Source: a virus. From it: a DNA stretch of 64,000 nucleotides. The DNA is taken from positions 58,744 through 122,743 of IMG/VR virus record IMGVR_UViG_3300033153_008400. The stretch is one strand, 5' to 3'. The notes beneath the pieces are model-generated. The model made no database searches. It had not been told where the DNA came from and saw only the letters and a program-made list of their open reading frames with translations. Below, piece after piece: positions 1 through 64,000 of the stretch. The first letter of the stretch is position 1, and each line of letters starts with the position of its first letter. The position numbers and the translations under genes were made by a program.

Positions 1-2118
1 AGATTAAAAGATAAAGTATCTGCATCTTATGAAGAAAAAAGAATAGAACTTGGTGCTCAATTAATGGCAGGAAGAGATGTTCAAAAACAATTAGATGAAT
101 TAGATGTCCAAAAACAAAGGTCAATCGACTATTATGAATCATTAGCAGAATTAGCAGGAAAAGACTCTGAAAGAGCTAGAGGTGCCTTATATAAAGATGA
201 AGTTAATTCTAGGTATACTACAATGTTTGGTCAAATTAAAACAGAGACACAAATATTATCTAGTCCTCCAGCAAATTTTCAGTTTAAATTAAAACAGGAA
301 GCTAATGATATATGGCAGTGGGAACAGGAACAACTATATAAAAGGGATCGAGATAAAATAGAAGATTCACAGTGGCAAGCAACTCATGATCAAAGAGCAA
401 AATTAGCTGGTGATAAATTAAAAGCTGATAATGCTGGATTAGATGGAGGAGGTACGGGGCCTGCAGGAAGTGGTGGTGCTCTTCAAGGACCTGAAGATGC
501 TAATTTTGACAACTCTAGTTTCCAACAACAAAATTATATAAATGCTGGTGTACGTCTAAAAGAAGCTAATAATGCATTAGTATATAAATTTTTAACAGAT
601 ACTAATGGAGTTCTTGAAGATGAAGTAAAGGATATGGTGACACAGGGAGTGTTATCTGAAACAGAAGCAATAAATTTTGTAATTGATAGGGAATCCAAAG
701 GAGTTATACTTGATGAAGAGCTTCAAAGAGTTAATGCTATCAGAATATCAAATAGTCAAGAACCTCAAACTAAGCAAGAGTTATATGTTGAAAAAGTTAT
801 AGATGCTACTTCAAAGGAATTATTCAGTATGCGTCCACAAGACAGACAACAAAAGCCTATATCTACACATTTATTAAGAGAACAAATAAAAGCTAATAAA
901 GCTTTTACTGCTGAAAGTCTTGATAATAAGACAATAGAAGATGCACTTCTTATAGATTTTAAAGATCAATCCGAACCAGAGTTAATTGCATCGGTAGAGC
1001 CTCAAACTATGGTGTATAAGGATATAGAATATGAGTTATCCCCAAAAGATATAGTTGACTTAGCTATTATTAGAAGAGGAACTAAGCATAGAATATTTGG
1101 ATTTTTAGATAATAGATTGGCTAGAAGAGCAGCAGAACAGGCACAGAATAGACTTAAAGCAAATGGTAAAGGACCTGTAATTGATGCTATGCGTGCAGAT
1201 TTAGTTGTGCATGATGCAAGTCAAGATCCATTTAATTATATACCTTCATTAATTAAAGATAATGTTATTCAGATAGGAATAGAAGCTTACAAATATGAAT
1301 CAGAGAGAGGAGTTCCTACTAGAAAATGGGATCAAATGTTTAAAGTTTATGATGCAATCAATAATGAGAAGTCTATACAGAGGATGGAGAGAAGAGAGGA
1401 AATTACAAAAGAAGTGTATTCTAAGAATCCTAATTTAAATACAGGACTTCTTACTGGAAACACAGAAACAGATAAAAAGACTATAACAGCGTTGTCACGA
1501 ATGGCTGGAGAATATAATGAAATAGGACAAAATATGTCTCCTACTTTTGCAGCATTTTATACACATATAAATGATGCAAGGAAAAATGAGTATGGTATAG
1601 GCACAAGTGTAGTTACTGGTGCTGATAATCAGCCTGCAGTCTCTGTGAAAATATATGATAGTACTCTTGATGGAGGAAAAAATACTCCTGCTATGGTTAT
1701 TACTGATGCACAAGCGAAAGAATTACAAGTAGATACAGGAAGATTATTTGATACACCAGAGGTACACAATGTAAGAAAGACACTTGATAATCAAGGTAAG
1801 ACTAGTAAATGGAATATTGAAGAATTATCTACTTATTTAAAAATTGGTGGAGGATATTTTACAATGAATGATTTACCTTATTTAGAATCGAACATTGTGG
1901 ATGTTCAAGCAAATATTGAAAAAAGAGGGAATATGTATTTTCCTATCCTTTATATCAATAACGGGGAAGTGAGATTCACAGAATGGCTAACAGAGTCTTC
2001 TAATTTGGGTGATGTAGTAAGAGAAATAAAAAATAGTGATGCTCTATTAATTAATAGTTTAATATCAGAAGAATATGTCAAACGGCAAACCGAATACAAT
2101 AACAGGGTCAAAGAGTAG
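1..2118 (+). CDS. Virion-associated protein, 3' part only
   Basis: The reading frame is open from the first base of the window, so the true start lies upstream; at least 705 codons are present. The protein is hydrophilic and largely helical, with a coiled-coil-like stretch over the first ~130 visible codons, then a Gly-rich flexible linker around nt 440-490, then a long mixed alpha/beta part. I recognise no enzyme motif. It overlaps the next, giant gene by 44 bases in another frame, which implies coupled translation. In crAss-like phages the virion RNA polymerase gene is preceded by other large internal virion proteins that are ejected with the DNA; by position this is one of them, but that is inference. 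It ends at a TAG codon; a further TAG follows in frame shortly after, so stop-codon recoding is not suggested here. Confidence 0.75.
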   Translation, partial: RLKDKVSASYEEKRIELGAQLMAGRDVQKQLDELDVQKQRSIDYYESLAELAGKDSERARGALYKDEVNSRYTTMFGQIKTETQILSSPPANFQFKLKQEANDIWQWEQEQLYKRDRDKIEDSQWQATHDQRAKLAGDKLKADNAGLDGGGTGPAGSGGALQGPEDANFDNSSFQQQNYINAGVRLKEANNALVYKFLTDTNGVLEDEVKDMVTQGVLSETEAINFVIDRESKGVILDEELQRVNAIRISNSQEPQTKQELYVEKVIDATSKELFSMRPQDRQQKPISTHLLREQIKANKAFTAESLDNKTIEDALLIDFKDQSEPELIASVEPQTMVYKDIEYELSPKDIVDLAIIRRGTKHRIFGFLDNRLARRAAEQAQNRLKANGKGPVIDAMRADLVVHDASQDPFNYIPSLIKDNVIQIGIEAYKYESERGVPTRKWDQMFKVYDAINNEKSIQRMERREEITKEVYSKNPNLNTGLLTGNTETDKKTITALSRMAGEYNEIGQNMSPTFAAFYTHINDARKNEYGIGTSVVTGADNQPAVSVKIYDSTLDGGKNTPAMVITDAQAKELQVDTGRLFDTPEVHNVRKTLDNQGKTSKWNIEELSTYLKIGGGYFTMNDLPYLESNIVDVQANIEKRGNMYFPILYINNGEVRFTEWLTESSNLGDVVREIKNSDALLINSLISEEYVKRQTEYNNRVKE

Positions 2119-5100
2119 AAGGGGAGAAAATTTCATAAATAGAAAGGCTACAGTTCCAAATTTACCTAGTACTCCTACTTTACCAATTGTAGAACCGTAT
2201 AATACGGGTGCTCCTGGTGTGATGACAGCTAGAGACATATGGAATCAAAGATTGGCTACTGGAAGTTATAATAAAATTGCTCCTCTTAACACTAAAGAAA
2301 TTTATTCTGGACCTAGATATAATGAAACTATACCTGGTACAGACTATGAAGAAATGCATGCCCAACAACAAAGCAATTGGGGAAAATGGAGCAATGCTAC
2401 TGCTAAAATGATAGGGACAGCTTCTACTACTTTTGTTACTGGTACTGCAGGGCTTCTTTATGGTATGGGAAGTGCCCTCATAAATTTAAAATTATCTAAT
2501 GTTGTGGATAATAGTGTAACTAGAGCTATGGATGATATCTCTAGGGGAATGGATGATAGTCTTCCTAATTATTATACTCAGAAAGAAACAGAGGCTAAAT
2601 GGTGGTCACCTGATAATATTATGACGGCTAACTTCTGGTCAGACAAAGTACTTAAGAACTTAGGATTTTCTGTAGGTTCAATGGCAGGTGGTATGGCTTG
2701 GGGTGCTTTATTCAGATCTATTGGAATGACTAATCAATTAGTTCGATGGGGAAAAGGAAATGATTTAGCTACAGCAGTAGAAAAAAGACTGGCTGTTGCT
2801 CCAGCTTCAGCAAGATATCCTGCTTTTCAAAGTGCTTTGAATAAGACATGGACTACTGCTAAGATGCCTATGGCCGCTGTTGCCAAAAATTCAGACAGAA
2901 TACTGACTTCTATAATGGCTACTGCAGGAGAAGCTACTATTGAAGGACTTCAAGCAATGCATACATTGAGAGAAAGTTTACTTGATGAATTTAAGTTATC
3001 TCATGGTAGAATGCCATCTGGTCTGGAATTAAATGCTATCAATGAGACTGTACAGACTGCAGGTCTTTATATATATGGAATGAATGGGTTGATTCTTACA
3101 GCAACTAACTACATTCAGTTAGGAAAAATAATAGGTAGTTCACGTAAAGCAGATAAAGCCTTAATCAATAGTATCAGAAGAAATGCTGATACAAGACTTT
3201 GGGAAGCTGCTCTTCCAAAAACTATTGCAGGAAAAGTATTAGGTGTAGCCAAACATATAGGGAGGCTATCATTTGCCCCTGTGGAGGCATTAGAAGAAGG
3301 GTTACAACATGCTGCTACCACTGGTGTAGAGGATTATTTTTCTAGAGCATATAAAAATAAGAATGAAACTAATGATTTACTAAGGGCTGTAGATGACAAC
3401 ATGTTAAATGTTTATTCTAATGTATACCTACATGGTTTACATGAAACTCTTAATACTAAAGAAGGACTAGAAAGTATGTTGATTGGGGCCTTATCAGGAG
3501 GTTTACAACAAATGGGTTTATTTGGTAGTTATAGGGATGAGAAAGGTAAAATCAAATATGGTGTAGGTAAATCTGGTGAAATAGGAGAATATGGTTTATT
3601 TGGTAGAGGAGGTACTCGAGGCATAAATACTAAACGAGCTGTTGAAGAATTAAATCTTAAACAAGTAGAAGATGTCATTAAAGATGGTGTAAACTATATG
3701 GGAGTAGGTATTGGTTCTCAAAAGCTAAGACAACAAGCAATTGAAAATGATGATATACTTGCTGAGAAAGATGCTGAAGAAGATTATGCATTATCTTACT
3801 TGATGCCTAGAATTAAGTATGGAAAACTTGAGAGTGTAATAGAAGAGCTTACCAATTACAAAACTCAGGCTATGAGTACAACAGGATACTCTGAATTAGT
3901 CACTGCAGGATTAGCGAATCAAAATGAAACTGCTGATGAGTTCATACAAAGAATAGATAATTTATTAGAATCTGCTAATAAGACAGATAAGATGTATTCT
4001 TTATTGAATGACAGATATGAGAATGCCAGAAGTGAAGATGGAACAATTGCATATACACCTGAAGTCATTGACAAGATGGTTTATGCTGCTGCTAAAATCG
4101 AAAACTACGACAAACGTATCGAAGAAGTCCAGACTGCTCTACTCTCCTCAGGGGTTGATTTGACCTTGATAGATGAGATTATAAAAAACAAAGATGCTAT
4201 TCCTACTGATGCACAATGGGAAGAAGTATCAAAGACTGCCGATAATGTAAAGATCACAGAACAAGAGACTTTTTCTACTAATTTACTCGATTATGGTGAG
4301 TTATTATTGAGAAGAAAAAAGTTTGCTCAGGAGTATGAGACTATAAAAGATGCTCCATATAATTATCGTGCTGTAGTAGGTGCTCTTCCTCCAGAAGAAT
4401 CAGAGGAAATTAAATCTACTAAAGAAAACAGTATTACTGTACCTGTTACTACTGGTGGGGAGAAAACATATAATATAGATGATACTTATTATTTAGGTAA
4501 TGTACTTGCAGATCAAATTGTATCTGGTGCTGATCTCTCAGCTCCACAAATGAAGATTTTGAGTATGAATGAGGATGGTACAATTAAGATAATGACTCAG
4601 AATGGGAAAGAATTGGATATCACTGCAGGAGAATTAGAGCAACTTAAGTTAGGTAGTGTTAACAAAGCTCTTAAGGATAACAAGAAAGGTGAGTTTTATT
4701 TTGATAATTGGAATACTCCTTTCACTTTTAACTTCGGAGATAATGGTGGTTTTAAAAAAGGAAGAATAATTTATAATGAGAATGATGATAAGATGCATTT
4801 TGTCTATGTGGATGCATCAGGCAATACAAGGGATATAGAGGTTACGAATGACCAATTTGGGCCTAAAGGAGAAAATGAGGCACAGATACAGAGAGAAGAA
4901 GGTGTGAATGACTTCCAGGGAGGCGTAGAAGCACGTTTCCTTGCTGCTAAAGATGAACGTAAGGATAAGAAACATGAAGATAGATTAAAGGTCTTAGGTG
5001 AGTTTGCAGAGGAGATGATGGTGAGACAAGCTGAGCTAACAAAGGTTATTAATAAGAGACAGGAAAATGTTGCTAGGACTAAAAAAATCTTAGGACTCTT

Positions 5101-8100
5101 ACAGGAAGACCTTCTTAAAAATAAAGATAAGCGAACTAAAGATGCTTATACTATAGCTGGTCAGAAAATATTAACTAATATCAAGAGAACAGAAAAAGAT
5201 TTAGAAGCACTTGAAAAAGTAGAAAGAGAATCTTCAGAAGAATTAAATGATATTACTGCAACTTTGGTATATGTAGAAGATCTTATAGAAAATATAGATA
5301 CCCGTGCTACAGACTATGTTAATTTTATAGCTGAAATTAAAGTAGATAAAGTTAATTTGGAAGAACTTCATAAAGAAGTTACAACAGGTATCAAGGATTT
5401 AAAAACTTTAATACAAGAAGTCAAAGATTTTATTCAGACATCTAAAGATGTTCTTAATGATCTTTTATTACAATTATCGGGAGCATTTCCCAATATATCA
5501 AGTGAAGGTGTTTTCTTGGATGATATTGTTACAGTAGAAGACTATTTTACTGATTTAGCTCCTTTGATAGGAGGAACAGAATCAGAAGAAAGTTTAGCCT
5601 TTGCAGGTGTAACTTTGACAGGTATACAACCTAAAAAAGCTCAACTTACTAAAATGGAAAAAGAATTATCTAATGCTAAAAAAGCTTTAGATAAATATGA
5701 TGATGGTATTATAGCCAGAGGAAAAGTACTGGCTAAATTTGGGGAAAGATTGATAGAATGGGAAAGAGCTAAGGAAGAAGAAGCTATTTTAGGAACGAGT
5801 TCTGAGATTAGTTCTGATATATTAGATTCTCAATCTAAGTCATCTTTTGAGAATGATCATTATAAAGAAGGATTTGAATATAAAAAATTAAAAGCTAAAA
5901 ATCTTGTAGTTACAGGAGGTATTGCCCCAGAAGGAAGTGATGGTAAACCTGTAGGAGTATATGCAAAAAGAGCTCAAGCTTTTGGTAATATATTTCATAG
6001 ATTAGTACAAAATGGTAAGGAGTTTAGAGGAAGAGTAGTTACTATTGCGAATGAAAAACATATCATGAAAGGGCTTACTAAACATTTAGCCCAGCCAGGT
6101 ACTGATCCAAGGTTTACGATTGTCTTAGTTGTTACCAATAAAAAAGGAGTTCCTGTAGATGAAAAAGGTATACCTATTACAGATGAAAGTAAACTTTTAG
6201 ATGAAGGAATTTATCAAACATTCCCTGATCCTAAATTAAGAAATTCATATGGTAGTCTGTTTAGAGCAGATGTTAAGTTTAAAGAGCGAGAAAGAATTAC
6301 AAAGATTTATGAAAAATGGGTAGAGAAGACTCTTGGACAGAGTAAACTTCAACCTCTTCAAGATATTTCAGCTTCTTTTGGATTAGTTGATTACATACAA
6401 AAAACAGATAGTAAAGGAAAAATACTTCCAGAAGCTACATCAATGGCTAGATCTAGTATAAATGCTTCAGGATTAATTACTAATATTGAACTAGGAAGTG
6501 GAGATGTTATTAAAGTAGCAACTAACAATGATACTTTAACCAGAGGTACTGTTGAAATTAGTGCTCCTCTTGGACATGTCTTTTTAGAAGCACCAGGAGG
6601 TTATGTAAAATTATATAATCAGAAAAATAGTGAGAAACAATCTGAGCTTATATATAATGTATTGCTTCAGGTTACTAAAAATATTTTAAGGGATAAACAT
6701 GGTAAAGAGGCAGATACTCAACGATTATTTGAATGGTTAAGATCTGTAGTATATTGGGGTCAACCTATGAATTTTCAGACTGGAGAAAGGAAGGAACCTT
6801 CCGATGGCTCTGTTTATTATGAAGTAATAGGTCAGGGTGAAGGAGTTGCTTCTGAAAGAAAACTTCGTATAGGTAAAACGAGTAGATTTGATTTTACTCC
6901 TACTTCTTTAAAGGATAACAAAGATGCAATTATTGCCTTATTACAAAATGTATGGGGTAATACACATGCCCCAGGAGTAGCGAAAGATATGTATGATGTT
7001 GCTTATCATGAAATTACTGCTGTTAACAAAGATGGTACTACTGAAGGTATCACATGGAATAGTTATCAACAATTCTTATTAGCTGATATATATCCAGATG
7101 GTAGTCCTAGAAATTTAGATAGTATTCCTCTAAAAACTAAAGTACGTCCACTCGTTGGAAAAGAGGATACCAATAGACATGCTATTTATTTCTATTTAGA
7201 AGATAGCTCAGAATATATGCAGGATGCTCCTGTTGAGTCTATTGTGAAGAAAACAGTTCCTGGGAAAAAAGAAGTTAGTACACCTAAATATATCTTTGAT
7301 GGTGTGGTAGAGAACATAATAAATTTAGGAACCTTAGGAGAAGCTAAAGTGACTCTAAATTTAGATGAAGCTGTACAAGAATTTCATAGAAGAGAAGGTA
7401 AAGTATTCTCAAGTCTTGAGGAAACACAACAATTTACTTTTGCTTTACTTAGCAAACATATTATTACTATAGGATTAGGAACAGATGTTGAAGCAAACTT
7501 AGTAGAGGCAGGTGGAGCTACAGATAGTTCTGCTCAAAGTAATGCTCAAATGCTTGTTGTTGAAATGCTTTCTAGTCAGATAACAGAGGCTGCAAACAGA
7601 ACAGCGGCCAAGTCTGAACCTGTGCCTACACTCAAATCTTCTATAACGTCTGTAGAAGATCTAATACAAGACATTAATGATGCATTTATCTATATAAATT
7701 CTGGAAAATATAAAGGAGATAGAAAAAATGAAATGACATCAGTAGGAGATAAATTAGTAAAAATTTTCCTTACAGGTTTAAGAAAAGAAGGTTTAGTAAA
7801 AGCAGGGACTAGACGAGCTCCTAGAGCTGATGGTTCTTATGATACAATGACAATAAATGAAGACCTTAAAGGAAAAAATATAGGAAATGATTGGTCTGCA
7901 GCAAAACATTTTAAAGAAAAATTAAGAACTTTTTTCGATACAGAAATAGCTGAACTTAAATCTTCTACTAAAATAACAGAAACAACTGTTAGAACTGAAG
8001 ATAAAAAATGGAAATTAGATGGTTCACCTGAAGTGATGACTGTAGGAGAGAGTAAAGTTACATTTACACTCAAAGATCAAGCTGTAATAGATGCACTCAG

Positions 8101-11100
8101 AGATGATTCTGAGATATTAGAAGATGAAATCAAAAGACTTAAATTAATAACAGGTCTTATTAGAGGTGGTCATTTAGTGATTACTCCTACTCAAGCTGCT
8201 TTGGATAATGGAGAAAAACTGTTAGGTAGTACAGATGCTCTTATTACTATGTTAGCAAATACTATTTTACAGGAAGTAGCACCTCAAATTAAAAAAAATT
8301 GGTTCCTTGCTGATACTGATAAAGGATCAGAAAATTATAGTGATGCTGAATGGGAAGAAATACAAGCTAGATTTAATCCAGAAGGCGAAACATCTTCAAG
8401 AACTGAAGAAGATGATTATACTCGAATAATAGCTGAGAGACATCTTGAACCTTTCAAGGAAACAAATTGGGAAAAAGAAGCAGAATGGATGAAGAAAAAC
8501 TTTCCTCTTATTCCTATAAATGTACTTAAGAATGTTATTCAGGCAACTAATGGTAGACAAGCATGGGGTTTATATCGTCAAGGAGCTGTCTATATATATA
8601 AACATGCTGAGGCTGGTACAATTTATCATGAAGTATTTCATGCTGTGTGGGATATGTCTTTATCTCTTAGAGAGAAAAGACAAATTGCTGAAGAGTTTAG
8701 AAATAGAAAAGGTTCTTATACAGACAGATTTACTTTTAAAGTAATCAAATATAGCGAGGCTACTGATTATCAAATGGGTGAAGAGATAGCTGAAGAATTT
8801 AGAGATAGAGTACTTTATGGTAAAAAACCTACTAGAAAACCTAGGTCTTTAATGCGAAGAGCATTTGAGGGAATAATTAATTTCTTCAACGATCTTTTAT
8901 TCGGTAAAGATGCTTTTACTAATACGAACAAATTATTTGATAAGATGGGTAATGGCGATTATGCAGCCTTTATTCCACATGAAGATGTATTAAGAAAAGC
9001 AGGTGAGTCACAAATCTTGCATATTGAGGGTATAACAGTAAGAAAGGGTGATCAACTTAGACCACTTATAACTAGATTAGAAGGAATCAATGCTGTACAA
9101 GAACATGAGATTTATCAACATATGACATTTGTAGCTGTTAATAAGATGTTTGCCACAGACGATGGGTTGTTTGCTATGAAGGATAGATTGAAAATTACAA
9201 ATTTATATCAAGATCTTAAAAGAAATCTGTTAGGAGAAAATGGTATTATAAACAGAAAACAAATTGATTACAGTCAAATAACAATAAAAAATCCTAAGCA
9301 ACAAGAACAAGTTACTAAAAAAATTAAGGATTTAGATGATTTGAAGATAGCTATTAATGAGAATTGGGATGTCATTAAAAAAAGACATATGGATTCTTTA
9401 GCCCCATATGAGATTACATTTGATGAAGAAGAAAATTTAATCGTAGAGGATGAGACCATAGTGAAAGCAGATTCAATGGATGGTAACAAGATAGATTCAT
9501 ACAGAAAATCTAGTGGTGCTATTAAGTTGTTATTTGCTACTCTTGCAGATTTTGAGAAAGTTCCTGGAGAAAACAGAACAAGACTTAAAACATCTTCTAT
9601 AGGTGGTGCAACATTTGAGCAATCAGATAAGATATATATTACTTTAAAAAATAATTTACATGACTCTACTGGCTTAAATGATATGCTAGAAAGGTTGAAA
9701 GAATTAGCCAACAATGAAGAAACAGGTTATCATTATGCTAAATTATATACTAGAATAACTAAGCAAGACATTAGTGATACAAATAAAAATACTGTTAACA
9801 TTGATAAGATGAGTAACAGTGCCATAATGTTATTGGGAGGCTTTTGGAAAGTGATAAAAGGACAGAATCCAGATGTTCCTATCATATTCATTCTCCAAGG
9901 GGGAGAGGTTGTAATAGGAAATACAGAGTTATCAAATGCATCTAAACAGATAAGATATGAAATGTCTCAAAATATTATAGCACATATTAGAGAAGATGCT
10001 GAGGGTAATGAAAAACTTTATAAAATAAATTCTTTAGGGTTGTATAATCCTACTACAGCTTTAAAAAATGTAAAATTAAATAGTTCTAAACCTGCTGAAT
10101 ATATTAGATTTTTACAAGCATTCGGTATTAATTTTAAATTAAAAGAATTTAATAAATTTTTACCTGATCAAAAAGCTACATTTAGAGAAGCTACAGAAGG
10201 GTTACTTTCTGATCTTTCTACTAGAAAGGATATATATTCTTGGAGTGAGAAAGCAATAAACTCTACTCAAAATTTACTTAAATTAGGGGCACTCAGAGCT
10301 GTAATGGATAATCCTGTTTTTGAAAGTACTTATTTCAGTATAGCTGGAGAACGTACTCAAAAGTTCATAGGCCCTAATGCTACTAGTGATTTATTTCATA
10401 CTTTATCACAAATTACGAATAAACAAGATTTACGTTCAACACGTTATTCTCATTTATTGGATGATGTCTTTACCCAAGGGAGTGTAGTGATGCAGAAGTT
10501 ATTCAATGGGAACGAGCGTAAGAGAAATACGAAAGATATCTTTAAGACCGTATATGTAGGAGGAACTATAAATGAAGAGAATAATAGGAGAACACGATCA
10601 TCCAGACTTTATTATAGAGATAGATTGATTCAGGAAATGAGTCTAAATTTAGAAGGAATATATGCAAACTTAGTTCCTGGGGATTCTGAATTAGAATGGG
10701 CTATTAAGATGCATTCTAAGAAAAGCCCATTTATAACTCCATCTAGTGTTTCTCGAAAAGAGTATCAAAAAATATTCAGAGATTATTTTATTGATGAAGT
10801 TAACTTATCCAGAGACAATAGAATTGTAGCTAAAGGCAGAAGTGCCAGAGATTTGAGATTCTTTAAAGATATTTTAGATGCTTATAATTCTAAAGCTCAT
10901 GCTACTATACTTGATTACTCACATAAAATATCTGCAGAAGAAATATATGAAGAGCATAAGTCAGGGATTAAAGCTGCTGTAGAAGCTTTTATAACTAATG
11001 ATGCTGAGGAAACAATGACATTGTTGAAAGACTATAAAATTATACAAAAAATACCTGGTGAAGCTGAAATATATAAGCATACTCTTTCACTTAAGGATAA

Positions 11101-14100
11101 GGAATTATCTTTTACTGAAATGGAGCTTCAGATAAAGTCACTTACTGTTAACTATATGATAGCAAATATAGAACAACATAAGATATTATATTCTGATCCT
11201 TATCAGTATTCAGATGAATTAAAGCGTATTAAAAACTTTAACTCTCCTCGTCAGGCTCTTATGCATAGTTCTAAAGACCTTTATAAAGCGATTAATAAAG
11301 TTTATAATAAAGGATATAAAGCAGAAGATTTAGGTTATTCTAATATGGATCGTAGTTCTTTTAGAACAGTTACTCTTCAAGATATATGGTCAATAATAGA
11401 TCCTAAATTAGCTAAGCAATATCCAGGATATACTGATTATAAAAATAAAGAAGGTTGGCAAGAAACTGATGGTGCTGGTATGATTACTATGAAGGCATAT
11501 AGATTCTTCAGAATCTTGGCAGGTGATTGGTTACCTAATAATGAAGCACAATATCGTTGGGATATTCAATATCAGGAGAAGGTAATGGAGATAAATGATG
11601 CTACTGGAACTGAAAAATCCAGATTAAATGAAAAATTTAGAGCATTTAAAGCTGCTAGAAAGGTTCATGATCAAAGTACTTATACTCCTATTAAACCTAT
11701 TGTATCTGGTAATAAAGGAAATGGTAGAAATTATAATGATTCAGTATTAGATAAATATGCATTATTTCCAATGCCATTCAGAGTATTTCATATGATGGAA
11801 CCTAATTCTAATATTTTAGAGTTTACTGAAAAGATGCGTAGAGAAAAAATCGATTATGCTATTTATGAAACAGGTAGAAAAGTAGGTGTAGAAGAAACAT
11901 ATCCAGTATATGTGAAAGGTGCTTTAAATACTGCTCCTTTTCAACCTCAAGAAGAGATTGATAGAGTAGCTGAAAATAATCCTGAAGACAGAGTGAAGAG
12001 ATTTGTGACTAATATTCCTTTTTCTATTATGTCTTTACAAACTGAGGTTCCTTCTAAAAAAGATGGTAAAGTGATACAAGGTTCACAAATAACTAAGTTA
12101 GTTACTTTGGATTTCATGAATGGTGGTGTACCTATAGATTTTAATCCTGTGGATAAAGACGGTAATTCAATTGTCACGGAAGATAAGGATGGAAAGGATA
12201 CTACTGATTATGATGCATTAAGTGTTGCCTGGGTTGAATTAGAAACAGAAGCAGCTAAAAAAGAGGCTTCTCTATTGTATAAAGAAATTCAACATAATAA
12301 GCGATTATTACAAGAACGTATACAGCTAGGGTATGAAAATTTATTACGTAAATTAGGTATTATTGAAGATGAAGATGAAGATGGTAATAAGACATATACT
12401 GTTTTTGATAAAGAAAAACTCATAGGAACTATAGAAAAAGAAATATTCAAGCAACAGAAAAATAATAATTTAGTAGTTGCTTTTCAAGAAGTGAGAGAAG
12501 GAAAAGCTCTTATTGAAGCTACTCCTGTATATCAACAAATACGAAATGTTTTATATTCATTAGCTAATGGTAATGTAGTTCGTCCTAAAATAAGTGGAGG
12601 AAGTAAGATACAAATGCCTTCTACTTTATTTGAAGTAGGTGCTAGAATTGAAAAATTTGTTCATGATGGTAAAACATACCTTCATTCGGATGTATTGAAT
12701 TTTTATGAGGAAGGTAAAGTAGCTGAGATTTTTGTAGCTCGTTGGGATAATAGTCCTCTATCTGATGAACAATTATTAAATTCATGGTATAAATTAGATG
12801 AAAATGATAATAGAACATCTGAGTTAACTAAAGAAGGTGAACGTGCTTTAAAAGGTATAGCATTTAGAACTCCTACTCAGAAACAAAATTCTATAGAATC
12901 ATATGTTATTAAAAAATTCTTACCTAGGTCATATGGGGATTCAGTAGTTATTCCTTCAGCGATAGTACGAAAAACAGGTAGTGATTATGATATTGATAAA
13001 TTATCTGTATATCTTAAGAATCTAATTTGGGATGGTAAAAGACTTTTCTCAGTACCATTTCAAGGATTCCAAAGTGAATTAGATGCTAAAAGAGAATTCA
13101 AAAAGATTTTTCATAGATTAATGGAAAATAGAATTTCTAAAGTAGAAGGAAAAAAAGCTAAAGTTATTTCTTTGAAAGCTATGTTTACCAAGATAGCCAA
13201 TGGTACAGCAGAATTTGAAGAATTTGAAGAGTTTACTCCTATTATCAGTACACTTTTAGAAAATAACAATATTAGTCTTAAAGATACTGAAGCAATAAAT
13301 GAATATTTTGATCAACGTCTAGGTAATGGAATAGCACGTATCAATACTTTGACTGTTAAACAATTTGAAGAAGATGCTGCTCAAAAATTTGCTGATAAAT
13401 TATATAGTCAATCAATAGAGAATGAATACATTGAGTCTTTACAAAGACTGGTAATGCATCCTAAAAATTATCATAATCTGATTAAGCCTAATTCTGCTCA
13501 GATTATGAGAGACCTAACAGATCATATTAATGAAAAGTTTAGAAGAACTAAGATTGATTATCATTCTGCTGGATTTATGTTGAGTAGAAAGAAAATGTCT
13601 GGATTACGTCAAGCCTTTGTAGGTGGTAAGAGAGCTATTGGTATTGCTGCCGTTGGTGCAACCAATAATTCAAACAATCAATTAGCAGATACATATACTG
13701 ATACAAATCTTATAGGAACTAATATTATTTCTGATGAAGATGAGTTTTGGTTGAATGGTATGAAAATTACTAAGATTGCCGATGACACTGATGCCGATGT
13801 TAAGTTCTTAGAATATAATAAAAAGATGGTTGATGGCAGACCTATGGCATCTCTCTCCAGGGCTAAAAATTCAGCAGGTGAATATATCTCTGATATTATA
13901 GGAATGTTCATTGATGGTTATGTTGATATTTCTGCAGGACCTTGGATTATGCAAATGGGTGCAACTCCTGAAACAGCAGGGACATGGTTATATTTATTAA
14001 AGATAGGTGTACCTAAAGAAACAGTAGCTTATTTCATGAATCAACCTATTATTACTGAATTATTATTTGATTTAGAAATAGAAGGTAAATCATGGTTATA

Positions 14101-17100
14101 TAATAGAAACAGAATATTTGATCTTTTAAAATTATATGCAGGATCTAAAGCAAACATTGCTATGATTCCTTCTGAAAGAGGATTGGATACTATGATGGGT
14201 AAGAAAAGAGGAGAGTTATCTCTTCTTCAAAAGACTCAACAACAGTTTATTTTAAAAGAGTTTTTAAAATATTCTAAACAAGCAGACCATTTATTCCTAG
14301 TAACTCAAGGTACTAACTTTGATACAGCTACTTTAAATGATCCTTTCTTAATATTTAAAAAATCACGGTTATTTAAAATGGCTCAGAAGACTGTTATTTC
14401 TTCTGCTCAGAAAATTTTAGATACATCTTTCTTAGGTTATTTAAAAGATACTATGGATAAAATCAGAGGAGCATATTCTGTGATACTTCTGTCTGATAAA
14501 AATGACCCAAATAAAGCAATTACTCCTAGAAAAGTATTAGAACGAGTATTGTTACCATATATTAGAATGTCAGATAGAGAATTTGTAGGCCTGAGTCAAA
14601 AGGTTGTAGCAGATTTCTTTGATTGGGCAATGCAAACAGATAGAAGTATTAAAAGTAGTTTTAATTCTTTAATAGTTGAAATACTATTGGGAACTGATAC
14701 TGAAAGAAGTGCTGCTAAACAAATCATACAATTTAAAGAAGATATATTTGGTAGAGAGGCTGATGCAAATAAAGGCATATTAGCTATTGCTCCCAAGGAG
14801 AACCATCCTTTATATAATAATATGATTTTAAAATCTTTTGTATTAGTACCAGGTGCTAGAAAAAATGTTCCTGATAATCTTATTATTAAAGCTAAGGATA
14901 ACAAAGTATATGATCAGAACCAGACTATCAATAGTTTTGAAGAGATTAAGGATTATTTAAGTTCCTTAAAAGGTTCTAATAGTAAATATGCTGGGTTGTA
15001 TGAGAAGATGGTTAGATTAGCTGTAATACAATCAGGGCTTTCTACATCTCCTATATCTTTTTCTAAATTATTGCCTTATGAAGATTTTAAAGAAATATAT
15101 AATCATACATTACTTAATTTAGAAGCTAATCCTACTATAGAAAATTATGCTTCTCTTAATGTATTTGAAAGAAGTAATTGGAATAAAGGAAAATGGATAT
15201 CTACTATTACTAGAAAAGTAGATTATGATGAACATGATACACGTATTGTACGTACTGAAGATAATGTAGATTATAGACTTAGTTCTGCTGAAGATAAATT
15301 TGAGATACCTAAAGTAGTTTTTATTAGTGAAGGTAATCCAAATGCATCAGAAGTAATAGTATATAAATGGTCTATACCAATTACACAAGACGAGAGAATT
15401 AAAAGATCTAAAACAGGAAATACGAGTCATTTGAAATCTCAATTGATGAGAAAGGTATATTATGATAGAGGAGTTGAACCAATACCATTGATTCAAGTAC
15501 ATGATGAATTTAATCCTTACACAGGTAGAAATATTTCTTACAGAGGATTTGTATATGTAGCTATTAATGCTTGGGGAGACTCATTCAGAGGTAGAGAGTT
15601 TTATAATTCTGTTGATGGTACAAACGTTAAGGCTACTGTGCTAGATAATGGATTTGAAAAAGTAATAGAGGATCAAGATATAGTTGGAAATAAGATTTCC
15701 TCAGGAGAGGTAACTGATGAGAAAGTTATAGAAATATTAAGTCGTAAAATGTTAGTTGCTGGTAATAGAGTTACATCTGAGGACACTAAAATTACTCCGA
15801 GCAGTATCTATGAGACCTTAGGGGATAAAACAGCCTCCAGAAATGTAGTGATTGAAAATGTATTCCAAGCTACTGGTGTCAAGTTTGCTAAGTCTATTGG
15901 TGGTATATTTAGTATGAGACTTAAGGGTTCTGATAAACATTTCGGTAATCCATTCAGTTCTACTATAAAAGATAAGTCTTTAATAGCTACTAAGAGTACT
16001 AGAGAAAGTGTAGAAAGATATATTGATTGGATTATACGTGGAACTGATACTAGAGCGAAATGGATTAGAACACAACTTGAAACAGGAGATTTAAAAAGAA
16101 GACCTATTGTTTATTATAAGGAATTAGGAGAACCTTCTCATGCAACTGCATTAGATTATCTGATCAATCAAAAGGATTGGACTGAACCTAAGTTAACACG
16201 GGAAGAGAGTACAGAGCTTGAAGAGTTAAAAGCAAAACGCGAGACACTGGAAACCAACCCTGAATATATTGTATTAAACAGTATACCAAAGATAACTCCT
16301 GCATCTGCTAAAAAAGAGACAGGTGGTAAGGTAGGTATCAATCAGGACATCAATCCAAGCTGGTTATCTAAAGCTGGAGTAACTATTGAAAAGGCTGCAG
16401 AGAATATTTATGCTGATAATTTTTCAGAATCTAATGAATACTCTGAACAAGATATAAGAAACTATATAATAGGTGCATTATTAAAAAGTAAAGTAGAAGC
16501 CAAAAGAGAGATATTTGATGAAAAAAGATTAGATGAACTTTTAAACCCTGGTAATAAAGAGGATATATTATCTCAGACTGACGACATGAATGTTTCTGTA
16601 GCAACGTCCAATACCATTGAACGAATGAAAGCAGCGGCTGCATCCATGGGAATAAATTTGACCTCTCTTTTAAACTATGCTAAAGATAATCCTGATGTAG
16701 ATGTTACTAATGTTAATGGTATTGCCGATTTAACTCAAGGTATTATAGCCATTGCAGAAGGGAAAGAAGATGTAGCTATAACTGAGGAACTTATCCATAT
16801 CGGTAGTGCTATTGTAGAAGCAAATGATCCTAAAAGAATAACAGCATTGATCAGTAAGATTGCTGATTTTAAAATTTATAAAACAGTATTAGATGCCTAT
16901 AAAGGTAAGAAGGCTTATCAATTACCTAATGGTAAACCTGATATAAGGAAAATCAAGAAAGAAGCTATTGATAAATTAATGGCTGAAGTAGTTGTAAATG
17001 GTGCTAATGGTAGCACAGATTTTCCTGAACTCTCAGATCTGACTGTTGTAGGAAGAATCAAAGAGATGTGGAATAGTCTCTTGAGATATATACGTGGAGT

Positions 17101-20100
17101 ATATAGAGTATCAACAATAGATATTTTCAAAGAGACAGGTGAAATGATAGTAGAAGGTAACATTGGCACCGTAGATGACATTGTCTCCACAGGGGTATTT
17201 TCGCAAATGGCTACTGAAAACCAACCATTAAATGATTTATATAAAAGGCTCTTAGAAGAAGACAATCGATTAACATTATATGAGGAGAATGAGATACCAG
17301 GAAAGAAAAGACATTATACTTATGTTGATCCTATTACTGGAGAAACTGTAGATGTAGATTTTAGTGTTACTGAGGATATCAAACTTCAAAAAGAAAAAAC
17401 AGGAAAAACATTTGCTCCTAGATCTCCACAGAATAAAATGATTGATGCGTTCAAGATGAAATGGGGTAATTCAGGTCATAAATATTTAGAGGCTTGGTTA
17501 AAGATCAATTTAATAGATAAGGAAACAGGCTTTGCTAAGTCTATTCCTGGTACTGATCCAGTAGATAATTTTGGTTTAGAAGATGAAGTAACCCAAGAAT
17601 TAGAAAATTTTATTAAACAATTAGTAGATTCTTATCCTAAAGGAACTAAGTTCTTAGCAGAACCTATGGTAATTAATAAACAAAATCGTAATAGAACATT
17701 AGCATCTGCTATTGATTTTGTAGCATTAATTCCTGTTGAAAGGAACAATAAACCTGATGTTAAGATAGAAATGCTGGATTGGAAGTTTACTACAATACTT
17801 GAGTCGGACAAAGTTCCTGATATACCTTGGTACAGTCAAAGTACTTGGAAATCTCAAATGGGTGAGTATACTAAGATGTTGAGAGGTTATGGTATGAAAA
17901 ATTATCAATTACAAAAGGCTAGGATGATTCCTTTTATAATGACATATGGTGAAGATATTCCTGGTAGCCCATGGAGAGGACTATATGCTTCTCAAGTAGA
18001 GATAGGTGATGTAAATAGTTTGAAAGAAACTAATATTTACTTATTGCCTGTTCCTGTTAATATAGAGCCAACAGGTATAGCTGTTGTAGATAAATTACTA
18101 TTTGAATTAAATGCATATTATCAAAGAAATTATGCATATGATGGTAAGTTAAATGCTGATGAGCAAAAGGAAAAAGAAAAAAAATTAAATAATTTAAAAG
18201 TAGCTATTAGGAGATTGCATGTAGCTAGAGATTTTAAACCACTTGTAGGTGTAGCACAAAATTTTGTGAAAGCTGCTCAAACAGTTTTTGATAAGTTTGA
18301 TGTAATGGATTATGCAACTGAAGATCCTAAAGTAATTTCAACTTTATTACATGAATTATCTACATTGAAAAGAGACTCTTTTAGATTTGAAGGAATAAAC
18401 AGAATATTTTTAGAAACTTATAAAGATAAAGAATTTGATAAAGAAGAAAATAAAATCCTACAAGATTTAGGAGATGTTTCTGTAGAAATAGAGAAAATGC
18501 TAGTCAAAATTGTTGAACATCAGAATGAACGTGCTAAATATATCAATTTAAATTTATCATATACTACTGAAGAAGAAGGAGATAGTATTTTAACTCCATC
18601 AAGAGAGTTAAAAAGAATGGCAAAATTATTTAAGGAAGGTAGTAAACTTTCTAATAAACGTGCAAATGCTATAGCTGCTATAGTGCTTCAGGGAAAAAAT
18701 GAAGTAGAGTTGAGATTTAATAAAGAGATGTTTAAGTTTAACAGAATCTTTAAAAAATTATATGCTCAGGCAAATAGCAGAGGAGTGTCTTCGTTCAGTT
18801 TGATAGGTAAGATTGGTAAAGCAGGTGATACAAAAGAAGGTGCTGAAGATACTTTACAAATATATGATAAAGTTAAACCTAACTTTATGAAAGATCTTCA
18901 ACGGGCTAGAACAGATAGGGATAAAACTTTTATTACGACACACATTGATATGAAAGCGCATAATAAATATATCAATGCTGAAATGAAGAAACAAGAAGCA
19001 GAATTGAATGCTCATGTATTCAATCCAAATGATGAAGCAGATAATGATATATCTAAAACTGTGGCAATAGATAAAATGAGAAATTCATTAGATATCTACA
19101 GGACTACTTTTAATGGATGGAATTCTCATCATTTTTTAGAGTCAATGTTTGCTAATGTAAAAGAAAATGATCCTGAATATCAAACTCAGGAATATAAGGA
19201 TATGGCTAAGAACCAAGTTGCTTTAGATGCTTGGAATTATGTCAGAGAATGGGGTGACAGAGCTAAAGTTAATGGACATATTCCTCAATGGAAAGATGCA
19301 TTTTTCCCATTAATTGAGGCTGATTCTATGGCAAAGTTTATGCAGAGTAAGAAAGGAACCATAGCCAATATTAAGGAATATTTCTTAGATGCTATAACAG
19401 GTAGAATAGATGAAAGTAAAGGATATACTAATATTGATCCTGAAACAGGAGAAGCTAGAGAAAGTATTCCAGTATATTTTACAAGATCTAACAAAGATGT
19501 AGAATATATGACCCAGGATATTAGTAAAGCTGTTCCTATGTGGGTTCATTCTATCTTGGATTTTGAAGCTAGTTTAGCAATGGAAGCTGATCTTAATCTA
19601 ATGGTAGATGTAGAAGAAAATATAGGTGTGTTTATTGTAGATGCCAGAAGAAAAATTCAGAGAGTAGCTGGAGAACCACAAGTTACTAAGAGTAAGAATG
19701 CAAATATTGCTGTATTAAGAGGACAGGTAAGTGATGCTATTTATGGTCAAAGAGAAGATGTAGATGAATTAGGTAATGTAGAAATTACTGCTTTAGCTGC
19801 AAGACTTACTAAAATATTTGGTGGATCGGAAGAACAGATGGATCAAATAGCTACTGAGATCAGAATTAAAAAGATTTTAGAAGGAGCTAATAATTGGGTA
19901 AGGAATTTAGGTGTAGGTTTAAAACCTGCTATTGCTATAGCAAATGCAGCAGGACAAACAATGTTATCCTATATATACAAAAGTGGTGTTTACAGAGGTA
20001 GAGAATATGCAAAGAATACTACTAAGGTAATGTCCAATAATCTTTCTACTAAGGAAAGAGGGCTCTTGCATTTTATATCTGCTTTCTCTGAAAATAATCT

Positions 20101-21292
20101 TATATTACAAAGACGTTTAGCTAAGAATGGTTTTATGTCATATCTGAATACATGGTCTATGACAGATATCATACAATCTACTAACTCATATCCTGAAATA
20201 ATACTTCAGAGAATAAATGGTTTGAGTATGATGGAGAATACGATTGTTGTTGATGGTAAATTATTAAATGTTCGAGAGGTAGTATTAGCAGAAGACAGAG
20301 CAACAAAAGAAAAAGGTATTTCACAAGCGGCCCGTCGTGCATTAAATGATTCTTATGAAGATAGAGTAGCTGCACGTAAAGTTAGTGAAACACAATTAAT
20401 AGAAGTAGTAGAAGTAAGTGAAAAGGGTGTAGAATTTCCTGGAGTATCTATAGAAGAACTCGCTAAATTAAGAGTGAGAATAATGGAATATTCAAGAAAG
20501 TTGAATGGACAGATGGATGAAAATGATAAAGCTGCTTATAGAAGAAGTATTATCATGAATAGTTTTATGATGTTCAAACATTGGGTTCCTAAGTTACTTG
20601 AAGGCAGATTTCATGGGATTCATAAAAATTTACAATCTGATAATTGGGAATATGGTAGATCAAGATTGATGGCTAAAACGTTGCTTAAATTAGCAAGTAC
20701 CAGTATTTTAAAAATGTCTGATTTAATACATCAAACAGATGAAGGGAAGAAGATAATGGATCAAATGCTGGAAGAAAAAATGATTGCTCATTTTGATAAA
20801 ACTGGACAAGTTTTACAGATTACGAGAGAAGAATGGTATGATTTAATGAGGCAAGAGTTATCTCGACAAATGAGAGAACTTCAGATGGTATTAATGGTAT
20901 TTACAATATTGATGAGTATAAAGGCTGCAGAGCCACCAGAAAATATTAGTGCTGGAGATAGAAGTAGATTTAATTATTTATTAAGAGTACTTAATAAAGT
21001 AACAGATGAGATATTATTCTTCTATAATCCAACATCATTTGAAGGTATGACTACTGGTAGTATAATGCCTGCAGTAACACTATTATCAAAGGCAGGGAAA
21101 ATATTGAATGCAATTAGAAAAGCAACAGTTGCTGAAACTGAAAAAGAAAGGGAGAATGCGAATGTTGCTAAACATATTTTGAATATAGTACCAATAGGAT
21201 ATCAAGTATCAAAAACATTCATACCATTAATAGATGCTGAATTGGCTAAAGATATGGGTAATAGAATTTCACCAGAAACAAATAGAAGATAA
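2075..21292 (+). CDS. Giant virion RNA polymerase polyprotein (6405 aa)
   Basis: A single uninterrupted frame of 6405 codons. Visible parts in order: Pro-rich N-terminus; small hydrophobic Gly/Ala-rich segments (about residues 110-140 and 200-225) that could act in membranes; coiled coil at about 967-1133; a zincin-type site HEVFH at 2185-2189, followed by a possible third ligand in EEIAEEF; a barrel-like segment with ETGRKVG at 3265-3271; RTPT at 3598-3601 and DYDID at 3637-3641; a segment with KHFGNPF (4621-4627); a degenerate TEELIH (4903-4908); a RecB-like nuclease signature D5214...D5235-W-K5237; and a long helical C-terminus. The RTPT...DYDIDKLSVYL order mirrors bacterial beta' (RxPT...DFDGDxMxVH), the catalytic double-psi barrel that binds Mg2+. 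crAss-like phages carry such a polymerase in the virion and inject it for early transcription. Processing into smaller proteins is likely but not shown. Confidence 0.8.
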   Translation: MSNGKPNTITGSKSRRGENFINRKATVPNLPSTPTLPIVEPYNTGAPGVMTARDIWNQRLATGSYNKIAPLNTKEIYSGPRYNETIPGTDYEEMHAQQQSNWGKWSNATAKMIGTASTTFVTGTAGLLYGMGSALINLKLSNVVDNSVTRAMDDISRGMDDSLPNYYTQKETEAKWWSPDNIMTANFWSDKVLKNLGFSVGSMAGGMAWGALFRSIGMTNQLVRWGKGNDLATAVEKRLAVAPASARYPAFQSALNKTWTTAKMPMAAVAKNSDRILTSIMATAGEATIEGLQAMHTLRESLLDEFKLSHGRMPSGLELNAINETVQTAGLYIYGMNGLILTATNYIQLGKIIGSSRKADKALINSIRRNADTRLWEAALPKTIAGKVLGVAKHIGRLSFAPVEALEEGLQHAATTGVEDYFSRAYKNKNETNDLLRAVDDNMLNVYSNVYLHGLHETLNTKEGLESMLIGALSGGLQQMGLFGSYRDEKGKIKYGVGKSGEIGEYGLFGRGGTRGINTKRAVEELNLKQVEDVIKDGVNYMGVGIGSQKLRQQAIENDDILAEKDAEEDYALSYLMPRIKYGKLESVIEELTNYKTQAMSTTGYSELVTAGLANQNETADEFIQRIDNLLESANKTDKMYSLLNDRYENARSEDGTIAYTPEVIDKMVYAAAKIENYDKRIEEVQTALLSSGVDLTLIDEIIKNKDAIPTDAQWEEVSKTADNVKITEQETFSTNLLDYGELLLRRKKFAQEYETIKDAPYNYRAVVGALPPEESEEIKSTKENSITVPVTTGGEKTYNIDDTYYLGNVLADQIVSGADLSAPQMKILSMNEDGTIKIMTQNGKELDITAGELEQLKLGSVNKALKDNKKGEFYFDNWNTPFTFNFGDNGGFKKGRIIYNENDDKMHFVYVDASGNTRDIEVTNDQFGPKGENEAQIQREEGVNDFQGGVEARFLAAKDERKDKKHEDRLKVLGEFAEEMMVRQAELTKVINKRQENVARTKKILGLLQEDLLKNKDKRTKDAYTIAGQKILTNIKRTEKDLEALEKVERESSEELNDITATLVYVEDLIENIDTRATDYVNFIAEIKVDKVNLEELHKEVTTGIKDLKTLIQEVKDFIQTSKDVLNDLLLQLSGAFPNISSEGVFLDDIVTVEDYFTDLAPLIGGTESEESLAFAGVTLTGIQPKKAQLTKMEKELSNAKKALDKYDDGIIARGKVLAKFGERLIEWERAKEEEAILGTSSEISSDILDSQSKSSFENDHYKEGFEYKKLKAKNLVVTGGIAPEGSDGKPVGVYAKRAQAFGNIFHRLVQNGKEFRGRVVTIANEKHIMKGLTKHLAQPGTDPRFTIVLVVTNKKGVPVDEKGIPITDESKLLDEGIYQTFPDPKLRNSYGSLFRADVKFKERERITKIYEKWVEKTLGQSKLQPLQDISASFGLVDYIQKTDSKGKILPEATSMARSSINASGLITNIELGSGDVIKVATNNDTLTRGTVEISAPLGHVFLEAPGGYVKLYNQKNSEKQSELIYNVLLQVTKNILRDKHGKEADTQRLFEWLRSVVYWGQPMNFQTGERKEPSDGSVYYEVIGQGEGVASERKLRIGKTSRFDFTPTSLKDNKDAIIALLQNVWGNTHAPGVAKDMYDVAYHEITAVNKDGTTEGITWNSYQQFLLADIYPDGSPRNLDSIPLKTKVRPLVGKEDTNRHAIYFYLEDSSEYMQDAPVESIVKKTVPGKKEVSTPKYIFDGVVENIINLGTLGEAKVTLNLDEAVQEFHRREGKVFSSLEETQQFTFALLSKHIITIGLGTDVEANLVEAGGATDSSAQSNAQMLVVEMLSSQITEAANRTAAKSEPVPTLKSSITSVEDLIQDINDAFIYINSGKYKGDRKNEMTSVGDKLVKIFLTGLRKEGLVKAGTRRAPRADGSYDTMTINEDLKGKNIGNDWSAAKHFKEKLRTFFDTEIAELKSSTKITETTVRTEDKKWKLDGSPEVMTVGESKVTFTLKDQAVIDALRDDSEILEDEIKRLKLITGLIRGGHLVITPTQAALDNGEKLLGSTDALITMLANTILQEVAPQIKKNWFLADTDKGSENYSDAEWEEIQARFNPEGETSSRTEEDDYTRIIAERHLEPFKETNWEKEAEWMKKNFPLIPINVLKNVIQATNGRQAWGLYRQGAVYIYKHAEAGTIYHEVFHAVWDMSLSLREKRQIAEEFRNRKGSYTDRFTFKVIKYSEATDYQMGEEIAEEFRDRVLYGKKPTRKPRSLMRRAFEGIINFFNDLLFGKDAFTNTNKLFDKMGNGDYAAFIPHEDVLRKAGESQILHIEGITVRKGDQLRPLITRLEGINAVQEHEIYQHMTFVAVNKMFATDDGLFAMKDRLKITNLYQDLKRNLLGENGIINRKQIDYSQITIKNPKQQEQVTKKIKDLDDLKIAINENWDVIKKRHMDSLAPYEITFDEEENLIVEDETIVKADSMDGNKIDSYRKSSGAIKLLFATLADFEKVPGENRTRLKTSSIGGATFEQSDKIYITLKNNLHDSTGLNDMLERLKELANNEETGYHYAKLYTRITKQDISDTNKNTVNIDKMSNSAIMLLGGFWKVIKGQNPDVPIIFILQGGEVVIGNTELSNASKQIRYEMSQNIIAHIREDAEGNEKLYKINSLGLYNPTTALKNVKLNSSKPAEYIRFLQAFGINFKLKEFNKFLPDQKATFREATEGLLSDLSTRKDIYSWSEKAINSTQNLLKLGALRAVMDNPVFESTYFSIAGERTQKFIGPNATSDLFHTLSQITNKQDLRSTRYSHLLDDVFTQGSVVMQKLFNGNERKRNTKDIFKTVYVGGTINEENNRRTRSSRLYYRDRLIQEMSLNLEGIYANLVPGDSELEWAIKMHSKKSPFITPSSVSRKEYQKIFRDYFIDEVNLSRDNRIVAKGRSARDLRFFKDILDAYNSKAHATILDYSHKISAEEIYEEHKSGIKAAVEAFITNDAEETMTLLKDYKIIQKIPGEAEIYKHTLSLKDKELSFTEMELQIKSLTVNYMIANIEQHKILYSDPYQYSDELKRIKNFNSPRQALMHSSKDLYKAINKVYNKGYKAEDLGYSNMDRSSFRTVTLQDIWSIIDPKLAKQYPGYTDYKNKEGWQETDGAGMITMKAYRFFRILAGDWLPNNEAQYRWDIQYQEKVMEINDATGTEKSRLNEKFRAFKAARKVHDQSTYTPIKPIVSGNKGNGRNYNDSVLDKYALFPMPFRVFHMMEPNSNILEFTEKMRREKIDYAIYETGRKVGVEETYPVYVKGALNTAPFQPQEEIDRVAENNPEDRVKRFVTNIPFSIMSLQTEVPSKKDGKVIQGSQITKLVTLDFMNGGVPIDFNPVDKDGNSIVTEDKDGKDTTDYDALSVAWVELETEAAKKEASLLYKEIQHNKRLLQERIQLGYENLLRKLGIIEDEDEDGNKTYTVFDKEKLIGTIEKEIFKQQKNNNLVVAFQEVREGKALIEATPVYQQIRNVLYSLANGNVVRPKISGGSKIQMPSTLFEVGARIEKFVHDGKTYLHSDVLNFYEEGKVAEIFVARWDNSPLSDEQLLNSWYKLDENDNRTSELTKEGERALKGIAFRTPTQKQNSIESYVIKKFLPRSYGDSVVIPSAIVRKTGSDYDIDKLSVYLKNLIWDGKRLFSVPFQGFQSELDAKREFKKIFHRLMENRISKVEGKKAKVISLKAMFTKIANGTAEFEEFEEFTPIISTLLENNNISLKDTEAINEYFDQRLGNGIARINTLTVKQFEEDAAQKFADKLYSQSIENEYIESLQRLVMHPKNYHNLIKPNSAQIMRDLTDHINEKFRRTKIDYHSAGFMLSRKKMSGLRQAFVGGKRAIGIAAVGATNNSNNQLADTYTDTNLIGTNIISDEDEFWLNGMKITKIADDTDADVKFLEYNKKMVDGRPMASLSRAKNSAGEYISDIIGMFIDGYVDISAGPWIMQMGATPETAGTWLYLLKIGVPKETVAYFMNQPIITELLFDLEIEGKSWLYNRNRIFDLLKLYAGSKANIAMIPSERGLDTMMGKKRGELSLLQKTQQQFILKEFLKYSKQADHLFLVTQGTNFDTATLNDPFLIFKKSRLFKMAQKTVISSAQKILDTSFLGYLKDTMDKIRGAYSVILLSDKNDPNKAITPRKVLERVLLPYIRMSDREFVGLSQKVVADFFDWAMQTDRSIKSSFNSLIVEILLGTDTERSAAKQIIQFKEDIFGREADANKGILAIAPKENHPLYNNMILKSFVLVPGARKNVPDNLIIKAKDNKVYDQNQTINSFEEIKDYLSSLKGSNSKYAGLYEKMVRLAVIQSGLSTSPISFSKLLPYEDFKEIYNHTLLNLEANPTIENYASLNVFERSNWNKGKWISTITRKVDYDEHDTRIVRTEDNVDYRLSSAEDKFEIPKVVFISEGNPNASEVIVYKWSIPITQDERIKRSKTGNTSHLKSQLMRKVYYDRGVEPIPLIQVHDEFNPYTGRNISYRGFVYVAINAWGDSFRGREFYNSVDGTNVKATVLDNGFEKVIEDQDIVGNKISSGEVTDEKVIEILSRKMLVAGNRVTSEDTKITPSSIYETLGDKTASRNVVIENVFQATGVKFAKSIGGIFSMRLKGSDKHFGNPFSSTIKDKSLIATKSTRESVERYIDWIIRGTDTRAKWIRTQLETGDLKRRPIVYYKELGEPSHATALDYLINQKDWTEPKLTREESTELEELKAKRETLETNPEYIVLNSIPKITPASAKKETGGKVGINQDINPSWLSKAGVTIEKAAENIYADNFSESNEYSEQDIRNYIIGALLKSKVEAKREIFDEKRLDELLNPGNKEDILSQTDDMNVSVATSNTIERMKAAAASMGINLTSLLNYAKDNPDVDVTNVNGIADLTQGIIAIAEGKEDVAITEELIHIGSAIVEANDPKRITALISKIADFKIYKTVLDAYKGKKAYQLPNGKPDIRKIKKEAIDKLMAEVVVNGANGSTDFPELSDLTVVGRIKEMWNSLLRYIRGVYRVSTIDIFKETGEMIVEGNIGTVDDIVSTGVFSQMATENQPLNDLYKRLLEEDNRLTLYEENEIPGKKRHYTYVDPITGETVDVDFSVTEDIKLQKEKTGKTFAPRSPQNKMIDAFKMKWGNSGHKYLEAWLKINLIDKETGFAKSIPGTDPVDNFGLEDEVTQELENFIKQLVDSYPKGTKFLAEPMVINKQNRNRTLASAIDFVALIPVERNNKPDVKIEMLDWKFTTILESDKVPDIPWYSQSTWKSQMGEYTKMLRGYGMKNYQLQKARMIPFIMTYGEDIPGSPWRGLYASQVEIGDVNSLKETNIYLLPVPVNIEPTGIAVVDKLLFELNAYYQRNYAYDGKLNADEQKEKEKKLNNLKVAIRRLHVARDFKPLVGVAQNFVKAAQTVFDKFDVMDYATEDPKVISTLLHELSTLKRDSFRFEGINRIFLETYKDKEFDKEENKILQDLGDVSVEIEKMLVKIVEHQNERAKYINLNLSYTTEEEGDSILTPSRELKRMAKLFKEGSKLSNKRANAIAAIVLQGKNEVELRFNKEMFKFNRIFKKLYAQANSRGVSSFSLIGKIGKAGDTKEGAEDTLQIYDKVKPNFMKDLQRARTDRDKTFITTHIDMKAHNKYINAEMKKQEAELNAHVFNPNDEADNDISKTVAIDKMRNSLDIYRTTFNGWNSHHFLESMFANVKENDPEYQTQEYKDMAKNQVALDAWNYVREWGDRAKVNGHIPQWKDAFFPLIEADSMAKFMQSKKGTIANIKEYFLDAITGRIDESKGYTNIDPETGEARESIPVYFTRSNKDVEYMTQDISKAVPMWVHSILDFEASLAMEADLNLMVDVEENIGVFIVDARRKIQRVAGEPQVTKSKNANIAVLRGQVSDAIYGQREDVDELGNVEITALAARLTKIFGGSEEQMDQIATEIRIKKILEGANNWVRNLGVGLKPAIAIANAAGQTMLSYIYKSGVYRGREYAKNTTKVMSNNLSTKERGLLHFISAFSENNLILQRRLAKNGFMSYLNTWSMTDIIQSTNSYPEIILQRINGLSMMENTIVVDGKLLNVREVVLAEDRATKEKGISQAARRALNDSYEDRVAARKVSETQLIEVVEVSEKGVEFPGVSIEELAKLRVRIMEYSRKLNGQMDENDKAAYRRSIIMNSFMMFKHWVPKLLEGRFHGIHKNLQSDNWEYGRSRLMAKTLLKLASTSILKMSDLIHQTDEGKKIMDQMLEEKMIAHFDKTGQVLQITREEWYDLMRQELSRQMRELQMVLMVFTILMSIKAAEPPENISAGDRSRFNYLLRVLNKVTDEILFFYNPTSFEGMTTGSIMPAVTLLSKAGKILNAIRKATVAETEKERENANVAKHILNIVPIGYQVSKTFIPLIDAELAKDMGNRISPETNRR

Positions 21293-21414
21293 AAATTATT
21301 TGTAACTTACACATTGGAAACTAAATACCTTATTTTAGCCTTATCAGATGAAGGATAATGCTATAATAGGGTGTTTTATTTATAAGAAAAAAAGAATTAA
21401 TATTATATAAAGAT
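21293..21414 (+). promoter_or_regulatory. Intergenic leader before the tail genes
   Basis: These 122 bases separate the giant gene from the tail cluster, one of the larger gaps in the rightward arm. A TATAAT hexamer sits at 21362-21367 but has no clear -35 partner, and no TAnnTTTG box is present. The weak inverted repeat TTATC/GATAA (around 21340-21358) is too short to call a terminator. A promoter for the tail/lysis operon here is plausible from position only. Confidence 0.25.
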
Positions 21415-21981
21415 ATGAGTTATACACCACCACCACATTATCTTTTTGGAGTTACTTATGTAGAGCAAGGGACTGTGACAGAGACTACTACTGTGGTAAC
21501 AACTTGCCCCTTAGGAGTAACCTTCCCTGATGCAGGTGTTATAATAGAACCATCTACCCCAACACCTTTATATCTTATAGGGCCTACAACAGCCTATATA
21601 GGAGTTTCGGTGGAAAGTAGCAATTGTGAAGCAGCACCAGTACCGTTGCCACCAGAGGCATGTCCAGTAATATTAAGTACGAATTGTGTATTTTATGGTG
21701 GAAGTACATTGCCTAATACAAATATACAAGCACATGATTCTCTTACAGAGATATTAGAAAAGATAGACATTGTAATAACTGGAGGTGATAAAACTTTTGT
21801 ATTTACACAAGGATTGGTCTCAGCTATATGGACTATATTTCATGATATGGATAAATTTCCTTCAGTAGATGTACAAGATAATGGAGGAACTTGGCAAATA
21901 GGACAAGTAGATCATATAGATAATAAGAATTTAACAATAACATATTCATCAGGCTTCGCAGGAAAAGCCTATTTAAACTAA
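21415..21981 (+). CDS. Small tail/virion protein with C-terminal beta domain
   Basis: A 188-residue protein. The N-terminal half is rich in Pro, Thr and Val with a short Thr run (TETTTVVTT) and four Cys residues, so it looks extended or beta-structured. The last ~60 residues resemble a small beta domain that recurs at the ends of phage tail proteins: a pattern of His-x-Met followed by PSV, then a G-x-I-x-V-x-x-I segment and a closing F-x-G-K-A-Y-L-N. This end domain is typically found on tail-fibre or adaptor proteins. It starts the tail cluster and is followed after 5 bases by a fibre-like gene. Exact role unknown; a structural role is likely from context. Confidence 0.6.
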   Translation: MSYTPPPHYLFGVTYVEQGTVTETTTVVTTCPLGVTFPDAGVIIEPSTPTPLYLIGPTTAYIGVSVESSNCEAAPVPLPPEACPVILSTNCVFYGGSTLPNTNIQAHDSLTEILEKIDIVITGGDKTFVFTQGLVSAIWTIFHDMDKFPSVDVQDNGGTWQIGQVDHIDNKNLTITYSSGFAGKAYLN

Positions 21982-21986
21982 ATATT

Positions 21987-23813
21987 ATGGCACAACGAAG
22001 TTTTTTAGTAGATATAAATCTAAATCAGAATCAATTAGTATTACCAAGAATACATAACTTGGCAAGTGCTCCAGGAACACCAGTTTCAGGGCAATTGTAT
22101 TATGATACAGGAGATGATAATCTTTATGTATGGGATACTGTAGGATGGGTAGATCTTACTAATCAAGGAGCAGGAGCTGCAAATCTATCCTTAGGTACAG
22201 TAACTGCAACCACTATGAATGTAGACTCTGATACAGGTACAAATGCTACACTTGTTGCAGCAAATACGACAGAGGCAGGGTTATTAAGTGCTGCTAAATG
22301 GAACGAGATTGTAGCTAATAGTTTAAAAGATACAAATGTTTCTACAAACTTAAGTTTAGGTACAGTAACAGCAACTACCATGGATGTTAATTCCTCTGAT
22401 GGTACTAATGCTACTTTAGTAGCAGCGAATACCACAGAAGCAGGACTATTGAGTGCTGCTAAGTGGAATGAAATTGTAGCAAATTCTTTAAAGGATACAA
22501 ATGTTTCTACAGATTTAGGGTATACATCTAGTTCAACAGATGGTACTGTAACAAGTTCAGATGGAACAGATGCTACTTTAATTTTAGCAACACCAGTAGC
22601 AGGCACTAATTTAGCTGGTCTCATGTCTCCTGGTGATAAAACAAAACTTGATGGTATCACAGCAGGTGCAGAACCAGGTACCGTAACCAGTATTGGTGTC
22701 TCGGGAACTGATTTCGATATTACAAGTTCTCCTGTTACAACTTCAGGAACTATAGGACTAACTATAAAAGCTGATGCAGTCACAAATGCTAAATTAGCTA
22801 ATATGGCTGCTAATACTGTCAAGCTCAATGCTACAGGAGGTGCAGCAAATCCAACAGACTTTGCTCTTACTACTAATACCGTATTAGGTAGAATTGCTAG
22901 TAATATTGTAGCTATAGTTATTGATAATGATTTAACTGCAGTAAGTGGTTCACACGATACATTAGCTTCAGCATTATCTATTAAGACTTATGCTGATAAT
23001 CTTTTAGGCGCCAATGATGCAATGATCTTCAAAGGAACTGTTGGCTCAGGAGGGACTCATGAGATCGCAGCTTTTAATGCCTTAGATACTTATGATATAG
23101 GATGGGCTTATAAAGTAATTACAGCAGGTACCATAAAAGGTATAATTTCCGAAGTAGGTGATATGTTTATTTCTACAGTAGATAGAACAGGTGGTTCTGG
23201 TGTTGATGCTGACTGGGTAGTTCTTCAGACTAATTTAGATGGAGTTGTAATAGGACCTGCATCTGCAGTTGCTGATAATGTTGTTTTCTTTGATGGAACA
23301 TCAGGTAAACTTATTAAAGATAGTGGTGTAACCTTATCAGGATCAAATACTGGGGATAACCCAGGTGTTACTTCTGTAACAGGAACTGCTAGTAGAATTT
23401 CATCAACAGGAGGAACAACCCCTGTAATAGATATTGATGCTGCTTATGTAGGACAAACCAGTATTACTACTTTAGGTACAATTGGAACTGGTACATGGAC
23501 TGGTAGTGTAATTGCAGAGGCCTATTTAGAAAATCAGAGTGGTACCAATACAGGTGACCAGTCATTAGCTAGTTTAGGAGCAACAGGAAAATATGCAGCT
23601 TCATTTGGTAATGGTGCTTTGACAACATTTACTATTTCAGAAGCTACACACGGACTAGGAACTGATGGAGATTATATAGTTCAGGCGAGATTATTATCGA
23701 CAGAGGAAGTAGAAGAAGTACAAGTTAGTATTAATACTAGTACAGGATTAATAACAATAGATACTAATTCAGCTCCAGCTTCAAATGATTTGAGAATAAT
23801 AGTAATTGGATAA
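21987..23813 (+). CDS. Tail fibre / adhesin-like protein with internal repeats
   Basis: A 608-residue protein, low in Cys, very rich in Thr, Gly, Ala, Asn and Ser, as expected for a beta-rich fibre. The N-terminus (FLVDINLNQN) matches that of the next gene (FLVDIDLNGN) and may be a common virion-docking segment. An early motif with GQLYYDTGDDNLYVWD is typical of phage fibre proteins. A ~55-residue module beginning LSLGTVTATTM and ending AAKWNEIVANSLKDTNVST occurs twice in tandem (about nt 22184-22350 and 22350-22515). Later there are segments such as GTNTGDQSLASLG seen in fibres and collar-whisker proteins. A receptor-binding or fibre-shaft role is likely; no enzymatic motif is visible. Confidence 0.7.
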   Translation: MAQRSFLVDINLNQNQLVLPRIHNLASAPGTPVSGQLYYDTGDDNLYVWDTVGWVDLTNQGAGAANLSLGTVTATTMNVDSDTGTNATLVAANTTEAGLLSAAKWNEIVANSLKDTNVSTNLSLGTVTATTMDVNSSDGTNATLVAANTTEAGLLSAAKWNEIVANSLKDTNVSTDLGYTSSSTDGTVTSSDGTDATLILATPVAGTNLAGLMSPGDKTKLDGITAGAEPGTVTSIGVSGTDFDITSSPVTTSGTIGLTIKADAVTNAKLANMAANTVKLNATGGAANPTDFALTTNTVLGRIASNIVAIVIDNDLTAVSGSHDTLASALSIKTYADNLLGANDAMIFKGTVGSGGTHEIAAFNALDTYDIGWAYKVITAGTIKGIISEVGDMFISTVDRTGGSGVDADWVVLQTNLDGVVIGPASAVADNVVFFDGTSGKLIKDSGVTLSGSNTGDNPGVTSVTGTASRISSTGGTTPVIDIDAAYVGQTSITTLGTIGTGTWTGSVIAEAYLENQSGTNTGDQSLASLGATGKYAASFGNGALTTFTISEATHGLGTDGDYIVQARLLSTEEVEEVQVSINTSTGLITIDTNSAPASNDLRIIVIG

Positions 23814-23822
23814 TATTAACCT

Positions 23823-24890
23823 ATGGCAGCGAAGAAATTTTTAGTAGACATAGATCTAAATGGTAATGTTATAATTGATGGAGATACTACTTTAGGATTT
23901 GTAACTCCTATTGCAGTGACAACCCTTAATTTACCTGCTAAGACAGTTGGTACATATACACTTGCTACTTTAGCAGACATTCCTACAACTATAGTTGGTA
24001 TAACTGGAACTAAGACTGAGTTTGACACGGCTGTTACAGATAGTGATTTTGTGTGGGCAGAAGATAATGAACCCATAACTGGACTTTGGAATTTTAAAAA
24101 TAATGGGGCAGGTGGATTTACCGATTATGATATTTCAATAGGTGATACAGATGTATCACCTACCTATGGTATGGCAAGATTTGGTTCTGCTACTATTGGA
24201 AGAACAAGTAGAAATACTGCAAATCTTGATTTAGATGGAACAGTAGTGATTATAAATAATGATACTCCTGCAACAAGTAATATCTTATTTGCTATGTTGG
24301 ATGGTAGTAATTCACTTCGATTTGCTTTACCAAAAAGTGCAGTAGGTAATGCAACCTACAATCCACGTTCTATGCTTTTAGCTGGGCCAGTGGTTAATGA
24401 TGATACAGTAGTTACAGTAGGATATTGGCAAGGTCAAGGAATATTTCATAATCTTGCTTGTGATACTGGAACAGATGGTGCTGATTTAGGTGTTCAGAAT
24501 GATTTAGAAGTTGAGGGAAATATATTTATAGATTCCATAAAAGAAAGTACAATAGATACTGGTGTAACAATTGATGGTTTATTAATCAAAGATGGTGGAA
24601 TACCTGAAGCAGCAGTAACTACTCATGAAACTGCATTGTCAATAGCATGGAGTCAGATAACAGGGGAGCCTACTACATTTAGTGGATATGGTATTAGTGA
24701 TACGATGGCTAATTTAGACTCAGCAATATCTGATGGTGATGTAGCTTATCAAGATCAAACATTAGTAGTGGGAGATCATGGAACAGCATCTGTAGATCAA
24801 GTAGTAAATGTTTGTTATGGTACAAGCTCAACCCCTCCAACAGCAAGTGGAACAACAGAAGGGACATTATATATTCAATATACTGCATAA
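23823..24890 (+). CDS. Tail fibre-like protein, paralogous N-terminus to its neighbour
   Basis: A 355-residue protein sharing the N-terminal FLVDI(N/D)LN pattern with the preceding fibre gene, from which it is separated by 9 bases. The middle (GLWNFKNNGAG, then a stretch naming variable Gly/Asp/Thr loops) resembles fibre proteins that carry short beta repeats. The C-terminal ~60 residues include VGDHGTASVDQVVNVCYG and a GTTEGTLYIQY ending, a pattern common at the tips of phage appendage proteins. Likely an alternative or second appendage subunit using the same docking segment. No catalytic motif seen. Confidence 0.65.
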   Translation: MAAKKFLVDIDLNGNVIIDGDTTLGFVTPIAVTTLNLPAKTVGTYTLATLADIPTTIVGITGTKTEFDTAVTDSDFVWAEDNEPITGLWNFKNNGAGGFTDYDISIGDTDVSPTYGMARFGSATIGRTSRNTANLDLDGTVVIINNDTPATSNILFAMLDGSNSLRFALPKSAVGNATYNPRSMLLAGPVVNDDTVVTVGYWQGQGIFHNLACDTGTDGADLGVQNDLEVEGNIFIDSIKESTIDTGVTIDGLLIKDGGIPEAAVTTHETALSIAWSQITGEPTTFSGYGISDTMANLDSAISDGDVAYQDQTLVVGDHGTASVDQVVNVCYGTSSTPPTASGTTEGTLYIQYTA

Positions 24891-24910
24891 TAATTTTAAA
24901 ACTAAACAAT

Positions 24911-25342
24911 ATGGCAATATTAAATTTAGATGATTGGGCTGATATTATACAAGCAAGTCCAATATTAAATATCCAGCAATGTAATGACCTTAGAGAATCT
25001 GTTCATGCAGGAGTATTTGATGATACAAAAATGATTAAAATTTTTCAATATTCAGGATCTATTGATTTTATAAATAGTCATTCAGATTTATGGAAGATTA
25101 CTAAAAATTTTATAAAAAATTATATGTTTGATGATAATCCAACTCCTGAAGAAGAGGAAGATCCAAACTACATATATGATGTTATTACAAAGAAAAAAGG
25201 AGATTTTTTAGAAAGAGAAATTGATAAAATAAATGAATTTCCTATACAATTAAGAAATGAAATATTAATTGAAATAGGTGAACAAATGGGAGGTAACCTA
25301 TCTACAAAATTACAAACAGCAATAGACTTACTTAATAGTTAG
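24911..25342 (+). CDS. Small helical protein in tail cluster, unknown function
   Basis: A 143-residue acidic, mostly helical protein, unlike its beta-rich neighbours. The frame is open further upstream, but that extension overlaps the previous gene and encodes an unlikely segment; ATG at 24911, 20 bases after the previous stop, is the sensible start. There is an acidic Glu-rich linker (EEEEDP) near residue 85. It ends 3 bases before the next tail gene. It could be an assembly chaperone or a small structural subunit, but I do not recognise a family. Confidence 0.6.
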   Translation: MAILNLDDWADIIQASPILNIQQCNDLRESVHAGVFDDTKMIKIFQYSGSIDFINSHSDLWKITKNFIKNYMFDDNPTPEEEEDPNYIYDVITKKKGDFLEREIDKINEFPIQLRNEILIEIGEQMGGNLSTKLQTAIDLLNS

Positions 25343-25345
25343 AAA

Positions 25346-28300
25346 ATGGCATATCCAGTATATCAAAGTAATGGTGGAATAGGAACAGGAACAGCTTATG
25401 AAGTAGTTGTTGATTATCCTTCTACTGTAAATGCAGATGATATACTTATTGCTTGTATCATGGATGCTGATAATGATACGTTTGATACACCTTTCGGATG
25501 GACTAAAATATATGAAGATGGTACAGTTAATAACTGTTCAGTAGCTTTTTATTGGAAACGAGCTGACGGAACAGAAACAGGTTCAGTTACTTTTACGTCT
25601 TTACTTAATGCAGGTTCTTTAGTAGCGGGTATTATGTATCGTTATTCAGGTTGCATTAAAACTGGTGTTCCATTTGAAGAAAAAGCACAGTATGCTGTTA
25701 CACAAGCTACATCACAAGTTATTGGTTGGGGAGCTATGTTTCCTGCTAATGGTACAGATAGACTTGCAGTAGCTTTTAATATTGTTGAGGATAATACCAT
25801 ATCTGGGTTTTCAGGTACAGGATGGACAGAAGATAGCAGATTATCTACATCAGTAGGTGGTGATGCTCATTTTGCAGCCGCTTCTGAAGAATTTACTACT
25901 TATGGTAGTGTTGCTACATGGACTTCAGGAAATGAATATAATGGAGGTTTAGGATTATATCTACTTCCTGAACCTGAAATAGATGTTACTTTAAATACAG
26001 CAGATGCATATGATTTTGAAGAAGATACTACTCCTACATTAGAATTTACAGGTGATGCAGTAAGTAATGAAGATTTAGAATATGAAATACAAATTGATAC
26101 TGTTAATACTTTTAATTCAGATGAACGAAATGATGATGGTTATTCTGAAAGTAATTACGATACTGATGCTCCTATTGGCGATTTTACAACAAATAAAGGA
26201 ATAGCTCAAAGTTTTACAGCTCAATCAAGTTCTATCCTTAAATCATTAGATGTTTATCTTAAAAAGATAAGTGCTCCAACAGGAAATGCAGTAGCTAAAC
26301 TTTATTATCATGGAGGTAATTATGGTAGTATTACACTCTCAGCTCCAATAGGAGATGTATTAGCTATTTCTGATACCTTTGATGTCTCAACATTAACAAC
26401 ATCTTATGAAACTGTTACTTTTAATTTTCCTACTTTTTTTGAATTAGAAGAAGGAACTTATTATTTTATTTCTATTGAATATACTGGTGATAGTTCTAAT
26501 TATTTAGAAGCTAAAATAGATACATCTTCTCCAACTCATAGTGGAGTTATAGCTGCATTAAATAGTTCTAATGAATGGTATGGAACAGGTTTTGATTATG
26601 ATTTATGTTTTCAATTAAAAGTAAGTATTCCTTTAATCCAAGCATTATCAGAAGTACCAGATGCAGGGTTTTTGAATACAACAGATAATTGGGAAGCTAC
26701 TACATATTACTTCGATGGTTCAGATGCAGCAGCAGTAGATAGTGGTACAGATTGGGTTGATGTTACTAATTCTGATGATGGTTCTATTTCTACTTATGCT
26801 TATATACCATCAGGAACTTCTATTCTAAAAATAGAGGGAACTAATGCACCTGCAAGTGGTAATACCATTACTCTTGTAAGAACAAGAATATATTATGATG
26901 ATGATGATAATGATACTCCTCATTGGAGTTCTTATTATAATTTATCAATCCCTTCAGGTGGTTGGACATGGGCTAAAGTTCAAGCATTAGAATCTTCTTA
27001 TCTTGTAGGAGGAGGGATATGTACTTTTACTGTTGATACAAATGGAGATGCCGAAGAACTTTTATTTGAAACTTTCAGTTCTTATGATTTTAGAGTTTAC
27101 AAAGTAGAAATAGAAGTAATCACAGGAGATTGGCATCCATTTGATGACAATGAAAAGGTAAGTTATACGGTACAACCAATTGTTCCAAGTATTATAGAAA
27201 CATTTTATTTTGATGGTAGTGATTTACCAGCAGAAGACCAAGGTAGTGATTGGGTTAATGTTACTAATCTTGATGATGGTAGTATATCTACTTACATGTA
27301 CACTACTTCTTTACTTTCATCAGCTATATGGTGTGATGGTACAAATGCACCATCTTCAGGAAGTGCCATTGTAAAAGTACGAACAAGAATTTATGTAGAA
27401 AATGGACAAGGTAATCCTCTTTTATGGGATATTTGGGACGAAACTTCAACTGAATTATTAACTTATGAAGATTACCCTATTGATTTTTCTTTAGGATGGA
27501 CAGATTATGTGAATGTATTGGCTCCTATAGGTGGATGGACATGGGCTGGTGTACAAGGACTTTCATTAGCTATATCCTCAGGATCAGGAAGTGCAGGGCA
27601 AGTTGATGTCTATAAAATGGAAATAGAAGTTACTTCATTAGGTCCTTTACCTGCACCAACAGGAACAGATGTTTACTATTGGAGAGCAAGGGCTAAAAAC
27701 CCAACAGGAATTAATATTTGGGATGATTGGAGTTTCTTAGCTACTCCTATAACTACATATTATTTCGATGGGAGTGATGCAGGTGCAGTAGATACGGATG
27801 CTGTTTGGACAGACGAAACGAACACAGACGATGGTTCTACATCTACCTATGGTTATACCACAACATTAGGTTCAGAAACTACAAATGAAGTTATAATAGA
27901 AGGAACAAATGCTCCTGCAAGTGGAGCAGATATTTTTTCTGTTAGAGCAAGATATTATGCTAATTTTTCAGGGGGTGATGGTTGGTCTGATTATGTAGAA
28001 TTATCTATTCCTTCGGGCGGTTGGACATGGGCTAAACTACAAGCTCTTGAAGCTATTACTTATTATACACAACAAATTGGAGAATATGGAGCTTTATCTA
28101 TATACACAAATGGATTAGGAGAAAGATTACTTCAAGTAATAGCTCATAACGAAATTGCCACAACTCAATATAATCTTTATAAAATAGAACTTGAAGTAAC
28201 CCCTTACAAAACTTTTGAACTTACAGAAGCAACAGGTACTACTACGACTACCACAACAGTAGGAGGAGGAATTAATATAAAAGTAAACATAGGAGATGAT

Positions 28301-28402
28301 TGGAAAGAAGCAACAGCTATGAAAATAAACATAGGGGATGATTGGAAGGAAGTGATAACTGTAAAACAAAATATAGGAGGAATTTGGAAAACAGTTTTTT
28401 AA
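25346..28402 (+). CDS. Large modular tail/adhesin protein with Thr tract
   Basis: A 1018-residue beta-rich protein. The first ~210 residues form a domain with GWTKI and FYWKRADG, similar to N-terminal domains of many phage tail proteins. The middle includes a region (about 250-430) resembling carbohydrate-binding or jelly-roll modules. Three related ~120-150-residue modules follow, each beginning (T/F)YYFDGSD or FYFDGSD and containing an (E/D)GTNAP(A/S)SG loop; two of them end with a GGWTWA(K/G) segment. Near the C-terminus there is a Thr run (GTTTTTTTV), followed by three copies of a short NIGDDWKE-type repeat (the last is NIGGIWK). This layout fits a surface-exposed binding protein at the tail. 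Stop TAA at 28400-28402 is followed by the lysis genes. Confidence 0.7.
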   Translation: MAYPVYQSNGGIGTGTAYEVVVDYPSTVNADDILIACIMDADNDTFDTPFGWTKIYEDGTVNNCSVAFYWKRADGTETGSVTFTSLLNAGSLVAGIMYRYSGCIKTGVPFEEKAQYAVTQATSQVIGWGAMFPANGTDRLAVAFNIVEDNTISGFSGTGWTEDSRLSTSVGGDAHFAAASEEFTTYGSVATWTSGNEYNGGLGLYLLPEPEIDVTLNTADAYDFEEDTTPTLEFTGDAVSNEDLEYEIQIDTVNTFNSDERNDDGYSESNYDTDAPIGDFTTNKGIAQSFTAQSSSILKSLDVYLKKISAPTGNAVAKLYYHGGNYGSITLSAPIGDVLAISDTFDVSTLTTSYETVTFNFPTFFELEEGTYYFISIEYTGDSSNYLEAKIDTSSPTHSGVIAALNSSNEWYGTGFDYDLCFQLKVSIPLIQALSEVPDAGFLNTTDNWEATTYYFDGSDAAAVDSGTDWVDVTNSDDGSISTYAYIPSGTSILKIEGTNAPASGNTITLVRTRIYYDDDDNDTPHWSSYYNLSIPSGGWTWAKVQALESSYLVGGGICTFTVDTNGDAEELLFETFSSYDFRVYKVEIEVITGDWHPFDDNEKVSYTVQPIVPSIIETFYFDGSDLPAEDQGSDWVNVTNLDDGSISTYMYTTSLLSSAIWCDGTNAPSSGSAIVKVRTRIYVENGQGNPLLWDIWDETSTELLTYEDYPIDFSLGWTDYVNVLAPIGGWTWAGVQGLSLAISSGSGSAGQVDVYKMEIEVTSLGPLPAPTGTDVYYWRARAKNPTGINIWDDWSFLATPITTYYFDGSDAGAVDTDAVWTDETNTDDGSTSTYGYTTTLGSETTNEVIIEGTNAPASGADIFSVRARYYANFSGGDGWSDYVELSIPSGGWTWAKLQALEAITYYTQQIGEYGALSIYTNGLGERLLQVIAHNEIATTQYNLYKIELEVTPYKTFELTEATGTTTTTTTVGGGINIKVNIGDDWKEATAMKINIGDDWKEVITVKQNIGGIWKTVF

Positions 28403-28418
28403 TAATTAAATTCGTATT

Positions 28419-28712
28419 GTGAAACAAAAGGAAATGATAATAGAAAAAGAAGTAAAACCTCTTATTGACTATTTGGTAGACAGACTTGTAAGTAGAAAAT
28501 TCATTGCTGCATGTGTAGCCACATGGTTAGTTTGGAATGATAAAATTGATGGTAATGCATGGACTATTTTTATGGCTTGGTATATTTCAACATTAGTGTT
28601 CTTAAAAATATTACCATTTTTTGCTAAAAAGCAAGAACGAAACTTTAAGCATTTTAGATTTAAAAAAGATGATAATGCTATTGATACAAAACACATACCA
28701 GAAAAGGATTAA
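28419..28712 (+). CDS. Holin-like membrane protein
   Basis: A 97-residue protein that starts with GTG at 28419 (an ATG at 28434 is an alternative). After a charged N-terminus there are two hydrophobic segments (about residues 27-42 and 48-65), a short charged hairpin between them, and a Lys-rich C-terminal tail. Two membrane spans plus basic tail in under 100 residues is the usual plan of class II holins, which open the inner membrane at the end of infection. It is first in a run of small genes containing a DUF5675 protein and spanin-like proteins, which supports a lysis role. No sequence family was identified. Confidence 0.55.
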   Translation: MKQKEMIIEKEVKPLIDYLVDRLVSRKFIAACVATWLVWNDKIDGNAWTIFMAWYISTLVFLKILPFFAKKQERNFKHFRFKKDDNAIDTKHIPEKD

Positions 28713-28728
28713 CGAAATACTACACGCA

Positions 28729-28977
28729 ATGACACAGACATTAAACAAAGTTACGTTTGGACATCTTCTCACTATTTTAGCAATAATTCTAATACCATTA
28801 CTTGTTTGGGGAGTTTCAATAGAGAATAGATTTGAACAGGTAATTGACAATACAGAAGATATTAAAGATCTTGAAAAAGAAGATAAATCTTTAGAAGATA
28901 CTATAGATACAAATCATATTGAAATAATGAAAGTATTACTTGAAATTCAAATAGAACAAGCAAAAGCACATAAATAA
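28729..28977 (+). CDS. Small membrane protein, possible second holin/antiholin
   Basis: Starting at ATG 28729 (a longer frame upstream overlaps the previous gene and is unlikely), this 82-residue protein has one hydrophobic span (about residues 12-29: LLTILAIILIPLLVWGV) followed by an acidic, coiled-coil-like tail rich in Asp, Glu and Ile. This fits a single-span membrane protein with its helix tail on one side of the inner membrane. Its stop shares a base with the start of the next gene at 28977. In the lysis cassette it could be a holin partner, antiholin or pinholin; this is inference from size and place. Confidence 0.5.
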   Translation: MTQTLNKVTFGHLLTILAIILIPLLVWGVSIENRFEQVIDNTEDIKDLEKEDKSLEDTIDTNHIEIMKVLLEIQIEQAKAHK

Positions 28978-29420
28978 TGGTACCTATAATTAAAATAGAA
29001 AGAATGTGGCAAAATGTTAATGAAACATTTGGAACTTGTACAGTTATAGGAAACGAGAACATGCCTTTATTTTCATCATTATGTGTTGAAAGAGGTTGGA
29101 GAAATAATAAAAAAAGTGTCAGTTGTATCCCTAAAGATTCTGGACCATATGAAGTTGTATGGGAATATTCTAATAAATTTAAAAGAATGTTATGGGAAAT
29201 TAAAGGAGTCCCTAATAGAAGTGAGACCAAGTTTCATGTTTCAAATTACTGGCACGATCTAAATGGTTGTATTTCCCTTGGGAGACGACCTAAGGATATT
29301 GATAAAGATGGTTATATGGATGTGACTTCATCTACTGATACTATTAATGATTTTCATAGAGCTTTGAAACATTTTGACAAAGCTATACTAGTAATAGTAG
29401 GTAAACAAAATATATCATAA
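28977..29420 (+). CDS. DUF5675-family protein, putative lysis enzyme
   Basis: A 147-residue protein with the pattern I know from DUF5675: an N-terminal strand ending in TFGTCTV, a loop with SCIPKDSGPYEV, the conserved VPNRSETKFHVSN segment, and GCISLGRR (Gly-Cys within a G-C-I-x-L-G turn). The fold of this family resembles L,D-transpeptidase-like domains and its genes often lie in phage lysis regions, so a cell-wall role is plausible, though the reaction is not established. It overlaps its neighbours by single bases on both sides (28977 and 29420), showing a tight lysis operon. No separate classical lysozyme or amidase is visible in the window. Confidence 0.65.
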   Translation: MVPIIKIERMWQNVNETFGTCTVIGNENMPLFSSLCVERGWRNNKKSVSCIPKDSGPYEVVWEYSNKFKRMLWEIKGVPNRSETKFHVSNYWHDLNGCISLGRRPKDIDKDGYMDVTSSTDTINDFHRALKHFDKAILVIVGKQNIS

Positions 29421-29806
29421 TGATAGAAAATTTAAAAAAATACAAATGGGTATACACTGTTTTAGTTATTATAATTGGAGGTGCTACATGGATCTATACT
29501 CAAGGTGGAATTGATTACGATAAAGAAAGTAGATTATTTACTACTCCTGAAAAAAGAATTGAAACTGAAACTTATTTTGAACAACGACCTTCTCCAGTAC
29601 AAGAAATGCGACAACTTATTTTAGATAGTGTTGCAGCTAGAGAAGTGATTAAAAATTCTAAAGATGCTACACGTTCAAGAGCTAAACGAGATTCTTTATA
29701 TAAAGAAGAACGTAAAGCTAGGCAGATAACTGATTCTATAAATAAGTTAAATGCAGATCAGATGTATCAGATCAAGGAAGAACTCAAAAGAATTAAACAA
29801 GAATGA
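29420..29806 (+). CDS. Spanin-like membrane-anchored coiled-coil protein
   Basis: A 128-residue protein with a short basic N-terminus, a single hydrophobic helix at about residues 9-26, and a long charged helical tail (about 60-128) rich in Lys, Glu, Arg and Asp with heptad-like spacing. That is the architecture of an inner-membrane spanin (i-spanin, like lambda Rz): anchored in the inner membrane and reaching across the periplasm as a coiled coil. The stop overlaps the start of the next gene, which encodes a lipoprotein, by four bases; this overlap is typical of i-spanin/o-spanin pairs. No enzyme motif is present. Confidence 0.55.
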   Translation: MIENLKKYKWVYTVLVIIIGGATWIYTQGGIDYDKESRLFTTPEKRIETETYFEQRPSPVQEMRQLILDSVAAREVIKNSKDATRSRAKRDSLYKEERKARQITDSINKLNADQMYQIKEELKRIKQE

Positions 29807-30366
29807 AAAATCTACTAATTATATTCATATCAGTATTTCTTATAGGATGTTTAGGTTCTAAAACAGTCAGTGAATCTACCATTAAAACAAAAGAAGTTGA
29901 TAAATCTGAAAAGGTAAAAGATTCTATTTCTACCAAAGATACCAATAAAGCAATTGATGATAAGATTGTTACACCAGTACCAAAAACTGGTAATGCTGAG
30001 ATGGATGCAAGATTTGATGCATTATTATCAGCTATGAATACATCTAAAACTTCAGGAGATAACTCTTATAAGCGTTATTATGACGAAAATACACGACAAC
30101 TCATAGAAGAATTTAAAATAGGTGAGACCACTTCTGAGAAGATTGATGTTAATGAGAGTGAAAAAGTTGAAAAAACCTTTGAAGAGCAACAAAATGAATA
30201 CTTTAAAAAGAAAATAACAACAATGCCCTGGTACCTATGGGTTGCATTATTTGTATTCTTATGGCCTACTATATGGAAGTTCTTGAAGCCAATTATACAA
30301 GTAGCTACAGGACCAGCTAATATAGTAACAGGAGTGACTAATCTTATAAAACCAAAAGATAAATAA
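29803..30366 (+). CDS. Lipoprotein with C-terminal membrane span (spanin-like)
   Basis: A 187-residue protein with an N-terminal signal peptide ending in a lipobox LIGC (Cys16), a long charged, helix-prone middle, and a hydrophobic segment at about residues 142-160 followed by a Lys-containing tail. Outer-membrane lipid anchor at one end and inner-membrane helix at the other is the plan of a unimolecular spanin (u-spanin, as in phage T1), which fuses inner and outer membranes in the last step of lysis. Because the preceding gene looks like an i-spanin, an alternative is an o-spanin with an additional membrane-active C-terminus. Both readings place it in outer-membrane disruption. Confidence 0.6.
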   Translation: MKNLLIIFISVFLIGCLGSKTVSESTIKTKEVDKSEKVKDSISTKDTNKAIDDKIVTPVPKTGNAEMDARFDALLSAMNTSKTSGDNSYKRYYDENTRQLIEEFKIGETTSEKIDVNESEKVEKTFEEQQNEYFKKKITTMPWYLWVALFVFLWPTIWKFLKPIIQVATGPANIVTGVTNLIKPKDK

Positions 30367-30374
30367 AATATTTT

Positions 30375-30389
30375 GTTACCTTTGGTAAC
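30375..30389 (+). promoter_or_regulatory. Inverted repeat containing a TAnnTTTG box
   Basis: GTTACC-TTT-GGTAAC is a perfect 6-bp inverted repeat in the 45-base gap between the lysis cassette and the glycosyltransferase gene. It contains TACCTTTG (30377-30384), which matches the Bacteroidetes -7 consensus TAnnTTTG and would start RNA about 20 bases before the ATG at 30412. A clear -33 TTTG box is lacking. It may be a promoter with an overlapping operator, or a small terminator hairpin for the lysis genes (no U-run follows). Confidence 0.35.
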
Positions 30390-30411
30390 ACACACAATAA
30401 ATTAACTACAT

Positions 30412-31458
30412 ATGAAGAACGTAAAGTTTATTACTGCATGTCCTGATGATAACTATTATACATGGCAAGTCCATTTATGGTTAGAATCTTTGAAAGACTT
30501 AGATAAATCCAAAGATGCAATCGTTTTAATCTACAGACCATTGGTTAGGGAACCAAATACAAAATGGAAGAAAATTGAAGAGCTTTATCCTGAAGCAGAG
30601 TTCAATTATATTGTAGAACGTGTAGGAGAGAACATGAATACGTTGATCGGCATCTATATTCCAATTATAAGAACGTATAGTATGTGGCGTTACTTGAAAG
30701 AGAATCCCTCCCTGGGGTTAGATAATGTATTGTTCTTTTGTGATTCAGATATTTTGTTCACGAAAGATTTCAATATAGATAAATTTTTAGAAGAGGATGA
30801 TGATGTCAATTATGTATCAGATTCTGTAAGCTATATGGGAGCAGTATACTTTGACAACAAGATCAGTGAAGTACTTCCTGAGAAGAAAGAAGAATTCAAG
30901 ACTCGGGATGTTTTAGCAGAGTTGTTAAGTATCATAGGAGTTGAAAGAGAAGTTGCAGATAGAAATCAAGAACATAGTGGAGGAGTACAATATATTTTAA
31001 AGAATTCTACTCCTGATTTTTGGCAAAAGGTAATGAATGATGCTATTTTGATTAGGACGTATATGCAAAAGGTAAACAGAGAGTTTTTTCCTACTCAAGA
31101 TTTAGGATATCAAAGTTGGTGTGCTGATATGTGGTCAATTTTATGGAATTTATGGTTTGGTAACCTTGAAGTAAAAGTTGTTCCTGAATTAGATTTTAGT
31201 TGGGCATCTTGTAAGATAGACCAATTAGATAAGAAAACGATTTTTCATAATGCAGGAATTACAGGAGAGAGTATGCCACACGATGGAGGTGGAACTCATT
31301 TATGTTTTTATAAAGGAAAGTACCACAGAGGTTCTGACCCAACTAAAGATCCTGTATTAGATCAAATTATAAATAGTGAAGATTCTCAAAAATTTTGTAC
31401 TTGGTTTTATGCCAAGAAGGTAAAAGAAATTGGAGAAAAATATAAAATAGATTATTAA
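30412..31458 (+). CDS. Glycosyltransferase-like protein (GT-A type)
   Basis: A 348-residue protein with an N-terminal strand-loop start (KFITACPDDNYYTWQVHLWL), a nucleotide-sugar-binding style fold and a DxD-type motif in VLFFCDSDILF (about residues 105-115), which in GT-A enzymes binds the metal and the sugar nucleotide. A second conserved-looking region contains HSGGVQYILK and an acidic/aromatic loop with FPTQDLGYQSWCADM, plus a late TIFHNAGI segment with a His. It is likely to transfer a sugar to a phage or host acceptor. It lies 17 bases before the threonine-tract gene, which suggests that tract as a possible acceptor, though this is speculative. The donor sugar cannot be read from sequence. 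Confidence 0.6.
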   Translation: MKNVKFITACPDDNYYTWQVHLWLESLKDLDKSKDAIVLIYRPLVREPNTKWKKIEELYPEAEFNYIVERVGENMNTLIGIYIPIIRTYSMWRYLKENPSLGLDNVLFFCDSDILFTKDFNIDKFLEEDDDVNYVSDSVSYMGAVYFDNKISEVLPEKKEEFKTRDVLAELLSIIGVEREVADRNQEHSGGVQYILKNSTPDFWQKVMNDAILIRTYMQKVNREFFPTQDLGYQSWCADMWSILWNLWFGNLEVKVVPELDFSWASCKIDQLDKKTIFHNAGITGESMPHDGGGTHLCFYKGKYHRGSDPTKDPVLDQIINSEDSQKFCTWFYAKKVKEIGEKYKIDY

Positions 31459-31475
31459 CATTAAATACAATTATC

Positions 31476-31757
31476 ATGAAAAAAAGAGACCTCAAAGGGT
31501 ATGTCAGATTCGATGGATCAGGCCGAATTGTAGCAGGAAGTTTAGTACTAAGAAGAAAAATGCCTAAAGTGGGCAAGTGGCAAGAAGTCCCTTCTTATGA
31601 ATGTTGTAATACGACGACTACTACTACAGCAGCGCCTACTACGACAACGACTACTACGGCAGCTCCGACAACAACAACAACGACCACGGCAGCGCCTACG
31701 ACTACTACGACAACAACCGTAGCACCGACAACAACAACAACAACAACAGGAGCATAA
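31476..31757 (+). CDS. Threonine-tract (mucin-like) protein
   Basis: A 93-residue protein. The first ~40 residues are a basic beta-like domain (GYVRFDGSGRIVAGSLVLRR then a Trp, a Pro and CC). From about residue 46 to the end it is a low-complexity run of seven-Thr blocks separated by AAP or VAP (T7-AAP repeated). The codons in this tract mix ACA, ACT and ACG, so the protein repeat is much stricter than the DNA repeat. Such Thr-rich tails are known from tail proteins of Bacteroidetes phages and resemble O-glycosylated mucin stalks; they may be a flexible linker or a glycan acceptor. It is followed 4 bases later by the next gene. Confidence 0.7.
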   Translation: MKKRDLKGYVRFDGSGRIVAGSLVLRRKMPKVGKWQEVPSYECCNTTTTTTAAPTTTTTTTAAPTTTTTTTAAPTTTTTTTVAPTTTTTTTGA

Positions 31758-31761
31758 TAGT

Positions 31762-32172
31762 ATGAATAATATATTTCCAAAAGGCATGATTAAACAAGAA
31801 TTGACTTGTGAAATAATAGCCTCAAAATTATCGATTTTTTATGAGCAAATTCATTTGCTTCATTTACAGACTTCTTCTTATGCTGAGCATATGGCCTTAG
31901 GTGGTTTATATGAATATATAGGAGGATTTAAAGATGATACTTTGGAAAAAATTATGGGATACAAAAGTGTAAGACTCAAAGCATTTGATTTAGGAGGTAC
32001 TCTTAAAGAGTACTCTCCTGGATTAAGTATTGAGCTTGTACAGGAATTAAAGGATTTTGCATATGATTTACAATTATATGCAGGAGAATATAATATGCCT
32101 GATATTGAGAATACAGCACAGGAATTATCTGGTCAAGCAGCTAAAACATTGTATCTTTTAACTTTGAAATAA
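31762..32172 (+). CDS. Helical, possibly ferritin/Dps-like protein
   Basis: A 136-residue helical protein. The segment with QIHLLHLQTSSYAEHMALGG followed by an acidic helix has the spacing of a Dps/ferritin-like four-helix bundle (H-x-x-H-L-Q-T...E-H), and similar small proteins occur in other Bacteroidetes phages. I cannot see the full set of iron ligands, so iron storage is not claimed. It starts 4 bases after the previous stop and is followed at once by a GTG-started gene. Confidence 0.45.
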   Translation: MNNIFPKGMIKQELTCEIIASKLSIFYEQIHLLHLQTSSYAEHMALGGLYEYIGGFKDDTLEKIMGYKSVRLKAFDLGGTLKEYSPGLSIELVQELKDFAYDLQLYAGEYNMPDIENTAQELSGQAAKTLYLLTLK

Positions 32173-32454
32173 GTGGAAACTCTCAGGAAATTCTTTCCTT
32201 CGATATTATCTGAGAATGAAGCAACATATTTTGCTCAATTAGAAGGTATAGTTGGTTCTGTAGATGAACTTAGTTCTTTACAGATAACGCGAACTTCAGA
32301 TTCTTATGCTTTTAGGATAGCTCCAAGTCATCCTAAGTATAATAATTTGTTGATAGAAGAATTATTGAAGTATCATAATTTATTTAAAATTAGATTGGAT
32401 ATGTCTAAAAGCATAAAAACATCTGGTACTATTGTATTTAAAATAAGTTTATAA
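32173..32454 (+). CDS. Small protein of unknown function, GTG start
   Basis: A 93-residue protein that begins with GTG immediately after the TAA of the previous gene (no gap). It has a mixed alpha/beta composition with one hydrophobic helix near residues 50-60 and ends KISL. I recognise no family. Given the tight spacing it is translated from the same message as its upstream neighbours, and it is the last gene before a hairpin on the opposite strand. Confidence 0.5.
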   Translation: METLRKFFPSILSENEATYFAQLEGIVGSVDELSSLQITRTSDSYAFRIAPSHPKYNNLLIEELLKYHNLFKIRLDMSKSIKTSGTIVFKISL

Positions 32455-32469
32455 CTAAAAAAGTTATTA

Positions 32470-32553
32470 AAAAAGAAAGAGCCTATCAGTTAGATGATAG
32501 GCCCTTACATGGCAGAATTCATAAAGTACTAGTTTAATATTCGAGTTTATTCT
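32470..32553 (-). ncRNA. Candidate small leftward RNA
   Basis: The stretch lies between a leftward TATGTTTG box (32561-32568) and a hairpin followed by a U-rich run on the minus strand (stem 32481-32502). If that box is a promoter, it would make an RNA of about 85 nt. Nothing on the minus strand is open for more than a few codons here. This is a hand-derived inference; no transcript has been shown. Confidence 0.3.
32481..32502 (-). terminator. Hairpin with U-rich 3' flank on the minus strand
   Basis: GCCTATCA and TGATAGGC are perfectly complementary (8 bp) with a 6-base loop. Read leftward, the stem is followed by TCTTTCTTTTTT, a good intrinsic terminator tail; read rightward it is followed by CCTTACATGG, a poor one. 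It therefore looks like a terminator for leftward transcription even though the genes on both sides point right. Confidence 0.5.
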
Positions 32554-32560
32554 CGCTTTA

Positions 32561-32568
32561 CAAACATA
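32561..32568 (-). promoter_or_regulatory. Leftward TAnnTTTG promoter-like box
   Basis: On the minus strand this reads TATGTTTG, matching the Bacteroidetes -7 consensus. A partial TTAG lies about 17-20 bases upstream instead of the usual TTTG at -33. It is back-to-back with a rightward box at 32617-32624, giving a divergent arrangement. Confidence 0.35.
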
Positions 32569-32616
32569 CAAAATTAATTCTAACTAAAAAAATTAGTAAT
32601 TTTATATATTTTTCAC

Positions 32617-32624
32617 TAAATTTG
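32617..32624 (+). promoter_or_regulatory. Rightward TAnnTTTG promoter-like box
   Basis: TAAATTTG matches the Bacteroidetes -7 consensus and lies 25 bases before the ATG at 32650, giving a short leader. The upstream sequence is A/T-rich with no perfect -33 TTTG. It follows a 195-base gap, so a promoter is expected here. Confidence 0.45.
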
Positions 32625-32649
32625 TGAGTAACATTTAAAAACTACATTT

Positions 32650-32943
32650 ATGACAGCAGAAAAAGATAAAAAAGCACCTATCAAATTAAAAGCAAAACCA
32701 GTATATGATCCAGCTAAGAAATACACTTGGCCTAAGGATGCAATATTTGAATTAACAGGAGATCAATTTGGTCTTTGGTTAAATTCTGTAAGGAATAAAG
32801 TAACATCTAAAGAAGCTATGAATTATAGAATAGCTTTTGAAGCAAATAATGTTATTGAAGGTATAATGGCTAAAGGCGTTGAAGCTGGTGTCATTACAGA
32901 AATGGAACAATCTCAACAAAATGGCAAAGAAAACAACTCATAA
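32650..32943 (+). CDS. Small conserved-looking phage protein, unknown
   Basis: A 97-residue protein with a Lys-rich N-terminus (KDKKAPIKLKAKPVYDPAKK), a central helix with Trp (FGLWLNSVRNKV) and an acidic/Gln-rich tail. The lysine-rich start and acid tail suggest nucleic-acid or virion binding, but this is only composition. It has its own promoter-like box upstream and its last 23 bases overlap the next small gene. Confidence 0.5.
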   Translation: MTAEKDKKAPIKLKAKPVYDPAKKYTWPKDAIFELTGDQFGLWLNSVRNKVTSKEAMNYRIAFEANNVIEGIMAKGVEAGVITEMEQSQQNGKENNS

Positions 32944-33040
32944 AAAAGCACCAAAGGTACATATTCAAAAAGGTCCTTCCCGTAATTATATGCGAGAGGC
33001 AGATCAAATGAAACCTTCTCAAAAGAGAAATAAAACATAA
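32921..33040 (+). CDS. Very small basic protein (39 aa)
   Basis: ATG at 32921 opens a 39-codon frame ending TAA at 33038-33040. The product is strongly basic (MAKKTTHKKAPKVHIQKG at the start, more Lys/Arg after), with no hydrophobic segment. The frame overlaps the end of the previous gene by 23 bases in a different frame. It ends 31 bases before the terminator hairpin at the arm junction, which fits a last gene of the operon. Small basic proteins like this may bind DNA or RNA; function unknown. Confidence 0.5.
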   Translation: MAKKTTHKKAPKVHIQKGPSRNYMREADQMKPSQKRNKT

Positions 33041-33070
33041 TCATGCATACTTGGTACTCTGTGAAAGTAG

Positions 33071-33104
33071 AGGGGCCTCTTATTAATTTAAGAGGCCTTT
33101 TGTG
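33071..33104 (+). terminator. Intrinsic terminator at the convergent arm junction
   Basis: GGCCTCTTA (33074-33082) and TAAGAGGCC (33089-33097) pair perfectly over 9 bp with a 6-base loop, and the stem can be extended by wobble pairs to 33071/33100. It is followed by TTTTGTGTGTT. It lies between the last rightward gene (ending 33040) and the last leftward gene (ending 33107), so it closes the rightward operon. On the minus strand the flank is not U-rich, but the hairpin may still slow leftward transcription. Confidence 0.8.
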
Positions 33105-33106
33105 TG

Positions 33107-33595
33107 TTATTTGATAACGATAAAGTTCTTTCCTGCACCTTTAAAGTATGTTATTCCTTTATTTAGTTTCTCAGATATACCCCGAGCTAATTCTATTTCA
33201 GGTCCTCTGTTTGTATCATCTACTATGATAGGTACAGATGTATCGAACAGGTGTATATTATATAAGAATCCTTCACGACCTATGTTCCCAGGAGGACCAT
33301 CTACCAGAATCATGTCATATTTTACACCTTTGAGTGCAGCTCTTATTGCTATTAACGAATACCATTTATAATTACGATAAGTTTGTATTGGAGCATATAT
33401 GTAATTAGAGTCTTCTACATGATTTAACCATCCTTTGTTATGTTCTATTGAATATACTTTCCACTTTTTGATTAATTCAGTTGTTCCTGTACCACTACCT
33501 AATTCCAATATGGTTTTACCTTCTTCTAAGTTATCAACAATCCATTTGTATAGTTCAGTGGATATTGCCCACCCATTTAAATTTTTTTCATTCAT
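33107..33595 (-). CDS. Class I SAM-dependent methyltransferase-like protein
   Basis: A 162-residue protein with a clear Rossmann SAM-binding start: ILELGSGTGTTE (motif I, about residues 29-40), then a strand with an acidic end, and a VKYDMILVDGPPG segment (motif IV-like, about 92-104). It is short for a full methyltransferase but contains the core fold. It is the last gene of the leftward arm, in a cluster with sugar-modifying enzymes, so a sugar or glycan O-/N-methyltransferase is the best guess. The substrate cannot be read from sequence. Confidence 0.6.
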   Translation of the reverse strand: MNEKNLNGWAISTELYKWIVDNLEEGKTILELGSGTGTTELIKKWKVYSIEHNKGWLNHVEDSNYIYAPIQTYRNYKWYSLIAIRAALKGVKYDMILVDGPPGNIGREGFLYNIHLFDTSVPIIVDDTNRGPEIELARGISEKLNKGITYFKGAGKNFIVIK

Positions 33596-33601
33596 AATTG
33601 T

Positions 33602-34225
33602 TTATATGTGTTGGTTAAGGACTTTGAATTTTTCAATCCAACCAAATCCTTTTTTGTTATAATGTAAGTCACTGTGAAATGCATTTAAGCAAAATTCAGA
33701 AAAGTAAGTGTGTTTTATTTGTGATTTGAATGCTAATAATCGTGTTTTCTTTTCAACATAAAAATCATTAATTTCTACGGCTAAGTTAGGAACCCACATT
33801 GTATCAGCAGATGGAGTAAAGTATTCATATAAATTATACTTAGATACCCTAGAGAGCGAACGACCTAAATTACTAACTTTAACATGGAAGAAATGATTAT
33901 CTTCTCTACAGGGGATAAATATTGCATCATACTGTTGTAAATTATATTCTTTTTCTAATTTATAGACAGCTATGTCTTGTTTAAATTTATTAGGTTCTAG
34001 TCCTTCGATATAGATTATGTTTACATTTTCAACATCTTTCCAAAAAGCTATCACTTCTTCATACCTAGTCTTATTCTTAGTCAAATCTAAGTCACCTCCA
34101 AAGCTGAATACATAGATATCAAATACAGTAGATTTAAATTTTAAAATAGTTCCACTCATTGAGTATTCTATATCGTCTGGATGTGGACTCAGACACATAA
34201 CACGATCATTATTTAAGAATTTCAT
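33602..34225 (-). CDS. PIG-L/LmbE-family deacetylase
   Basis: A 207-residue protein with the family signature near its N-terminus: MCLSPHPDDIEYSMSG (His15-Pro-Asp-Asp18), and the second metal-binding region REDNHFFH, in which the usual H-x-D-H-x-x-H has the form D-N-H-F-F-H. PIG-L enzymes are zinc hydrolases that remove N-acetyl groups from N-acetylglucosamine-type sugars in glycolipids, antibiotics or capsules. In this phage it lies between a methyltransferase and an acyltransferase gene and overlaps the latter by 4 bases, so it probably removes an acetyl group during assembly of a modified sugar. Confidence 0.75.
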   Translation of the reverse strand: MKFLNNDRVMCLSPHPDDIEYSMSGTILKFKSTVFDIYVFSFGGDLDLTKNKTRYEEVIAFWKDVENVNIIYIEGLEPNKFKQDIAVYKLEKEYNLQQYDAIFIPCREDNHFFHVKVSNLGRSLSRVSKYNLYEYFTPSADTMWVPNLAVEINDFYVEKKTRLLAFKSQIKHTYFSEFCLNAFHSDLHYNKKGFGWIEKFKVLNQHI

Positions 34226-35082
34226 ATACTTGGCATTGATTTGAATAATTTTCCAGTATAAAATTTAATACCATTCCTACGTAAGAAATCACGTAAATCT
34301 TCTGTTATTGGGTTTTGTTCACCATATATCTTCATATCATTTAAATCATAAATGATTATTGATTCAGGTAATCCTAATTCTATTCTATTTTTAAGTGGAT
34401 TATATCCTAAAAATTTTACACCTTTAATTCCTTTTGCAGGGCATAAAACATCATACCATCTTTTTAAAATAGGAAGTAATAATTCTGCTCTTTCTTTAGG
34501 AAGCAATACTTTTTTAGGATACATGTTTTTCCTAATGACTTTACAAGGTACTCCTGCAGCCAATGATCCAGAGGGTATATCTTTAGTAATTATGCTACCA
34601 ATACCTATTACAGTATTATTACCAATGGTAGTATTAGGTAAGACAATACATCTGGCTGGTAACCATACATTATCTTCTATAGTAACAGGACCAAAATCAG
34701 CAGGAAATCCTTGTAGGATATCCAACCATGCTCCGTGTGTCCAGATCATGACACCGTCGCCTATACCAACATCATTCCCTATTTTAACAGGGCTATTTGG
34801 GTTTATTACGGTATTCTCAAAAATACCAACATGGTCTCCTATTTCAACAGTAGCCTCTGGATTCTTATGACCACCTCTACCAACTTCAACGTTCTTTCCC
34901 ATATATAAGTAATCACCTGCTGTAAATGTTTGACAATTTATTGTACAACCATCTTTGATAACACAACAATCTCCTAGTCTGAATGTACCTTTGACATTAA
35001 TCTTAACATTATTTCCTATTACGCAGTTTTTACCATAAAGGATTTTATCTGCATTTATCATTGCGTTTTTATGTATGCTCAT
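34222..35082 (-). CDS. Left-handed beta-helix O-acyltransferase
   Basis: A 286-residue protein dominated by hexapeptide repeats ([LIV]-G-x-x-x-x) from about residue 15 to 185, the hallmark of LbH acyltransferases (maltose/galactoside acetyltransferase, CapG, Lpx types). WTHGAWLDILQGFP (about residues 113-126) has the catalytic-type His (His115) used by O-acetyltransferases. The C-terminal ~100 residues lie outside the helix. The enzyme is expected to move an acetyl or other acyl group from acyl-CoA to a sugar hydroxyl. It overlaps the PIG-L gene by 4 and the glycosyltransferase gene by 14 bases. Confidence 0.8.
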   Translation of the reverse strand: MSIHKNAMINADKILYGKNCVIGNNVKINVKGTFRLGDCCVIKDGCTINCQTFTAGDYLYMGKNVEVGRGGHKNPEATVEIGDHVGIFENTVINPNSPVKIGNDVGIGDGVMIWTHGAWLDILQGFPADFGPVTIEDNVWLPARCIVLPNTTIGNNTVIGIGSIITKDIPSGSLAAGVPCKVIRKNMYPKKVLLPKERAELLLPILKRWYDVLCPAKGIKGVKFLGYNPLKNRIELGLPESIIIYDLNDMKIYGEQNPITEDLRDFLRRNGIKFYTGKLFKSMPSI

Positions 35083-35881
35083 TTGATTGATTTTTATTAT
35101 AAGTTATTATTTCTTCTTGTATATCATCTACATATTGACAAGTATTGAACCAATGACTACCCGTTCTTTTTCTTAGATTAATATATTTTTTACTTAGATG
35201 TTCAGTAAGTGAATTTTCTATATCATTCAGTGGTATTACCTTAGTTAAGAATTTAGTACAATATGCTTCAGTCATAGCAGTACATTTGATATTGTAGCCA
35301 TTAACTAATTTAGGAATAGCATTGAATCCCTCTTCAATTAATAATTTAAGTTGCTCCTGGGAGATGATCAAAGATGACTGATGTAGATTCTTGGGTTCCA
35401 TAAAGTCTTCCCCATTTATTGTTACTATCTTGCCTAGACCTCTGTAAGATGCGTGGAAGGCTGGTAGTAATTTCCTGCCTTTGTCTTCCTCATAGGTGAG
35501 GTTTCCAATAATGTAACCATCTAGTTTATTTTCGCCATAGCTATATTTGACAAACTGTTTAAAATTCTTTTCATTGAAAGCTATATCGTCTTCTAAATGT
35601 ATGAATATATCATAGTCATTGACTTTAGATAGCATATCTGCTCTATATAACCATATAAATTCGGGTTCTGGTTGCCAGCCATTGGCCCACACGGAATTAC
35701 TGAAGACCTTGGGCTTGATTATGACGCTGACGACGAGTTCAGTGTCCAAATTGAGTGCTTCTGTAGTATAAATGATGACATCTAAGTCTAAATCAAAGGA
35801 TTTTAAGTTATTTAATATTTTATTTACATGTCTAACTTTCTTATTGCCTTCATAATTTGTTATATATACTAATCCTTTCAT
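35069..35881 (-). CDS. Glycosyltransferase-like protein
   Basis: A 270-residue protein with a GT-A-type layout: an N-terminal strand (MKGLVYITNYEGNKKV), an acceptor/donor region, and the metal-binding type motif FIHLEDDIAF (about residues 93-102) in place of a classical DxD. Later, a conserved-looking HASYRG segment and a TEAYCTKFL helix are visible. It shares short overlaps with both neighbours, so it belongs to the sugar island. The donor and acceptor are unknown; the second glycosyltransferase two genes upstream suggests that at least two sugars are added. Confidence 0.6.
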   Translation of the reverse strand: MKGLVYITNYEGNKKVRHVNKILNNLKSFDLDLDVIIYTTEALNLDTELVVSVIIKPKVFSNSVWANGWQPEPEFIWLYRADMLSKVNDYDIFIHLEDDIAFNEKNFKQFVKYSYGENKLDGYIIGNLTYEEDKGRKLLPAFHASYRGLGKIVTINGEDFMEPKNLHQSSLIISQEQLKLLIEEGFNAIPKLVNGYNIKCTAMTEAYCTKFLTKVIPLNDIENSLTEHLSKKYINLRKRTGSHWFNTCQYVDDIQEEIITYNKNQSNEHT

Positions 35882-36420
35882 TTTTTTACTAATATGGTTA
35901 GACCATTATTATTTGTGAATCTTTCTTTAATACTCCATTCAGGATTATCTTCCATAAATTCTTCAATAGCTGGCCATAGTCCTAATCTGGAAAGTCCATC
36001 ATATGATTCACCTATATAAGCATATGTAGTAGTATCATGAAAAATAAGATATTTACTTACTTTTGGAGCATGTAGTTTAAGTTCTACAGATAGTTGATCA
36101 TAATTATGAAGAGTATCAATAAACAATAATTCAGTAGGGTCTATCTCTATTTCTAAGGTATTACCTATTATAAATTGAAAATTTGTATAATTTTCTTCTA
36201 AAGCTTGTTTTTGAAGAGGTTTCCAATCACAATTTCTTATATCATATGATATTAATGTATAAGGATGTCCAGCCAGTAAAGCATATGTAGAAACAATTCC
36301 TCTAACTCCCATTTCTGTTACATGTCTACATTTTTTAGCATATCTTTTCAGAATAGGTAAGTGTTCGTTTATGTCTGAGGGTTTATCCCACAGTTCTTGA
36401 TATTTATTTTCTATGTTCAT
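35878..36420 (-). CDS. SAM-dependent methyltransferase / CmcI-like protein
   Basis: A 180-residue protein with an adapted Rossmann motif I (HVTEMGVRGIVSTYALL, about residues 33-49), an acidic strand end in ISYDIRNCDW, a LLFIDTLHNYDQL segment resembling the FIDADHSY motif of the Methyltransf_24/CmcI group, and LIFHDTTTYAYIG. These features mark small-molecule or sugar O-methyltransferases. It sits inside the sugar-modification island between two glycosyltransferase genes and overlaps both (4 and 17 bases). Confidence 0.6.
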   Translation of the reverse strand: MNIENKYQELWDKPSDINEHLPILKRYAKKCRHVTEMGVRGIVSTYALLAGHPYTLISYDIRNCDWKPLQKQALEENYTNFQFIIGNTLEIEIDPTELLFIDTLHNYDQLSVELKLHAPKVSKYLIFHDTTTYAYIGESYDGLSRLGLWPAIEEFMEDNPEWSIKERFTNNNGLTILVKK

Positions 36421-37180
36421 TACAATAATCTTTAAGTTGTTGTTGATAATCTATATCCCAGTGAGGATTTAGTACAATGTTACCTGTAGGAATGTTTCCT
36501 TTAACACGTTCACTTTCTATGTGCTCAGAATTCCTTACTACAATATTAGGTCTTGTATCGTTGTCTTTGCCTAAGCCTGATTGATGATAGGACCTATTTG
36601 CCCAGTAATAGAACCAACTTACTTCATCATCTGGAGGGAATGCTCGAACAACTTTTTCATCACCCAGAGCTCTGATGGATACAACCAATACCATGTCTCC
36701 ACCTGCATTCATGAGTGGACTCTTTCCGATGGCTTCCCATGCCCCTTTGGAGTACACTATACCTGAATTACCTATAGTCATTATCTTAGATATTTTCTTA
36801 TTGTTATAAGCTACTCCTCGGTTCCAATGTAATAAGTTAGTGTCCTTCTTCCAATACTTAACTACATTCTGTAAGTGGTTAGGCATAGCTATGTCATCAT
36901 CATCCCACACAGCTATTAGCGGCCCTTTACAGAGTTCTATAGCATAGTTCTCTTTCTCACCTATCAGTGGAAAGGTATCATCAAGGTTATATATCTTTAC
37001 TTGAGGATGACTAAATTTTAATTTTTGTAGTGGATAGTCATTTACAATGATGAGTTCACACTTATCAGCAGGATAGTCCTGGATAAGAAAACTATGGAGA
37101 GCCTCTTCTAATGTAGGGACTCTGCCGTGCGTGATGCACTTGCATGAAATCATAGGATATTCTTTATCTTTATCATACAT
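36404..37180 (-). CDS. Family 2-type glycosyltransferase
   Basis: A 258-residue protein starting with a typical GT2 core: MISCKCITHGRVPTLEEAL, then ELIIVNDYP (nucleotide-binding strand, about residues 43-51) and LIAVWDDDDIAMP (metal-binding DDDD, about 88-100). A later segment with SGIVYSKGAWEAIG is the acceptor-side strand. The length is near the minimum for a soluble GT2. It likely transfers a sugar from a UDP/GDP-sugar onto the glycan made by the island. It is the first gene of the island and follows the homing endonuclease by an 8-base overlap. Confidence 0.75.
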   Translation of the reverse strand: MYDKDKEYPMISCKCITHGRVPTLEEALHSFLIQDYPADKCELIIVNDYPLQKLKFSHPQVKIYNLDDTFPLIGEKENYAIELCKGPLIAVWDDDDIAMPNHLQNVVKYWKKDTNLLHWNRGVAYNNKKISKIMTIGNSGIVYSKGAWEAIGKSPLMNAGGDMVLVVSIRALGDEKVVRAFPPDDEVSWFYYWANRSYHQSGLGKDNDTRPNIVVRNSEHIESERVKGNIPTGNIVLNPHWDIDYQQQLKDYCNEHRK

Positions 37181-37907
37181 ATTTGTAACTTGTTTTATTT
37201 TTAATATTTCTTCTATTAGTTAATTGATCACGTAATGTACTAGGATTCATACCTAAGTATTCAGCTAATTCTTTTGCAGAATCAAAAATTCTTCCTGTTT
37301 CTGTATTAATTACTTCTTTACCTGAAGATTTTGACATTTTAACTTTAGCTTCTTCAGAAAATTTACCACCTTTATTCCAAGGAGTATATCCTTTTTGAAA
37401 AGGACTAGACTTTTTAATACTTTCAATGTGTTTTTTAGATTTTGGCTTACCTTTGGATGCTAATGACATTTTACGTCTAGTTTCAGCAGATTGAGGAGGT
37501 CTAATCTTAACTTTAGCAGCTATTTTAGCTCTTTGAGATTTAGTCCACTTTCTACCAATATTTTTAGCACCACATTTCTTTTTAGTAGTTTTAGAGAACC
37601 CTTTTCCTCCATCTCCTCCTGCTGTATGATTTACAAGGATACCTGTATTGATATCTTGTCTACCATAAAATGCTATTAATTCTATTTCTTTAGCAAGTGC
37701 TTGTTTGGCTGTTACATTATCTAAAACTATCTCTACTTCAACTCCAAATTTATCGGCATAATTAAACCAAAATTTACTTCTACTTCTTCTTCCTTTCCAA
37801 TGACTAGAATTTGCTCTTTGATAATTATCAAAAGATCGCAACCCTCCTACTCCTATGTAGAAAGGTTGCTTATTATCTTTTCTAATATGTTTATAAACAT
37901 ATGCCAC
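37173..37907 (-). CDS. GIY-YIG homing endonuclease with NUMOD repeats
   Basis: A 244-residue protein. The N-terminus has the GIY-YIG core (AYVYKHI...PFYIGVGG, residues 2-22), Arg-containing helix after it, and catalytic Glu in AKEIELIAFYG (about 72-82). The middle is very basic with repeated NUMOD3-like boxes (ETRRKMSLASKGKPKSKKHIE; EEAKVKMSKSSGKEV), which bind DNA. The last ~50 residues (DSAKELAEYLGMNPSTLRDQL) form a helix-turn-helix NUMOD1/IENR-type domain. The gene sits between the GT2 gene and a small gene with overlaps of 8 and 1 bases. It is a free-standing selfish endonuclease expected to copy itself into related phages. Confidence 0.9.
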   Translation of the reverse strand: MAYVYKHIRKDNKQPFYIGVGGLRSFDNYQRANSSHWKGRRSRSKFWFNYADKFGVEVEIVLDNVTAKQALAKEIELIAFYGRQDINTGILVNHTAGGDGGKGFSKTTKKKCGAKNIGRKWTKSQRAKIAAKVKIRPPQSAETRRKMSLASKGKPKSKKHIESIKKSSPFQKGYTPWNKGGKFSEEAKVKMSKSSGKEVINTETGRIFDSAKELAEYLGMNPSTLRDQLTNRRNIKNKTSYKYV

Positions 37908-38170
37908 TATTCTACTAACTCATAAGTTAATTCAAAAATATCAGGTTTACACGGATAGTGTTCTCCACTTATACCTTTTATAATCCAATCTTTAGGATCA
38001 GCTTTCATATCACCTTCTAAAGTGTGTATTACAATTCCTCCATCTCTGGATTGTTCCCAGTCTCTATTCATTTCATTTAGAAATTCAACTAATTCATCAG
38101 ATGCTTCTTCTTCACTTCCTGGAAGTTGAAAAGCTTCTATTATTACGGGTTTCTTTCTATACTTTCCCAT
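37907..38170 (-). CDS. Small phage protein of the KYRKKPVIIEAFQL type
   Basis: Starting at ATG 38170 gives an 87-residue protein beginning MGKYRKKPVIIEAFQL, the usual start of a widespread phage family of unknown function; a longer start at 38194 would overlap the previous gene. Other visible parts are GIVIHTLEGDMKADPKDWIIKG and a C-terminal GEHYPCKPDIFELTYEL, which are also typical of the family. The compact acid beta fold suggests a small binding protein. The stop overlaps the start of the homing endonuclease gene by one base. Function not established. Confidence 0.65.
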   Translation of the reverse strand: MGKYRKKPVIIEAFQLPGSEEEASDELVEFLNEMNRDWEQSRDGGIVIHTLEGDMKADPKDWIIKGISGEHYPCKPDIFELTYELVE

Positions 38171-38171
38171 A

Positions 38172-38480
38172 TTACCAGATATGTACAATTTCAAATGGGT
38201 TTATCATCATCACGGACAGATCTTTAGTAAGATTCACCAGATCACCTCGTATGATACCTTCTTTTCCTACCATGACCTCATCACCTATCTTAATATCATC
38301 TGTAAGAACACCTGTTCCTATATCATAGACAACACCTCTTTCTAATTTTTTTGCGGCTTCGGCAACTAGTTCTTTTTTAGCACTGTCTGCCATCTGAATA
38401 GAATACGTTGGTAATTCCATTTTAATATAAATTCTATTTCCTAATAATGTTTTATAAGGTTTTTCTTGTTCTTTACTCAT
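38172..38480 (-). CDS. GroES-like co-chaperonin
   Basis: A 102-residue protein with the layout of a chaperonin-10: an N-terminal strand LGNRIYIKME (GroES: LHDRVIVKR), a polar mobile-loop-like segment rich in Ala/Lys/Ser around residues 25-45, then GVVYDIGTGV (GroES: GEVLAVGNG), DIKIGDEVMVGKEG (GroES: DVKVGDIVIFNDG) and a terminal MMINPFEIVHIW (GroES: LIMSESDILAIV). T4 and other phages encode such caps (gp31) to change GroEL for folding capsid proteins. The similarity is by pattern only; the mobile loop hydrophobic triad is not clear. Confidence 0.6.
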   Translation of the reverse strand: MSKEQEKPYKTLLGNRIYIKMELPTYSIQMADSAKKELVAEAAKKLERGVVYDIGTGVLTDDIKIGDEVMVGKEGIIRGDLVNLTKDLSVMMINPFEIVHIW

Positions 38481-38859
38481 TATTTAAATATTTAGTTATT
38501 AATTTTTCTCGTTCTTTATTAATGTACTCATATCGGTACATATCATTCTCAACGTTAGCATGTTCGTCTACTGTCAAAAGTATGATATTTTCTTCAATAT
38601 ATGCTAATTTAGGATACTTGGACTTAGGTAGAATATGATGAAAATATACACTTAATGGTTCTTTACCTAAAGGTATTCCAGAAACTTCAGACCTATGGGC
38701 ACGATTTAACCAGATTTCATGGAAAAATACATGCATTGTCATAGCATTATCAAATTGCTTTAAAGCTTTAGGACCTGTTACTCTCATTTGTTTACGTGGT
38801 TTATGCTGAAAACAATAATTGCTCTCAGCATTTTTACCACAAACTTTACATTTCTTCAT
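38473..38859 (-). CDS. Zinc-finger / HNH-like nuclease-type protein
   Basis: A 128-residue protein that begins with a zinc-knuckle-like CKVCGKNAESNYCFQH (residues 4-19; C-x2-C...C-x2-H) and later has YFHHILPKSKYP and ENIILLTVDEHANVEND, which match the two halves of an HNH/NinG-type nuclease (H-H-I-x-P...N-x-x-x-L...H). The combination resembles phage recombination nucleases of the NinG class or small homing-like nucleases. It overlaps both neighbours by a few bases (8 and 14), unlike a recently inserted element. A role in DNA processing beside RecA is plausible. Confidence 0.55.
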   Translation of the reverse strand: MKKCKVCGKNAESNYCFQHKPRKQMRVTGPKALKQFDNAMTMHVFFHEIWLNRAHRSEVSGIPLGKEPLSVYFHHILPKSKYPKLAYIEENIILLTVDEHANVENDMYRYEYINKEREKLITKYLNNE

Positions 38860-39094
38860 TTCTATTTATTCCTATTGTTTCTAATGCATGTTCTTTAAGC
38901 ACATTATGTAAGTGATTACATTGTGTACAAGTTTCATTACCACAATGACTAAACCCTTCTCGTATTCCATCTGTTTTACATCCTCTCCAGAATTTTACTT
39001 GTCTGTCAGATACTTTTGAAGATGTTAGGTCATCAAGAACTTCTTCTATAATGAACTTTAATTCTTTTCTCGATTTAGAATATTCGCCTTTCAT
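38846..39094 (-). CDS. Small Cys/His-rich protein, putative zinc binding
   Basis: An 82-residue protein with an N-terminal basic helix and a central Cys/His cluster: FWRGCKTDGIREGFSHCGNE followed by TCTQCNHLHNVLKEH. The Cys and His spacing could bind one or two zinc ions. It is preceded by RecA (4-base overlap) and followed by the HNH-like gene. I do not recognise the family; a nucleic-acid-binding or adaptor role is inference. Confidence 0.5.
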   Translation of the reverse strand: MKGEYSKSRKELKFIIEEVLDDLTSSKVSDRQVKFWRGCKTDGIREGFSHCGNETCTQCNHLHNVLKEHALETIGINRNEEM

Positions 39095-40107
39095 GATATT
39101 GTCTCCTCAGGGGAATTGATTTCCTTAAGTATCATATCTACATGATACTTATAGAAATCTTTATCGTTAATAATCTTTTCTTTAAATTCAGTAATATTAT
39201 GCTTTACACCATTTACTGTAATTACCTCTAAGCGAGTTCTAGCTAGTCCATATTGTTTTAAAAGCTCAATGATCTCTCCTATTTTATCAATACCTACTCC
39301 ATAAATAATCTCGAAACTGGCTAATTTAAATGGAGGTGCCATTTTATTTTTAGTTACTTTGATCTTGGTAATATTACCATAGACCTGTTCACCTTCTTTA
39401 GCAAGTTTTTTACTTACTTCAATTCTACAATCAGTATAATATTTTAGAGCATGTCCACCTTGAGTAACAGTAGGATTTCCAAACATAAGACCTATTTTTT
39501 CTCTATATTGAGAAATTGAGATAACACATACATTGTGCTTTGCTAAGGCTGTTTTAAGTTTAGGGTATGCACTACTATTCAATTTGGCTTTGTGTCCAAT
39601 GGCGCTATCTCCTATGTCCCCATCGACTGTCTTTTTGGGCATAAGAGATGAGTCAGTGTCTATAATAATTAAATCTATCTCATCTGATTTGATCATTTCA
39701 AGTGCTATATTAAATCCTTCTTCTCCAGACGATGGTTGAGAAAGTAACATAGTTTCTGTATTTACTCCTAATTGTCCGAAGTATTTTTTATCTACGGCGT
39801 GCTCACCATCAATATATAATACTTTATCTCCCTGCCTTTGACATTCAGCAGTAATATGTCCACAAATAGTAGATTTTCCTGTTCCTTCCCATCCCATGAG
39901 TTCATAGAGTTTACCTTTAGCAACTCCTCCAATTCCTAGTGCTATATAATCAAAAGCAATGGATCCAGTACTATATACCTCTAAATCAGAACGGGGTTTT
40001 GATTCTAAGGTTAGTATAGTACCTTTTCCATATTTGCCTTCGAGCTTCGCCATTGCCTTTTGAAGTTCTGTTAACTTAGTAGCAGACTTAGTTTCCTTAC
40101 TCTTCAT
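39091..40107 (-). CDS. recA: RecA-family recombinase
   Basis: A 338-residue protein close in length to bacterial RecA (~350). Walker A is GWEGTGKST (residues 72-80; RecA GPESSGKTT); after it come IDGEHAVDKKYF (RecA IDAEHALD) and a Walker B LIIIDTDSSLMPKK. The stretch QYREKIGLMFGNPTVTQGG corresponds to the L2 loop/NPE...GG region and is followed by LKYYTDCRIEV. All core motifs for ATP-driven strand exchange are present. It is in the leftward replication arm, overlapping neighbours by 4 and 11 bases. With the PD-(D/E)XK nuclease and the Sak4-like ATPase it forms the recombination set. Confidence 0.9.
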   Translation of the reverse strand: MKSKETKSATKLTELQKAMAKLEGKYGKGTILTLESKPRSDLEVYSTGSIAFDYIALGIGGVAKGKLYELMGWEGTGKSTICGHITAECQRQGDKVLYIDGEHAVDKKYFGQLGVNTETMLLSQPSSGEEGFNIALEMIKSDEIDLIIIDTDSSLMPKKTVDGDIGDSAIGHKAKLNSSAYPKLKTALAKHNVCVISISQYREKIGLMFGNPTVTQGGHALKYYTDCRIEVSKKLAKEGEQVYGNITKIKVTKNKMAPPFKLASFEIIYGVGIDKIGEIIELLKQYGLARTRLEVITVNGVKHNITEFKEKIINDKDFYKYHVDMILKEINSPEETIS

Positions 40108-40459
40108 CGGTAGCGAGCTTTTGTTCTAATAGTGGGAATGCAGAAATTACACCTTCTGTTTCAGCTAATATCCTTGTAGGATGATAATCACCTAAAGTTT
40201 GATTAACCAAAGTAGAAAATTCTTCATCATCATTCATTACTGGGAGAATATATATTTGAGCTTCATCAAAAAAATCAAAGAGACTTCTAGGATTTATCTC
40301 AAGAATAGGTGCCAACTTTTCTACAGAAATTTCAGATTGAATAAAATGTTCTTGCCATTCTTTATTTTTACTGTCTATAACAGCTTTTCTCATTCTTTCT
40401 GTGAACCAAACCTGTAAAGCTTTGGTTACTAACTTATTTTCATTTAATAATTCTATCAT
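40097..40459 (-). CDS. Unknown small protein next to recA
   Basis: A 120-residue acidic protein, mostly helical with an Ile/Leu-rich middle (FFDEAQIYILPVM) and an acidic tail ending KLATDEE. It overlaps recA by 11 and the following upstream gene by 4 bases, so it is translationally coupled to both. No known motif is visible. A cofactor role in recombination is possible from position only. Confidence 0.45.
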   Translation of the reverse strand: MIELLNENKLVTKALQVWFTERMRKAVIDSKNKEWQEHFIQSEISVEKLAPILEINPRSLFDFFDEAQIYILPVMNDDEEFSTLVNQTLGDYHPTRILAETEGVISAFPLLEQKLATDEE

Positions 40460-40989
40460 AATCTTAAAGTTTCAGTATTAATATTATACACTGGCCAAAC
40501 TTCTTGACCATTTGGTATTTCACTACCTGTCTGTCTTTTCCAATATTCTTTAAGAACACTGGATCGATAAAATATCAGATTTTGAAATGATTTTTCCTTA
40601 GAAGGAATTCCTCCTACGTTAATAGTGATCTCTTCTTTAAATAATTTCTGAAATGCATTAGAAGTTTCTGAGTATTTTCCTCTTCTGACTAAATCAAAAT
40701 CTGTTTTATATGCAGGGTTTAAAGTATACACAAGCACTACATGTCCTTCTTCATAATCATAATCATCACAGATAACTCCTTTTTCATACTCTTTTTCTAC
40801 AAATGCTGTAAAATTATTCCAATTGGTTGGTTTAAATAAGATGTATACTGCGTCTTGATATTGTTCAAAACGCAGACCATCTATGGAATAACTATTAATA
40901 TAATTATGTTCTTTTAAAACTGTTAAAGGAATCCCTAATGTGGGAGTCATAAATATACTAGTTGTTGTCTTTTTTTCGCTAAGCATCAT
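40456..40989 (-). CDS. Unknown protein in recombination cluster
   Basis: A 177-residue protein with mixed alpha/beta composition and many aromatic residues. A likely strand-rich region occupies residues 40-110 (QYQDAVYILFKPTNWNNFTA, then EEGHVVLVYTLNPAYK). No catalytic motif was recognised. It overlaps the PD-(D/E)XK nuclease gene by 11 and the following gene by 4 bases, within the recombination operon. Confidence 0.45.
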   Translation of the reverse strand: MMLSEKKTTTSIFMTPTLGIPLTVLKEHNYINSYSIDGLRFEQYQDAVYILFKPTNWNNFTAFVEKEYEKGVICDDYDYEEGHVVLVYTLNPAYKTDFDLVRRGKYSETSNAFQKLFKEEITINVGGIPSKEKSFQNLIFYRSSVLKEYWKRQTGSEIPNGQEVWPVYNINTETLRL

Positions 40990-42037
40990 ACCTTATGTTT
41001 AATACTCCTCCTGCTTCAGCAGCAGTCTTGGAGATATTCCAGCAATCATTATCAATTGCCCATTCTAAATCTTCTAAAATTTCTTTAACTCCTTTATAAA
41101 CTCTGTTTTTATATGTGAAACCTTCAAGAGCATCAGTCATATCTCTAAAATCTAAAGTATAAATAAGAGGACTAAAGTAATTGATACTGTCACAAACTAT
41201 AAATTTAGGGTATTCTACGCTATAATCCTTAAGTAAAGGATCATTATCTCTCATATGTTCACAAGCTTTAAAATAAAAGTAAGCCTGAATATATGTACGT
41301 CTGTATAAATAATACTCTCTGTAGAAATTTTCTACGCTCCATGTACATTTTAAATCATATACTTGAATAGACATTTTATTATGATCAATGATTATTCTAT
41401 CCATCATACTTTTAGCTTTATGTCCCAATACTTCATATTCATATATTATGTGTTGGTCGAAGACTGAGTATCGTGCATTGGTAACCTGGTTGACAATTCC
41501 TGAGGTGATAGCATTCTCTTTTAATTCAGTTACTATCTTTTCAGCATTATTTACATCATTAGGGTCCACTACCTGAAGATTATTACTTCTTACAGTACAG
41601 ATTTCTTCAAAATATACCATAGCATCAGATTCAGCAAATTTCTTAATTACTGCCTCTACTTTGAGTTTAAAACCACTTTCTTCATATGCTTCAGTTGCTA
41701 TCTCTTCAAAGGTAGCATCCACTACACCATTTTTATCAGTTTTAGCTACAGTTACTCTGTACATTGCTTCCACAAAATTCAACATCAATCCTGTTGGTAC
41801 ATTCACACAGGATGACATATAAAATTTATCATCAAATAGTTCAGGTTCCCATAATAGCAATTCTACTAATTGACCCATCATAATGGCTTGAGTATCTTTA
41901 TCTTTTACTTCTTCTTCCAATACATATTTTCTATAATATTTTTTTCTATCTATAGAAAAGTCTTTGACACTGGAACTACTATCCATTTTAACTTTTCGAT
42001 AGTCTTGTTCTGTTGTTGTTATTTTTTCTGTTGTCAT
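40979..42037 (-). CDS. PD-(D/E)XK exonuclease, RecE/Cas4-like
   Basis: A 352-residue protein with the organisation of RecE-type exodeoxyribonuclease VIII: an N-terminal SSSVKDFSIDRKKYYRKYVL helix, the conserved AIMMGQLVELLLWEP (about residues 54-68; the G-x-x-x-[HE] region), a YEYEVLGHKAKSMMDRIIIDH strand carrying the metal-binding Asp, and the active-site VYDLKCTW (D-x-K form of the PD-(D/E)XK core). The C-terminus is consistent with the rest of the domain. Such nucleases resect DNA ends to give single strands to a recombinase, here RecA. It starts 1 base after the end of its upstream neighbour. Confidence 0.75.
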   Translation of the reverse strand: MTTEKITTTEQDYRKVKMDSSSSVKDFSIDRKKYYRKYVLEEEVKDKDTQAIMMGQLVELLLWEPELFDDKFYMSSCVNVPTGLMLNFVEAMYRVTVAKTDKNGVVDATFEEIATEAYEESGFKLKVEAVIKKFAESDAMVYFEEICTVRSNNLQVVDPNDVNNAEKIVTELKENAITSGIVNQVTNARYSVFDQHIIYEYEVLGHKAKSMMDRIIIDHNKMSIQVYDLKCTWSVENFYREYYLYRRTYIQAYFYFKACEHMRDNDPLLKDYSVEYPKFIVCDSINYFSPLIYTLDFRDMTDALEGFTYKNRVYKGVKEILEDLEWAIDNDCWNISKTAAEAGGVLNIRYDA

Positions 42038-42038
42038 A

Positions 42039-42281
42039 TTATTCTTGATTTAAATCTGGGTTCCATTTATATGAGTATAGATAATAATCTTCCATACCTA
42101 TTTTTGAAGTAAATAAAGCTGATTTTGCTTTAATCTTCACTTTGACTTGTACAGGGGTCAATGTCATTTTTCTTCCAGAATGCATAATAATAAGATTTTC
42201 TTTACTATCCATACATGCTTTACGGTCATATGATTTTACATCTACGCACCCTCTGTACAATTTTTTAACTGTTATAATCAT
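42039..42281 (-). CDS. Small unknown basic protein
   Basis: An 80-residue protein, basic in its first two thirds (VKKLYRGCVDVKSYDRKAC, later KIKAKSALFTSK) and with a YYLYSYKW aromatic patch. It may be a small beta-barrel nucleic-acid binder, but no family is recognised. It lies 1 base before the exonuclease gene and 9 bases after the UDG-like gene, within the replication/recombination operon. Confidence 0.45.
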   Translation of the reverse strand: MIITVKKLYRGCVDVKSYDRKACMDSKENLIIMHSGRKMTLTPVQVKVKIKAKSALFTSKIGMEDYYLYSYKWNPDLNQE

Positions 42282-42290
42282 ATTTTAAAT

Positions 42291-42992
42291 TTAGAAGGGT
42301 ACATCTGTATTTAACCACATGATTGTATCCTTATTTTGTTCTTCTAACATTTCATCTACTCTTCTGAATGTATGCCCTGTATCCCATTTTCCATCAGGAG
42401 TTCCTGGGAGATCTTCGAGACATAATGTTCTCCATTTATTACTAATACCTGCTCTATAACCTTGAGCTAGGTCACCTATAAATATAATAGGTACATCTAA
42501 GCCATCTAATATTTTCATTACATGCTTAGTGAAAGGTTCCCATAAATTAGCATGAGTACCAAGTTCTTCTACTGTTAAAGCAGCATTTAACATCATTACT
42601 CCTTGATCCGTGAGATATTTTATACTTTCTTCTTGTATGTAATCTAACTTCAGACCATTGAATACTTCATCTTCAATACCTTTATAGAAATTTTTTAATT
42701 CATATGAAGCCTGACCTATACTGGTACAGTCTAAAAATAATCCGTTAGCCACGGTAACTTTGTCTAAATACCCATCGTAGGGATTGCCTCCCAAAATCAC
42801 CACATTGATCTTCTCCAAAGGGATCTCAAATGCCTTAAAGGTATTATATGATACAGGCATAATTCTTTCTCCTTCTTTCGCTCTACTTTTTAAAAGAGCA
42901 AATATCTCATCACATGTTTCACTTTCTATAAAAGGTCGCATATGACTATGCCAACTCTTGTGAAATTTTCTTTCAAATGAAAACCATTTCAT
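42291..42992 (-). CDS. UDG-superfamily protein with altered catalytic site
   Basis: A 233-residue family-1-type uracil-DNA glycosylase homologue. The order of family segments is kept: VVILGGNPYDG (residues 64-74; E. coli Ung GQDPYHG), MMLNAALTVEELGTHANLWE (E. coli LLNTVLTV...HASLGWE), VPIIFIGDLAQGYR (FLLWGSHAQKKG) and a late D-x-x-W. Both catalytic positions differ: the Asp that activates water is Asn70, and the HPSPLSA loop with the catalytic His is replaced by LPGTPDG (195-201). So it probably binds DNA or uracil poorly or not at all as an enzyme and may instead serve in replication (compare vaccinia D4, a processivity factor that still has activity). This is a sequence reading; activity is not tested. 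Confidence 0.8.
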   Translation of the reverse strand: MKWFSFERKFHKSWHSHMRPFIESETCDEIFALLKSRAKEGERIMPVSYNTFKAFEIPLEKINVVILGGNPYDGYLDKVTVANGLFLDCTSIGQASYELKNFYKGIEDEVFNGLKLDYIQEESIKYLTDQGVMMLNAALTVEELGTHANLWEPFTKHVMKILDGLDVPIIFIGDLAQGYRAGISNKWRTLCLEDLPGTPDGKWDTGHTFRRVDEMLEEQNKDTIMWLNTDVPF

Positions 42993-43162
42993 ACTTTCTC
43001 TTTTTTATCTCCAACATTACAATGTGCTTTACAATCAGGACACCAATTATCTTGTTCATCATCTGTTTGAGAACAAGCTAAACCATGTACAATTTTTGTA
43101 TTTATTTCTACCCATGTTACAGTTTGGACTTTATTACATCCACATTTATCACATACTATCAT
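42989..43162 (-). CDS. Small zinc-ribbon-like protein (57 aa)
   Basis: This frame fills the gap between primase and the UDG-like gene. ATG at 43162 overlaps the primase stop (ATGA), and TGA at 42991-42989 overlaps the ATG of the UDG-like gene, so it is clearly part of the coupled operon. The sequence starts MIVCDKCGCNKV (C-x2-C-x-C) and has a second WCPDCKAHC knuckle (C-x2-C-x3-C), with a Lys-rich tail. The layout is a small zinc ribbon. A nucleic-acid or protein-binding adaptor role beside primase is likely but not proven. Confidence 0.75.
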   Translation of the reverse strand: MIVCDKCGCNKVQTVTWVEINTKIVHGLACSQTDDEQDNWCPDCKAHCNVGDKKEKV

Positions 43163-44190
43163 ACTATTATTCCTTTATTAATTAAATATTTTTCTACTAA
43201 ATCTAAATCATATACTCGGGCCAAGTCAGCCCAATCTTTGATATGTTGTGCTAAATACTGTTTAGGTACATTGCAATAATCAAAACCATATAATTCGGTT
43301 ATCTGCAGACTATTTTTTACACCAGCCACATCACTATCAAAAGACAATGTCTGCCTGGCTGAATTCTCCTTTAAAAACTGAACGTTCTCTGGAGTAAAGC
43401 ATGCAGTTCCTTCATATTGTACTGCACAAGTATAAGGGTATATCTTTTTGATAACCATGTAATCTTTTTTGCTCTTATTTATAAAAGCATTCTCGCAACC
43501 TATGATATCTTTCTTACCATCCATTACATCTATAGGTACGTTGTTAGGTATCCATTTTTGTCTACGAGGGACAAAAGGTCTGTAAATTTTCCAATGACCA
43601 CTATAGAAATACCCAAAGCGCAATTCAGTAGGTTTTAGTGAAAAAAGCTTTTTATTAAGATACAGTTTATCTATAGAATAAATATGCTCTCTCTTTAAAT
43701 CACTTAAATCTTGATAAAACATGCTCCAGTACTCCAGCTCTTCTCTGGTGAAAGCTCGAGTAGCAGCTTGGATAAGAGAGTATCTTTTACCTTTTTCCTC
43801 AGGTTGTTTATACTCTTTCGTAATAATTTTACGTTTTTCCGTAAGCTCTCCTTTATCTATACCTAATCTAAAATCTTTATCTATCATCTTGAGAAGCTCA
43901 TCCATTGATTGAATGTTATAAAGCTTCTTTACGAATGTGAAACAGTCTCCTTTTAACTCATCATCGGCGAAATCAATAAATCCTAATCGACCTGCTCTGT
44001 TTCCTATCAAAAATGATGCATGTACATCTTTTCTGAAAGGAGAATGAGTAATTGTATTAACGCTCCAATTATTATTGGGCATGTAGTACTTAAAGATATC
44101 ATATTCTGTAATTCTGGATAAGATAGTTTCTACACAGAGGTCTAGTCTCTTTTTACCCTTAATCATCTTTAAGAATTTAAAACTCTCCAT
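43159..44190 (-). CDS. DNA primase with Toprim domain
   Basis: A 343-residue protein. The N-terminal ~100 residues resemble the CHC2-type DnaG primase zinc-binding domain in layout (ITHSPFRKDVHASFLIG, then a FIDFADDELKGDCFTFV segment), but the zinc-binding cysteines are missing. The C-terminal part is a Toprim domain: DIIGCENAFINK supplies the Glu, and TLSFDSDVAGVKNS (D285-S-D287) supplies the D-x-D metal site for primer synthesis. The length is shorter than bacterial DnaG because the DnaB-binding domain is absent. It lies in the core replication operon, between the SSB-like gene and the small zinc-ribbon gene. Confidence 0.8.
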   Translation of the reverse strand: MESFKFLKMIKGKKRLDLCVETILSRITEYDIFKYYMPNNNWSVNTITHSPFRKDVHASFLIGNRAGRLGFIDFADDELKGDCFTFVKKLYNIQSMDELLKMIDKDFRLGIDKGELTEKRKIITKEYKQPEEKGKRYSLIQAATRAFTREELEYWSMFYQDLSDLKREHIYSIDKLYLNKKLFSLKPTELRFGYFYSGHWKIYRPFVPRRQKWIPNNVPIDVMDGKKDIIGCENAFINKSKKDYMVIKKIYPYTCAVQYEGTACFTPENVQFLKENSARQTLSFDSDVAGVKNSLQITELYGFDYCNVPKQYLAQHIKDWADLARVYDLDLVEKYLINKGIIV

Positions 44191-44208
44191 CGGTTACCCA
44201 ATGGAGAG
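44183..44208 (-). promoter_or_regulatory. Hairpin covering the primase start codon
   Basis: On the minus strand CTCTCCAT (44208-44201) and ATGGAGAG (44190-44183) are perfectly complementary over 8 bp with a 10-base loop. The ATG of the primase gene is the start of the 3' arm, so the hairpin would hide the start codon. It is followed by TTTT, so it could also act as an attenuating terminator after the upstream SSB-like gene, whose stop lies 9 bases away. Either reading predicts that primase yield is set by this element. Confidence 0.55.
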
Positions 44209-44216
44209 AATTAATG

Positions 44217-45098
44217 TTAGTAACTAGAATCAGTGTCATGTGTTCCTTCACCTCCTACAGCTTCATCGGAAGATACCAAATGATCAGCAGGATTGTAATC
44301 TGCTAAGGGATGAAAAGAATAAATGTCTTTACAGCCATACTCTCCTATGACATTTTTAACGAAACGTTCATGAGGTTTAAGGTCCTTATTAGGTTTAGCT
44401 TCAATTCTACCTTTGATTTCAGGATCAGAGAAATCGATTAAATTAAAATGACGCATGCTATAAGCAGGAAGGAATCCTTTATTGTAGATACCTTGATACT
44501 CTTTAGTATCTTCGTCTTCTCCTTTAATGATTACAGTAGCCATTGCTATAAAATCTACAGCATATTCTCCTCCAATCAAATCTCTTAAGTCTTGAACTTT
44601 ACCTTTCATAAGGTCTTTCCAGCTTAATTGTAGCTCAGTATCATCTTCGCGATAATCCAAACCACCTAACCAAGATCTTAATAATCCATAAAAATCTTCT
44701 TCTCCTGAGTAAGCATTTCTATACTCACGCTTAGCAAACCAAGATGGAAGATTTTCTTCGTTTTCTCCCCAAGAACAAATACCAATATTATTGATATATT
44801 GTTGTTTGGTTTCATCTTTGTTCATTCTGTTTTTGTCTTCTAAGAAGAAAGAAACTTTAAATGGTTTAACCTCTTCGTCTGTGGCCTGTAACCAAAAATC
44901 AACTCTAAGATAATTGTTTCCATCATTACTCTCACCTAAATAGATAGCAGCTTTGCTTTCTTCTTTAAGTTCGATACCAAGTACATCTTTGTACTCTTCT
45001 GTTGAAGGGTTGATGGCAATCACTCCAACTTCAACCATACCAATTCTTTTTACATACTCTTCAGTTTGTTCTCTTTTTTTTCCTTTAATTGTACTCAT
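44217..45098 (-). CDS. Putative ssDNA-binding protein
   Basis: A 293-residue protein with a mixed beta N-terminal half and a C-terminal tail rich in Asp, Glu and Gly ending TDSSY. A large OB-like core plus an acidic tail is the plan of phage ssDNA-binding proteins (T7 gp2.5, T4 gp32), and the gene sits between Sak4-like ATPase and primase genes, where crAss-like phages have their SSB. No diagnostic motif is short enough to call, so this rests on length, tail and place. A 48-base AT-rich gap precedes its upstream neighbour's end. Confidence 0.45.
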   Translation of the reverse strand: MSTIKGKKREQTEEYVKRIGMVEVGVIAINPSTEEYKDVLGIELKEESKAAIYLGESNDGNNYLRVDFWLQATDEEVKPFKVSFFLEDKNRMNKDETKQQYINNIGICSWGENEENLPSWFAKREYRNAYSGEEDFYGLLRSWLGGLDYREDDTELQLSWKDLMKGKVQDLRDLIGGEYAVDFIAMATVIIKGEDEDTKEYQGIYNKGFLPAYSMRHFNLIDFSDPEIKGRIEAKPNKDLKPHERFVKNVIGEYGCKDIYSFHPLADYNPADHLVSSDEAVGGEGTHDTDSSY

Positions 45099-45146
45099 AA
45101 TTTAACTTTAGTTTAATTTATATTATATTTATTAATCACTGAATTC

Positions 45147-46013
45147 TTAATCTTTAAAAATGGTATGCCAATGAAAAACCAAGTCTTTACCAACTTTTTC
45201 ACTTAATAACATTTTACCTTCTAATGCAGAAGATCTACTTCCTGCTATAATTGAGTCATTTTGGACCTCAAAGTTAATCCATCTTTTGTCACCATCAGCA
45301 ATTAATTTGCCTAAAGCTGTGACTTTTGATGAGAAAATTCTTTTAAGTTTACCTGTCAAGGCAATTTCATTACCAATGACTTCTTCTTTACCATCATCTT
45401 TGATGTATTTGTCTACAATATGTGCTGCATATACCCTATAAGGACTGATTTGTCTGAACATAGATATTTGATTCATGAACCAATCTCGCGTATGCTTATA
45501 CCCTGCACCGTCAGGTAAGGATATAACTTCTTTCCAGTCGGGATGTCCCACGGGAAGTTTCTTTCCTCCAGGAATATTACCTGCTCTATTGAACTTCTTT
45601 CCTATTGTAGTATCCATATAGGCTAAGGTTCCTCCTATTACAGAGAACATATCTAAATCAGATAAACCATCCACAATGAGATATTTATATTTTCCTGGTT
45701 CAGAAAGCAATGCATTCCTCCATTTTATATATGCTAAGAATGCATCATAATCATTAGATAAATCAGTTTCATATACACTGATCTTTCTAGCATCGATATA
45801 TTCATAGCCACCTTTTTCTAAATCCAATGCAATTGCATTGTGTGTTCTTGTAAGGGCGCCAAGTATGGTACCTTTACCAATTTTAGGAATTCCTACCAGA
45901 ACTAAGTCTCTAGGATCCGTTCCTGTTGCTTTTGTAATCTCATCAGGTAACTTAAACTCTACTTTCTTAATTTTTATTGTTGTTGCTTCCGTTGTTGTTA
46001 TTGCTTCTGACAT
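45147..46013 (-). CDS. Sak4-like RecA-fold ATPase
   Basis: A 288-residue P-loop protein of the AAA_24 group: LVLVGIPKIGKGTI contains the Walker A GIPKIGKGT (residues 41-49), and KYLIVDGLSDLD is a Walker B strand. A conserved-looking acidic patch follows (AYMDTTIGKKFNRAGNIPGG), and later there is RVYAAHIVDKYIK. Sak4 proteins are minimal RecA-like ATPases used by many phages for single-strand annealing and SSB-dependent recombination. It sits next to the SSB-like gene, its usual partner, and 4 bases after the SF2 helicase. Confidence 0.75.
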   Translation of the reverse strand: MSEAITTTEATTIKIKKVEFKLPDEITKATGTDPRDLVLVGIPKIGKGTILGALTRTHNAIALDLEKGGYEYIDARKISVYETDLSNDYDAFLAYIKWRNALLSEPGKYKYLIVDGLSDLDMFSVIGGTLAYMDTTIGKKFNRAGNIPGGKKLPVGHPDWKEVISLPDGAGYKHTRDWFMNQISMFRQISPYRVYAAHIVDKYIKDDGKEEVIGNEIALTGKLKRIFSSKVTALGKLIADGDKRWINFEVQNDSIIAGSRSSALEGKMLLSEKVGKDLVFHWHTIFKD

Positions 46014-46017
46014 GTTT

Positions 46018-47121
46018 TTAATTTTTATTTAAATATATTATTTTGTTCTTATCGAAAAATTCTAACGCTTTTTTCAACCAATTGAGTTCAATCTTATCAT
46101 CAGATGTTAGAATCAATATTTCTGCTCTTTTTTCAGGATTATCATATTCCATACTCATCGCTCTATTGATCTTTTGTGCTAATCGCTCAGCATTACTATC
46201 AAATGAGTTAATTAAGATTCTATTCAATTTCTTATAAGTAACTCCACTTCCACCAATTTTGACTACAGCCATTTGGTTTACTTTTCCACTGACAAAATCC
46301 AGGAAGAGTTCTTTATCTGTACTCTTTCCATGGTGTGTTGGAATACCTAATGATTCAGCGACAGCTACGAGACCACAAAATACTAAGATACGTGCGCCAT
46401 TAGCATCTCTAAGGACCTGTTTGGTTGCCTTAATTTTAGAGATGCTGTTCTGGAAGATTCTGGTGCGCTGTAATCTCATGAAGTTTGCATTTCTTCGTTC
46501 TCTGTCCATCTTATTGATAACCCATGTTATTGCTCTAGCCTGACTTTTATCTGTTCTATCTCGTTTATTATAATTCCCTGTAATTTCATTATCTAAGGGA
46601 ACATATAAAATCTCAATATGATAGTCTGGAACAATCTTATCTTCAATAGCTTCTGCTAAAGTATATTCAGCAATAACTCTTAAGCCTAATTCTTTATAAA
46701 CAATCTTTTCAGTTTTCTCCATCAGGGTACCTGTAAGAGCTAATACTTCACGATTGATCATAAACAACCTTTCACATGCTACACGCTGAGCAGGGCTCAG
46801 TAAATGTATCTCATCAATGATTACAAGACCAAACTTCTTATCCATATGTTTTTTAATAGACATATGGGTAGTATAGGTCACATTGCTGTCGTCGAATTTT
46901 CTAATTTCAAAATCATCTTTCCATGATTGCTTGATTACTCTATCTGGATATGCTATCAATACCTCAATATCCTTAGGTAATTGATTCATAATATTGATAG
47001 AGGTATAAATTTTACCAAATCTTGGCGTCAATAACAGGATACCCCATCTTTTAGCTAACCACATGTTAGCAAACTTACTCTGCAGTTCGTTCCTTCGTTC
47101 TATGTTAATAGTTTGATCCAT
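46018..47121 (-). CDS. SF2 helicase with altered Walker A motif
   Basis: A 367-residue protein. Helicase motifs: a motif I region LLLTPRFGKIYTS (residues 30-41), in which the usual GKT/GKS is GKI; LVIIDEIHLL with DEIH (motif II, 103-106); LALTGTLM (motif III); a GGSGVTYKKLNRIL motif V; and QKINRAMSMEYD (motif VI with Arg). The whole is like the RecG/UvsW/SNF2-type DNA translocases with short N-terminus. Motifs II, III, V and VI are intact, so the altered lysine loop is noteworthy. A role in fork remodelling or branch migration in phage replication is likely. Confidence 0.75.
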   Translation of the reverse strand: MDQTINIERRNELQSKFANMWLAKRWGILLLTPRFGKIYTSINIMNQLPKDIEVLIAYPDRVIKQSWKDDFEIRKFDDSNVTYTTHMSIKKHMDKKFGLVIIDEIHLLSPAQRVACERLFMINREVLALTGTLMEKTEKIVYKELGLRVIAEYTLAEAIEDKIVPDYHIEILYVPLDNEITGNYNKRDRTDKSQARAITWVINKMDRERRNANFMRLQRTRIFQNSISKIKATKQVLRDANGARILVFCGLVAVAESLGIPTHHGKSTDKELFLDFVSGKVNQMAVVKIGGSGVTYKKLNRILINSFDSNAERLAQKINRAMSMEYDNPEKRAEILILTSDDKIELNWLKKALEFFDKNKIIYLNKN

Positions 47122-47122
47122 A

Positions 47123-47293
47123 TCAAAATAATGTATTTAGTATATGTTTAAATACTTGCATACTTGTTAATTCTGGATGATTCCAACTATAACTTAGGTG
47201 CCATATTGTATATCCTATTGATGTTGCAGTTACTATAATATAAAGTATAATAGCACTCCAAAATTTTATCTTTTCTTTAATAATTTGATCCAT
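47123..47293 (-). CDS. Small membrane protein (56 aa)
   Basis: This frame fills the gap between the SF2 helicase and the DnaB-like helicase. ATG at 47293 overlaps the end of the DnaB-like gene (stop at 47277) and the TGA at 47125-47123 lies one base before the SF2 helicase start. After a short basic stretch (MDQIIKEKIKFW) there is one hydrophobic span (SAIILYIIVTATSIGYTI), then a polar tail. A single-span membrane protein in the replication operon could anchor replication to the membrane; function unknown. Confidence 0.6.
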   Translation of the reverse strand: MDQIIKEKIKFWSAIILYIIVTATSIGYTIWHLSYSWNHPELTSMQVFKHILNTLF

Positions 47294-48365
47294 AATCGTC
47301 GTCTTCGTTCATAAAAAAGTCTTTCTTTACCACACTATCATAATCTGCATCAGTCATTTCTCTTCTCCTTGGGAGCTCCTTAAAGAGCCCTACCTGTCCG
47401 AGAAACCCTAATCCAATACGAATATCATCTTCACCATAACTGTTCTTAATCAATCTTAAGCTTCTAAAATACTTAGCTCCCCATTGGTCTTTGAGTCTAC
47501 TAAGGTCATAACCACTAGGGTCCTCAACCTTGTATCTCATAGGATCAAAGAGTGCAAGTACTACATCAGCATCATCTTGAGTATTAGAACTATCTTTAAA
47601 ATCTTCTAGTTGAGGTTCTACATCTCCACTACGTATTCTATTGATGTTTGCTATTTCTCTATTAAACTGAGAAACTACAACAGGTGTATATCCATAAAAA
47701 TCTCTGACATGTCTTAATTCATCTGACATCTTATCAATTCTGGATTTCTTAGTGACATATTCTTTAGTAGGTTTCAATAAACCTATATGGTCAATAACAA
47801 CAATTGTTACTACGCTAGGATCATTGGGTATATATCTCTTATGATATTTGTCTACTACTTCAATAGTGCCGTGTTTCATCGCGTGCTCTTTAAGTTGAGC
47901 TGCAATACCAATAGGGTTTTCAGTACCATCAATGATGTGTACAATTTTGCTTAGGGCATCTATATACTCTTTATAAGATAAGAACAATTTATAGTCATCA
48001 TCTGATAACCGACCTGTCCATCCTAAGAGTCTACCCAATGGTATTAGTCTCCCAGTATCCAGAAATATTTTTCTGCATACCCATTTACCTAGTTTATAAT
48101 TCCTGCTTCGTTCCATCGAACGATAAATTATATGTATCTTTTGTTTTTTATCATTATATAATGATTGTACCCAATCTACAGGATTGAGAACGAAAGCATC
48201 ATCTATTAAACTAGTCTTTCCACTACCAGTAAGTCCTCCAACGAGGAAATACATTTTCTTACGTAGGCCTATGTAATGATTAAGTCTATCAAAGCCCATA
48301 GGGATTCCCCTATTCTTGCCTTCCCGACCATCATCTACATCTCCTTTTAAGTTCGTAAAATTCAT
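47277..48365 (-). CDS. DnaB-like replicative helicase (RecA-fold domain)
   Basis: A 362-residue protein with the DnaB C-terminal ATPase: MGFDRLNHYIGLRKKMYFLV leads into Walker A GLTGSGKT (residues 44-51), Walker B is VTIVVIDHIGLLKP, and PVVVSQFNREI is the sensor strand typical of DnaB (xSQLNR). A late DFKDSSNTQDDADVVLAL matches the conserved ...DADVV segment. The N-terminal domain of bacterial DnaB is absent. It is expected to form the ring helicase that unwinds the phage fork; the neighbouring gene is a likely loader/initiator. Confidence 0.85.
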   Translation of the reverse strand: MNFTNLKGDVDDGREGKNRGIPMGFDRLNHYIGLRKKMYFLVGGLTGSGKTSLIDDAFVLNPVDWVQSLYNDKKQKIHIIYRSMERSRNYKLGKWVCRKIFLDTGRLIPLGRLLGWTGRLSDDDYKLFLSYKEYIDALSKIVHIIDGTENPIGIAAQLKEHAMKHGTIEVVDKYHKRYIPNDPSVVTIVVIDHIGLLKPTKEYVTKKSRIDKMSDELRHVRDFYGYTPVVVSQFNREIANINRIRSGDVEPQLEDFKDSSNTQDDADVVLALFDPMRYKVEDPSGYDLSRLKDQWGAKYFRSLRLIKNSYGEDDIRIGLGFLGQVGLFKELPRRREMTDADYDSVVKKDFFMNEDDDYGSNY

Positions 48366-48989
48366 TTATACATCTATTTCTTTACCACGCTTAGAATTCT
48401 CTATATTTTCACCACTTTGTATGAGCTCTATATAAGGTTCAAAACTTCTTTGATTTAAATAAGTAAGACTATTTTGCATGTATGTTAAATTATTTTCTCT
48501 CTTCTTTAGAGAGATTTCTTTCTTTTGTTTAACATTAAGTAACATGGCGTCAATTAACATTTGTCCTGTATATTCTCCTTCATTGAGAATCGCATCAAAT
48601 TTATCTTTGCATTTTTGCCTATTAACACGTATAGTTCTACTACCTTTAAAGGTTCTACCTCCATAAGTGAAATTGTCTGTCCCAGGATAAGCTTTCCACC
48701 ATAGATCAAATAATTCTATAGGATTTTTCTTTTTAGCTAATACAGTGCCTTCTTCAGAGTTAGTAAATACTAAAATATTTTTACCTAAGATTGATATCTT
48801 ACCTTGTTCAGTAATTAAACCTTTTCTCATTAAACCTGCATAAATATTTTTAAGTCTCATACTCCCTGCAATTAATGATTTTAAGTCATAAAAGTCTTCT
48901 TCTAATAGGTTCAACATATAAATCATATCTAAGCTATATGCTTTTTTTGCTAATTCTAGGAAGTGATATGGTGTTATCTTTATTTTCAT
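48366..48989 (-). CDS. Replication initiator / helicase-loader-like protein
   Basis: A 207-residue protein. The N-terminal half is helical and looks like a winged-helix DNA-binding domain (KNIYAGLMRKGLITEQGKI). The C-terminal half has a sequence style seen in phage initiators/loaders: FDLWWKAYPGTDNF, a basic segment ending KDKFDAIL, and a final LTYMQNSLTYLNQRSFEPYI (compare T-x-Y-I...F-L-N-x-R-x-W-E). Its stop is one base from the start of the DnaB-like helicase gene, as expected for loader-helicase pairs. The family was recognised by pattern only. Confidence 0.6.
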   Translation of the reverse strand: MKIKITPYHFLELAKKAYSLDMIYMLNLLEEDFYDLKSLIAGSMRLKNIYAGLMRKGLITEQGKISILGKNILVFTNSEEGTVLAKKKNPIELFDLWWKAYPGTDNFTYGGRTFKGSRTIRVNRQKCKDKFDAILNEGEYTGQMLIDAMLLNVKQKKEISLKKRENNLTYMQNSLTYLNQRSFEPYIELIQSGENIENSKRGKEIDV

Positions 48990-49131
48990 TCTTTAATTTT
49001 TTAATAGGAATTTTAGCAATTACTTTAGCAGGTTGTAAATAATCAAAATATTCTTGTTCTAATAAATTAGCTCCTTCTTGAGTATATATCTGATCCGTTA
49101 ATGCTACTCTTTCCCAATCTTCATTTGTCAT
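48934..49131 (-). CDS. Small protein, unknown
   Basis: A 65-residue frame. The N-terminal half is acidic (MTNEDWERVALTDQIYTQEG) and the C-terminal half basic (KKLKNENKDN...ISKKSI). It overlaps the loader-like gene by 56 bases, which is long for this genome, so its end may be less certain. Composition gives no function. Its start lies 2 bases after the end of the upstream gene, which fits the operon. Confidence 0.4.
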   Translation of the reverse strand: MTNEDWERVALTDQIYTQEGANLLEQEYFDYLQPAKVIAKIPIKKLKNENKDNTISLPRISKKSI

Positions 49132-49133
49132 AT

Positions 49134-49406
49134 TTAATCTTTTAGTCTCAAGCCAAAATGTTCATAAAACCAATCAAATGTTTTTTGAGCTTTGGCCCTG
49201 TTAAATCTAAAAACTTTCTTTAATACAGGGATAGCATACTTTTCAAACTCCCCTCGCTGTTCTCTGGTTAATGTCCAGTTAAATCTCCATCTGTCATCAC
49301 TTACAGTATCAACCATGGTTTTACCTGCCATTTTAAATTGATACTCTAAGAGATGTTGCATTATATTAGCTCTTCTAGGCTTATCATATTTTTCACTTAA
49401 TTTCAT
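49134..49406 (-). CDS. Small protein, unknown, in replication operon
   Basis: A 90-residue, basic, helical protein with many aromatic residues (YQFKMAGKTMVDTVSDDRWR; KTFDWFYEHFGLRL at the end). No Cys, no membrane span and no known motif. It overlaps the following gene by 4 bases and lies between DNA polymerase and the loader-like gene, so a replication role is possible. Confidence 0.45.
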   Translation of the reverse strand: MKLSEKYDKPRRANIMQHLLEYQFKMAGKTMVDTVSDDRWRFNWTLTREQRGEFEKYAIPVLKKVFRFNRAKAQKTFDWFYEHFGLRLKD

Positions 49407-49570
49407 TTTTTATAAGGATTTTCATATTCACATTCTACTAACCATTTTTCATGTAATTCTGTATCAGTCATAATAGCTAACTCCTTTATAGGATTGAATA
49501 CTTTTAATATTCTTATTAATTCTTTCCTTTGATAAGAAGTCATAGTTGTTTCATGTTTATTTTGCTTCAT
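49403..49570 (-). CDS. Small protein next to DNA polymerase, unknown
   Basis: ATG at 49570 (overlapping the polymerase stop by 14 bases) gives 55 residues; a second candidate start is MTSYQRKE nine codons later. The product is helical (QRKELIRILKVFNPIKEL) with a C-terminal WLVECEYENPYKK. The overlap with polymerase indicates coupled expression. No function is recognised. Confidence 0.4.
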   Translation of the reverse strand: MKQNKHETTMTSYQRKELIRILKVFNPIKELAIMTDTELHEKWLVECEYENPYKK

Positions 49571-51590
49571 ACCATGAGTCGCCAATGTGTGCATCAGCCT
49601 TTATTTCAAGATTATCTAAATAATGATTTCCTCCCTCAATCATACAGTCTTCAAGTACAGATTTAGCTAAAGGGGCATAATATTCATCACATTCTACAAT
49701 TATTTCATCGTGTACGGAATTACAGATCTTCACTTTCCATAACAGATCTTGATCAATTATCCATTCAAAGAACATTGCAGTAGCTAATTTTAATTGATGT
49801 GCTCCTGCAGTTTGTACAGGACTATTTAAACATAATCTCTGATAAGCTGATTTTAATTTAAAATATTGAGAAATTCTATAAACGTTCTTTCTGTAATAAT
49901 CATAATCTTCTCTATTTTGAACTTCATATATTTTCTCATCTTCTCTTTCTATACTGTCTTTACGTTTATTATATTCCTTTTTACCATTAGAATAGTGTAA
50001 CCAATCATTTCTAGTCATTTCCTTAATTTCCTTATCTGACTTTACAAAAGAGTTATATTTAGGTAATTTCAATCTCCAACCGTCTACACTTTCTATAAAT
50101 CCACAGGATGTGGCTTCAATAAAGATCATGTTTCCCCAATCGTATAACCCTTCATGAAGGTCCTTAAATCCTACTTCAATTTCTATTGCACGTTTCATGG
50201 GAATACCCTCATTCATATGTAAAGTGTAAGCATTACCTCCATAAGACATTGCAAATCTAGGCGCTTTACTAGCCTTTCTCTTCTCATAATGATTAGTCAT
50301 AATTTCCTTATCACTTAAATCAGCTAATTCAGGAAATAATACTCTCGCTAACAAACTATGTAAGTCAGCCCCTTCGATAACTGATTTAGTCATCGCTTCA
50401 TCACCACTGAAATCAGCAGCAATAACAGTTTCCTGTCCTGACCAGTCACATACGACCATTTTCTTTCCTGGTTGAGATTCAAAACAACTTCTTGTCGCTT
50501 CGTCACTTGGGAAATTAAGGAAGTTAATGCTTCCTCGTCTCGAGCTGAGCCTTGCTGTATCTACCATAGGATTAAAATTTGTGTATACACGATTATCTTT
50601 AATCTTATCATAAATGTGCTGACCAAAAGTTGTTACTCTATGTTTAGCTCCTTGATAATGGAGCCACATGTCTACAAAAGGATGTTTAGATTTTGTAATG
50701 ATCATTTCTTTAATAGAATCTTTACCATCTTTATCCTTTGTATTGATATCATATGCTTTAAATACATTGACCATTTGCTTAGGAGAAGTAACCTTTACTA
50801 AAATTCTCTTCTTCATATCAAACATGTCTACTTGATTGTCAGCAAACTGAGGAAGGGTATTAAAAATATACTCTTCAACTTTACGTTGCCATTCATCTGT
50901 ATCTTTGATATCCTGCACCATCTTCTCTTTCCACTTTTTAGGACTAATTGGTAAACCACATTGTTCCATATATGCTAAAGCTTTAATGTATCTGCAGTGT
51001 AGTTCATAAGTTTTTATCTGTCCATATTTCTCTATCTTTTTCATAAGAGCATCATGAAGTTCAATTAATCTATCTACATCATTAAATGAATAAGTAATAG
51101 CTGTAGGTACACTTAATTTGACTATATGTATGTTCTTTTGAGTAGTCTTATCATATATTTGATCTAACTCTCGTTTCATACAAGCACCAAAATTGTGCAT
51201 TACAGGACGAAATGAACCATAAACTTCTTCAAATTGACCGTTGTAAATAACTTTACTGGCGATCATAGTATCTCTCACTTCCCTAGGGAAAAATCCGTAC
51301 TTATACATAAAGCCTAAATCAAATAAGGCATTATGAAAGATTAAGATTCTATCATGAAGATAAGGTGCCAAGTCTGAAAATTCATAATTGTCATCATACA
51401 TATGGATGAGGTAATTATTTTTACCTGTACCAATCTGCACGCAAAATATGTCACAGGTTTGGGTCACCAGGCCTGTCGTTTCTGTATCCAGGCCCAATAT
51501 TAAAGTTAACACCATTTCTTCCAATGAGCAGAAGTTGTATTTGCCTATATTGTCAAAGAATTCAGGATGTTTTGTTATTATATAATTCAT
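49557..51590 (-). CDS. Family A DNA polymerase with 3'-5' exonuclease
   Basis: A 677-residue DNA polymerase I-type enzyme. The exonuclease domain has LGLDTETTGLV (Exo I, D35-T-E37) and LIFHNALFDLGF (Exo II). Polymerase motifs: A is MVVCDWSGQETVIAADFSG (D-x-S-x-x-E), B is KASKAPRFAMSYGGNAY (K...F...YG), and C is SVHDEIIVEC (HDE). SPVQTAGAHQLKL before motif C is also standard. There is no N-terminal 5'-3' exonuclease. It is the phage replicative polymerase, in the middle of the leftward replication operon. Confidence 0.93.
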   Translation of the reverse strand: MNYIITKHPEFFDNIGKYNFCSLEEMVLTLILGLDTETTGLVTQTCDIFCVQIGTGKNNYLIHMYDDNYEFSDLAPYLHDRILIFHNALFDLGFMYKYGFFPREVRDTMIASKVIYNGQFEEVYGSFRPVMHNFGACMKRELDQIYDKTTQKNIHIVKLSVPTAITYSFNDVDRLIELHDALMKKIEKYGQIKTYELHCRYIKALAYMEQCGLPISPKKWKEKMVQDIKDTDEWQRKVEEYIFNTLPQFADNQVDMFDMKKRILVKVTSPKQMVNVFKAYDINTKDKDGKDSIKEMIITKSKHPFVDMWLHYQGAKHRVTTFGQHIYDKIKDNRVYTNFNPMVDTARLSSRRGSINFLNFPSDEATRSCFESQPGKKMVVCDWSGQETVIAADFSGDEAMTKSVIEGADLHSLLARVLFPELADLSDKEIMTNHYEKRKASKAPRFAMSYGGNAYTLHMNEGIPMKRAIEIEVGFKDLHEGLYDWGNMIFIEATSCGFIESVDGWRLKLPKYNSFVKSDKEIKEMTRNDWLHYSNGKKEYNKRKDSIEREDEKIYEVQNREDYDYYRKNVYRISQYFKLKSAYQRLCLNSPVQTAGAHQLKLATAMFFEWIIDQDLLWKVKICNSVHDEIIVECDEYYAPLAKSVLEDCMIEGGNHYLDNLEIKADAHIGDSWYEAK

Positions 51591-51602
51591 TGTTATTTTT
51601 AT

Positions 51603-51836
51603 TTAATGTTCCCATTTGCTTTTTCCACAATGCATACAACTCATAGCTGTAGTTCCATCAGAAAAGTAAACACATTTTGGTTCTTCAGGAATATACTTGC
51701 AATTCATGTCGACTATAGGAGTAAATTTATCAATTACCTTGTTAGCTTCAATTAACATAGATATAAGTTCCTTCTTAGACAATTTTTTATACATTGTCAT
51801 TTTTTCTTTATTAGTTTGTTTTATAACTTGATACAT
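51603..51836 (-). CDS. Small protein with CxxC end, unknown
   Basis: A 77-residue protein with a basic helix (KKLSKKELISMLIEANKVI) and a C-terminal zinc-knuckle-like SCMHCGKSKWEH (C-x2-C with a following His). It is just upstream of the polymerase in the operon (12-base gap). The first 12 residues may be untranslated if MTMYKKLSK is the real start. No family is recognised. Confidence 0.45.
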   Translation of the reverse strand: MYQVIKQTNKEKMTMYKKLSKKELISMLIEANKVIDKFTPIVDMNCKYIPEEPKCVYFSDGTTAMSCMHCGKSKWEH

Positions 51837-51842
51837 AATTTA

Positions 51843-51923
51843 TTATAATTTTAAAAATTCTTCTCCATTAGAATAATCAATATCACAGTTATAATATTCA
51901 GGTGGTATAATTTCATTTTTCAT
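51843..51923 (-). CDS. Tiny peptide candidate (26 aa)
   Basis: ATG at 51923, two bases after the stop of the outer-membrane-like gene, opens a 26-codon acidic frame (MKNEIIPPEYYNCDIDYSNG...), ended by TAA 6 bases before the next start. The spacing fits the genome's packing, but the length makes it weakly supported. Confidence 0.3.
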   Translation of the reverse strand: MKNEIIPPEYYNCDIDYSNGEEFLKL

Positions 51924-51925
51924 AA

Positions 51926-52399
51926 TTACCAATAGTATTTAATTCCTATATACGCACTATCACGCCATAGCTGTTCTACATCTGTTGCTCTTTGATGTTG
52001 TAATTGTATTGAGCCTTTTAACCAATCATTCAATGTATAATCAAATTCTAAATTAAACATATAACTGAAGGCATCTTGTGAATAACTAGTTTCATGATAA
52101 ATTTGTGAAACTGCTATTCCAGGCAATACATGTATTTTTTCAGTAAGGTATATTTCGTAGTCAAATTTACCAAATACCCACTGTTGATATCCTAAATAGT
52201 TAAAAGCTTCATATTCCATTCCATACCAGAATACATCTTGAAATGTATCACTAATACCTATTTTCCAATTCAATGCTTTAGGATTTACATCACTACCCCA
52301 AAAAGCATTGACTCCATCTACGCGAAGTGAAATCTGTTGTCCCCACAATAGAAAGTTACTTAGGATGATGAAGGTCAATGCTAATATTAATTTTTTCAT
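51926..52399 (-). CDS. Secreted outer-membrane-barrel-like protein
   Basis: A 157-residue protein with an N-terminal signal peptide (MKKLILALTFIILSNFLLWG, cleavage about residue 20). The mature part alternates strands with aromatic residues (FWYGMEYEAFNYLGYQQWVF; WLKGSIQLQH) and ends AYIGIKYYW, with an aromatic last residue as in outer-membrane beta-barrels of Gram-negatives. This is unusual in a replication arm. A phage-encoded outer-membrane protein could block superinfection or alter the surface. It is preceded by a four-gene block of unknown small genes. Confidence 0.65.
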   Translation of the reverse strand: MKKLILALTFIILSNFLLWGQQISLRVDGVNAFWGSDVNPKALNWKIGISDTFQDVFWYGMEYEAFNYLGYQQWVFGKFDYEIYLTEKIHVLPGIAVSQIYHETSYSQDAFSYMFNLEFDYTLNDWLKGSIQLQHQRATDVEQLWRDSAYIGIKYYW

Positions 52400-52626
52400 T
52401 ATTCTTCTTTTTTGATTAAGAAATCTAAATGTGCAAATCCTTTAGTAGTATGTACTGTAATTTCGTTCTCATCATGTACAGACTCAAATCTTAATATTTT
52501 TGCTTCACCTGCTTTAATATCTTGGTGTTCTACTATTTCTCCTACAGAGAAATATTCTCCTTCAGAACTTATAGCTATTTTCTTATTGCAAGAAATAAAA
52601 TTCTGTCTTTTTTCGAGTTCTTTCAT
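52399..52626 (-). CDS. Small beta-rich protein, unknown
   Basis: A 75-residue protein with a short basic start (MKELEKRQNFISCNKKIAIS) and a beta-barrel-like core (GEYFSVGEIVEHQDIKAGEA, then HDENEITVHTTKG). It resembles SH3/KOW-like small domains, which bind nucleic acids or proteins. Its stop overlaps by one base the start of the outer-membrane-like gene. Confidence 0.4.
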   Translation of the reverse strand: MKELEKRQNFISCNKKIAISSEGEYFSVGEIVEHQDIKAGEAKILRFESVHDENEITVHTTKGFAHLDFLIKKEE

Positions 52627-52904
52627 GATTTATTTTTTTTAATTATATGTTTTACAGCTTTATTTACAAAATTTTCCATTAAATACTCTATAATATGAGG
52701 TTCATTTTTTATAAGATATACTTCTCCATTAGTATAAATAAAAGAAGCTTGATCTTTCTTTTTTGTACAGGTATAATTATAAACTCTAAATCCTACAATC
52801 TTTGTTACATCTAAATAAAGATCACTCCACATTGTATCATCATTCATATCAACTTCACCTTCTCCATCTTCTTTAAATACATTCAATTTTAATTTGTAGA
52901 TCAT
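52623..52904 (-). CDS. Unknown small protein
   Basis: A 93-residue protein of mixed beta content: MIYKLKLNVFKEDGEGEVDM, a GFRVYNYTCTKKKDQASFIY strand region and an EPHIIEYLMENFVNKAVKHI helix at the end with a Lys tail. No domain was recognised. It overlaps the next gene by four bases, so it belongs to the accessory operon. Confidence 0.4.
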   Translation of the reverse strand: MIYKLKLNVFKEDGEGEVDMNDDTMWSDLYLDVTKIVGFRVYNYTCTKKKDQASFIYTNGEVYLIKNEPHIIEYLMENFVNKAVKHIIKKNKS

Positions 52905-53579
52905 TTATAATTTATTTAAATTAATAAAGTCCAATGCTCCTATTACACGATAATGAAGCGTTCTTTGTTTTCTAAGAGCATCAGTCATCATATATCGTTG
53001 AGGTGTCCATACATCTTTGTATAGATATCCTTTATCCTTTGGTTTAGGAGGAATACACATTACTTTATTAACATAAAGATGATATCTCTGCCATATCCAA
53101 TTTCTAGTGAAACCAAATGGTACATCAGATGCTCTGTTCACTCCTTTAGGAGCCTTAACATCAAATACTGATATCCATTTATCATCAATGAATTGTGCCT
53201 TAAAATAACAATCCCCTTTCTCGAAGAGATCATTGAATAATGCATTCTTTACATTAGGGTTCCAAATAATGACTCCATCTGGAGTATACTTAGTAGTCCC
53301 AAGGAGTCTCTCATTGTGATAGTATCTCTTTTCAGTTTCTCTAATTGTTCCTTCATAAATAATTTTGTCTTCATACCACTGATAAGTTAAGCCATCAAAA
53401 AGCTGGAAAGTCTCCATCTTCTCCTCAGGGACATATTCAAGAATAATTCCCAAGGCAAGAGCTTCAGCTACCCACAGTAACCAAAACTCTTCCTGAGTAG
53501 GATTATCTAACCTTTCCATATGATATTGAAGATTGAAATAGTCACTATATTTTTTCATATAGTCTATAGTACTAATCAT
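52905..53579 (-). CDS. Unknown protein, possible PD-(D/E)XK-type nuclease fold
   Basis: A 224-residue protein. The region DGVIIWNPNVKNALF followed by QFIDDKWISVFDVKAPKG could be a PD-(D/E)XK-type core (D...D-x-K in VFDVK). Before it there are strands (YYHNERLLGTTKYTPDG) and after it basic helices (WTPQRYMMTDALRKQRTL). This is a tentative reading, and I do not claim activity. It starts 5 bases after the Tad2-like gene's end. Confidence 0.4.
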   Translation of the reverse strand: MISTIDYMKKYSDYFNLQYHMERLDNPTQEEFWLLWVAEALALGIILEYVPEEKMETFQLFDGLTYQWYEDKIIYEGTIRETEKRYYHNERLLGTTKYTPDGVIIWNPNVKNALFNDLFEKGDCYFKAQFIDDKWISVFDVKAPKGVNRASDVPFGFTRNWIWQRYHLYVNKVMCIPPKPKDKGYLYKDVWTPQRYMMTDALRKQRTLHYRVIGALDFINLNKL

Positions 53580-53584
53580 AAATA

Positions 53585-54145
53585 TTAGTCAAGAATTACC
53601 CAATCATTATTACAAGTATCATTTACGCTAGGTGCCCAAGCATAAACAGTATTATCTGGATATACTATACACATTTGATTTCGATAACGAATATTATTAA
53701 ATAAGATAGGATCAAACCCTTCTTTAGGTGCTTTATTTCTTCTTATGAATTCATCCTTTACAGATTGAGGTAAACTTTGCATATTTGGTACAATTACCAT
53801 ATCAATATCGGCATGTACTTGTTTAAATACAAATAATCCTTTACCATTCCATCCTACGCGTTGTACTCTTTTTCCTTCTTGCAGAGCAATTATTGCATCA
53901 CCAAATGTACATCCTCCATCAAATTCTCTATAAGCTTTATCAAATACATGTTTAGGTGACATAGAAATATAACCTTTGTGATTAGAATGATTACGTTCTG
54001 ATTTAGGGTCTTCAGGATATTCTATTAAATATACTTTTTCATTCGGGTCTTCATCTTCAGGTATATCCCATCCTCTGTAATTACAATACTCTTTTTTTGT
54101 CATAGGCTTAGCCTTAATGATCTTTGTTCCAATGTAAGTTTTCAT
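53585..54145 (-). CDS. Tad2-like (DUF2829) protein, putative anti-Thoeris
   Basis: A 186-residue, two-part protein. Residues 1-75 form a widespread phage N-terminal domain (GTKIIKAKPMTKKEY, RGWDIPEDEDPNEK, GYISMSPKHVFDKAY). Residues 78-186 match DUF2829: TFGDAIIALQEGKRVQRVGW, GKGLFVFKQV, a middle insertion with QSLPQSVKDEFIRRN, and the diagnostic end VYAWAPSVNDTCNNDWVILD. DUF2829 proteins include Tad2, which binds the signalling nucleotide of the Thoeris defence and blocks it. It may therefore protect the phage from Thoeris-like systems in its Bacteroidetes host. The role is inferred from family; ligand-binding residues were not confirmed. Confidence 0.8.
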   Translation of the reverse strand: MKTYIGTKIIKAKPMTKKEYCNYRGWDIPEDEDPNEKVYLIEYPEDPKSERNHSNHKGYISMSPKHVFDKAYREFDGGCTFGDAIIALQEGKRVQRVGWNGKGLFVFKQVHADIDMVIVPNMQSLPQSVKDEFIRRNKAPKEGFDPILFNNIRYRNQMCIVYPDNTVYAWAPSVNDTCNNDWVILD

Positions 54146-54311
54146 TATTTTTATTTTTAAATTTATGTTGTGTTTTAAAATTTTTTCCTTTATTTAAATT
54201 TTGAGATTTTAAAGGTGTATTAATTAGGTTTCTTTTATTAATTTTTTGTTTAAAACCAATAATTTCCCACCATTTAAGCCCTAAAATTGGACAATACTCA
54301 AATTTAATCAT
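54114..54311 (-). CDS. Small basic Lys/Asn-rich protein, unknown
   Basis: A 65-residue frame that fills the gap before the Tad2-like gene, which it overlaps by 32 bases; its start overlaps the preceding gene by 8 bases. A hydrophobic aromatic N-terminus (MIKFEYCPILGLKWWEIIGF) is followed by a strongly Lys/Asn-rich tail. Low complexity makes it uncertain, but without it this would be the only gap of over 150 bases in the accessory operon. Confidence 0.35.
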   Translation of the reverse strand: MIKFEYCPILGLKWWEIIGFKQKINKRNLINTPLKSQNLNKGKNFKTQHKFKNKNNENLHWNKDH

Positions 54312-54525
54312 AAGGTTTAGTATATTTAGTTGTTGGTAATATTATAGGTGCTACTCTACTTAAAAATGTTACTCTTTCTTCTTTCTCATCAAACATAAAA
54401 TTTCCATTTGGAAGAGGTATTGAATTACCAGAGTGTTGATATGTAAAATTTATCCCTACCCGAGATAAAAATCCATTATATATTCTTTTATCTATATAAT
54501 ATCCTTTATATCTCAAATTACCCAT
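54304..54525 (-). CDS. Small protein, unknown
   Basis: From ATG 54525 (overlapping the upstream gene's stop by 8 bases) the product is 73 residues (MGNLRYKGYYIDKRIYNGFL...), basic and beta-rich with no Cys and no membrane span. A longer start at 54561 would reach deep into the neighbouring gene and is less likely. Function not recognised. Confidence 0.4.
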   Translation of the reverse strand: MGNLRYKGYYIDKRIYNGFLSRVGINFTYQHSGNSIPLPNGNFMFDEKEERVTFLSRVAPIILPTTKYTKPYD

Positions 54526-54793
54526 CTGGATGAATATATGACATGACACAGTCTTGAGCATCTACAAAATTTTCATCTACAGTTTCCATTACCAAAAATG
54601 CTGGTATTTCATTATATGTATCTAAAATAGTCTGAGCTTCTAATATAAATTCTCCTCCATCAATTAAATCGGCTTTAATTTGAGCTAAGGGTGTAAATAA
54701 ACTTGGATTATCTACAATTGCCCATTCGATGAACTTTTGTCTGTCTATTGTAAGTTTACTTAAGTCTTTACTAAATGTTTCTGTTGTTCCCAT
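54518..54793 (-). CDS. Small protein, unknown
   Basis: A 91-residue acidic helical protein with an N-terminal KDLSKLTIDRQKFIEWAI helix and an EAQTILDTYNEIPAFLVME end. It starts 1 base after the methyltransferase gene and overlaps the following gene by 8 bases. No domain is recognised; it belongs to the accessory operon downstream of the DNA methyltransferase. Confidence 0.4.
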   Translation of the reverse strand: MGTTETFSKDLSKLTIDRQKFIEWAIVDNPSLFTPLAQIKADLIDGGEFILEAQTILDTYNEIPAFLVMETVDENFVDAQDCVMSYIHPDG

Positions 54794-54794
54794 A

Positions 54795-56060
54795 TTATGC
54801 TACGTTTTGTTGTATTTGTTTATCTATTGATCTAAATAAGGCTATCCCTACTTTCACTTCTACAGAATTTCCAATATGTTTCTTCTGTTCAGTTTGTGTT
54901 CCTTCTAAGATGTACCAAGAGGGAAATCCTTGAATTTTTAACATTTCTTCCACCGTAAGTGGTCTCACTAAAATATCTGATATAGAAAATTTCTTACAAA
55001 ACTCTTTAATGAGTATCATAAATTTATCATCTGTATCTTCTATTTCAGGTATATTAGTCCCATGCTTATACATAGTAATTCCCATAGGAGCTTTATCCTG
55101 ACGAGCTATTAATGTAGCACTAGGCTTTTCAAAGCTTCTGTTGCTTCCACCATATTGTGGATTATGCATAAAACCATTTAGTTTTAAATGAACTAGAGAT
55201 ATTCTATCTTTAGTTGTTAATGTCGCACTGGGCTCATTCACATCTTGATGACCATCTTGTCCATAGTATTTTATCCCAAAATTAGTTCCTTTTTTAGGGC
55301 CAAATTTGTTCAAACCTTTATATATTCGCCTATGTGTTGCTTCTACAAAAGGTTTCTTTCTATCAAATATAGATTTACCTATATTGTCAAGATCTAAAAC
55401 TTCTTTTACAGCTCTCCACTTACGATGAGTAATTCCACACTTAGAGTGTGTCTGAGGTGGATTACCAATATCTTTATAATTCTTAGCAAATTGAAGAAAG
55501 AGTCTTTTCCTAATCGTTACCCCTCCATAGTCAGCAGATATCAGATTCTCATCAAAGTACAAGTGACTAAAGTATCTTCTACCTAAAGTCTTAACCCAAG
55601 CATCATATGAAGTACCTTTCATAACTCCCACAGGATTACCACAGGAGTCTAATGGACCCCATTCTCTGAACTCCTCAACGTTTTCTACCCAGAAGAAGTC
55701 TGGGTTGATACCATCAAGGTATCTGAACATATCTTCAGCTAAAGTTCGGCTATCGGCATCCTTAGGTCCACATTTAGCTTTACTAAAGTTAGTACACTCT
55801 AATGATGCCCATATAGCTATCTTACAATCAGGATACAATCCTCTTAATCTTCTTACCTCTTCTATGAGTGGTGTTAAATCAAATGTTCTGATATCTTCTG
55901 TAGAATGAATGCAATAAGGATAATTCGCGGCGTGTGAACGCAATGCAGTGTCATCATGATTGATACACCATATAACTTCTATATTTGTTCTGCTTTCAAA
56001 GATCGCAGTAGAAGTTCCTCCTGCTCCTGCAAAAAGATCTATTACATAGGTCTTAATCAT
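54795..56060 (-). CDS. DNA cytosine-C5 methyltransferase
   Basis: A 421-residue enzyme with the ordered C5 motifs: I is DLFAGAGGTSTAI (residues 8-20); IV is ASLECTNFSKAK with catalytic Cys89 (PCQ in most enzymes is ECT here); VI is FFWVENVEEF (ENV, 126-128); VIII is GVTIRKRLFLQF; IX/X is RPLTVEEMLKIQGFP and KKHIGNSVE. It probably methylates C5 of cytosine at a short site, protecting phage DNA from host restriction. No linked restriction endonuclease is seen. It overlaps the YegP-like gene by 8 bases. The ECT form of motif IV is unusual. Confidence 0.9.
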   Translation of the reverse strand: MIKTYVIDLFAGAGGTSTAIFESRTNIEVIWCINHDDTALRSHAANYPYCIHSTEDIRTFDLTPLIEEVRRLRGLYPDCKIAIWASLECTNFSKAKCGPKDADSRTLAEDMFRYLDGINPDFFWVENVEEFREWGPLDSCGNPVGVMKGTSYDAWVKTLGRRYFSHLYFDENLISADYGGVTIRKRLFLQFAKNYKDIGNPPQTHSKCGITHRKWRAVKEVLDLDNIGKSIFDRKKPFVEATHRRIYKGLNKFGPKKGTNFGIKYYGQDGHQDVNEPSATLTTKDRISLVHLKLNGFMHNPQYGGSNRSFEKPSATLIARQDKAPMGITMYKHGTNIPEIEDTDDKFMILIKEFCKKFSISDILVRPLTVEEMLKIQGFPSWYILEGTQTEQKKHIGNSVEVKVGIALFRSIDKQIQQNVA

Positions 56061-56382
56061 TTCCGTGTTTCATTACAGATGCAATACCTATATCTCTGGA
56101 TGCTTTAGAATAATACATTTCACTTGTACCTATAACTTTTCCGTTACGGGCTTTTAATATAAAGTATAACTCTCCCCTTTTAGATGTTTTCTTCATAAAT
56201 CTGGATTCAATTTGAGAGTTAGCCATAACAGATTCAATTCCATTGTTTCTGCCTTGTTTAGTCTTATAGCCTTGGCTTACTAATATTATTTCACGATTAC
56301 GTGCTTTAAGATTAAATCTATGTGATCCATCTGATCCAGTAAGCACTGTATAATTAATTGAGTATTTTGGATTATTTTTCAT
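56053..56382 (-). CDS. YegP/DUF1508-like protein
   Basis: A 109-residue protein made of two tandem copies of the ~50-residue DUF1508 fold: HRFNLKARNREIILVSQGY...GIESVMAN and YFILKARNGKVIGTSEMYY...GIASVMKH. The pattern (F-x-L-K-A-x-N-x-x-x-I-x-x-S-x-x-Y, then G-I-x-S-V) is clear. YegP proteins have no proven function; in phages they may be small binding proteins. It is transcribed with the methyltransferase. Confidence 0.85.
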   Translation of the reverse strand: MKNNPKYSINYTVLTGSDGSHRFNLKARNREIILVSQGYKTKQGRNNGIESVMANSQIESRFMKKTSKRGELYFILKARNGKVIGTSEMYYSKASRDIGIASVMKHGND

Positions 56383-56392
56383 TTTTAATAAT

Positions 56393-57457
56393 TTAGTTAT
56401 TTAGTGAACGTAAATTTCCTTTAGTATAATGAGCATGTCTTGGACAACCTCCAGGTTTAACAGGTGCCATACCTGTAAACTTGATACGTTCTCCTATAAG
56501 GAAGTTTCCATGATTTTGCATTAAGGATTTTCTATCTTTATGATCGAAACCATTTAATGATACTGTAAGTTCATTACCATCATCCATTTTCACTTTAAAT
56601 CCTTTAGCCATTCCTGATGGAATTCTATCTTCTTTAAGTTGAGATGTTTTACTACGTCCTAATTCATTGATAGTTTTTATAGCTCCTTTACGAGCTTCAG
56701 TACCTTCTTCAACACTTAATATGATCCCTTCATAATCTTTATTAGAGTCTTTAATTTTAAATCCTTGAGCAGCATTTAATGTAAGACGCCCTGTTTTATA
56801 CAAAGAATTTTTACGCATAAGTACAAGTCCTTCTCCACCATTTGCTATAGATTCAGCATAAGATTGAGTTATAAATTCCATATTGTCAGGTTCAAATTGA
56901 TCAATCAAGGATGCATCGTCATTACTTATTTTCTGACGTTTGAACATATGTTGTAAGTTTGTATATCTTTCATATTTAGTTCTATCATCTCCATTAGTAA
57001 ATACATGGTCAAATACATAGAATCTCAATGATGGATGCCATGTAGTAAGCCATTCAACAGTTCTTCCTGGATATTTCCAACCCTTAGTAGGATCTCCACT
57101 TGTTTTCTCCCACATTTTAGTGTACTTAGCTACAGTTTTTTCTGATGTTACATCCTCTGTTCTAAAGAAATGCATTAATTCAGCAAAATTCATTTCATGA
57201 GAAAAGAATTCAGCTTCAATTACACCAGTATGCTGAGCAAGTAATGTTAAATCTTCACCCATTCGATTAATGTGTAAAGATGGTAATGTCTTTAAACTTC
57301 TACCTTTTACAGTAGCATCTTCAAAGAGTTCTACGCGTGCTCCATCATATTTATGTGACAAAAGCCAATCTTGAGGATTACCAATTCTGGCCTCCCAATT
57401 TATAGTCTCCCCTGCTTTATCATTAGGTAAAAGTAAAGGCTTCCAATTATTTTTCAT
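56393..57457 (-). CDS. ATP-dependent DNA ligase
   Basis: A 354-residue nucleotidyltransferase: motif I HKYDGARVE has the adenylated Lys36 in K-Y-D-G-x-R; motif III RFYVFDHVF; motif IV GGEGLVLMRK; motif V QGFKIKD; and a C-terminal OB-fold with VSLNGFDHKDRK. The size suits a compact phage ligase with no extra domains. It seals nicks in replication and recombination. It is preceded by an HNH endonuclease gene, which it overlaps by 11 bases, and followed by the YegP-like gene after 10. Confidence 0.85.
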   Translation of the reverse strand: MKNNWKPLLLPNDKAGETINWEARIGNPQDWLLSHKYDGARVELFEDATVKGRSLKTLPSLHINRMGEDLTLLAQHTGVIEAEFFSHEMNFAELMHFFRTEDVTSEKTVAKYTKMWEKTSGDPTKGWKYPGRTVEWLTTWHPSLRFYVFDHVFTNGDDRTKYERYTNLQHMFKRQKISNDDASLIDQFEPDNMEFITQSYAESIANGGEGLVLMRKNSLYKTGRLTLNAAQGFKIKDSNKDYEGIILSVEEGTEARKGAIKTINELGRSKTSQLKEDRIPSGMAKGFKVKMDDGNELTVSLNGFDHKDRKSLMQNHGNFLIGERIKFTGMAPVKPGGCPRHAHYTKGNLRSLNN

Positions 57458-58004
57458 ATTTAAAATATTGTTTAGTTATATAATGTTTTTTACCTGTTCT
57501 AAGACTTTCTTGTATAAAAGTTCTTGTATAAGGTGTTTCTTTATTAGCATGTCTAATACTATCATGCGTTTGTAAATATTTAGCATCAGAAGAAAATAAA
57601 TATATTTCCTTCTTATTAGCTCTATTTTTCATTAAACCAGTACGTCCTGCATGTGCCATATTTTCTTGATGAGTACACCATTCTAAATTTTCAAAATAGT
57701 TATCTGAAGTATTACCAAATTTATGGTTAATTTCCACCAGTTTTCTTGGATTATCTACAAATGCTTCACCAACAAGTCTATGAACTAAATAAATTATAGT
57801 ACCATAATCAGCTCTAAGACTTACTTTTTTATAACCGAGTTTATCTGTTTTTTGTTTAAGAATACACTCAGGAACTCTTCTAATTCTTATTCCATTTTTA
57901 TCTCTTACTAATCTAGACAAAGATTTAACTCTGCCATGATTACTAATTTGGTAAAACCTATATCCTCCTATCATGCACCATTTTTCTGGTTTAAATTGTT
58001 TCAT
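57447..58004 (-). CDS. HNH homing endonuclease with NUMOD4
   Basis: A 185-residue protein. The N-terminus is a NUMOD4-type DNA-binding module (EKWCMIGGYRFYQISNHGRVKS), and the middle holds the HNH core: YLVHRLVGEAFVDNPRKL, EINHKFGNTSDNYFENLEWC (His...Asn). The C-terminus is a basic module. It is a free-standing mobile endonuclease. Its 11-base overlap with DNA ligase shows that it has settled in the operon without a gap. Confidence 0.9.
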   Translation of the reverse strand: MKQFKPEKWCMIGGYRFYQISNHGRVKSLSRLVRDKNGIRIRRVPECILKQKTDKLGYKKVSLRADYGTIIYLVHRLVGEAFVDNPRKLVEINHKFGNTSDNYFENLEWCTHQENMAHAGRTGLMKNRANKKEIYLFSSDAKYLQTHDSIRHANKETPYTRTFIQESLRTGKKHYITKQYFKYEK

Positions 58005-58013
58005 TTTTAAGGT

Positions 58014-58196
58014 TTAAGGTTTATAAACAGTTATACTTTCTTTTAAATCTGGAACAATAAAACTTTCTTGAAGTTCTAAACTACCTGCAAGTTCATTTAT
58101 ATATTTATCTAAAGCTTCTTCTTTAGTATCAGCCTCTACATGATAAATTTCTGCATGCATTATTTTTCCAGTGTCTTTAATTTTGAAAATTGGCAT
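58014..58196 (-). CDS. Small unknown protein (60 aa)
   Basis: A 60-residue protein with MPIFKIKDTGKIMHAEIYHV, then an acidic helix (TKEEALDKYINEL) and a hydrophobic end. It has the size and composition of small ubiquitin-like or ssDNA-associated phage proteins, but no motif is diagnostic. It lies between the structured RNA candidate and the homing endonuclease. Confidence 0.45.
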   Translation of the reverse strand: MPIFKIKDTGKIMHAEIYHVEADTKEEALDKYINELAGSLELQESFIVPDLKESITVYKP

Positions 58197-58408
58197 TATT
58201 TTTAGGTTTTAAAAGGTGAAGTATTATAGTTATCGTTTCATGTAAGCATTAAAGCCCATCTTACACTTCCATTATGCACGCCCTTGTTACAGAGGTTTAA
58301 TACTGTGGGTTTATACAGCCCTCATCATATTCTCATCTTGTTCTCAAATATGTGTGCAATTATAACAGTAATGGTACTATACTTCACCTAGATTATTAAG
58401 TAAACTAA
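58197..58408 (-). ncRNA. Candidate structured RNA between rIIB and the next gene
   Basis: There is no gene in these 212 bases, the longest gap of the leftward arm. Its ends pair: AGGTGAAGTA (58214-58223) with TACTTCACCT (58380-58389), then TAGT (58227-58230) with ACTA (58376-58379) across a 3-base bulge. Inside, hand folding finds nested stems: GTTAT (58229-58233)/ATAAC (58362-58366), which competes with the last pairs, TGTAAG (58241-58246)/CTTACA (58260-58265), TGCAC (58275-58279)/GTGCA (58354-58358), and CTGT (58303-58306)/ACAG (58315-58318). The long terminal stem is unlikely by chance; the inner 4-5-bp stems are weaker. It matches no RNA family I recognise; the layout is reminiscent of 6S-like rods or phage ornate RNAs. 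Confidence 0.5.
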
Positions 58409-59599
58409 TTATCTTTCTACTTCTTCGTATTTGTCGAAGTCAGAAGCTGGTGTTTCTACAGCTAGATCACCAACATAGTTATGTTGTTCTTTAGCTAAGT
58501 CAACTCCTTCACTAACGGCGTCTGCCATCAATTCATCAAGTCTTGCAGTAGACATTTTATCATACTCAGAAGAGTGATATATGCCTTTTAATGGCACATC
58601 TAAATCCCAAACATTGTTAGGGAAGATAGCATCAGTTCTGATAGCTCTTCCTTCACTTTGGAAAGATATGATGTCCCCAGGATTAACGAAACATACAAGT
58701 ACAGCTCTCCCTGCGCCTTGATATGTGTCGATGTACAATAATCCACCCGTGTAGAGACCTCCACCACCAAAGGTGTGACTAAGGTTTCTTCTCGCTTTTT
58801 TAGGAAGATGTTGCATTTTTCCTACCTCATATACATATCCTATCTTTTGACCACTATAGAATTTGTCTCCATTTTTATATATAGAAGGTGTAAATAAATA
58901 ATCTTCTAAATGATCAGGTTTTGTATAGGTTTCTTTAACCAAGATATCACCAGTAGTTGGATCAACCTGTGCAGGAATTATCTTATACTTTTTCTTCATC
59001 ACCTTAGTATAAGAATCATTTTCTTCATCATGTTTCATGAGATATTTCCAATCTACTATGTCAGCAACTTTATAAGTAACTAACATACCTTCCTTACTGA
59101 TAGAAATGTCTTGATATGTACACATACTCTCAGCTATATCAGGTTCAATATCTTGGTCTTCAATCAATTTATTTACAGCTTTTTGGTCTGTAAAAGTTGC
59201 TTCTAAATAGGTAGCAAAATAATTACCCATTTGTTCAGTATATCGAGGGTTACTCAATAAACGCGCCCAAGCTTTAAGAATAGGCATAAAGTCAATATCT
59301 TTATCATGAGATTTATTGATAATGTCTATAAGTGTTTGAGGGATAGCATTTGTACTTCTAAAACCATCAAAGGCTAAGAAATACTTATTGGTCACAGGAC
59401 TATAAATTAAGTATTTGTTGGAGCCTGCTACTTCTCCTAAGCGTGCAGATTCAATATAAGCTAATATTTCTGCATCAGGTGTATTTTCTTTTTGAGCTTT
59501 TTCTAGCCAAGCAATAGCTGTATCGGTTCTTGTAATATTGAAGGGCTTTCCTCCAATAGAACCTGTAATAGTAGATTCTAATTTTCTAAAATTAATCAT
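58409..59599 (-). CDS. rIIB: rIIB-like protein
   Basis: A 396-residue protein overlapping the rIIA-like gene by 8 bases, as in T4-type pairs. Segments shared in style with rIIB: NPRYTEQMGNYFATYLEATF, ISISKEGMLVTYKV (rIIB G-x-F-L-A-Y-K), a GGLYTGGLLYIDTY segment and RAVLVCFVNPGDIISF (N-P-x-D-V-V-S). rIIB acts with rIIA at the inner membrane to counter exclusion such as the lambda Rex system in T4; rIIA/rIIB pairs also occur in crAss-like phages, where the target is unknown. The structured RNA candidate lies just downstream. Confidence 0.75.
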   Translation of the reverse strand: MINFRKLESTITGSIGGKPFNITRTDTAIAWLEKAQKENTPDAEILAYIESARLGEVAGSNKYLIYSPVTNKYFLAFDGFRSTNAIPQTLIDIINKSHDKDIDFMPILKAWARLLSNPRYTEQMGNYFATYLEATFTDQKAVNKLIEDQDIEPDIAESMCTYQDISISKEGMLVTYKVADIVDWKYLMKHDEENDSYTKVMKKKYKIIPAQVDPTTGDILVKETYTKPDHLEDYLFTPSIYKNGDKFYSGQKIGYVYEVGKMQHLPKKARRNLSHTFGGGGLYTGGLLYIDTYQGAGRAVLVCFVNPGDIISFQSEGRAIRTDAIFPNNVWDLDVPLKGIYHSSEYDKMSTARLDELMADAVSEGVDLAKEQHNYVGDLAVETPASDFDKYEEVER

Positions 59600-62108
59600 G
59601 GTTTTGTTTTTTGTGAATTGTTTCTAATAATAAATTTAATAATGGTGTACAATCTGCTGAATAATGTGAAATGCTACTAATAATAGGAGCAATAACGGAA
59701 AGTCTCTCTAATTCCTCTTCAACAGAATCTATGTAATCTTTGTCATAAGCGTAAATGTTATGAATCTTCTCAGTATCGAATACCTCCAGTGCCTTGGCCG
59801 CAATTGCGTCCTTGTCCTTTGATCCTACTACTGTCTGGAACTCAGCTAAGTTATCCAAATAGGACAAAATCTCTGTTAATAATGCGTTATCTCCACTTGT
59901 AGATTGTAACATAACGTCTTTTATACTTCTTGCATTATCGTATCGAAATGTGTCGTACTTTTCTTTGTCAATAGATGACAAGGTACAAATAATTTCTGAA
60001 CAATTTGCAAAGTCTAAGTACTTATCTTTCAATTTTTTAAACTGCCAGGCAGTATTTAAATCGACTAATTTTTCACCTATCATAAGCTCTCCTGTTTTTG
60101 AGTCTAATTTTCTAAAATAATTCGTTATATGTATACCTCCCATCTTCATAAAATGCTGAGAATTTTCTTCTGATACAAATACTGCCTCAAAATTGGTAGT
60201 ATTTGGAAAAAGATGATTAATCATTACCATCATTTTACCTAATTTGGTAAACTTAGATGGAACAACCACAAGATCTGTGTGTCTAAAGGTCTCTTCTAAT
60301 TTGCTGATCTTATCAACTACACTTTCTCTCTTAAATTCAATATTTTCATAATAATAATGATCAAAATCATAAGTATACCAAAATACTTCCTTATTCATCT
60401 TCCTCATCTTAGCCTGATTGACCTTATTATCTTCTAAAAGGGCATCATCTACACCCTCTACCTCAGGTTCAATATATGTCCATTCATAATCATCTATGAA
60501 GAGATCATTATACTTTGTGATAAGGTTCAGAGCATACTTTTTAACTAAATCAACTGAATACTCTTTACCTAATTTATGTAAGGCTATAGTAGACTTTATT
60601 CTAGTAATATTCTCTCTAATGTATATAAAAGAGGATACGTTAAATTCATCTAACAGGTGAGAAGCCAATTTAGGACCTAAATTCCCTTCATTAGCATATA
60701 TCAATTTCATATTAGATAATTGATGAAAGGAATTAACTCTTTCTGTCTTTAATTTTAAGCGTGTACCATCCATTATGGTATACACTGTCTTAAAATCAAA
60801 ACTATAAAACAAAAATTCAAATAAGTTTTCTCCTAACACTGCCTGAAGAGGCATAGAATCTTCTTTTAGTATAAATTTGTATTTTGGTCGAATAGCATGC
60901 ATAGCCAGAAAGGAAGAAAACGTGTTGGTCACAGTATATGAACCTCCTCGGGATGATGAATTGTTATAGGCATTATTTAATGCGAATACATTATCCTCAT
61001 TTTCAATCTTAATATTTTGACGTACATACTCTCCTGCTTCGTCTTCAGCAATGCGAATAGACTTTAAAATAGTAGACTTAGTTTTATCTGTCCACTTTAA
61101 AGACTCTCTACTCTGAGTAATATCTACATCATTTGCATTAACCTTTAAAGCAATTTTCCCGCGACGGGTCTCTAATTCGAGCTCACTCCAGTTAACTAAT
61201 CCATAAGATATCCCATCAACTAAAATGTGAGGGGAACTGTAAGTAGAATATTTTGGTATGAGCAGATGTTCACTCTCATACTCTGGTCTTTCATTCAGGT
61301 GATCATAACTATCAGCTTCATCAAGATTTTTAACGTGGAGGTTTACTGCACCATTGAAATATTGAAACTGATTCTTAACAGCTTTGATATATGTATTCTT
61401 ATTATGCTTTTTAACTTCTACAGTAACACTACAAGAATTCTCTTCATTGGATTTTTCCCAATAAATATTCTTATCTATTACATCATTGTTTGCCATAGTG
61501 ACCTTCCACACATCTACTCTGCCCTCAGGGTCAAAAGTTGTTATGTTTTCATAGTCTCTATTATAAATCATAAAAGATGTTTTGTATCCATTATAAACAG
61601 TTGTCATAATGAAATAGTCTACACCAGTTGCTAACGCTGACTTACTACCTAATCCATATAATCCTCTAGTAGTAATAAAATTTCTTTTACTACTCCATCC
61701 AATTTTAAAGTAACCTCGAAGACGACTGCCTCCTAAACCAACTCCACGGTCAATTATGGTAACTTTATCTCTGGGTGTACCTTCTTCATACACTACAGAT
61801 ACTTTATCATTTTCTGATAATTTATCTATATTATAGTAATCTGGGTCATATTCTGAATCTTTTAGTAAGGCGTTATCCTGTCTTTGTAGGAAATATTTTT
61901 CTACAGGATCCCCTCCATATATTTTCCTAAATACATTCTTCTCTATAATTGAGTCCAGGCCATTAGAAATGGTCTCTCTTATGAAACTCTTCATAGGAGA
62001 AGAATAGATATCTGATTGTAGGGCATTAAATATCAGTTCTAATGAACCTTCTTCAATTTCTTTTTTAATCCCTATAACCTCATCTTTTTTTAACACTAAT
62101 TCTGCCAT
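59592..62108 (-). CDS. rIIA: rIIA-like protein, GHKL ATPase
   Basis: An 838-residue protein (T4 rIIA is 725). N-terminal GHKL ATPase motifs: RETISNGLDSIIEK (N-box, Asn49), VTIIDRGVGLGG (D120-x-G122-x-G124) and GLYGLGSKSALA (glycine-rich lid box, 149-160). These are also found in gyrase, Hsp90 and MORC proteins. The remainder is mostly helical. The gene overlaps rIIB by 8 bases. rIIA/rIIB protect the infected cell against exclusion systems in T4; the role here is inferred from pairing. It lies downstream of a terminator, so it has its own start of transcription or reads through. Confidence 0.85.
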   Translation of the reverse strand: MAELVLKKDEVIGIKKEIEEGSLELIFNALQSDIYSSPMKSFIRETISNGLDSIIEKNVFRKIYGGDPVEKYFLQRQDNALLKDSEYDPDYYNIDKLSENDKVSVVYEEGTPRDKVTIIDRGVGLGGSRLRGYFKIGWSSKRNFITTRGLYGLGSKSALATGVDYFIMTTVYNGYKTSFMIYNRDYENITTFDPEGRVDVWKVTMANNDVIDKNIYWEKSNEENSCSVTVEVKKHNKNTYIKAVKNQFQYFNGAVNLHVKNLDEADSYDHLNERPEYESEHLLIPKYSTYSSPHILVDGISYGLVNWSELELETRRGKIALKVNANDVDITQSRESLKWTDKTKSTILKSIRIAEDEAGEYVRQNIKIENEDNVFALNNAYNNSSSRGGSYTVTNTFSSFLAMHAIRPKYKFILKEDSMPLQAVLGENLFEFLFYSFDFKTVYTIMDGTRLKLKTERVNSFHQLSNMKLIYANEGNLGPKLASHLLDEFNVSSFIYIRENITRIKSTIALHKLGKEYSVDLVKKYALNLITKYNDLFIDDYEWTYIEPEVEGVDDALLEDNKVNQAKMRKMNKEVFWYTYDFDHYYYENIEFKRESVVDKISKLEETFRHTDLVVVPSKFTKLGKMMVMINHLFPNTTNFEAVFVSEENSQHFMKMGGIHITNYFRKLDSKTGELMIGEKLVDLNTAWQFKKLKDKYLDFANCSEIICTLSSIDKEKYDTFRYDNARSIKDVMLQSTSGDNALLTEILSYLDNLAEFQTVVGSKDKDAIAAKALEVFDTEKIHNIYAYDKDYIDSVEEELERLSVIAPIISSISHYSADCTPLLNLLLETIHKKQNHD

Positions 62109-62132
62109 ATAAATTTTTAAGGTTTTTAATAA

Positions 62133-62161
62133 AAGCCATACTACATTGTATAGTATGGCTT
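62133..62161 (-). terminator. Intrinsic terminator before rIIA
   Basis: On the minus strand AAGCCATACT and AGTATGGCTT form a perfect 10-bp stem with a 9-base loop, followed by TTATTAAAAACC after the T-rich end of the stem. It lies 10 bases after the stop of the 62171-62944 gene and 25 bases before the rIIA start. It fits an intrinsic terminator separating early genes from rIIA, so rIIA needs readthrough or its own promoter (none seen). Confidence 0.7.
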
Positions 62162-62170
62162 AAAGTTTGG

Positions 62171-62944
62171 TTATGCTTCAACTTCTTTAGATGATTTTTT
62201 CTTATCATCTACAGCAGTTCCATCATTAATAGTAGTAGCTTCTTTTTCTGCATCATCAATAGCATCTTCTAAATTGGTTTGTTCTCCATGAGGCTTAGGA
62301 GCTTCAAATACTGTTAAAGGAAAGACACTAACATCTTTTCTTGTGAGAAAGGTTAATTCACCCTTATCAGCTCCTCGGGAGACAGTTTTTGGTATAGAAA
62401 ATACTCCTCTAGGCGCTTCAATCTGATATTCGGTATTCATAACTAAATCTACGAAATCAGCTTCTTCAAAGTCGATACCATATATCTCTTCTAATTTTGG
62501 TACTAAGAAGTTCTTACCAAAGGAACTGACAGTGTTAGTGTCAATGCTTCGAGTAGGTTCTCCATCAGCATCATAAGAAGTTGAGCCATATATATCAATC
62601 TTAGGGTTTCCTGCTCTTCCAACAATAGCGATAAACAGCATAGGAGTTGGAGTTGCAATCATTTGCCAGTTTTCACTACTGAAGATATCAATACCATTTC
62701 CTGAAGGAACTAATTTGACTTTGTCTTTTGCAGTATCTTTCCCAGGAATAGTGATCTCTTCTTTAGGACCATAATTTAAGGCATACTTACCTGCAATCAC
62801 AGGATCAGTAAAGATTCTGCCATTTTTGTAAACTCTGAAATGTGCTCCTCCGACGGGAAACTTTTCAAGTTTAACTCTTTCAGCTCTCATTTTAGGAGCT
62901 ACTTCTTTTACTTCGACGTTTTTTAAAAAACTTAAATCCATCAT
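62171..62944 (-). CDS. Conserved-looking early protein, unknown
   Basis: A 257-residue protein. The first ~200 residues look like a compact beta-rich domain with segments such as FPVGGAHFRVYKNGRIF, DIYGSTSYDADGEP and RGVFSIPKTVSRGADKGELT. The last ~45 residues are an acidic, Lys-ended disordered tail. It could be a small ssDNA-binding or scaffold protein (beta core plus acidic tail) but no family is known to me. It is transcribed before rIIA and followed by the terminator. Confidence 0.55.
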   Translation of the reverse strand: MMDLSFLKNVEVKEVAPKMRAERVKLEKFPVGGAHFRVYKNGRIFTDPVIAGKYALNYGPKEEITIPGKDTAKDKVKLVPSGNGIDIFSSENWQMIATPTPMLFIAIVGRAGNPKIDIYGSTSYDADGEPTRSIDTNTVSSFGKNFLVPKLEEIYGIDFEEADFVDLVMNTEYQIEAPRGVFSIPKTVSRGADKGELTFLTRKDVSVFPLTVFEAPKPHGEQTNLEDAIDDAEKEATTINDGTAVDDKKKSSKEVEA

Positions 62945-62962
62945 AATTTGTACTTGGTTTTT

Positions 62963-62982
62963 GTGTGCACTATATGTGCGTG
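62963..62982 (-). promoter_or_regulatory. Operator-like inverted repeat in early gap
   Basis: GCAC (62967-62970) and GTGC (62976-62979) flank TATAT within a 61-base gap ahead of the 62171-62944 gene, giving a near-palindromic TGTGCACTATATGTGCGTG. It could be a repressor binding site. No TAnnTTTG box is seen. The repeat is short and its function is a guess. Confidence 0.2.
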
Positions 62983-63005
62983 ATTAAATATTTAATTTTC
63001 TGATT

Positions 63006-63296
63006 TTAAACTTCTAAATAAGTACGTATAGACTTTCTAGTCATGAATGTTCTCCTTAACCATGAAAGTTTTACAAATCTTTTTGAGCAAAGTTGTGCAA
63101 CAGCTTCAAGATTTAATCTTATTCTTTTACCTTGTCTTACATCTTCTCTAAGGGAATGTGCAATGCTAGTATGAGTTTTAACTTCTTTGTTAAGATCAGC
63201 ATTTTGATTTTTAAGACTTCTTATAGCCTTATTTAATTTTTTGACTTCTCCTGAAAGAGTAACATTTTTTTCTAATAATTGTGCTTTGGTTGGCAT
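63006..63296 (-). CDS. Small basic coiled-coil protein
   Basis: A 96-residue protein with a heptad-like N-terminal helix (LEKNVTLSGEVKKLNKAIRS, then LKNQNADLNKEVK) and a basic C-terminal half (RQGKRIRLNLEAVAQL, then RFVKLSWLRRTFMTRKSI). Coiled coil plus basic helix suggests DNA or RNA binding as a dimer. No family is recognised. It is one of the first genes transcribed in the leftward arm visible here. Confidence 0.5.
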   Translation of the reverse strand: MPTKAQLLEKNVTLSGEVKKLNKAIRSLKNQNADLNKEVKTHTSIAHSLREDVRQGKRIRLNLEAVAQLCSKRFVKLSWLRRTFMTRKSIRTYLEV

Positions 63297-63327
63297 AACT
63301 TTTAATTTTAATTAATGAATTTATTTA

Positions 63328-63669
63328 TTATTCTTGATGTCCTATATCTAAATGAGTACATCCTATAACATTACCTTTATCGTCTCTTACTGCACCTTTT
63401 GGTGTCAAAAAGTCTTTTCTCTTAGGCATTGCATTTTTTACTAATTGTGATACAATATAGAAAATACCTTCGACATAGTCTGGGACGTCCACTGTTTTGC
63501 TCCATCTTGTAGAACATACTGGTATTCCATCTATATTGTCAATATTTTTTACATTTTCCTTTACCCTAATCATACCGTTACTCTTAGGGAATACCCTCAA
63601 TACAGTTAAATCCTTATTCAAGATATAAACTGCATGAGGTGTTTTGTTAATTATTTTTTGAACTTTCAT
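63328..63669 (-). CDS. Small phage protein of the TPHAVYI type
   Basis: A 113-residue protein with the pattern of a common phage/bacterial family of unknown role: INKTPHAVYILNKD at the start, then VFPKSNGMIRVKENV, a GIPVCSTRW strand, VPDYVEGIFYIVSQLV, and the end GAVRDDKGNVIGCTHLDIG. The fold appears as a small beta protein with a helix. It lies in the early operon and may be a general phage housekeeping factor; function not established. Confidence 0.65.
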   Translation of the reverse strand: MKVQKIINKTPHAVYILNKDLTVLRVFPKSNGMIRVKENVKNIDNIDGIPVCSTRWSKTVDVPDYVEGIFYIVSQLVKNAMPKRKDFLTPKGAVRDDKGNVIGCTHLDIGHQE

Positions 63670-63691
63670 ATTCTATTTCATGATTATTATT

Positions 63692-63997
63692 TTAATTAAA
63701 ATCTTCTTCATTTAAAGACCACCCTTGATGTTGTATTAAAAGTTCTCCTTCAAAACTATGTGGTGGTTGTATTTTACCTTCTTTTACCATAATTTTAAGT
63801 AATTCAATTACTTGTTCAACTTGAAATTCACCATTAGGTGTTCTATCAGCGTATACATTACAATAAAACATATCGCCATCTACATAATTATCCTGTAAAT
63901 CAAAATGTGCAGGTCCCTTTATTCGTTTAGAAGTTAATTCTTCTATTTTTTTGATCTGACTATATACATAATCAGCATCTTTTTCAGTTTGGAGCAT
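63692..63997 (-). CDS. Small early protein, possibly partial
   Basis: A 101-residue acidic helical protein with an ATG at 63997, only three bases before the window edge, so a longer start outside the window cannot be excluded. Visible parts are a YVYSQIKKIEELTSKRI helix, a hydrophilic strand region (GDMFYCNVYADRTPNGEFQV) and QPPHSFEGELLIQHQGWSL. No family is recognised. Confidence 0.45.
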   Translation of the reverse strand: MLQTEKDADYVYSQIKKIEELTSKRIKGPAHFDLQDNYVDGDMFYCNVYADRTPNGEFQVEQVIELLKIMVKEGKIQPPHSFEGELLIQHQGWSLNEEDFN

Positions 63998-64000
63998 TAT

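Follow-up and report, generated by a model that had tools for sequence, protein, structure and literature searches.

The gene at 53585..54145 (minus strand) of a 64,000-nucleotide stretch of viral DNA, hereafter the window, which belongs to a 122,743-base virus record, had been predicted to encode an anti-Thoeris Tad2 protein with an extra N-terminal domain, and it raises the question of what such a domain contributes to a protein that sequesters immune signals. The ORF was intact, with an ATG start, and encoded 186 aa. As for its carrier, the DNA polymerase I was nearest, at about 29-30% identity, to those of crAss-like Bacteroides phages, and a single ORF of 6405 aa, comparable in size, in our estimation, to the fused RNA polymerase proteins that crAss-like phages encode, spanned positions 2075-21292 (plus strand) of the window; on these two grounds, the phage is probably crAss-like with a Bacteroidota host.

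The full-length protein matched phrog_872 (E 1.6e-43) and 132 phage records, 61 of which covered at least 80% of the query, and was, in a full-length alignment, about 42-45% identical to BS-TP2 gp72 and N4 gp49. Phage N4 gp49 is one of the records sharing the N-module-Tad2 architecture, as do many DUF2829 proteins; the N-terminal domain thus does occur on other phage proteins, as the original prediction held, and because the architecture is common in phrog_872 and the phage records, the fusion as such is no discovery. The AlphaFold model of the whole protein, built from 35 homologues, reached a mean pLDDT of 89 and a pTM of 0.66. Judging from sequence and model together, the protein is a new member of the known Tad2 family. 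Our main reading, to which we assign a probability of roughly 0.75, is that it acts as a Tad2-family sponge carrying, as its N-terminal module, a portable accessory domain of signal interception.

The Tad2 domain and its predicted ligands

Residues 80-184 (53594..53908, minus strand) matched PF11195 (Tad2-like) with an E value of 8e-15 and 55.6 bits against the Pfam cut-off of 25. A sequence search of the PDB returned Tad2 proteins only, namely SptTad2 (E 5e-13), HgmTad2/AcrIIA7 (1.3e-12), ModTad2 (4.7e-11), and SPO1 Tad2 (1.8e-8), and all 24 fold matches of the whole-protein model to the PDB at E <= 0.001 were likewise Tad2, each over about 110 columns. The best fold matches of the domain were SptTad2 and HgmTad2, and foldseek gave E values of 6e-10 for 8wjd (TM by target 0.78) and 1.2e-8 for 8kbi. 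The fold prediction that had been proposed as a check thus gave confident matches to Tad2 only. Of the Tad1 layout, an N-terminal beta-sheet with an Acb2-like helical hairpin, no sign was seen: Pfam found no PF24729 match in the protein, and the profile of its N-terminal module retrieved no Tad1 chain from the PDB.

Both pocket elements, whose absence had been named as grounds for abandoning the Tad2 assignment, were conserved at the sequence level when the pocket-forming elements were taken as described in a review (PMC12043709). The first, a loop of the form R-x-GWNGKG-LFVF (residues 96-107; 53825..53860, minus strand), was located by aligning the protein with Tad2 proteins of solved structure and with homologues; its RxGWNGKG motif is common to SptTad2, HgmTad2, ModTad2, and the window protein, and R96, G98, and W99 were invariant among the 35 homologues. 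The second, WAPSVNDTCNNDW (residues 170-182; 53600..53638, minus strand), was recognized from conservation among the homologues, at least 90% of which retained W170, S173, D176, D181, and W182. Set against the solved Tad2 proteins and the 35 homologues, the predicted pocket elements RxGWNGKG and WxxSxxDxxxxDW therefore both appeared to be present, although the open literature yielded no Tad2 contact residues usable for comparison. Sequence, fold, and conserved pocket loops together bear out the C-terminal Tad2 (DUF2829) domain.

An insertion at about residues 109-150 (..IVPNMQSLPQSVKDEF..; 53696..53821, minus strand) lies between the two Tad2 halves, at the b2-b5 position, and could be aligned with that of HgmTad2 and SptTad2, with which it shares an SLPxSxK motif. 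These two proteins resemble the window protein in the Tad2 fold, the GWNGKG loop, the WxxSxxD..DW element, and the placement of the insertion; the insertion of the window protein, however, is the longer, and their matched solved chains (101-104 aa) lack the N-module that the window protein has. In its WAPS element the window protein resembles ModTad2, a His-ADPR sponge solved with hisADPR, rather than HgmTad2 or SptTad2; ModTad2 has the same fold and the W-x-PS-V-x-D element, whereas it is a short domain without the insertion. The insertion of HgmTad2 and SptTad2 has been reported to hold cyclic dinucleotides at a site separate from the ADP-ribose pocket (PMC12043709), and that of the window protein is, by alignment and analogy, its putative counterpart. 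Since the insertion also points to the cyclic dinucleotides of CBASS, a ligand range confined to Thoeris, as originally proposed, is probably too narrow.

It is established for the family that Tad2 tetramers hold Thoeris signals so that the effectors stay off (PMC12043709, PMC11722364). By analogy, we infer that the C-terminal domain would most likely form a tetramer, as in known Tad2 proteins, that a Thoeris signal of the ADP-ribose type would be bound in its predicted pocket, which the GWNGKG loop forms together with the WxxSxxD...DW element, and that the insertion may bind cyclic dinucleotides of CBASS as well. With these signals held, host effectors would be kept from triggering abortive infection.

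The N-terminal module and its fusion partners

Residues 1-76 (53918..54145, minus strand) constitute an unnamed module, evident from an AlphaFold model, from fold matches among viral proteins, and from a pattern scan. Modeled in isolation from 72 sequences, it formed a compact b-b-a-b-b-a domain (pLDDT 96.4, pTM 0.82). Pfam had no match within the first 77 residues, NCBIfam offered nothing of use, and the open-access literature searched, subscription papers lying outside the search, yielded no description or function of it. A search of PDB sequences found no chain, Tad1 included, even by profile, and the model had no PDB fold match at E <= 0.001, so that a ligand or partner is not readable from the structure. 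These two results also led us to reject the idea that the module is the beta domain of Tad1 and the protein a Tad1-Tad2 chimera, which is further countered by Tad1 fusions in which the module precedes a complete Tad1.

Among predicted viral structures, the significant matches of the module were N-module proteins, including a Tad2 fusion, and a RyR-fusion protein, the 'Ryanodine receptor Ryr domain-containing protein' of Yersinia phage TG1. Invariant or near-invariant positions were K8, M15, Y20, R24, G25, W26, P29, E32, Y43, Y59, F68, and Y72, together with an S-W/M-S-P-K stretch (SWSPK), and among the matches listed, 551 of 599 pattern-matching viral stretches encoded a module relative. In one locus (L332), a different N-terminal domain, ending in 'DGYxSxSPAxAFEEGY' and belonging to a GYxSxSPAxAFEEGY family, was fused to Tad2; domains of this type aligned with the module over 28 columns at a probability of 89%, and the L332 domain, possibly with phrog_1761-type proteins, may be remotely related to it.

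The partners of the module were surveyed in a viral sample drawn from three contig scans with different module alignments, an initial protein scan, and a small number of phage records, comprising at least 150 non-redundant viral proteins that carry the module. Among the matches listed (150 proteins; Pfam E <= 0.001), the partners were Tad2-like in 108, crAss001_48 (PF21825) in 25, and Phage_gp49_66 and Acb2_Tad1_hairpin in 6 each; no fifth Pfam partner family was found among these proteins at that threshold. Phage_gp49_66 (PF13876) corresponds to Acb4, a family of sponges for 3'3'-cGAMP (PMC11722364). The PF24729 group included the module fused to a complete Tad1 (solved Tad1 8kbb, E 1.5e-16) as well as, in L025, the module with an Acb2/Tad1 hairpin in the absence of a complete Tad1. 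The TG1 protein joins the module (28.9 bits by the module profile) to RyR (PF02026, E 3.9e-10), and a protein 95-97% identical to it occurs in Pectobacterium phages; RyR corresponds to the RyDEP family, for which degradation or sequestration of cADPR signals has been demonstrated (PMC13232231). Tad2, Tad1, the Acb2/Tad1 hairpin, Acb4, and RyR are thus five partner families holding tested anti-signal proteins. Some members of Acb4, Tad1, the Acb2/Tad1 hairpin, and RyDEP carry the same N-module; as unrelated sponge or enzyme domains, they have only this module in common with the window protein.

As to the second commonest partner among the matches listed, a simple equation of the crAss001_48 hairpin with Acb2/Tad1 was unsupported; since profile-profile comparison showed no similarity to Tad1/Acb2, a sponge function of crAss001_48 is a prediction from fusion only. 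Two small partners without a Pfam match, a 'YAWSWHCN' domain (L014, L044) and an 'LPEKLQ' domain (L015), were also found.

Several proteins combined the module with more than one such domain or in a different order. A module-hairpin-Tad2 double fusion was present in L037, module-Tad2-hairpin in L173 and L240, and module-hairpin-Acb4 in L176 and L178; the arrangement Acb4-module-hairpin occurred in Stenotrophomonas phage Philippe and Pseudomonas phage CL, Acb4-module in Rhizobium phage X2_28B, and module-Acb4 in CrAssphage ZA. In loci L263 and L265, too, one protein unites the module with two domains of different kinds, signal binders or hairpins. Module-hairpin-Tad2 triple fusions were further seen in L303, L306, L307, L310, L312-L315, L329, L330, and L333, and such fusions look common among the insertion-type Tad2 proteins of the sample.

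A separate collection, holding one genome per bacterial or archaeal species, served as a control, with the other ORFs of at least 80 aa inside the same 5-kb loci as the comparison set. A Tad2-, Acb4-, Tad1-, or crAss001_48-type domain was present in 46 of 53 module ORFs as against 9 of 573 other ORFs (Fisher P 6e-53, to be read as an indication only, as the viral sample had served to train the partner profiles and the records are interrelated; the contrast itself does not depend on P). The hosts in this sample belonged to several phyla. Conversely, the module is optional for Tad2, since 22 of 67 distinct insertion-type Tad2 frames carried it, while 34 had fewer than 45 aa upstream and 11 had another or an uncertain extension.

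Gene neighborhood and domain exchange

In the window, the fusion gene is accompanied by small unannotated genes and a C5 cytosine methyltransferase gene upstream (54795..56060, minus strand; PF00145, E 4.9e-25), which we used as a syntenic flank marker. The downstream neighbor (52905..53579, minus strand) encodes a 224-aa protein of no known family, for which neither Pfam nor a set of 50,697 phage records gave a match; by eye, its 'DVKAPKG' stretch might be a PD-(D/E)XK-like motif. The 157-aa product of 51926-52399 (minus strand) has a signal-peptide-like start, a beta-rich composition, and an aromatic ending, as noted earlier, and matched nothing in Pfam, PHROGs, or the phage records. Across the 122.7-kb record, a search for a second sponge family, with a positive control on relatives that covered PF13876 only, found none. 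The counter-defense island proposed for this locus is weakly supported within the window, where the neighbors are the small unannotated genes and the methyltransferase; in relatives, however, an Acb4-family gene does adjoin the module gene.

A related locus (L001) keeps the gene order of the window, with 86% identity in the methyltransferase, 70% in the module, and 82% in the downstream 224-aa gene. Its Tad2 domain is only 36% identical and belongs to the short type resembling ModTad2 (E 9e-32 to ModTad2), so that the same N-module stands ahead of a ModTad2-type domain. In L001 an Acb4 gene sits between the N-module gene and the homologue of the 224-aa gene, and in L002, too, an Acb4 gene directly follows the module gene. 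In phage N4, gp49 has the N-module-Tad2 architecture of the window protein, as do other phrog_872/DUF2829 proteins, but lacks the full insertion, and it is preceded by the Acb4-family gp48 (PF13876, E 8.8e-35), a family not found in the record of the window.

Modules 68-80% identical to that of the window came with hairpins in place of Tad2 in L002, L003, and L005. In L005, a standalone insertion-type Tad2 gene (4956-5837) lies directly ahead of the module-hairpin gene, and parts of the triple fusions thus also occur as adjoining genes. A tree of the 150 listed modules required at least 34 partner changes, compared with 43.5 for shuffled labels, a rough count given that the tree is built on 72 residues and poorly resolved. 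On this sequence evidence, partner switching is frequent, yet not random.

Possible roles of the module

Besides the fusions, the module occurs on its own, in at least about seven complete ORFs of about 73-85 aa and in gp72 of Erwinia phage MIF8, and within fusions it may be N-terminal, central, or C-terminal. Because it can stand by itself, takes any position, and accompanies binders of differing assembly, we infer that this portable domain, which phages attach to numerous nucleotide-signal binders unrelated to one another, most likely takes part in intercepting signals through an activity of its own, be it nucleotide binding or docking on a defense component. We putatively rank such an activity first, docking as nearly as likely, and a pure scaffold as less likely. 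The more far-reaching reading, that the N-module is an undescribed immune-evasion domain (a nucleotide sponge or docking domain) combined with all five families examined, namely Tad1, Tad2, the Acb2/Tad1 hairpin, Acb4, and RyDEP, and that its crAss001_48 (PF21825), 'YAWSWHCN', and 'LPEKLQ' partners are unrecognized signal-binder families, stands for us at about even odds.

Alternatively, the module could act as an adaptor for targeting, tethering the sponge to an enzyme or effector of the host (TIR, CD-NTase) or to a structure of the phage. Its portability across unrelated binders would suit such a role, as would its conserved aromatic and charged residues (K8, Y20, R24, W26, E32, Y43, Y59, SWSPK, F68, and Y72), which might form an interface; the hosts, however, lie in several phyla, and a single host target would need very wide conservation; we rate an adaptor function as less likely than not. 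Somewhat more doubtful is a scaffold for oligomerization or stability, devoid of a ligand and raising the local number of sponge sites. The characterized sponges all act as oligomers whose pockets lie where protomers meet (PMC11722364), and the module is compact and stands ahead of the sponge domain in most of the listed proteins, but the partner assemblies differ in symmetry (tetramers for Tad2 and Acb4, hexamers for Tad1 and Acb2), and neither the variable position nor the complete standalone modules fit a scaffold well. Oligomerization, which the original prediction had considered for the N-terminal domain, is hence less likely as its main role.

It is very unlikely that the Tad2 domain has lost binding, leaving the gene as a remnant or in the service of phage metabolism: a few positions depart from the family consensus, among them TCNN in place of xLAE ahead of the final DW, yet the frame is open, the pocket loops are conserved, and at this position L001 retains an intact gene whose Tad2 domain is a different one. 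A Cas9 inhibitor, as homologues in several phage records are annotated ('anti-CRISPR protein') and as the closest solved chains, including AcrIIA7 or 'Inhibitor of Type II CRISPR-Cas system' deposits, might suggest, is highly improbable, because the AcrIIA7 protein goes by HgmTad2 in a second PDB entry and has been solved in complex with 1',2'-cADPR and cGG, and the conserved positions all track Tad2, the AcrIIA7 name being shared with HgmTad2 chains only.

Returning to the module as an accessory domain of signal interception, published assays appear to have set it aside: the RyDEP study purified 'R12-like domains' only, one of them from a Pectobacterium phage (PMC13232231), and the Acb4 study mentions 'additional extensions' that it leaves unexplained (PMC11722364), from which we consider that the part of the module in specificity or affinity has probably gone unmeasured. 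Tad2 itself being a known family, the interest of the locus lies in a module that joins Tad1, Tad2, the Acb2/Tad1 hairpin, Acb4, and RyDEP. Should the module prove a marker of signal sponges, looking for fusions to it would offer a direct route to new ones, and PF21825, the second commonest of the listed partners, as well as the two smaller domains would become candidate signal binders. Given that proteins combining the module with Tad2 and a hairpin, or Acb4 with the module and a hairpin, exist, phages would, if this holds true, build multi-signal sponges from interchangeable parts.
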